The notes under the pieces: model-generated
The model's input: only the letters and a program-made list of their open reading frames with translations
Databases searched by the model: none
Told to the model about the DNA's origin: nothing
Source: a virus
Virus record (IMG/VR): IMGVR_UViG_3300021959_005338
Location: 1 to 20,205 of that record
DNA length: 20,205 nt
Strand: one strand, 5' to 3'
Part shown: piece by piece, positions 1 through 20,205 of the stretch
Layout of the letters: each line of letters begins with the position of its first letter
Position numbering within the stretch: the first letter of the stretch is position 1
Translations under genes and position numbers: made by a program

Positions 1-47
1 ATTCTTTTGTATTCTTTGTGCAGTTTAAAACTTGATCCTGTAGCCAT
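1..47 (-). CDS. Start of an unidentified gene, cut by the window edge
   Basis: An ATG at 45-47 opens a stop-free minus-strand frame that runs off the left edge, giving about 15 codons beginning MATGSSFKLHKEYKR. An AGGA Shine-Dalgarno-like stretch (52-55) lies about 4 nt upstream. The TAG of the upstream glycosyltransferase-like gene sits just before it, so it would be the sixth gene of the leftward operon. The N-terminus is basic and hydrophilic and shows no signal peptide. Too little is present to assign a family. The call rests on the ribosome binding site, the open frame and the tight spacing. Confidence 0.55.
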   Translation of the reverse strand, partial: MATGSSFKLHKEYKR

Positions 48-55
48 TGTAGTTC

Positions 56-1144
56 CTATATAAAGTTATTATTAAAAAATTCTTTTGGGTGACACTCATA
101 ATTAAACTCGTGTCCGTGACACTTCATTGGAATCCGAGTCATTGCTAACATTGCTTGATTACGTGCTTGTTTTAATTGATGTATGTTTTGATCAAGATTA
201 ACATCTAAGTCTGATATATGATCGTTCCAAAACATTGGCATATCTTCTATACACCAACGATGCTCAGGACCATTGGGGTCGATACTGTACAATCTTTCAG
301 CGGCTGAATAGAAATTAGTTGCTCCATCCTCACGCTCTGGGTAACCAATCCTTACTTTCATATCTTTTTCAAAAAATCCTGGCGGTACAAACAATGGAGG
401 TGCTATGGTTCCTAACTGTTCTCCAACGTGGCTGTAACCATCATAGTGTCTAATTATTTCTCTAGTAGGGGTATATACTGTGCCTGGTATCTTATATCCA
501 TATTGCCAACCTAGTGTATCACTACGGTATGTATTATCATCTCCGCAGTCTGTTTCAAACCAGTACTTTCTAAACCTACCTGCTTTCATTAACAGCAGAC
601 TGTCAACTGTGTCCCAATGAAACTTAATAAAGTTTCCGTCTTCAGTTAACTCACCGTTAAGTTTTAGACTCATACGCATTTGCTCAGGCCAATGGCTGTA
701 ATACATAACTGCCAATGGATCAGTATCATTGAGTAATGTTTCTTTAGCACTACGTACTGTTTCTAAATCACTGTCGATAAAAATATGATCGTCATTTCCT
801 TCATACCATAACAATTGATCTGGATCATTAAACCTTTCATCACAAAGATCTCTCCATTTTTGTGTGCTATCAATCCTATGCCAGTTAATATCTAGCTTGT
901 CTTTAGGAAATATAGAATACATATACTCTTCTAATTCTTGTTGACGATCATTGAATTCAGCTAGATCAATATAAAATACAAACTTGTCAACCTCTGGTGC
1001 CATTACTGCACGACTGGCTAGACAATATTTAAAAATATCAAATCTATTGCTTACAGGAAACCAAGGAGCTCGTACATAGGTTGTACCAGCATACGGATAA
1101 GACATTTTAATGTCGGTTATTTTTACATTGAAGAATACTATCAT
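56..1144 (-). CDS. Glycosyltransferase-like protein with a DxD-type motif
   Basis: A 362-residue soluble protein with no signal peptide or membrane segment. An acidic patch at residues 118-126, DDHIFIDSD, follows hydrophobic beta-strand-like residues. It looks like the metal and nucleotide-sugar binding DxD (D124, D126) of GT-A glycosyltransferases. The N-terminal half alternates strands and helices as GT-A folds do; the C-terminal half is rich in aromatic residues and His. It is the last complete gene of an operon holding a sugar isomerase-type cupin, a nucleotidyltransferase/kinase, a phosphatase and an aldolase-like protein. Transfer of the activated product is therefore a reasonable inferred role. 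Its ATG overlaps the upstream stop (ATGA), which favours this start over Met14. No close family was recognised, so function is inferred from the motif and context. Confidence 0.5.
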   Translation of the reverse strand: MIVFFNVKITDIKMSYPYAGTTYVRAPWFPVSNRFDIFKYCLASRAVMAPEVDKFVFYIDLAEFNDRQQELEEYMYSIFPKDKLDINWHRIDSTQKWRDLCDERFNDPDQLLWYEGNDDHIFIDSDLETVRSAKETLLNDTDPLAVMYYSHWPEQMRMSLKLNGELTEDGNFIKFHWDTVDSLLLMKAGRFRKYWFETDCGDDNTYRSDTLGWQYGYKIPGTVYTPTREIIRHYDGYSHVGEQLGTIAPPLFVPPGFFEKDMKVRIGYPEREDGATNFYSAAERLYSIDPNGPEHRWCIEDMPMFWNDHISDLDVNLDQNIHQLKQARNQAMLAMTRIPMKCHGHEFNYECHPKEFFNNNFI

Positions 1145-2124
1145 TTCAAATTCTTTGTGTAAGTGTCATAGATATCGTACATTACTTGATTAACTTCGTG
1201 TTGCCAATCAATACCTTGACTCTGTAACTTATTGACTACAGCATGATACTCTGGGCTGTTAAAACAGTAATGGCCACCTACACTAACTTTTTGCGTACTA
1301 TCATCTAATCTAGTCCACTTAGACCACCTGTTACTTGCTAATACTAAATCATGAAATTGTTGCCATTCCTCTGGTGCGTGTCTACTACTTAATACTCTTA
1401 GCAATTTAGTCTGTGCTACCCCTAACTGTGGTGCTATATTTAAAGTATGTACACCAGCTTCTTTTCTCATTCTAACTTCTGCGGCTGTTAGGTAGTCTGC
1501 GTTATGTTCTTTCAGCTTAACACCATTTTCAACAGCAACCTGTACCAGTTCACAAGCGGCTTGATAATTAAATTCACCAGCTTGATGATCCTCGTGACAT
1601 AAACTTCCTGTCTGTGCTACCACTGTGTATATGTTTGGCATATTCTTAGCAAACGCAACATCTTTTTTGTATTGTATTATACCTGCGGCTACACCAACGT
1701 TTTCTTCAGTACCAAATTCAAAACGCACATTAGGATTCTTCTTATAAGAAAAATCAAATAATTCTTCTGCAATGCCATACGTATCGTCTACACGTGAAGT
1801 ATCAATATGTATTAGATCAAACCCTTGTTCTATATCATAAGCAATAGTTTTCTTACTGGCTTCGACAGCATCACGCAAAGGCAAACCTTTCTCAACATCA
1901 AGGAAGTATGGACCACAATGATCACGACATATCCACAATTTATCTGTTGGTAGCGTGCTAAGTAATTCACGAAGTTCAGGAGTAGTCATTACATAACCCG
2001 ATTCGGCATCAATTTGATTACGACTGGCTATTACCATCAATGGTTCGTTCTTATCTGTAGAATATGTTGCTAATGAACTAATAACTTCTCGACTCATTGG
2101 GCCAAATCCTAGTTTAAAATCCAT
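1141..2124 (-). CDS. GatZ/KbaZ-like TIM-barrel protein (tagatose-bisphosphate aldolase subunit family)
   Basis: The protein matches the pattern of GatZ/KbaZ, called the non-catalytic subunit of class II tagatose-1,6-bisphosphate aldolase. Motifs in order, numbered from the ATG: RDHCGP (67-72, like GGDHLGP), IHIDTS (105-110), FEFGTE (135-140, like YEIGTE) and KEHNADYLT (205-213, like the HSTDYQT block). Length, about 327 residues, is somewhat shorter than the roughly 420 of enterobacterial GatZ. No GatY-type partner is present in the window, so it probably acts alone on a phosphorylated sugar or aldehyde. The frame can open at a TTG (2130), but the ATG at 2124 has a GGGGA Shine-Dalgarno six bases upstream and is preferred. 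It overlaps the phosphatase gene by 11 bp. The family call is firm; the reaction is not. Confidence 0.75.
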   Translation of the reverse strand: MDFKLGFGPMSREVISSLATYSTDKNEPLMVIASRNQIDAESGYVMTTPELRELLSTLPTDKLWICRDHCGPYFLDVEKGLPLRDAVEASKKTIAYDIEQGFDLIHIDTSRVDDTYGIAEELFDFSYKKNPNVRFEFGTEENVGVAAGIIQYKKDVAFAKNMPNIYTVVAQTGSLCHEDHQAGEFNYQAACELVQVAVENGVKLKEHNADYLTAAEVRMRKEAGVHTLNIAPQLGVAQTKLLRVLSSRHAPEEWQQFHDLVLASNRWSKWTRLDDSTQKVSVGGHYCFNSPEYHAVVNKLQSQGIDWQHEVNQVMYDIYDTYTKNLK

Positions 2125-2584
2125 GTTCAATCCCCATCTTATCCATTATATATACACAAGCATCCATTACTGCCCCTTTTCCTCCATCCCTTTCTGTTAC
2201 GTAAGTTGCATTGGCTACTGCTGTTCTCCAGGCCTGTGCCGGTGCAATGCTTAATCCTACGTGTGGAAATATTTTAGCATCATAAGGCCCATCACCCATA
2301 AACACGGTTTCAGTAGGATCACCTTTTGCTAATACAAAATCTAATCTATCTGCTTCTTTAACACAACTACAAGGAAACTTCATGTGTGTAATAACTCTAG
2401 ATTCAGTTATCGGCCATCCTTGCTTATCAGCCGATACGAACTCTATATCAATATGTTTTCTTAATAGCTTTAATCCATCGTGATCATAGTTGCCAAATGC
2501 TTTAAATGGTTTTCCGTCTACTCCCCAATATAGCATACCATCGTTTAACACTCCATCTACATCTAATATAAATCTTTTATACAT
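2114..2584 (-). CDS. KdsC-like HAD-superfamily phosphatase
   Basis: A 156-residue, capless HAD phosphatase of the KdsC (3-deoxy-D-manno-octulosonate-8-phosphate phosphatase) type. Visible features are the nucleophile motif DVDGV (8-12, Asp8 nucleophile and Asp10 acid/base), a YDHDGLK segment (33-39) typical of KdsC, Ser51 as the motif II residue, GDGPYD (97-102) with metal-binding acids, and GGKGAV (134-139) near the C-terminus. Length agrees with KdsC, which forms tetramers. In the operon it would dephosphorylate a sugar-phosphate intermediate before activation by the nucleotidyltransferase/kinase. The start codon overlaps the upstream stop (TAATG), implying coupled translation. Family is secure; a true Kdo substrate is not shown, since no KdsA or KdsB is visible. 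Confidence 0.85.
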   Translation of the reverse strand: MYKRFILDVDGVLNDGMLYWGVDGKPFKAFGNYDHDGLKLLRKHIDIEFVSADKQGWPITESRVITHMKFPCSCVKEADRLDFVLAKGDPTETVFMGDGPYDAKIFPHVGLSIAPAQAWRTAVANATYVTERDGGKGAVMDACVYIMDKMGIEHGF

Positions 2585-4206
2585 TAATCAAGTACCTTTG
2601 AGAAATGGTATTGTGAAAGTGCTACTAAGAATTTATCAAACGGTGCTTCGTGCAATGGGCTCATATTTAAATAGATAATTGGTACTAACAGTTGGACCTT
2701 ACGCCAATTAAGTCCATTAGCTTCAACCCAGAGTCTTAGTTTTTCTTCATAGTGAGCAACATCAGTGATATGTGGAACTTCTATTGTTGCGTAGTCATTT
2801 TCTTCTTTGTAGCTATACAACTCGCTCTTGATGTCTTTGTAACTCTGAAATAATCCGCCTAACATTTTTGCTAGGTCATAATATTGATCTCCATATAGTG
2901 TTCCACCAAAGTCTGTTCTCCAGTCAATGGCTGTAAACTTGTAAACAGCTTTATCTCTAAGTTCATCCCATATTTTCTGATTTACAATAGCTAATGAACT
3001 TGGCCTTCCTCTAAAAGGTTGGTATTCGTATATGGTGTTATCGAAATGCAAATCACCGTGAACAAACTTCCAACTAGTTTCAGTACATAACCACTTCCAA
3101 TCAATCTTTTTTAGATATGCGTCAATTGTATCTACTTCTCTTCCGTTGACTACACAAGGTTCACTCCAATCACTATACTTTGTACGGAACATATCAACAC
3201 GTTCCATTGTTTTATCGTGATAAAACTTATGACATATATCATATTTGTCTTGTTCAGTGATATCTGCTGGTGCATCTTTCCATAACTCGTTCTCGCACCA
3301 AGATAACATCTTATCAAACACAGGCAACGTGTATTGATTATATACTATATCGCCTTGAGCGAAATCATGTATTAAGAAATTTCCTGATTGTTCGACATTA
3401 TTGGGCATTGCTTCTGGATTGCAAAGAGCACGTTTCACACGCAATTCTGCATGTTTAGTTTCTGTCCAGAATTTAATAATTTTGTTGTTGTCGCAATAAA
3501 ATAGTTCGTTAGGTTTAGGAAAACTAACATCTGTTAGGTGTGACGACAGTTCTTCCCATTTTTCATAAGTACCAAAGTCTTTCCACTCTCTAATAGAGTG
3601 TACTTTAAGATCCATACCTTCGAAGCCTTCGGGTGTTTGTTTTGCCGAACGTTCTTTAAGATTGTTCAGATACTCATCATCTTTAGCGTACATTAACCCA
3701 ACAAAAGCATCTACAGCATGTGGGCTAGGTTTTTTCTCTATCACATCAATTAGCTTATCCCCATCACGTTTAACCCAATGGTAATCTTGACTGACGGTAC
3801 TGTCTACTGGGTGTACTCCAATCCAATTATGGTCGAGCTTGTCTTGATAATCAAAATCAAATAAAGTGTCACATGCTAACCACATGAACCCGCCTCTAAT
3901 ATATTTTTCACAAGCTTGTATTGTTGTTGCAGGCCCAGTATTTCCTTCTGCATAGTCCTTGATATCAACGAATTGAATATCCTTATCTTGATGTACCACT
4001 GAAACATAGTCTTTGACATGTTGCCCCATGTGCCCAACAGCTATAACAAATCTTGTATATTGATCAAACTTCTCCATAATATGGCTGATCAAAGGTTTAT
4101 TGTCGTAGGGAACAAGTGCTTTTGGAACCATTCGGCTAAATGGTCCCATCCTGCGACCATAGCCTGCGGCTAAGATTAGTACAGTAAGTTTACTCGTGTT
4201 CGGCAT
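2584..4206 (-). CDS. Bifunctional sugar-phosphate-type nucleotidyltransferase and APH-family kinase
   Basis: Two enzymes are fused. The N-terminal domain (to about residue 235) is an NTP-transferase: LAAGYGRRMGP loop near residues 16-26, VPKALVP with a conserved lysine at 31-37, and an ACDTLFD metal motif around 115-121. The C-terminal domain (about 240-540) is an aminoglycoside/choline-kinase fold: VHGDLHFDN catalytic loop (386-394) and the IDWRTDFGG metal motif (431-439), followed by YYDLAK. The pair could phosphorylate a small molecule and then attach CMP or another NMP. The nearest known precedent in architecture is fusion of LicC- and LicA-type choline activation enzymes; the neighbouring genes point more to a sugar. 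Residue numbers count from a possible ATG at 4218. The ATG at 4206 has GGGAGGA just upstream and is preferred. It overlaps the cupin gene. Confidence 0.8.
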   Translation of the reverse strand: MPNTSKLTVLILAAGYGRRMGPFSRMVPKALVPYDNKPLISHIMEKFDQYTRFVIAVGHMGQHVKDYVSVVHQDKDIQFVDIKDYAEGNTGPATTIQACEKYIRGGFMWLACDTLFDFDYQDKLDHNWIGVHPVDSTVSQDYHWVKRDGDKLIDVIEKKPSPHAVDAFVGLMYAKDDEYLNNLKERSAKQTPEGFEGMDLKVHSIREWKDFGTYEKWEELSSHLTDVSFPKPNELFYCDNNKIIKFWTETKHAELRVKRALCNPEAMPNNVEQSGNFLIHDFAQGDIVYNQYTLPVFDKMLSWCENELWKDAPADITEQDKYDICHKFYHDKTMERVDMFRTKYSDWSEPCVVNGREVDTIDAYLKKIDWKWLCTETSWKFVHGDLHFDNTIYEYQPFRGRPSSLAIVNQKIWDELRDKAVYKFTAIDWRTDFGGTLYGDQYYDLAKMLGGLFQSYKDIKSELYSYKEENDYATIEVPHITDVAHYEEKLRLWVEANGLNWRKVQLLVPIIYLNMSPLHEAPFDKFLVALSQYHFSKVLD

Positions 4207-4657
4207 CGATCCTCCCATGTCCTCTATTGCTTGAATCTTCTAAACGTATTACGTCATCTAATTGAGTGGTACTTGCTTCTGTATAGTGCAAATCGTCATG
4301 GGCGATCATTCTGTGTATAGTTCCAGGAGGAGTATGAAATACTGCTCCAGGTTTTAGTTCTTCGATTATTAATTCACTTTTAATTTTATCAATCTCTTCT
4401 TTAGTGTATCCGCCATCTAAGAAACGTTTACAATCAAACGGATCAGGGTGATATGCTAATGCACCGTTGCCAATATGTAGATGTATGCTTTCTGATTTAA
4501 ATTGATGTACCTGTAGGCTCGTAACAAATCCTGATTTAAGCAATAATTCTTTGAGTGCAAATGGGTAAACGTCATCACCGCCTTGCAACCAGGTTTCTGT
4601 TCCCCATGGTTTATGTACTACATGACAGCCTTCTAATCTTTGAAAATCTACGGACAT
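4190..4657 (-). CDS. Mannose-6-phosphate-isomerase-type cupin
   Basis: A single cupin domain of the type II phosphomannose isomerase family, 155 residues. Opening KPWGTE (16-21) is characteristic, followed by SLQVHQFKSE (47-56) with His51 and Glu56, TPPGTIHRM (109-117) with His115, Glu127 and the closing DDVIRLEDSSNR (134-145). This supplies the usual His/Glu metal set. Known relatives interconvert mannose-6-phosphate and fructose-6-phosphate, or are sugar-binding cupins of unknown reaction. As first gene of the leftward operon it likely supplies or isomerises the sugar phosphate used downstream. The ATG at 4657 has an AAGGA Shine-Dalgarno and lies about 16 nt from a predicted start of transcription. 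Confidence 0.8.
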   Translation of the reverse strand: MSVDFQRLEGCHVVHKPWGTETWLQGGDDVYPFALKELLLKSGFVTSLQVHQFKSESIHLHIGNGALAYHPDPFDCKRFLDGGYTKEEIDKIKSELIIEELKPGAVFHTPPGTIHRMIAHDDLHYTEASTTQLDDVIRLEDSSNRGHGRIDAEHE

Positions 4658-4674
4658 ATTTTTCCTTGTTTGAC

Positions 4675-4682
4675 TATTTATT
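4675..4682 (-). promoter_or_regulatory. Late-promoter-like octamer AATAAATA
   Basis: On the minus strand this reads AATAAATA, fitting the NATAAATA late-promoter consensus of T4-like marine phages. It overlaps the -10 of a sigma70-like promoter and lies 17 nt ahead of the cupin ATG, leaving room for the AAGGA ribosome binding site. It would allow the sugar operon to be transcribed late as well as early. The motif is short and its use is inferred from position in one of very few gaps. Confidence 0.5.
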
Positions 4683-4708
4683 ATACATTACTATTTAACT
4701 TTTTACAA
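4680..4708 (-). promoter_or_regulatory. Sigma70-like promoter of the sugar operon
   Basis: Minus strand: TTGTAA (4708-4703), a 17-bp spacer, then TATAAT (4685-4680). The -10 is perfect, the -35 matches 4 of 6 positions and the spacing is optimal. The predicted start of transcription, near 4673, gives a leader of about 16 nt with AAGGA before the ATG. The -35 hexamer occupies nearly the same bases as the -35 of the rightward promoter. Confidence 0.6.
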
Positions 4709-4731
4709 CAGGCGAGTAAAAAAATTATAAA
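4702..4731 (+). promoter_or_regulatory. Sigma70-like promoter for the rightward radical SAM gene
   Basis: TTTACA (4702-4707), an 18-bp spacer and TATAAA (4726-4731), each hexamer matching 5 of 6 positions. Transcription would begin around 4738-4740, essentially at the ATG at 4741. There is no Shine-Dalgarno sequence, so the message would be leaderless or nearly so. The -35 is shared back to back with the leftward promoter. Confidence 0.5.
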
Positions 4732-4733
4732 TA
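4726..4733 (+). promoter_or_regulatory. Late-promoter octamer TATAAATA
   Basis: An exact copy of the T4 late-promoter octamer, seven bases before the ATG at 4741. By T4 spacing the start of transcription falls two or so bases before the ATG. It overlaps the sigma70-like -10, so early and late initiation would both give a leaderless transcript. An identical octamer inside another gene (9023-9030) shows chance matches occur, but here the position in the gap is informative. Confidence 0.6.
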
Positions 4734-4740
4734 TTTGACA

Positions 4741-5847
4741 ATGTTAAAAAAATCTCAATGTCTAGTACCACACAGTATGGCTTTTATAAGACCCGATGGG
4801 CAATATAGAGACTGCTGTAGTTCAACACCACATGTGATAAAGTTTGAAAAGAACTTTACAGATTGGTGGCAGGGCGATACTATGACTAAGCTAAGAGAAA
4901 ATGTTTCCAAAGATATTTTACCAAAAAACTGTCAACGTTGTAGTCAACACGAATCAGCTACCGGTGAGTCAATGCGTTTAACAGTTAACAAAGACAATGA
5001 AACTTTTAACGTTAACAGTAAACTACCTAATAGATACCAGATAGCATTTGGTAACTTATGTAATCTAGGTTGTTGGAGTTGTGAAGAAAATCTTAGCAGT
5101 GTGATACAAGAAGAAAAACGTAAACTAAAAATTCTACCAGAAAACTATGTAGATCCTAGTGTTGGATTTAGTAAAGCGTGGCCCAGCTTACGTGATAATA
5201 TTTTAGCTAGTTACGATGAACACCAAGAAGTACTAATAAACATTTGGGGTGGGGAACCTACTATATCTAAAGAGTTTGTAGAGTTCCTAGAACTATTGGT
5301 TGAGCGTGGACTTTCACATAGAACTAGGATTGAAATGTTTTCCAACTGCCATAGCCCAAAGCCAGGATTCCAAGAGCTACTTGAAAATAATAAGTGGGCT
5401 CATATCACTATACTAGCTAGTCTAGATGCAGTTGGAGAAGCAGGTGAATGGATACGCTACGGATCAAATTGGAATCAAGTTGAAACTAACTTTATTAGAT
5501 TTAAAGACATAGCAGACTACATAGAAATACAGTGTACACTAAGTGTATTAACTGCTCGTCATCTACCAGAGTTGATGCAGTACGGTAAAGAACATAACGT
5601 AACAGTAACTCCTGTACCACTACAAGATCCTTGGTATATGAGTCCTGCTCGATGGGATGGTGACTTATCTATACTAGGTAGCCAGGAAGAATATAAACAA
5701 GCAGGGTTGTCAAAAACTTGGGAATTGTATGGTAGCAGTCCTGAAGCAGGGTCTAGCGAAACATTAAAATATTACATCAATCAATTTACTAATAGAACAA
5801 TAACAACTCCGTTTAATCCAGCACTTAACGAATTTATTAACAGTTAA
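4741..5847 (+). CDS. Radical SAM enzyme with N-terminal Cys-rich (twitch-like) domain
   Basis: A 368-residue radical SAM protein. The cluster-binding motif CNLGCWSC (Cys107, Cys111, Cys114) and WGGEP (169-173, SAM binding) are intact. An N-terminal domain of about 95 residues carries further cysteines: Cys7, Cys25-Cys26 and a CxxC at 64/67. These could hold an auxiliary Fe-S cluster, as in families called twitch-domain radical SAM proteins. It shares this plan with the genes at 14724 and 16350. No substrate is evident. The frame extends to a TTG at 4735, but the ATG at 4741 is the better start; it lacks a Shine-Dalgarno and follows a TATAAATA box by seven bases. It is the only rightward gene between the two outer blocks and overlaps the next gene tail to tail. 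Confidence 0.85.
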   Translation: MLKKSQCLVPHSMAFIRPDGQYRDCCSSTPHVIKFEKNFTDWWQGDTMTKLRENVSKDILPKNCQRCSQHESATGESMRLTVNKDNETFNVNSKLPNRYQIAFGNLCNLGCWSCEENLSSVIQEEKRKLKILPENYVDPSVGFSKAWPSLRDNILASYDEHQEVLINIWGGEPTISKEFVEFLELLVERGLSHRTRIEMFSNCHSPKPGFQELLENNKWAHITILASLDAVGEAGEWIRYGSNWNQVETNFIRFKDIADYIEIQCTLSVLTARHLPELMQYGKEHNVTVTPVPLQDPWYMSPARWDGDLSILGSQEEYKQAGLSKTWELYGSSPEAGSSETLKYYINQFTNRTITTPFNPALNEFINS

Positions 5848-6176
5848 GCTACTTTAACTAACGTCATTTCTATTGTTTGTTTAACAATACCGTCTACACT
5901 AATAACAGTTTCAGCTTGACAAATTCTAGCTTTTGCTTTTATAATTTTATCGTCTAATGTGATAGTATCACCTACATATACAGCATCAACATATTTAACA
6001 TTTAGTTTTGCTAATGCCCAATAAGGTTCCGGGTCACGTGATATCATTGCTGTAACAAGTATGCCAGGCGCAATGGCTTTTCCTAATTCGTTGTCTTCTG
6101 TGTGTATTGGATTGCTGTCACCGATTGCTTGACAATACTGTTTAACTAGTTCGGGTGTTATTTTTATATTTTTCAT
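5844..6176 (-). CDS. MaoC-like hot-dog dehydratase/hydratase
   Basis: A compact 110-residue single hot-dog domain. Residues 16-25, QAIGDSNPIH, give the catalytic Asp20 and His25 of MaoC/(R)-specific enoyl-CoA hydratases, followed by the expected helix with APGILVTAM in place of the usual AHGML. Length is slightly below the 130-150 residues of typical members. Such enzymes hydrate or dehydrate 3-hydroxyacyl thioesters, and here a carrier or non-thioester substrate is equally possible. It is the last gene of the leftward block starting with the cobalamin-type radical SAM gene. It overlaps the preceding ligase-like gene by 35 bp and the convergent radical SAM gene by four bases (TTAA). No good ribosome binding site is visible, so translation is probably coupled. 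Confidence 0.75.
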   Translation of the reverse strand: MKNIKITPELVKQYCQAIGDSNPIHTEDNELGKAIAPGILVTAMISRDPEPYWALAKLNVKYVDAVYVGDTITLDDKIIKAKARICQAETVISVDGIVKQTIEMTLVKVA

Positions 6177-7347
6177 AGATCTTGTATAAGTTCCCTTGAG
6201 TATTTTGATTCTTACGATTACTTAATCCTTCAAGTAAACTTTCATCATTCATTGACATTAATTCTTTGCTGATGCCTGCATTCATTATCTGATCAAGTTG
6301 ATCATCTTGTGGCAGTTTTAACATTCTTTTTAACAATTCAAGATCTTTGAAAGGAGTCAAAGTCAAGGTATTATCAAAATGCCAATGTTGATGATCATGT
6401 AGATTAATATTTAATATTTGCTCACACAACTGTTTGTAGTCCTGTGTTAATTCCCACATATCTGGATCCATACGTTGTTTTTCATATAACGGTTTTAACT
6501 TATCTGCTGTTAGGTACTTGTAATGATAATTTTCTGGACCTATTAGATCAAATATATCTAATCCGTAGTGCATTAATAGAAGATTTATTGTTCCAGGGCT
6601 ACGTAATAGATTTTCGTCACCGTTGGCTCCGGTTAATAGCACTGTAGGTTTGTTCCATAGATGTATTTGCTTATAACCCCAATATTGATCTATTAGATGT
6701 TTTTTATTACAGTATGTCTTAGTGAAATCAACGTGTTCATAGTTTACTATTTCAAAATTATCAGTATGCCGTTTAAGGAAAGAAAACAAACACAGAGTAT
6801 CAATCCCTCCCGACAAGAATACTTTGATTGGATCATGATGGTGTGATAAAAACTGTTGGAATTTTCTATCAATATATCTATGTAACCATCGTACTACCTG
6901 TTGCCTTGACTGTGGCTCAAAATCAAAATCACCATAAGGGTCAAAATAAAGATCATTAATGATTAACCCTACAGGATTAACTTTGACATATCTATCAGCC
7001 CAAACAAGTTCCAATGAATCACGTAGCAGATTAGTTATTAACCATGGATTGCGTGATACAGCCATTGGTGTTGCTCTATGTACATCATGTGTTATAGTTA
7101 TCTCACCATCGGCATTGACTATTATAGCTAAAAAGTTTCCACGAAACTTAGGCTCTGGACTGTTAATCAACTCTATAAAGAACTGCTGATCCATAGCACA
7201 ATGTTCTACGTAACCTTTACTATATATTCTAGCAACACCAAGGTCAGTTATCTTCCAACCATCATCACAGTTAAGCCATATGTCTCTTACTATATTGTGT
7301 GAGTTACTAAATGTTGAGTCTGAACTTTTTTTAATTTCAAAAAACAT
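6142..7347 (-). CDS. Asparagine-synthetase-like ATP-dependent ligase without glutaminase cysteine
   Basis: A 401-residue protein of asparagine synthetase B layout. The PP-loop SGGID (179-183) in FLSGGIDTLCLF binds ATP, and TGANGDEN (239-246) matches the downstream synthetase motif. The first about 130 residues resemble a class II glutaminase domain (GNFLAIIVNADG, HDVHRATPM) but start Met-Phe, lacking the essential Cys2. It should therefore not use glutamine and may instead join a free amine or ammonia to an adenylated carboxylate, as beta-lactam synthetase does. It is shorter than the 500-600 residues of AsnB. It overlaps the genes on both sides (11 bp and 35 bp), so it is produced with the SGNH-like and MaoC-like proteins. 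Family confident, reaction unknown. Confidence 0.75.
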   Translation of the reverse strand: MFFEIKKSSDSTFSNSHNIVRDIWLNCDDGWKITDLGVARIYSKGYVEHCAMDQQFFIELINSPEPKFRGNFLAIIVNADGEITITHDVHRATPMAVSRNPWLITNLLRDSLELVWADRYVKVNPVGLIINDLYFDPYGDFDFEPQSRQQVVRWLHRYIDRKFQQFLSHHHDPIKVFLSGGIDTLCLFSFLKRHTDNFEIVNYEHVDFTKTYCNKKHLIDQYWGYKQIHLWNKPTVLLTGANGDENLLRSPGTINLLLMHYGLDIFDLIGPENYHYKYLTADKLKPLYEKQRMDPDMWELTQDYKQLCEQILNINLHDHQHWHFDNTLTLTPFKDLELLKRMLKLPQDDQLDQIMNAGISKELMSMNDESLLEGLSNRKNQNTQGNLYKIYEKYKNNTRTS

Positions 7348-8236
7348 ACTTGTAAAATACCTCAGCTATCTTATTATGTGTTAGAGGCCCTGGATGTTGT
7401 CCGTCGGTACCTAGGTCCTTCATAAATTTATTATATTGCAACTCCATGGAAAAGTCAACAATAAAACCCGGATGTTGTTTTAACGTGTTAATTAATGTCC
7501 TATCAGTTTCAAAATCATTACGCATTGCTTGGGCAATATGTATAGTTGCTCCTACCTTGTTGCAGTAATTAATTGCTTGCTTGATTGTCTTTACTGCCAG
7601 ATAAACATTCCATCGATGTGTAAGTACTTTTGACATTATAGAATATTCATCTCTACCTAATTCTTTTGGGTCTATTTCAGGCCAAATCTTAATAGCTTGA
7701 TTGTCTTCACTGAAATAATCTATTCTATGTGCCGTAGTCAGCATCCAAAAAACTTGATCGCCTTTTCTAATGTCACTTCTCAATAACTGATCACCTGCCC
7801 ATGGTATACTTGCTCTGGGTGCGGCCAACACTGAAACATTACGATTTAATTTTTGTGCTAGTCGATTGGCCCATCTTTGATCTTGCTCTACACCAACAGC
7901 CGAAGTATAACTACAACCTAAAGCCCATATCTGTGTTTCGTCTGTTTTCCTTGCATCCTCCAATATACAACTGTCTAGTATTGAATCTTCGTTAGTATCA
8001 AAAAATAATTTATAAAACTCTTTGATCATTGGACTGGCTGTTACATCACAATGTACTTTGTTAGATCGTTGACATAATTTGATAAAGTTTTCTAGTGAAA
8101 CATCTTCCTGTGATGTGTATACCACATTGTTATCGTCTACCGGCATCGACTCGTCGGTAACAAGTATAGCATTGGGATATTTTTCCTTTACTCTATGAGC
8201 AAACTCTCCGCTAGTGTCTCCTAAGAATAATATCAC
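7337..8236 (-). CDS. SGNH/GDSL-hydrolase-like protein
   Basis: 299 residues. Residues 104-118, ALGCSYTSAVGVEQD, match block I of SGNH hydrolases with Ser109 as nucleophile. DGQHPG (278-283) supplies the Asp278/His281 pair of the C-terminal block. About 100 residues ahead of the catalytic domain form an additional N-terminal region without recognised motifs. No signal peptide is present, so it acts in the cytoplasm. SGNH enzymes remove or move acyl groups from sugars, lipids or thioesters. The start is GTG at 8236, overlapping the upstream TGA, with GGGGAAG eight bases upstream. It sits between the small beta-rich protein and the asparagine-synthetase-like ligase and is likely part of the same pathway. 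Confidence 0.7.
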   Translation of the reverse strand: MILFLGDTSGEFAHRVKEKYPNAILVTDESMPVDDNNVVYTSQEDVSLENFIKLCQRSNKVHCDVTASPMIKEFYKLFFDTNEDSILDSCILEDARKTDETQIWALGCSYTSAVGVEQDQRWANRLAQKLNRNVSVLAAPRASIPWAGDQLLRSDIRKGDQVFWMLTTAHRIDYFSEDNQAIKIWPEIDPKELGRDEYSIMSKVLTHRWNVYLAVKTIKQAINYCNKVGATIHIAQAMRNDFETDRTLINTLKQHPGFIVDFSMELQYNKFMKDLGTDGQHPGPLTHNKIAEVFYKYVF

Positions 8237-8616
8237 TTGACAACTTCCCCTAGTAAATAACTCATAAAATGTGTATACATAGCATTGTTCTTTATTTTAA
8301 ATTGATACGTTCCAGGTTCATCCATATAACCGTAGGTAGTTTTTCTCTTGTTACTACTAGTTATGTATGTTCCGATCCTGTCTAGGGCAGTTGTGAGTTC
8401 GAGGTCATTGACAGAAATCTTTTCAATTATCAATGCTTGTCCTTGCTCGCATTGTTCAACCGAAACACTAAACGTAAATTCATTAGCGTCTATATCGGCT
8501 TCAACTGTAACGTAATCATTGTGTTCAGTCAGAGTTGCTGTGTCGGGTACGACTCGCCACTTGAAATTATCCGTCTTGTGGATAAACTTGATGTATATTG
8601 ATAACTTTTGTTTCAT
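8233..8616 (-). CDS. Small beta-rich protein of unknown function
   Basis: 127 residues with no recognised family. Alternating hydrophobic and polar stretches (for example YVTVEAD, FTFSVSV, ALIIEKISVNDLEL and GTYQFKIK) suggest an all-beta sandwich, as in carbohydrate-binding or accessory domains; this is inference. There is no signal peptide or membrane segment. Its ATG lies 50 bp inside the end of the radical SAM gene and no alternative start exists in frame near there, so the long overlap seems real. A four-base GTGA junction joins it to the SGNH-like gene. Its place in the tightly overlapped block suggests a binding or accessory role for the same substrate. Confidence 0.6.
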   Translation of the reverse strand: MKQKLSIYIKFIHKTDNFKWRVVPDTATLTEHNDYVTVEADIDANEFTFSVSVEQCEQGQALIIEKISVNDLELTTALDRIGTYITSSNKRKTTYGYMDEPGTYQFKIKNNAMYTHFMSYLLGEVVK

Positions 8617-10141
8617 ATGGTGTTATGTAATCTTTACCTTTATATTTTTCTAGATATACTCTTTCCAATCCATCTATTTCATTTTTCCATTTAGATATTA
8701 ATCTTTCATCGTGCCATGTTAAACCTAGATCTAAACTTGTTTGTATTAGTCTTCTCCATCTATCTACTCTGACAAGGAAGTCGTTGTCTGGAAATAGTTC
8801 ACTTTTCCAAAAATGTACAGTCAACGCATCGGTGTAATCTAAATCTGTTAACCCATAGTAAGTACGCAAATCTGGATCTGTGTTAATATTGTTTGTTGGT
8901 ATGTGCATGTAAGGTGGTGTAACGTTAATCCTTAACATACCATCTTTGCCTAAATGCTTTGACTGTTTAAGCAACTCTAAAGTTTCTTGAAAGTCTTCTT
9001 CAGTTTCACTTGGGTATCCTACTATAAATAACCAACTTTGTACTATATCGTTACGGAATAGTTCGTTTGCTGTGTACATTATATCTTCGTTACTAAACTT
9101 TTTACGCATTTCATTTCTAATCTTTTCACTACCACTTTCTACACCAATTATCCATCGCTTACTACCAGCTCTAGCGGCTAGTTCAAAGTCTTCTTTAGGA
9201 TGATGTTTTTGTTGACGGAATATAGCGTAGCCTTGATACTCTATTTCACGAGGTATTTCCCTTGCTAACATTTCGTTCATTTTTCTAAAGTTAGTTACGG
9301 ATCCGTTCATAAGATTATCAGTAAAGAAAAAGTTTGTTATTCCTGTACTCTTGTAACTGTGTATGATATCTCTAGCAACATTGGTTCCTTCTCTGAAAAT
9401 ATACTTAGGCCAAAAGTTTGCTACATCACAGAATGTACACTTACGCACACAACCTTTACTGGCAGTTATGCCCATGTATCTAAGATTATCACTCACTGAA
9501 CTAATTGCTGTGTTGTATGTGGCTAAGTCATAGTCATCCCAATACGGTGAAGGAATACGATCTAAATCTTCTTTAGTTTGTTGTTTGCTCATATAGATAC
9601 CTGTGGCATCATCTGTTAATGCATCAATCAATGATGTTTCAGCATCGCCAACAACTATGAGATCAGCCATACCAAACTTATCATACATTTCATAGTGCTT
9701 CATGTCAGTAAGACCGTGATGATTTTCTAGTCCTCTACCGCCTAGTACTATTTTAACTTCAGGTAAATATTTTTTAATGTAGCTCATTACCAATATACTA
9801 AAGTCTACTGACTCTGAGGTGAAGATACTTAATCCTATATACTCGGGATCATATTGTTTTTTAACTTCTAACAAGTATTGTTTTATAAATTTAAGTATGT
9901 CAATGATAACACGTCGTGGTAATGATATTTTAGTAACGTGTCCTATAGCAAATAGATTGTGTATATCTCCCCAATGCCCTGAATCTTTGAAATGATTGAA
10001 GAAATCAATGTTAAGATCTTTTGCTATTGAACTAAACCCAGCTTCTTTAAGACAAGCACTCAACAGAACTGGTGCCATTGGAGGTATCGGCTCCATTATA
10101 GGACAGCTCATTATTACTATGTCTTTTTTAGTTTGAGTCAT
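8567..10141 (-). CDS. Cobalamin-binding-domain radical SAM protein
   Basis: A 524-residue protein with the B12-binding plus radical SAM layout. Residues about 7-175 have the Rossmann-like B12 domain features (MAPVLLSACLKEAGF, YIGLSIFTSES, VKIVLGGRGLENHHG, ADLIVVGDAETSLIDAL). The radical SAM domain follows with CVRKCTFC (Cys221, Cys225, Cys228) and GVESGSEKIRNEMRKK further on. Class B members methylate carbon or phosphorus atoms, or rearrange rings, using SAM and cobalamin. The common DxHxxG cobalamin ligand motif is absent, as in many members of this class. It heads the leftward block of five genes ending at the MaoC-like gene. It is preceded by a 37-bp gap with no clear promoter, and the host would have to supply cobalamin. 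Confidence 0.85.
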   Translation of the reverse strand: MTQTKKDIVIMSCPIMEPIPPMAPVLLSACLKEAGFSSIAKDLNIDFFNHFKDSGHWGDIHNLFAIGHVTKISLPRRVIIDILKFIKQYLLEVKKQYDPEYIGLSIFTSESVDFSILVMSYIKKYLPEVKIVLGGRGLENHHGLTDMKHYEMYDKFGMADLIVVGDAETSLIDALTDDATGIYMSKQQTKEDLDRIPSPYWDDYDLATYNTAISSVSDNLRYMGITASKGCVRKCTFCDVANFWPKYIFREGTNVARDIIHSYKSTGITNFFFTDNLMNGSVTNFRKMNEMLAREIPREIEYQGYAIFRQQKHHPKEDFELAARAGSKRWIIGVESGSEKIRNEMRKKFSNEDIMYTANELFRNDIVQSWLFIVGYPSETEEDFQETLELLKQSKHLGKDGMLRINVTPPYMHIPTNNINTDPDLRTYYGLTDLDYTDALTVHFWKSELFPDNDFLVRVDRWRRLIQTSLDLGLTWHDERLISKWKNEIDGLERVYLEKYKGKDYITPYETKVINIHQVYPQDG

Positions 10142-10178
10142 TAGCTACAGTGTAACATATTAACTGTGTTTGGTCAAT

Positions 10179-11546
10179 CTAACCAAAACTAAATGCTAAT
10201 TTTCCGCCTATGCGTGATGAATAATAACTTTTACCGCCGTCAACTTTGATTTGTCCTTCAAAATTTGGTGGGTAAACTGCACGGAAGTCTTTAAGGACAG
10301 CATCGTCTCCTTGCTTGACCATTGAAGTATATATTTGTATAATTGATGATTGATTTAATAGTGCAATAGCACCTTTAGTAAATTCTGGATTCTTATTGAT
10401 TTCTTTAGCAACCGTTTTAGCAACTGCGGCCATGATAGCATAACCTGTGTTAAAACCTTTTACTTCGTTGTTAACTTTAAAATTTCCTAACAATGCTCTA
10501 GCACTGTCTGAAATATCTTCAAAATCTCGTTTTCCTGACTGTATATATTTTTCTATTTCGTCACCTAATTCTTTGTTGATGCCTGGTATCTCTAATCCTT
10601 GTCCTAGTAGTATAGGCCCGTCTTTGGCACTGTTCTCTGCTATAACTTTAACTACTGATATACAATACTTTGCTGTTTCAAGTAGTTCTTCATTGTTATT
10701 TGCTTCTGCTTTCTTGAATGCATCATAGATATTCTTTGCTGATGCTTTAGCACCTGCACCACCTTTTGAACTAATACCAATCTCTTGTCCATTTGGTGCA
10801 ATTAAGAAACTATCACACAGTGCGGCATTCATGCTCATTGGCCACATCATTTTACATTCATTCCAATTAGCACCGCCAGCCAAAGCTTCTCTTGCTTCTT
10901 CTGCTTGTCCTTTAATAACGCCACCATCTAATGCAACAGGTTGCATAATTTCACCGAAGTAATCACGTAAGGCTTCCATGTGATCTGCCATCCCTTTAAA
11001 CACTGTCCTTGGTTGTCCTGTTGCTAATCCATATAATATATCTGTTAACACCGGAGCAACTTCAGATGGTGCATTCTTTCCTACAGTATCAATCACTTGA
11101 GCAGTAGTCATAAAAACGTTTTCTGTTTTAATTAGATTTTGTGGATCATACCCTACCTGCATTTTAAGAGCACCTTTAGTTGCTAAACTCCATCCTGCGG
11201 GTATTTCTTTATTGGCCCATACGCTCATCATGTCATGTTTGGTTTTTTGTAAGTATCTACCCCATAACATAACACCGCCGTCCATATTATTCAGAACTGC
11301 TACTGCAAATGCTAAACTAGCCGAGTTAGGTTGGTTGGTCCAAACAATCTTAGTATGCATATCTTGTTCATACTGATTTATTGTTATGTCTCTTTGCTCT
11401 ACAGTATCAAATTGTGCTATATCCGGAGATGGATACGAATCAACTCGCATAAATTCTGCTTCTTGACCATCGGAATTAACGAACTTGTCGCCTTCTTTTC
11501 GACCAAAAACGCCTTTAGCTTCTTGTAATATATGTTGTAATCTCAT
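10179..11546 (-). CDS. Unrecognised 455-residue phage protein
   Basis: A long soluble protein I cannot assign. The N-terminus MRLQHILQEAKGVFGR is amphipathic. A central segment, residues 235-263, reads D235 then strand-like FLIAP, NGQE, and IGISSKGGAGAKASAKN. The combination of Asp235 with SxK251 faintly recalls a PD-(D/E)XK nuclease core, but the acidic residue of ExK is replaced by Ser, so this is weak. The C-terminal half is helical with a closing GQIKVDGGKSYYSSRIGG stretch. No transmembrane segment is seen. It has a GATAAATA box exactly seven bases before the ATG and no Shine-Dalgarno, implying late, near-leaderless expression. That would suit a structural, packaging or DNA-processing protein. 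Confidence 0.75.
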   Translation of the reverse strand: MRLQHILQEAKGVFGRKEGDKFVNSDGQEAEFMRVDSYPSPDIAQFDTVEQRDITINQYEQDMHTKIVWTNQPNSASLAFAVAVLNNMDGGVMLWGRYLQKTKHDMMSVWANKEIPAGWSLATKGALKMQVGYDPQNLIKTENVFMTTAQVIDTVGKNAPSEVAPVLTDILYGLATGQPRTVFKGMADHMEALRDYFGEIMQPVALDGGVIKGQAEEAREALAGGANWNECKMMWPMSMNAALCDSFLIAPNGQEIGISSKGGAGAKASAKNIYDAFKKAEANNNEELLETAKYCISVVKVIAENSAKDGPILLGQGLEIPGINKELGDEIEKYIQSGKRDFEDISDSARALLGNFKVNNEVKGFNTGYAIMAAVAKTVAKEINKNPEFTKGAIALLNQSSIIQIYTSMVKQGDDAVLKDFRAVYPPNFEGQIKVDGGKSYYSSRIGGKLAFSFG

Positions 11547-11553
11547 GATACTG

Positions 11554-11561
11554 TATTTATC
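11554..11561 (-). promoter_or_regulatory. Late-promoter-like octamer GATAAATA
   Basis: Read on the minus strand this is GATAAATA, fitting NATAAATA. It fills most of the 16-bp gap ahead of the 455-residue gene, with seven bases between box and ATG, the same spacing as at 4726-4741. No convincing sigma70 promoter and no ribosome binding site are present. The expected transcript would start about two bases before the ATG. Confidence 0.5.
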
Positions 11562-11562
11562 G

Positions 11563-11994
11563 TTAGTCCCGGCTTTCCCAACTAGCTACCAAGCGACTAC
11601 TTGAATTAATCTTTTCTGTGCCGCCTACACCAAACTTAAAGCTAATGTTGTTGTCTTCGGTATCCATCTCAGGTATATTTTCTGCTGTACGATCGCCACC
11701 ATTGGCAAAGATTAAATGTGCGTTGGGATAATGAGCTCTTACTTGTTTAATAAACAAACGAGCACTGTCGTCATCATCTTGGAATGTAAATGTTTCATCT
11801 ACCATTTGTAAGTTATTGACTACACTAAGTCTCTCGTTCCAAGGCATAAATGCCGCACCTTTCTTACGTTCTAGCCATTCATCACTGTTCAACCCTACAA
11901 TCAGCATATCACCTAGGTCAGCCGCGGCTGTTAGGTATGCTATGTGTCCTGAATGTACGGGATCAAACCCGCCTGTACAAAGTATTATCTTCAT
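11563..11994 (-). CDS. Cytidylyltransferase-like protein (HldE/RfaE C-terminal type)
   Basis: 143 residues forming one nucleotidyltransferase domain. GGFDPVHSGHIAYL (8-21) contains the HxGH signature (His14, His17), NSDEWLERKKG follows with the lysines typical of the family, and a C-terminal INSSSRL matches the ISSSxxV loop. Relatives attach AMP or CMP to heptose-1-phosphate, glycerol-3-phosphate or ethanolamine phosphate. Similarity of the loops is greatest to the ADP-heptose synthase domain of HldE/RfaE, but no kinase domain is attached. It follows the methyltransferase with an ATGA overlap and is last of the long leftward recombination/modification block. It gives the phage a second activation enzyme besides the fusion protein at 2584-4206. 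Confidence 0.75.
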   Translation of the reverse strand: MKIILCTGGFDPVHSGHIAYLTAAADLGDMLIVGLNSDEWLERKKGAAFMPWNERLSVVNNLQMVDETFTFQDDDDSARLFIKQVRAHYPNAHLIFANGGDRTAENIPEMDTEDNNISFKFGVGGTEKINSSSRLVASWESRD

Positions 11995-12917
11995 TTAGCT
12001 TTCTTGGTAAATGTTTGTCCTTTAGGGGCTCTCATGACACCAATTGGATCGAGTAACTGTTGAGCTTTCTTGTGTTTAGGTGGTTGTTTAACCTTAGGTT
12101 TTGATTTTGATTTAACAGATGTATTTTTTCTTCCTATCGTAACAGGAGGCTCATCACTTTCAGGAAGTTCTGTGCTTGGCATTACCCAGTCAACGTAATA
12201 GTTTTCTCTGTCTAGCCAATTTATAACCATTTCTTCTTGGTGTGGGAATCCATGTCTTGTAATGCTGTCAACTATGCTAGGATGTAATAAGCCTTTTTCA
12301 GCTAGTTCATACCATGTAGTAGTAGTAGGGTCCATTGGTTTAGTATCTGACTTGTATACAGCAATTTTTATCCAAGGATCTTGCCAGGCTTTATGCAGAT
12401 AAAAATCACAACAATCAAAACCGTTTACAGCTAACATATAAATTAAACTTGTTGGTGTGTGGTTATAATAACATCCGGACCGAGTGTTAGCATAATATTT
12501 TCCGTTATATACACCGTTGCTCTGAGGCACATGCAATACTAACATACCATTAACTGACATTTGCTCGTTCCAAAGACGTAATGTGTTCAGAGGATCTGTA
12601 CTGTATTGAAGACTATCGTGAGCCCATAATAGATCAATGTCTACTGGAATTATTCTTGGATCATTGAAGTTTCTATGTATTTTGCGTATGTTTTCGTGAT
12701 TAGGAACAGCATCTAACCTCTTAATGTCTTGATCTACAGCATAACACTTGTAGTTATAAGGTCGCGGAACATCGTCCTTAGATTCTAAAGTAGCCCACCA
12801 TGCTATGTCTGCACCGTCTCCACAGCCCATATCACATATAGTTGTTAGACTTTCTAAAAAAGTGTCATATCCATATATTAATTTAAGAGTGGCCCAACTG
12901 TTGTGATGACTAGCCAA
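11991..12917 (-). CDS. Class I SAM-dependent methyltransferase with a Lys-rich tail
   Basis: 308 residues. Motif I, CDMGCGDGAD (28-37), is the SAM-binding glycine loop, and HDSLQYSTDPL (about 99-109) is the post-motif II region seen in small-molecule and lipid methyltransferases. The last about 45 residues are rich in Lys and Pro (KSKSKPKVKQPPKHKKAQQ), an unusual basic tail that could bind nucleic acid or an anionic partner. No ATG is available before the motif I region. The start is TTG at 12917, with GGAGG nine bases upstream, inside the last codons of uvsY (8-bp overlap). It is cotranscribed with uvsX and uvsY. The substrate is unknown; DNA, a nucleotide-sugar or a lipid are all open. Confidence 0.75.
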   Translation of the reverse strand: MASHHNSWATLKLIYGYDTFLESLTTICDMGCGDGADIAWWATLESKDDVPRPYNYKCYAVDQDIKRLDAVPNHENIRKIHRNFNDPRIIPVDIDLLWAHDSLQYSTDPLNTLRLWNEQMSVNGMLVLHVPQSNGVYNGKYYANTRSGCYYNHTPTSLIYMLAVNGFDCCDFYLHKAWQDPWIKIAVYKSDTKPMDPTTTTWYELAEKGLLHPSIVDSITRHGFPHQEEMVINWLDRENYYVDWVMPSTELPESDEPPVTIGRKNTSVKSKSKPKVKQPPKHKKAQQLLDPIGVMRAPKGQTFTKKAK

Positions 12918-13365
12918 TTGATGAATCCTCCATACCTGCTGTACGCAATCTTGTCACGTGTCCAAGCATAAAGTTTTTACTTTCAATTCCCTTCATAACA
13001 CCTAGCCACTTGTTACGTAGTAGTGCTACTTCATTGATAATAGTTTCAAAATCAATAACTTCGTCTTCTCCGTCTACATATTTTTCTGCGTCTCTCGACG
13101 TCAATGCTCTATTGTAGGCTTCAAGATATTTTTGAAAGTATTTACGTCTTAGTTTCCTTAATTGTATATTAAGAAAATTTAATACAGCTTCGATCTCTTG
13201 TAGCTGATTAAATCGATGTTCAGTGACACCTGGTAGTTTAGCAAGAGCTTTTTCTATGTTTCCATGTATGCCAATTTCTTTTTTGCAGTCTGCTAGTTCG
13301 GCTTCATAATGAGCTATCATGTCAGGTATGGCTCCTAAGCTAGCAACTACTCTACTATACCACAT
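12910..13365 (-). CDS. uvsY: UvsY-like recombination mediator protein
   Basis: 151 residues, close to the 137 of T4 UvsY. The C-terminal part (RNKWLGVMKGIESKNFMLGH, then VTRLRTAGMED) lines up with the end of T4 UvsY, which has IKSRGFAIKHIQDMR followed by FEAG. The segment LTSRDAEKYVDGEDEVID is of the type seen in marine T4-like relatives. UvsY loads UvsX onto gp32-coated single-stranded DNA. Helix-rich composition with many Lys/Arg around residues 70-90 suits DNA and partner binding. It lies two genes downstream of uvsX and its start overlaps the preceding stop (TAATG). The match is from memory of the T4 protein and not from an alignment. Confidence 0.75.
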   Translation of the reverse strand: MWYSRVVASLGAIPDMIAHYEAELADCKKEIGIHGNIEKALAKLPGVTEHRFNQLQEIEAVLNFLNIQLRKLRRKYFQKYLEAYNRALTSRDAEKYVDGEDEVIDFETIINEVALLRNKWLGVMKGIESKNFMLGHVTRLRTAGMEDSSIG

Positions 13366-13604
13366 TAGTAATCATCACTCCCGTCAAAATCCTCATCTGG
13401 ATCTTCTTCTTCTCCGAGATATTCATATACTGCTCTGCCTATATACTGGTCAATGCCTCCAAACTGTTTAAGGTCCATTTCAGAAAGTTCACCATCTGCA
13501 ATAACAGCAACTACGTGATCTGCGGCCGCTTGTCGGTCCTTAACATTGATATACTCTTTTGTAGTAGTCCATACTTCAGAGAGTACTTCGACATCTATAG
13601 TCAT
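13365..13604 (-). CDS. Small acidic protein between uvsX and uvsY
   Basis: 79 residues, family unknown to me. The sequence has a helical centre (DRQAAADHVVAVIADGELSEMDLKQF) and a strongly acidic tail, GEEEDPDEDFDGSDDY, at residues 64-79. Such tails often mimic nucleic acid or contact DNA-binding partners. It starts inside the uvsX stop (ATGA) and its stop overlaps the uvsY start, so it is translationally locked between the two recombination genes. A role as partner or regulator of UvsX or UvsY is inferred only from position and charge. Confidence 0.7.
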   Translation of the reverse strand: MTIDVEVLSEVWTTTKEYINVKDRQAAADHVVAVIADGELSEMDLKQFGGIDQYIGRAVYEYLGEEEDPDEDFDGSDDY

Positions 13605-14722
13605 TCTGTTGTTTCCTTAGTTTTTTCAGTAGCACCTGTTGTTACTTCAACTACTGGTTGATTATCTTCTACGTCTTCTTCATCATCAGTACTTAGTCTT
13701 TTTACGCTACTACTTATTTCTTTCATAGCAACATCTAAACATCCTTCGTCGTTGGCTTCCCACGCTTTACGGAATTTTTTAATAATTGTGCCATCTGCTA
13801 CTTTGTAAACAAGACTGTTGCCTTCTTTACTTAACAACTTTTTACCTTCTAACATATTAGTAAGCCCTGAATATGGACTCATTCCAGTTTCATATGGAAT
13901 CTTAACCTGTACTGATTCAAACGGTTTAGCATAACGTGTTTTCATAATCTTACATGATGCACGGATACCTTTAACTTCAGATATCTTGTTGCCAGCTTCA
14001 TCTTCTTTAAGTTTAAGTTTCTTCATAGCAACTACAATACTTGAAGCGTAAATAAAACCTTGCCCACCTGATATCTTATCATCTGGATCAAACATGTCTT
14101 GGCTTGCATATGTGTGGTTTGTACATACCATGCCTACGTTGTGACTACCAAACATGTTAACTGTATTACGAACCAATGATGTTAGTGCTTTTGGCTTACG
14201 ACCCATGTCACCTTTCATGTCACCTGCTTCGAACTGATTAACATCGGTGGGTGTTAGCATCATACCTAAACTATCAATAACAAATAATACTTTAGGTGCT
14301 TCTTCTGCTTCTAGTGTTTTGTAGTCTTTCATAAACTCTGATATTGTTTTAGCAACATCATCAATCATTGCCATGTTAAGTTTAAGTAACTTATCTTCAG
14401 ACGTATCAACACCAAGTGCCTGTAACCACTGTTCATCTAAAGCATTTTCTGTATCAATCAAGATTGGATAGATACCTTGTTCCTGTGCATGTTTAATAAT
14501 GTTACCTGAACAGATGTAACTCTTACCTGCTCCTGATTCACCAGCAAACACTGTTACTTTGCCTAACGGAATACCTTTGTTAAAGTCACCACTGATTAAG
14601 TAATTAAGTGTGTAATTACCTGTTGATATCCAATCAGTTGGGTCATTGAATCCAATACCTAAGCCATCAATGCTTTTGGTAATACTCTTTCTAAATTTTG
14701 ATAAATCAAATGGTTTTGCCAT
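13601..14722 (-). CDS. uvsX: UvsX RecA-like recombinase
   Basis: A 373-residue RecA/UvsX ATPase. Walker A GESGAGKS (61-68), LIDTENALDEQW (88-99) carrying the catalytic glutamate region, and Walker B VLFVIDSLG (145-153) are intact, and ISGGQGFIYAS follows as expected. Length compares with about 390 in T4 UvsX. The C-terminus is acidic (DDEEDVEDNQ), as in RecA-type proteins that tune DNA binding. UvsX coats single-stranded DNA and drives strand exchange, supporting recombination-dependent replication together with gp32 and UvsY. The ATG is preceded by GAGAGG. Only one base separates it from the radical SAM gene upstream. Confidence 0.93.
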   Translation of the reverse strand: MAKPFDLSKFRKSITKSIDGLGIGFNDPTDWISTGNYTLNYLISGDFNKGIPLGKVTVFAGESGAGKSYICSGNIIKHAQEQGIYPILIDTENALDEQWLQALGVDTSEDKLLKLNMAMIDDVAKTISEFMKDYKTLEAEEAPKVLFVIDSLGMMLTPTDVNQFEAGDMKGDMGRKPKALTSLVRNTVNMFGSHNVGMVCTNHTYASQDMFDPDDKISGGQGFIYASSIVVAMKKLKLKEDEAGNKISEVKGIRASCKIMKTRYAKPFESVQVKIPYETGMSPYSGLTNMLEGKKLLSKEGNSLVYKVADGTIIKKFRKAWEANDEGCLDVAMKEISSSVKRLSTDDEEDVEDNQPVVEVTTGATEKTKETTE

Positions 14723-14723
14723 G

Positions 14724-15875
14724 TTATTGCCTCTCTAATGAATTATAGAATTCTGTAAATATTTTCCTACTATCTATGCCGCGCCTTTGATCTATTTTTG
14801 CTATTTGCTCCAAACATAGATCTATCCTCTTATCGATTGGACTACTAATATATTGTAACACATTTCTTAGTCCAACTTCAAGTAAATATCCTGGTTTTTT
14901 ATCCAACCACGCAGAAATATCAGTCTTAACTAAGTTTAACATACTTTCTGGTAAATGTCTAGCATTTAGGTGATCTGGACCTAACAAACTTCCTACAACG
15001 AAACTATTATTTTGGAATCCTCTACGTTTAAAGAAGTTTATGGTATCAAAAAGACTTCTATAATTCAATAAGTGATGTAACATATTGAATGTTATCTTAT
15101 GATCTAGTTGCTTAATAACTTCAAGGTTATCTAAAAAGTCTTGCCACACTCCGCCGTAACGTATATATTCGAACTCTTCTTCTATTTCATCTACCGAAAC
15201 AGTCCAATGTACATTGGGAAACTCACATATCTTTTCAAATACACGAGTACCTGTTTTACTAAGGTTAGTATTTACTCTTAAGTTTACTTGAGGATTCTTT
15301 TGTTTAAGTATTTCTAATAGCTCTAAGTTTTCTTTCATCAGCAAGGGCTCGCCACCTGCCATATAAACGTGTTTAAGTTGTTCAGCTCTATCATATACCA
15401 ACTGTTTAAGCTCTTGTACCCTATGTTCAGGCACTTGGGGCGGTTGAATATTAAGTTCTGTAGCCCATTTACTAGAGTATTCTGGTGAACAATATACGCA
15501 AGCATGATTGCACACATTAGACCAACGTATATCTATCTTATGTAAGTCAAAATTGTTAGGATCGTCATACAAGGTGTTGTCTACAGATTTTAATTCTTTA
15601 AGATAGAATATTCTGTCGCTGATAACATCAAAGTTTTGTTTATCACCTTCAAGATCATAACAATTATTGCATCCTAGCCCGTCTTGTTTGTTTAACATTC
15701 GTTGTTTAGTTTCTGTATTTCCATCTAAGATTTCGTGTATTGAATTATCTTTGAGATTACCTATAGCTCGTTGACTACGTATACAGTTAAGCACGTCACC
15801 ATTTGAATTATACATAAAGCCTGTCCACGGTATAGGACAAAACTTTTTATTAGTTAGATATTCCTTAGGATCCAT
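14724..15875 (-). CDS. Radical SAM enzyme with N-terminal Cys-rich (twitch-like) domain
   Basis: 383 residues. CNHACVYC (Cys122, Cys126, Cys129) binds the radical SAM cluster and GGEP (174-177) contacts SAM. The N-terminal domain has Cys13 within FCPIPW, Cys31 and a CxxC at 69/72, a plausible second Fe-S site. It is the same layout as the genes at 4741 and 16350, but FCPIPWTG and the C-terminal region differ, so these look like distinct subfamilies instead of recent duplicates. The start ATG lies within the last codons of the SDR gene (11-bp overlap) and has no ribosome binding site, so translation is probably coupled. It lies immediately upstream of uvsX and is likely on the same transcript. 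Confidence 0.88.
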   Translation of the reverse strand: MDPKEYLTNKKFCPIPWTGFMYNSNGDVLNCIRSQRAIGNLKDNSIHEILDGNTETKQRMLNKQDGLGCNNCYDLEGDKQNFDVISDRIFYLKELKSVDNTLYDDPNNFDLHKIDIRWSNVCNHACVYCSPEYSSKWATELNIQPPQVPEHRVQELKQLVYDRAEQLKHVYMAGGEPLLMKENLELLEILKQKNPQVNLRVNTNLSKTGTRVFEKICEFPNVHWTVSVDEIEEEFEYIRYGGVWQDFLDNLEVIKQLDHKITFNMLHHLLNYRSLFDTINFFKRRGFQNNSFVVGSLLGPDHLNARHLPESMLNLVKTDISAWLDKKPGYLLEVGLRNVLQYISSPIDKRIDLCLEQIAKIDQRRGIDSRKIFTEFYNSLERQ

Positions 15876-16353
15876 TTATATACTCAATCACTTCTGCGGC
15901 ATATTGATCAACATTTTCGTACTCAGGCTCTTTCTGTCCGGGCTGTGTAGCAATCATACCCGGAGTTATTAATATTAGTTTTGGTTTCTCGTCTCTTAGA
16001 ATACACTGTTGGTGTGCTAGTTCTAATGCTTTTTTCTGTACGAGATATTGGTCCCACTGTTCTCTAGGTGCTAGTTTACTAGCAGTCATCTTTGTGCTTA
16101 TGTTAACGATAGTTTTTTGTTGTCCTCTCCATCTAGTCCACACTTCCCAAAACAATTCAGTTTGTGCGAATCCAACCTGTGCGTTATTAATAAACATATC
16201 ACAGCTCTGTATCATTTCGGCTACCTTAGGTATACTACGTATATTGTATCCGCTACGTCGACTAAGCCCAACTACTTCGTGTCCTAATGCTGTGTACTGC
16301 ACACTAAGGGCCTCTCCTATACCTGCCGAATGTCCTGTGATTGCTATTTTCAT
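15865..16353 (-). CDS. Short-chain dehydrogenase/reductase, minimal form
   Basis: 162 residues, well below the usual 240-260 of classical SDRs, yet with every key motif: GHSAGIG nucleotide-binding loop (7-13), NNA (56-58), NIS with Ser86, and YLVQK (Tyr103, Lys107) completing the Ser-Tyr-Lys triad, then PGMIATQPG (131-139). The shortened central region between the first strands and NNA suggests a compact Rossmann fold instead of a broken gene. It would oxidise or reduce a hydroxyl or keto group with NAD(P). It sits between two radical SAM genes, joined by ATGA and an 11-bp overlap, so it probably works on their substrate or product. Confidence 0.8.
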   Translation of the reverse strand: MKIAITGHSAGIGEALSVQYTALGHEVVGLSRRSGYNIRSIPKVAEMIQSCDMFINNAQVGFAQTELFWEVWTRWRGQQKTIVNISTKMTASKLAPREQWDQYLVQKKALELAHQQCILRDEKPKLILITPGMIATQPGQKEPEYENVDQYAAEVIEYINGS

Positions 16354-17348
16354 TGATAATAATCCTTATAGCTAATGTTTCTTAATTCATCTTGTTGTTT
16401 AATAAACTCTAATAGATGTACGGTATTATTTTCTAATGATGCTATTTGTTCTAGCAACGGTAATACTTCTTGATTCCTGCTCTGTGCTAATTTTTCTTTG
16501 GCAACTAAGGTTAACCAGTTTTCATATCTAATGTCTAACATTTCAGGCTGATTTAATAATGCCCAACTGTGATCTATTTTGTGTTCGTTTTTAAAGTCGA
16601 TGATGTTAGCAAAATCACCCACGTTGAGTGCATTTACTGTGGTCCATAAGTTAAGATTACTTATGCCCATGGCCTTATATTTCATCAAGTTACTATAGAA
16701 TTTATCCCATTTAATTGGCCAGCGTACATAATCATGTACGTTTTCAATGCCATCAAAACTTACAGTAACAGTAACATGTATTCCTCGTTCTAACAGTGTT
16801 TCTAATTCAGGTATAACTAACGCACAGTTTGTGTTTATTCTTATACTACGAACATTCTTAGGAGGATTCTTTAGTATTTGTTTATAGTTTTTGCTAGCAC
16901 TAGGTTCTCCCCCGTTAACATCTAAATGAACTACTCTATCCAACGGTAACGACCAAAAACCTTTGCTGTTATCTACCATTAGGTACTGTTTGCTTTTTAA
17001 TCCGCCTATCTTAGTGCTTAATTCTTCATTGCAAAATTGACAAGCTGAGTTACATATATTATCTAATACTCCGCCTACAGTCAAATAATCTTTTTGTTTT
17101 TGTAAACGATCAAAATTAATAGCATTTAGTCTAATACTGCTGTTACTTAGTTCTTCTGTTTGTTGGCATCTTACACACTCTTTAGGCCATTGGTCTTTAC
17201 CCATTAGGTCTTTGGTATCAGACATCCATTCGCTAGACTGCATATCATCATATGAACTAAATGTAGGTTGACCAATCATATGACCACAACAGCTTACTTC
17301 ACTGTTTGGATGGAATCTAACAAAGTGATCAAGTCTTGGGCAATACAT
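16350..17348 (-). CDS. Radical SAM enzyme with N-terminal Cys-rich (twitch-like) domain
   Basis: About 332 residues from the ATG. CNSACQFC (Cys99, Cys103, Cys106) and GGEP (146-149) mark the radical SAM barrel. N-terminal Cys3, Cys20-Cys21 and a CxxC at 58/61 repeat the layout of the protein at 4741; both also share a CEE/CNEE turn after the cluster motif, so these two are the closest pair. A GTG at 17357 can open the frame, but the ATG at 17348 is preceded by AGGTGA at good spacing and is chosen. It overlaps the sulfotransferase-like gene by 20 bp and the SDR gene by ATGA. Confidence 0.87.
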   Translation of the reverse strand: MYCPRLDHFVRFHPNSEVSCCGHMIGQPTFSSYDDMQSSEWMSDTKDLMGKDQWPKECVRCQQTEELSNSSIRLNAINFDRLQKQKDYLTVGGVLDNICNSACQFCNEELSTKIGGLKSKQYLMVDNSKGFWSLPLDRVVHLDVNGGEPSASKNYKQILKNPPKNVRSIRINTNCALVIPELETLLERGIHVTVTVSFDGIENVHDYVRWPIKWDKFYSNLMKYKAMGISNLNLWTTVNALNVGDFANIIDFKNEHKIDHSWALLNQPEMLDIRYENWLTLVAKEKLAQSRNQEVLPLLEQIASLENNTVHLLEFIKQQDELRNISYKDYYQ

Positions 17349-17994
17349 CACTTTCACCTAGTATAGTATTACATTTTCCAACAGTGTCGAAATATGCTTG
17401 CGGTTCTGATATCATTAAATGTTGCATTATTCTTCTTTTATCCCAAGTGCCTTTGTCAATTAAGTCTAATAGTTTATTGTCTAATCTCAGGTACATTTCA
17501 TTATACTTATTAGTTGTTAGGTTATCAATATCTTTTGTTGTTAGTACTGTATTTTCTTGCGGATTAATCGTCAGCGGAGTATACTCGTGTATATCAGACA
17601 TTCCGCGGAATCTTATTTTTGTTTCATCAATATATCTAAATAAATTTAGCAACCACGAAAGTTGTGTACTATAATGTCTATTTAAAAATAGATACTTATT
17701 GACAAAATACATAATTGTTGTTTGATCTAATTCTGGATTTTCTTGTAACAGATTTACTACATATGTGTTAACCCCCGATATCAATCTTGATTGGGGATCT
17801 CTAAGTATAACATCTACTACATCAATACGTTTTAGTTGCTCGTTAAATAATATTCGATATTGTTTTTGTTTACTGTATTCTATAATGCTACTGCTAGCAT
17901 TTTTGAAAATAGGATAGATGTAACGCTGTGAGGGTTCTATTTCTATTACCTCACAGCGATTAGGATAGATTACATCATCTAACCGTGATAACAT
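17329..17994 (-). CDS. Sulfotransferase-like protein
   Basis: 221 residues. YPIFKNASSSII (27-38) resembles the 5'-phosphosulfate loop, VILRDPQSRLISG (62-74) the 3'-phosphate-binding block, and NRHYSTQLSWL (105-115) the His-containing segment typical of the carbohydrate sulfotransferase (Sulfotransfer_2) family. Such enzymes move sulfate from PAPS to a sugar or small hydroxyl compound. No membrane anchor is present, unlike the Golgi enzymes of animals, but like bacterial and phage members. It is the first gene after gp32, separated by 14 bp holding a small hairpin. The ATG has no clear ribosome binding site, so production may depend on coupling to gp32 translation. Confidence 0.65.
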   Translation of the reverse strand: MLSRLDDVIYPNRCEVIEIEPSQRYIYPIFKNASSSIIEYSKQKQYRILFNEQLKRIDVVDVILRDPQSRLISGVNTYVVNLLQENPELDQTTIMYFVNKYLFLNRHYSTQLSWLLNLFRYIDETKIRFRGMSDIHEYTPLTINPQENTVLTTKDIDNLTTNKYNEMYLRLDNKLLDLIDKGTWDKRRIMQHLMISEPQAYFDTVGKCNTILGESDVLPKT

Positions 17995-18003
17995 CTACGT
18001 GTC

Positions 18004-18017
18004 AGTTCTTACGAACT
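18004..18017 (-). other. Hairpin with a GUAA tetraloop over the gp32 stop codon
   Basis: On the minus strand AGTTC-GTAA-GAACT forms a 5-bp perfect stem with a GNRA-type loop. The loop contains the TAA stop of gp32, and the next gene starts about ten bases beyond. There is no following T-run, so it is not a typical terminator. It could control translation of the downstream gene or protect an RNA end. Confidence 0.35.
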
Positions 18018-19037
18018 TTTCTGACGGTTGCGGATCATTGATAAAATGTCCTCAGCTCTCTGCCCACCACTTGCTGGTTCAGCAGGTGTTTCAACTGGTG
18101 CTGTGGGTGCCGCTTCTGCCACTGGCTCTGCTTTTGGAGCTTCTACTGCTGGTGCTGGTGTTGCTTCTGCTGTAGGTGCTGGTGTTGCAGGTTGTGCCGC
18201 TGGTGTTGCAGATGCATTTGTAGCCGCTGTTGCAGGTAAGTTAAACTGACCTCTTGGTCTGTAGTAGTTACCCCAACGTTCGGCATCATATGCTTGTCCA
18301 TCCACTGATGCTTCAAACATTTCTTTCATTACTTTTAGTTCAGCCTCGCCTGGCTTCTTAGGAAGAAAGTCACCTAAGTTATGTAAGCCATGTGTTTCAA
18401 CTGCACCGTTTTCAGTAGCGTCTAGTGCTGACTCTTTACGTGACCATTTTGAAGTAGAATAATCAGCATAACCACCTTTTGATGTTTTAGTAACAATAAA
18501 GTCTAAACCACCTTGATAGTCTGTTGGTAAGTTTTCTAGTTCTGGATCTAATAGTGCCGCCTTGATCAAGTTAAAGATCTGCGGACTAATAATAAACCTA
18601 CGAATTGGATTCTCAGGTGTTTGATCATCTGAAATTGGATTCTCTCTCACAAAGCCTTGGAACAAGTAAGACTTTTTCTTCCAATACTTACGACCCATAT
18701 CTTCTAGACTAGGATCTTTGAACCAAGTTCTAACTTCTGCTAGTATTGGACACGGATCACCCCACATTTCAGTACAAGGAACTTGCACAGTCACTGGTTT
18801 ACTATCTGCTGATCCTTTAATGCCAGCAAATGATAAGTTGATCATATTACGTTCAACCCAAAAGAATGTGTTATCTGTGTTTGCGTCTGGAAGGAATCTT
18901 AAACGGGCAGTGTCGCCTTCTTTAATATTCCAATGTGCGTAGATAGCGTTATCGCCACCACCTTGTGAATTACCGCCTGTTCCACGGTTTTCTGTTGCTT
19001 GTAACTTTGCTCTTATTTCTGCCAATGATGTAGCCAT
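18009..19037 (-). CDS. gp32: gp32-like single-stranded DNA-binding protein
   Basis: 342 residues. The core (30-255) fits T4 gp32: NIKEGDTARLRFLPD opening the OB-fold, PCTEMWGDPCPI (87-98), MGRKYWKKKSYLFQGFV basic/aromatic DNA-binding segment (114-130) and RRFIISPQIFNLI. The zinc site of T4 (His64, Cys77, Cys87, Cys90) appears incomplete: only Cys88 and Cys96 remain, and the CPxC position is Leu. A long Ala/Pro/Glu-rich linker (257-320) separates the core from the end, RAEDILSMIRNRQKSS, a possible interaction tip. It coats single-stranded DNA and coordinates UvsX, UvsY and polymerase. It is the first gene of the leftward block, with a strong promoter and AGGAGA ribosome binding site. Confidence 0.92.
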   Translation of the reverse strand: MATSLAEIRAKLQATENRGTGGNSQGGGDNAIYAHWNIKEGDTARLRFLPDANTDNTFFWVERNMINLSFAGIKGSADSKPVTVQVPCTEMWGDPCPILAEVRTWFKDPSLEDMGRKYWKKKSYLFQGFVRENPISDDQTPENPIRRFIISPQIFNLIKAALLDPELENLPTDYQGGLDFIVTKTSKGGYADYSTSKWSRKESALDATENGAVETHGLHNLGDFLPKKPGEAELKVMKEMFEASVDGQAYDAERWGNYYRPRGQFNLPATAATNASATPAAQPATPAPTAEATPAPAVEAPKAEPVAEAAPTAPVETPAEPASGGQRAEDILSMIRNRQKSS

Positions 19038-19043
19038 GATGTT

Positions 19044-19098
19044 TCTCCTATATGTTTGTCATTGTTTGCCATAATGTGTGCTATAAAACGTATAACAC
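19044..19098 (-). promoter_or_regulatory. gp32 leader: 5' hairpin followed by unstructured binding region
   Basis: The predicted message starts near 19098 with a hairpin (19076-19098): GTGT and TATA pair with TATA and ACAC, with a two-base GC bulge and loop CGTTT. After it comes an A/C-rich, G/C-poor stretch with three AAAC repeats (19064-19067, 19054-19057, 19041-19044) around the AGGAGA ribosome binding site. Loop GTTT could pair with the first AAAC to form a pseudoknot. In T4, gp32 represses its own translation through a 5' pseudoknot plus an unstructured stretch reaching the ribosome binding site, and this leader looks analogous. It is an inference without folding energies. Confidence 0.4.
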
Positions 19099-19104
19099 TT
19101 CTAT

Positions 19105-19133
19105 ATTATACGCTCATATTATTTATCTTTCAA
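19105..19133 (-). promoter_or_regulatory. gp32: Sigma70-like promoter of gp32
   Basis: Minus strand: TTGAAA (19133-19128), a 17-bp spacer and TATAAT (19110-19105), a perfect -10 with a 4/6 -35 and optimal spacing. The start would be about 19098, giving a leader of about 61 nt. It is the best promoter in the window and probably drives gp32 and the genes after it early in infection. Confidence 0.7.
19120..19127 (-). promoter_or_regulatory. Late-promoter-like octamer GATAAATA in the gp32 promoter spacer
   Basis: Minus-strand GATAAATA fits the NATAAATA consensus and lies inside the 17-bp spacer of the sigma70-like promoter. Early and late initiation signals are thus superimposed, as also seen at 4675-4708. 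Confidence 0.45.
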
Positions 19134-19190
19134 GTAGAATTATAAGATATTTTTATCTTTTGGTAATATTGATATTGAGTAAATAGTAGT

Positions 19191-20105
19191 ATGCAATATC
19201 TATCGCAACGACATTATGAGAATTGGTACGCCTATCATCTAGATAGAAAACATCTTCCTGTACTTTCTTACCTAGAAACAATGGTAACACATGGGTGTAC
19301 TTTGGCCTGCGAAGGTTGTACTAACTATTCAGACTACGGTATGAGTGGTGGTAATGTATCTTGGGAAGAACACTTTGAAGACTTAAAAGTATTAACTAAC
19401 AGATTTAACATAGAGTGTTATGGATTCATTGGCGGTGAGCCGTTTATGCACAACAAGTTTAAAGACTGGGTTATAAACTTTAAAGAAGAGTTTCCTTATA
19501 TCACACTTATGGTATTAACTAACGCACAGATGTTTCCTAAAAATGCAGATTGGTTTTTAGATGCTATGGAAAAATACGGTATGATTTATCTTAAAATGAC
19601 TAATCATATACCTGGTGCTGAGTACTATGAGAAATCAAAACAGTTAGTGTTAGATAGATTTGATTGGATTGAGGAAGAGAATGGTTACTGGTTTAATAAA
19701 AAGCATATCAATGACTTCCGCACCGAAAATGTAGATACATTTATGAAAATTGTTAAAGGCAAATATGGGGAAGTTAAGCCCTATAATAATGATCCAGTGG
19801 AGGCATTTGAAATATGCAATCAACAGATATGTCCTTTGTTTTACGAAGGTAAGTTACACAAGTGTTCAACAGTAGGTATGCTAGATAGAATGCTCACAGA
19901 TCATAATCAACATGATGATCCAGACTGGGCTCCATATATCAACGCAGGTGTTGATATAAGAACAGCTACCGACGAAAGAATTAAACAGTTTGCAGATAAT
20001 CATGGCAAACCACATATGTCACTCTGTAAGATGTGTCCGACAACCAAAGATAATGTTTTCTTTGACCATATTCCTTTAGTAGTTAACAAGTTAGGAGTTG
20101 AATGA
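19191..20105 (+). CDS. Radical SAM enzyme with SPASM-like C-terminal cysteines
   Basis: 304 residues. CTLACEGC (Cys36, Cys40, Cys43) lies close to the N-terminus, with no Cys-rich domain before it, and GGEP is at 81-84. The C-terminal part has Cys209, Cys214, Cys225 and a CxxC at 279/282 (LCKMCPT), the kind of arrangement that holds auxiliary clusters in SPASM/twitch enzymes. It therefore differs in design from the three N-terminal Cys-rich enzymes here. The THGCTLACEGC opening is of the type found in peptide- or nucleotide-modifying members, but no substrate can be named. The ATG lacks a strong ribosome binding site and has an imperfect AGTAAATA box five bases upstream. It is read divergently from gp32 and leads with an ATGA overlap into the next rightward gene. 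Confidence 0.87.
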   Translation: MQYLSQRHYENWYAYHLDRKHLPVLSYLETMVTHGCTLACEGCTNYSDYGMSGGNVSWEEHFEDLKVLTNRFNIECYGFIGGEPFMHNKFKDWVINFKEEFPYITLMVLTNAQMFPKNADWFLDAMEKYGMIYLKMTNHIPGAEYYEKSKQLVLDRFDWIEEENGYWFNKKHINDFRTENVDTFMKIVKGKYGEVKPYNNDPVEAFEICNQQICPLFYEGKLHKCSTVGMLDRMLTDHNQHDDPDWAPYINAGVDIRTATDERIKQFADNHGKPHMSLCKMCPTTKDNVFFDHIPLVVNKLGVE

Positions 20106-20205
20106 TTTACGTAACTCCATTCTTCGAAAGATTTTATCCCAATCACACAGTAATTGAATATGACCAACTAGAAACTATAACTGAGTGTGACAGCGTAGCT
20201 ATAGA
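20102..20205 (+). CDS. Start of an unidentified gene, cut by the window edge
   Basis: The ATG at 20102 overlaps the TGA of the radical SAM gene (ATGA). The frame stays open for 34 codons to the window end, beginning MIYVTPFFERFYPN. The overlap type is the same as at most gene junctions here, which supports it as real. It probably encodes a partner of the radical SAM enzyme. No family can be recognised from this length. Confidence 0.6.
   Translation, partial: MIYVTPFFERFYPNHTVIEYDQLETITECDSVAI

Follow-up and report, generated by a model that had tools for sequence, protein, structure and literature searches.

A B12-type radical SAM enzyme with a CBM60-like partner, and a second cargo module beside it, in an uncultivated T4-like phage

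Do genes that overlap in a phage genome belong to one pathway? The question is raised by five ORFs, all on the minus strand within 5844-10141 of a 20,205-nt window (the whole stretch of DNA analysed) from IMGVR_UViG_3300021959_005338, an uncultivated T4-like phage. They lie in the replication region, near uvsX, uvsY and gp32, and are called here B1 to B5. An earlier note on the same DNA had read them as a single unit, bound together by overlaps and tailoring a small natural product or modified lipid.

Gene overlap and the anatomy of the block

The ORFs and their overlaps are real: consecutive genes from B1 to B5 overlap by 50, 4, 11 and 35 bp, and dN/dS relative to the nearest relative is 0.05-0.26 across all five, so all are maintained under purifying selection. 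That the overlaps bind them into a unit is not supported. Overlap is ordinary in this window (16 of its 22 adjacent gene pairs, including uvsY and its neighbours) and is not evidence for one five-gene unit. A search for the same gene order in other genomes, proposed in the earlier note, recovered it solely in IMGVR_UViG_3300010150_005037 (85-98% identity) and in no unrelated phage.

At lower identity the block splits, and homologues largely have neighbourhoods of their own, an arrangement that the earlier note itself had held to speak against a single unit. B1 and B2 usually occur without B3-B5, with none of these next to them in about six further lineages; the SGNH-like and asparagine synthetase (AsnB)-like genes, B3 and B4, are found without B1 and B2; and the AsnB-like gene is alone in three records (L044, L046, L047). 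In L018, SGNH-like, AsnB-like and MaoC genes and a sixth gene, for a twitch-domain radical SAM protein, are together at 55-84% identity, without B1-B2 and with the MaoC gene inverted. The block has a modular anatomy, best read as two independently inherited cargo modules, side by side. In a jumbo phage (L025, a 338-kb record), an AsnB-like/twitch pair lies about 4 kb from a radical SAM/beta pair, and no SGNH or MaoC relative was found; in this one case, the two pairs sit nearer to each other than would usually be expected by chance. No relative turned up among deposited phages; nor did GTDB genomes yield one for the beta or the AsnB alignment, in scans of limited sensitivity that each relied on one or two short patterns.

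Another possibility is that these are unrelated auxiliary genes that have accumulated at a hot spot for cargo amid the replication genes, with no common substrate or pathway. This would fit the solitary AsnB-like genes, the neighbourhoods of the B1-B2 pair, which are otherwise unrelated between lineages, and a cargo block close to the five genes (rSAM-SDR-rSAM) that is missing in L001. It fits less well with the SGNH-AsnB-MaoC-twitch set that has stayed together in L018, or with the proximity of the two pairs in L025, a single case, and we consider it unlikely.

The radical SAM enzyme and its beta-sandwich partner

B1 (8567..10141, minus strand; 524 aa) is a B12-type radical SAM enzyme. It matches PF04055 well over the cut-off (1.5e-16, 61.4 bits vs 29.5; Pfam), and the three cysteines of its [4Fe-4S] motif, C231-x3-C235-x2-C238, are invariant. 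Its N-terminal domain matches PF02310 below the cut-off (1.2e-4, 22.4 bits vs 32.1; Pfam), and is probably a degenerate cobalamin-binding domain, which would make B1 cobalamin-dependent. The best NCBIfam match is to the PhpK P-methyltransferase TIGR04479 (2e-30, 105.7 bits vs a cut-off of 600); this and all other subfamilies listed are below cut-off, including the RiPP C-methyltransferases TIGR03975 (1.6e-23), leaving B1 in no curated NCBIfam subfamily. Substrates of the nearest curated families are phosphinates, peptides and lipids. Like the class B cobalamin-dependent radical SAM methyltransferases (TIGR04479/TIGR03975), B1 has a putative B12-binding-like domain followed by a CxxxCxxC radical SAM core; unlike them, it falls far under every subfamily cut-off, has a constant CBM60-like partner, and is of a type found here solely in virus records.

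That partner, B2 (8233..8616, minus strand; 127 aa), is a beta-sandwich with a C-terminal helix in its AF2 model (pLDDT 85), and in this model folds like calcium-dependent carbohydrate-binding modules of the CBM60 type. Fold comparison gives Z 8.1 to PDB 2xfd and 8.0 to 2xhh (CBM60/CBM36), with the next row at 4.7; Foldseek matches to CBM60/CBM36 structures have probability 1.00 (E 1e-3 and 4e-3). The shared beta-sandwich covers nearly the whole of B2, but the extra helix, an identity to CBM60-like structures of only about 9% and the lack of a Pfam match set it apart: among ten members of the beta-protein family, Pfam gave no CBM family and chance matches only, and a PDB sequence search with the beta profile found no relative. 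There is also a difference in context: CBM60/CBM36 is a xylanase module, whereas B2 stands on its own and has a radical SAM enzyme as its partner. B2 would most likely be a lectin-like partner of B1; a CBM60-like fold at this identity and Foldseek E-value does not prove sugar binding.

The pairing itself is strict and lasting across many phages. In 11 of 11 compared loci B2 is downstream of B1 and overlaps it (by 14-59 bp), which suggests coupled expression, and the two are the only genes common to all of these loci. The radical SAM enzymes that carry the partner form one supported clade in the tree, and identities of B1 and B2 co-vary (r 0.97, reached by none of 5000 label permutations). When the genes preceding the pair in the window and in L004 were compared, no common origin was found. 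Small proteins downstream of more distant radical SAM genes (L011, L015) were considered as B2 relatives, but hhalign (E 0.059, prob 0.9) gave no tie.

Could B2 be the substrate rather than the helper? B1 would then be a radical SAM enzyme that acts on protein, and B2 its target, such as a virion or secreted lectin that it C-methylates or otherwise activates. Strict one-to-one adjacency, overlap and co-varying identity are typical of enzyme-substrate pairs; families close to B1 include the RiPP C-methyltransferases; and B2 changes faster than B1 (63% vs 90% identity, window vs L004). As modelled, however, B2 is a complete folded domain with neither a leader-like tail nor repeated acceptor residues, and its conserved GY-D-PG-FKI residues read as structural core, which makes this a rather improbable account of the pair.

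The SGNH-like, AsnB-like, MaoC-like and twitch genes

The enzyme classes proposed in the earlier note were roughly right. B3 (7337..8236, minus strand; 299 aa) has a variable N-terminal domain (about residues 1-95), then a domain with S109 (GCSYT) and D278-x-x-H281. The block I serine is kept in 6/6 sequences and the block V DxxH (DGQH, H281) in every relative that reaches the C-terminus. At the position of the block III GxND asparagine there is instead TTAHR or TGxxR; the Pfam GDSL/SGNH model does not match B3 at E <= 1, Pfam searches of its homologues gave chance matches only, and a PDB sequence search with the SGNH profile gave nothing useful. It may be called SGNH-like by its Ser and DxxH motifs only. 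Relatives occur in other phages (E 4e-37). In L055 the neighbours of an SGNH relative are, by sequence reading, an epimerase, a DegT-type aminotransferase and a PIG-L-type deacetylase.

B4 (6142..7347, minus strand; 401 aa), judging by profile comparison and, less clearly, by modelled fold, belongs to the asparagine synthetase superfamily but is not AsnB proper. It has a PP-loop, S179-G-G-I-D183, and downstream G240-ANG-D244-E245; G180, G181, D183, G240, G243, D244 and E245 are invariant in seven homologues. Comparison with asparagine synthetases by hhalign gave E 9e-6 (prob 83), against 0.4-0.7 for unrelated controls. All of the top 18 Foldseek hits are ASNS, beta-lactam synthetase, carbapenam synthetase or TsnB9, although from a model with a pLDDT of only 54, and the same poor model gives a VIA Z of 8.6 to 1q15. 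At about 400 aa, B4 is shorter than the superfamily's usual 500 or so, and PF00733 does not match it (the best relative, from L025, reaches 15.5 bits vs a cut-off of 21); a PDB sequence search with the AsnB profile gave nothing useful. The glutaminase Cys2 is missing, the N-terminus being MFF in 7/7 homologues. Beta-lactam and carbapenam synthetases likewise lack this cysteine, and share with B4 an N-terminal Ntn-like domain, a PP-loop ATPase domain, SGGxD and GxxGDE.

B5 (5844..6176, minus strand; 110 aa) is a MaoC-like hot-dog hydratase, its match to PF01575 (1e-5, 25.6 bits; Pfam) lying just under the cut-off of 27. The hydratase motif is intact (G19-D20-S-N22-P23-I-H25, with catalytic D20 and H25 invariant) and aligns with GDxNPxH of human HTD2 (3ir3, E 0.0037). 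A MaoC search in 13 relatives, weak and with no positive control, was empty. Convergent with B5, and overlapping it by 4 bp, is the twitch-domain radical SAM gene (N_Twi_rSAM; 4735..5847, plus strand), which was not part of the block as first described and which matches NF033640 over cut-off (3.7e-59; NCBIfam). In relatives such a gene stays linked to the AsnB-like one: it adjoins the MaoC gene in L018, and in L025 a relative is convergent with the AsnB-like gene. Weak PADLOC matches of B1 (PDC-M51A, 1.2e-6) and of the twitch protein (pVip, 6e-4) are explained by common radical SAM / B12 domains, and a defence role was set aside.

If all five genes served one pathway, it might make a modified lipid or a small natural product of the acyl-amide type. 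Their tight overlaps, single strand and common purifying selection would be in keeping with this, as would the fold match of B4, since AsnB-like enzymes that resemble beta-lactam synthetase act in natural-product pathways. The order is nevertheless confined to the nearest relative, with the parts separate in distant ones and MaoC flipped in L018, and no carrier protein, ketosynthase, peptide precursor or transporter was seen in the window. A natural product or lipid as target found no specific support, sugar-type neighbours and the CBM60-like fold pointing instead to glycan, and a single pathway now seems decidedly unlikely. Modification of phage nucleotides or DNA (hypermodified bases) by the radical SAM and AsnB-like genes is very improbable. 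It was suggested by Achromobacter phage Motura, in which an AsnB-like gene is flanked by queC and a homologue of tRNA-guanine transglycosylase, and by the position of the block near uvsX, uvsY and gp32. The window, a short fragment, has no match to queC, queD or transglycosylase, and no gene in support of deazaguanine DNA modification.

Possible roles in glycan modification

Our tentative preference, at rather less than even confidence, is for two independent cargo modules, the B1-B2 pair and an acyl/amide module, likely acting on host surface sugars or phage glycans. Modification of a sugar or glycan is the most likely role of the pair: B2 would bind a carbohydrate or glycoconjugate and present it to B1, which, with a 5'-deoxyadenosyl radical and methylcobalamin, could methylate or rearrange an unactivated position. 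Sugar-type genes are present at 1141-4657 of the window (NTP-transferase, KdsC-like phosphatase, cupin, aldolase-like), a glycosyltransferase is close to the pair in L004, and a carbamoyltransferase adjoins a distant relative in L016; L025, L035 and L036 have no obvious glycan gene near the pair. The second module, taken as B3, B4, B5 and the neighbouring twitch radical SAM enzyme, may adjust acyl and amide groups. B3, a predicted hydrolase, would remove or transfer an acyl group; B4 would adenylate a carboxylate for coupling to an amine or to free ammonia, as it lacks the cysteine needed to liberate ammonia from glutamine; and B5 would hydrate an enoyl thioester. A more specific proposal, that the B12-dependent enzyme and a dedicated lectin subunit methylate surface-glycan carbons and so remodel the infected cell surface, for example against superinfection, is quite unlikely as it stands.

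Such targets would put these genes alongside two kinds of cargo already known from marine T4-like phages, LPS genes and radical SAM cassettes. Pelagimyophages carry both (PMC7029224), and one T4-like genome has 12 radical SAM genes (PMC5332604); as in the window, several radical SAM and sugar-nucleotide genes occur there in variable cargo. In their passages on these cassettes, both papers use general terms, and describe neither a B12-type radical SAM/lectin-like pair nor an AsnB-SGNH-MaoC set. The literature yielded no described phage pathway with this gene set, as the earlier note had also held.

For phage genomes generally, the block is a caution that gene overlap is not evidence for a shared pathway. 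Radical SAM genes are abundant yet unexplained in marine T4-like phages, and a strict association of enzyme and small partner, kept in T4-like fragments and in a record as large as 338 kb, offers a compact two-gene system open to assay. If B2 is indeed a lectin, it would name the substrate class directly.

Two modules in the five-gene block

The five ORFs, all on the minus strand, lie where the earlier note placed them: B1 (B12-type radical SAM, 8567-10141), B2 (beta protein, 8233-8616), B3 (SGNH-like, 7337-8236), B4 (AsnB-like amide-forming enzyme, 6142-7347) and B5 (MaoC-like, 5844-6176), with successive overlaps of 50, 4, 11 and 35 bp, as claimed. Low dN/dS values against the closest relative, contig IMGVR_UViG_3300010150_005037 (loci L001 and L017), indicate that all five are maintained genes (B1 0.06, B2 0.10, B3 0.26, B4 0.10, B5 0.05). 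The further claim that these overlaps bind the genes into one unit is not supported: overlap is shared by 16 of the window's 22 neighboring gene pairs and so does not by itself set the block apart, and in relatives the block is split.

When relatives were searched gene by gene in 2.9 million viral contigs, the complete B1-B5 order was found only in L001 (proteins 85-98% identical). Locus L018 has the SGNH (55%) and AsnB (61%) genes without B1 or B2, and its MaoC gene (76% identical) is flipped to the other strand and points the same way as the twitch radical SAM gene; in L020, which is cut at the contig end, the SGNH gene likewise has no B1 or B2 upstream. Conversely, B1 and B2 occur without nearby SGNH, AsnB or MaoC genes in L002/L004 (90% and 63% identical to the window's B1 and B2), L005, L027-L033 and L034-L036, with SGNH relatives tens of kilobases from the pair in two of these records. 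The 338-kb record of L025, in which no SGNH or MaoC relative was found, has B1 and B2 together with an AsnB-like gene and a convergent twitch radical SAM gene, the two pairs being separated by about 4 kb. AsnB-like genes also occur without the other four (L044, adjoining gp32; L046; L047). The block is thus two modules: B1 with B2, and B3, B4 and B5 with the twitch radical SAM gene (4735-5847, plus strand, convergent with B5).

The MaoC gene is inverted between the window (5844-6176) and L018 (11163-11498), still between the AsnB-like and twitch genes.

The B1-B2 pair

B1 and B2 form a strict pair. B1 is directly upstream of B2 in all 15 loci retrieved with a B2 query, the overlap is 14-59 bp in all 11 pairs measured, and when all neighboring ORFs were clustered across the 11 loci examined closely, no family other than B1 and B2 occurred in every one. 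Their pairwise identities correlate at 0.97, matched by none of 5000 label permutations, the loci being partly dependent through kinship and in effect about seven lineages. B1 enzymes from pair-bearing loci fall into a single clade (support 1.00), separate from more distant B12-type radical SAMs.

B1 carries CxxxCxxC, and its radical SAM core scores above cut-off; its B12 domain match is below cut-off, and the nearest curated families, PhpK-type P-methyltransferases and RiPP C-methyltransferases, all score far below theirs. B2 matches no sequence family; its model (pLDDT 85) resembles carbohydrate-binding module family 60 (2xfd, Z 8.1, 3.3 A over 99 residues; 2xhh, Z 8.0), the next row of matches reaching only 4.7.

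Two of the distant radical SAMs, L011 (5432-7577) and L015 (5848-7847), are likewise followed by an overlapping gene for a small protein of beta-rich appearance (194 and 170 aa); profile comparison gave no significant link to B2. In L016 (4201-6716) a distant B1 relative overlaps a carbamoyltransferase gene (PF16861, PF02543).

Module 2 proteins and novelty

The catalytic motifs of the block proteins are conserved. In B3 the Ser and DxxH motifs are present, the block-III Asn is missing and no Pfam family matches; B5 keeps the hydratase Asp-His motif, and the twitch protein exceeds the cut-off of curated family NF033640. The alignment of B4 to asparagine synthetases spans 152 columns, which run from its N-terminal domain into the SGGxD loop (E 9e-6, prob 83, against E 0.4-0.7 for controls). 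From a poor structure model of B4, every one of the top 18 Foldseek matches is either TsnB9 or an asparagine, beta-lactam or carbapenam synthetase; ranked by Z, the beta-lactam and carbapenam synthetases come first. In all seven homologues MFF stands in place of the N-terminal Cys; beta-lactam and carbapenam synthetases have no functional glutaminase site.

B3 is 85% identical to its L001 counterpart, against 95-98% for its neighbors, and the differences between these two nearest phages are mainly in the N-terminal domain. A shorter B3 relative (L055) adjoins genes read from sequence as an epimerase, a DegT-type aminotransferase and a PIG-L-type deacetylase. In Achromobacter phage Motura (L062, 1344-4441), an asparagine-synthetase-like gene has queC on one side and a tRNA-guanine transglycosylase homologue on the other, which suggests that it takes part in deazaguanine DNA modification in that phage.

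No relatives of B2, B3, B4 or B5 turned up in 50,697 deposited phage records, in which B1 gave weak radical SAM core matches only; GTDB genomes, in pattern-limited scans based on the beta and AsnB alignments, yielded none either. The earlier note knew of no phage pathway with these genes, and the open-access library searched yielded no paper on such a combination. The enzyme kinds are already known; within the reach of these searches, a B12-type radical SAM paired with a CBM60-like protein is undescribed.

Phage context and proposed working

The window, a complete 20,205-base virus record in its own right, is by its gene content a T4-like phage fragment, with uvsX (13601-14722, named from its own sequence), a uvsY-like gene (12910-13365) and a gp32-type single-strand binding protein gene (18009-19037). 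No tRNA genes were found in it. It encodes five radical SAM proteins in 20 kb (4735-5847, 8567-10141, 14724-15875, 16350-17357, 19191-20105). Between uvsX and gp32 (14724-17994) is a cargo block, g18-g21, of two radical SAM genes, one short-chain dehydrogenase-like gene and one unknown gene; L001 lacks g18-g20, and its g21 is cut at residue 33. Mutually overlapping genes at 1141-4657 form a sugar-pathway-like set: GatZ/KbaZ-like, KdsC-type phosphatase, NTP-transferase with a kinase-like C-terminal part, and cupin.

B2 may serve B1 as a lectin-like substrate partner; B4 would join a carboxylate with free ammonia or an amine to give an amide, and B3 and B5 would work on acyl groups. The targets may be glycans, because of the predicted CBM60-like fold of B2, the sugar-nucleotide genes at 1141-4657, the glycosyltransferase and carbamoyltransferase neighbors in some relatives, and the LPS genes and radical SAM cassettes reported for marine T4-like phages (PMC7029224; PMC5332604). 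Among predicted viral structures, B2 weakly matches a 432-residue SGNH-esterase protein of an uncultured phage (prob 0.90, E 0.09); if real, this match would mean that a B2-like domain and an esterase are joined there in a single protein.
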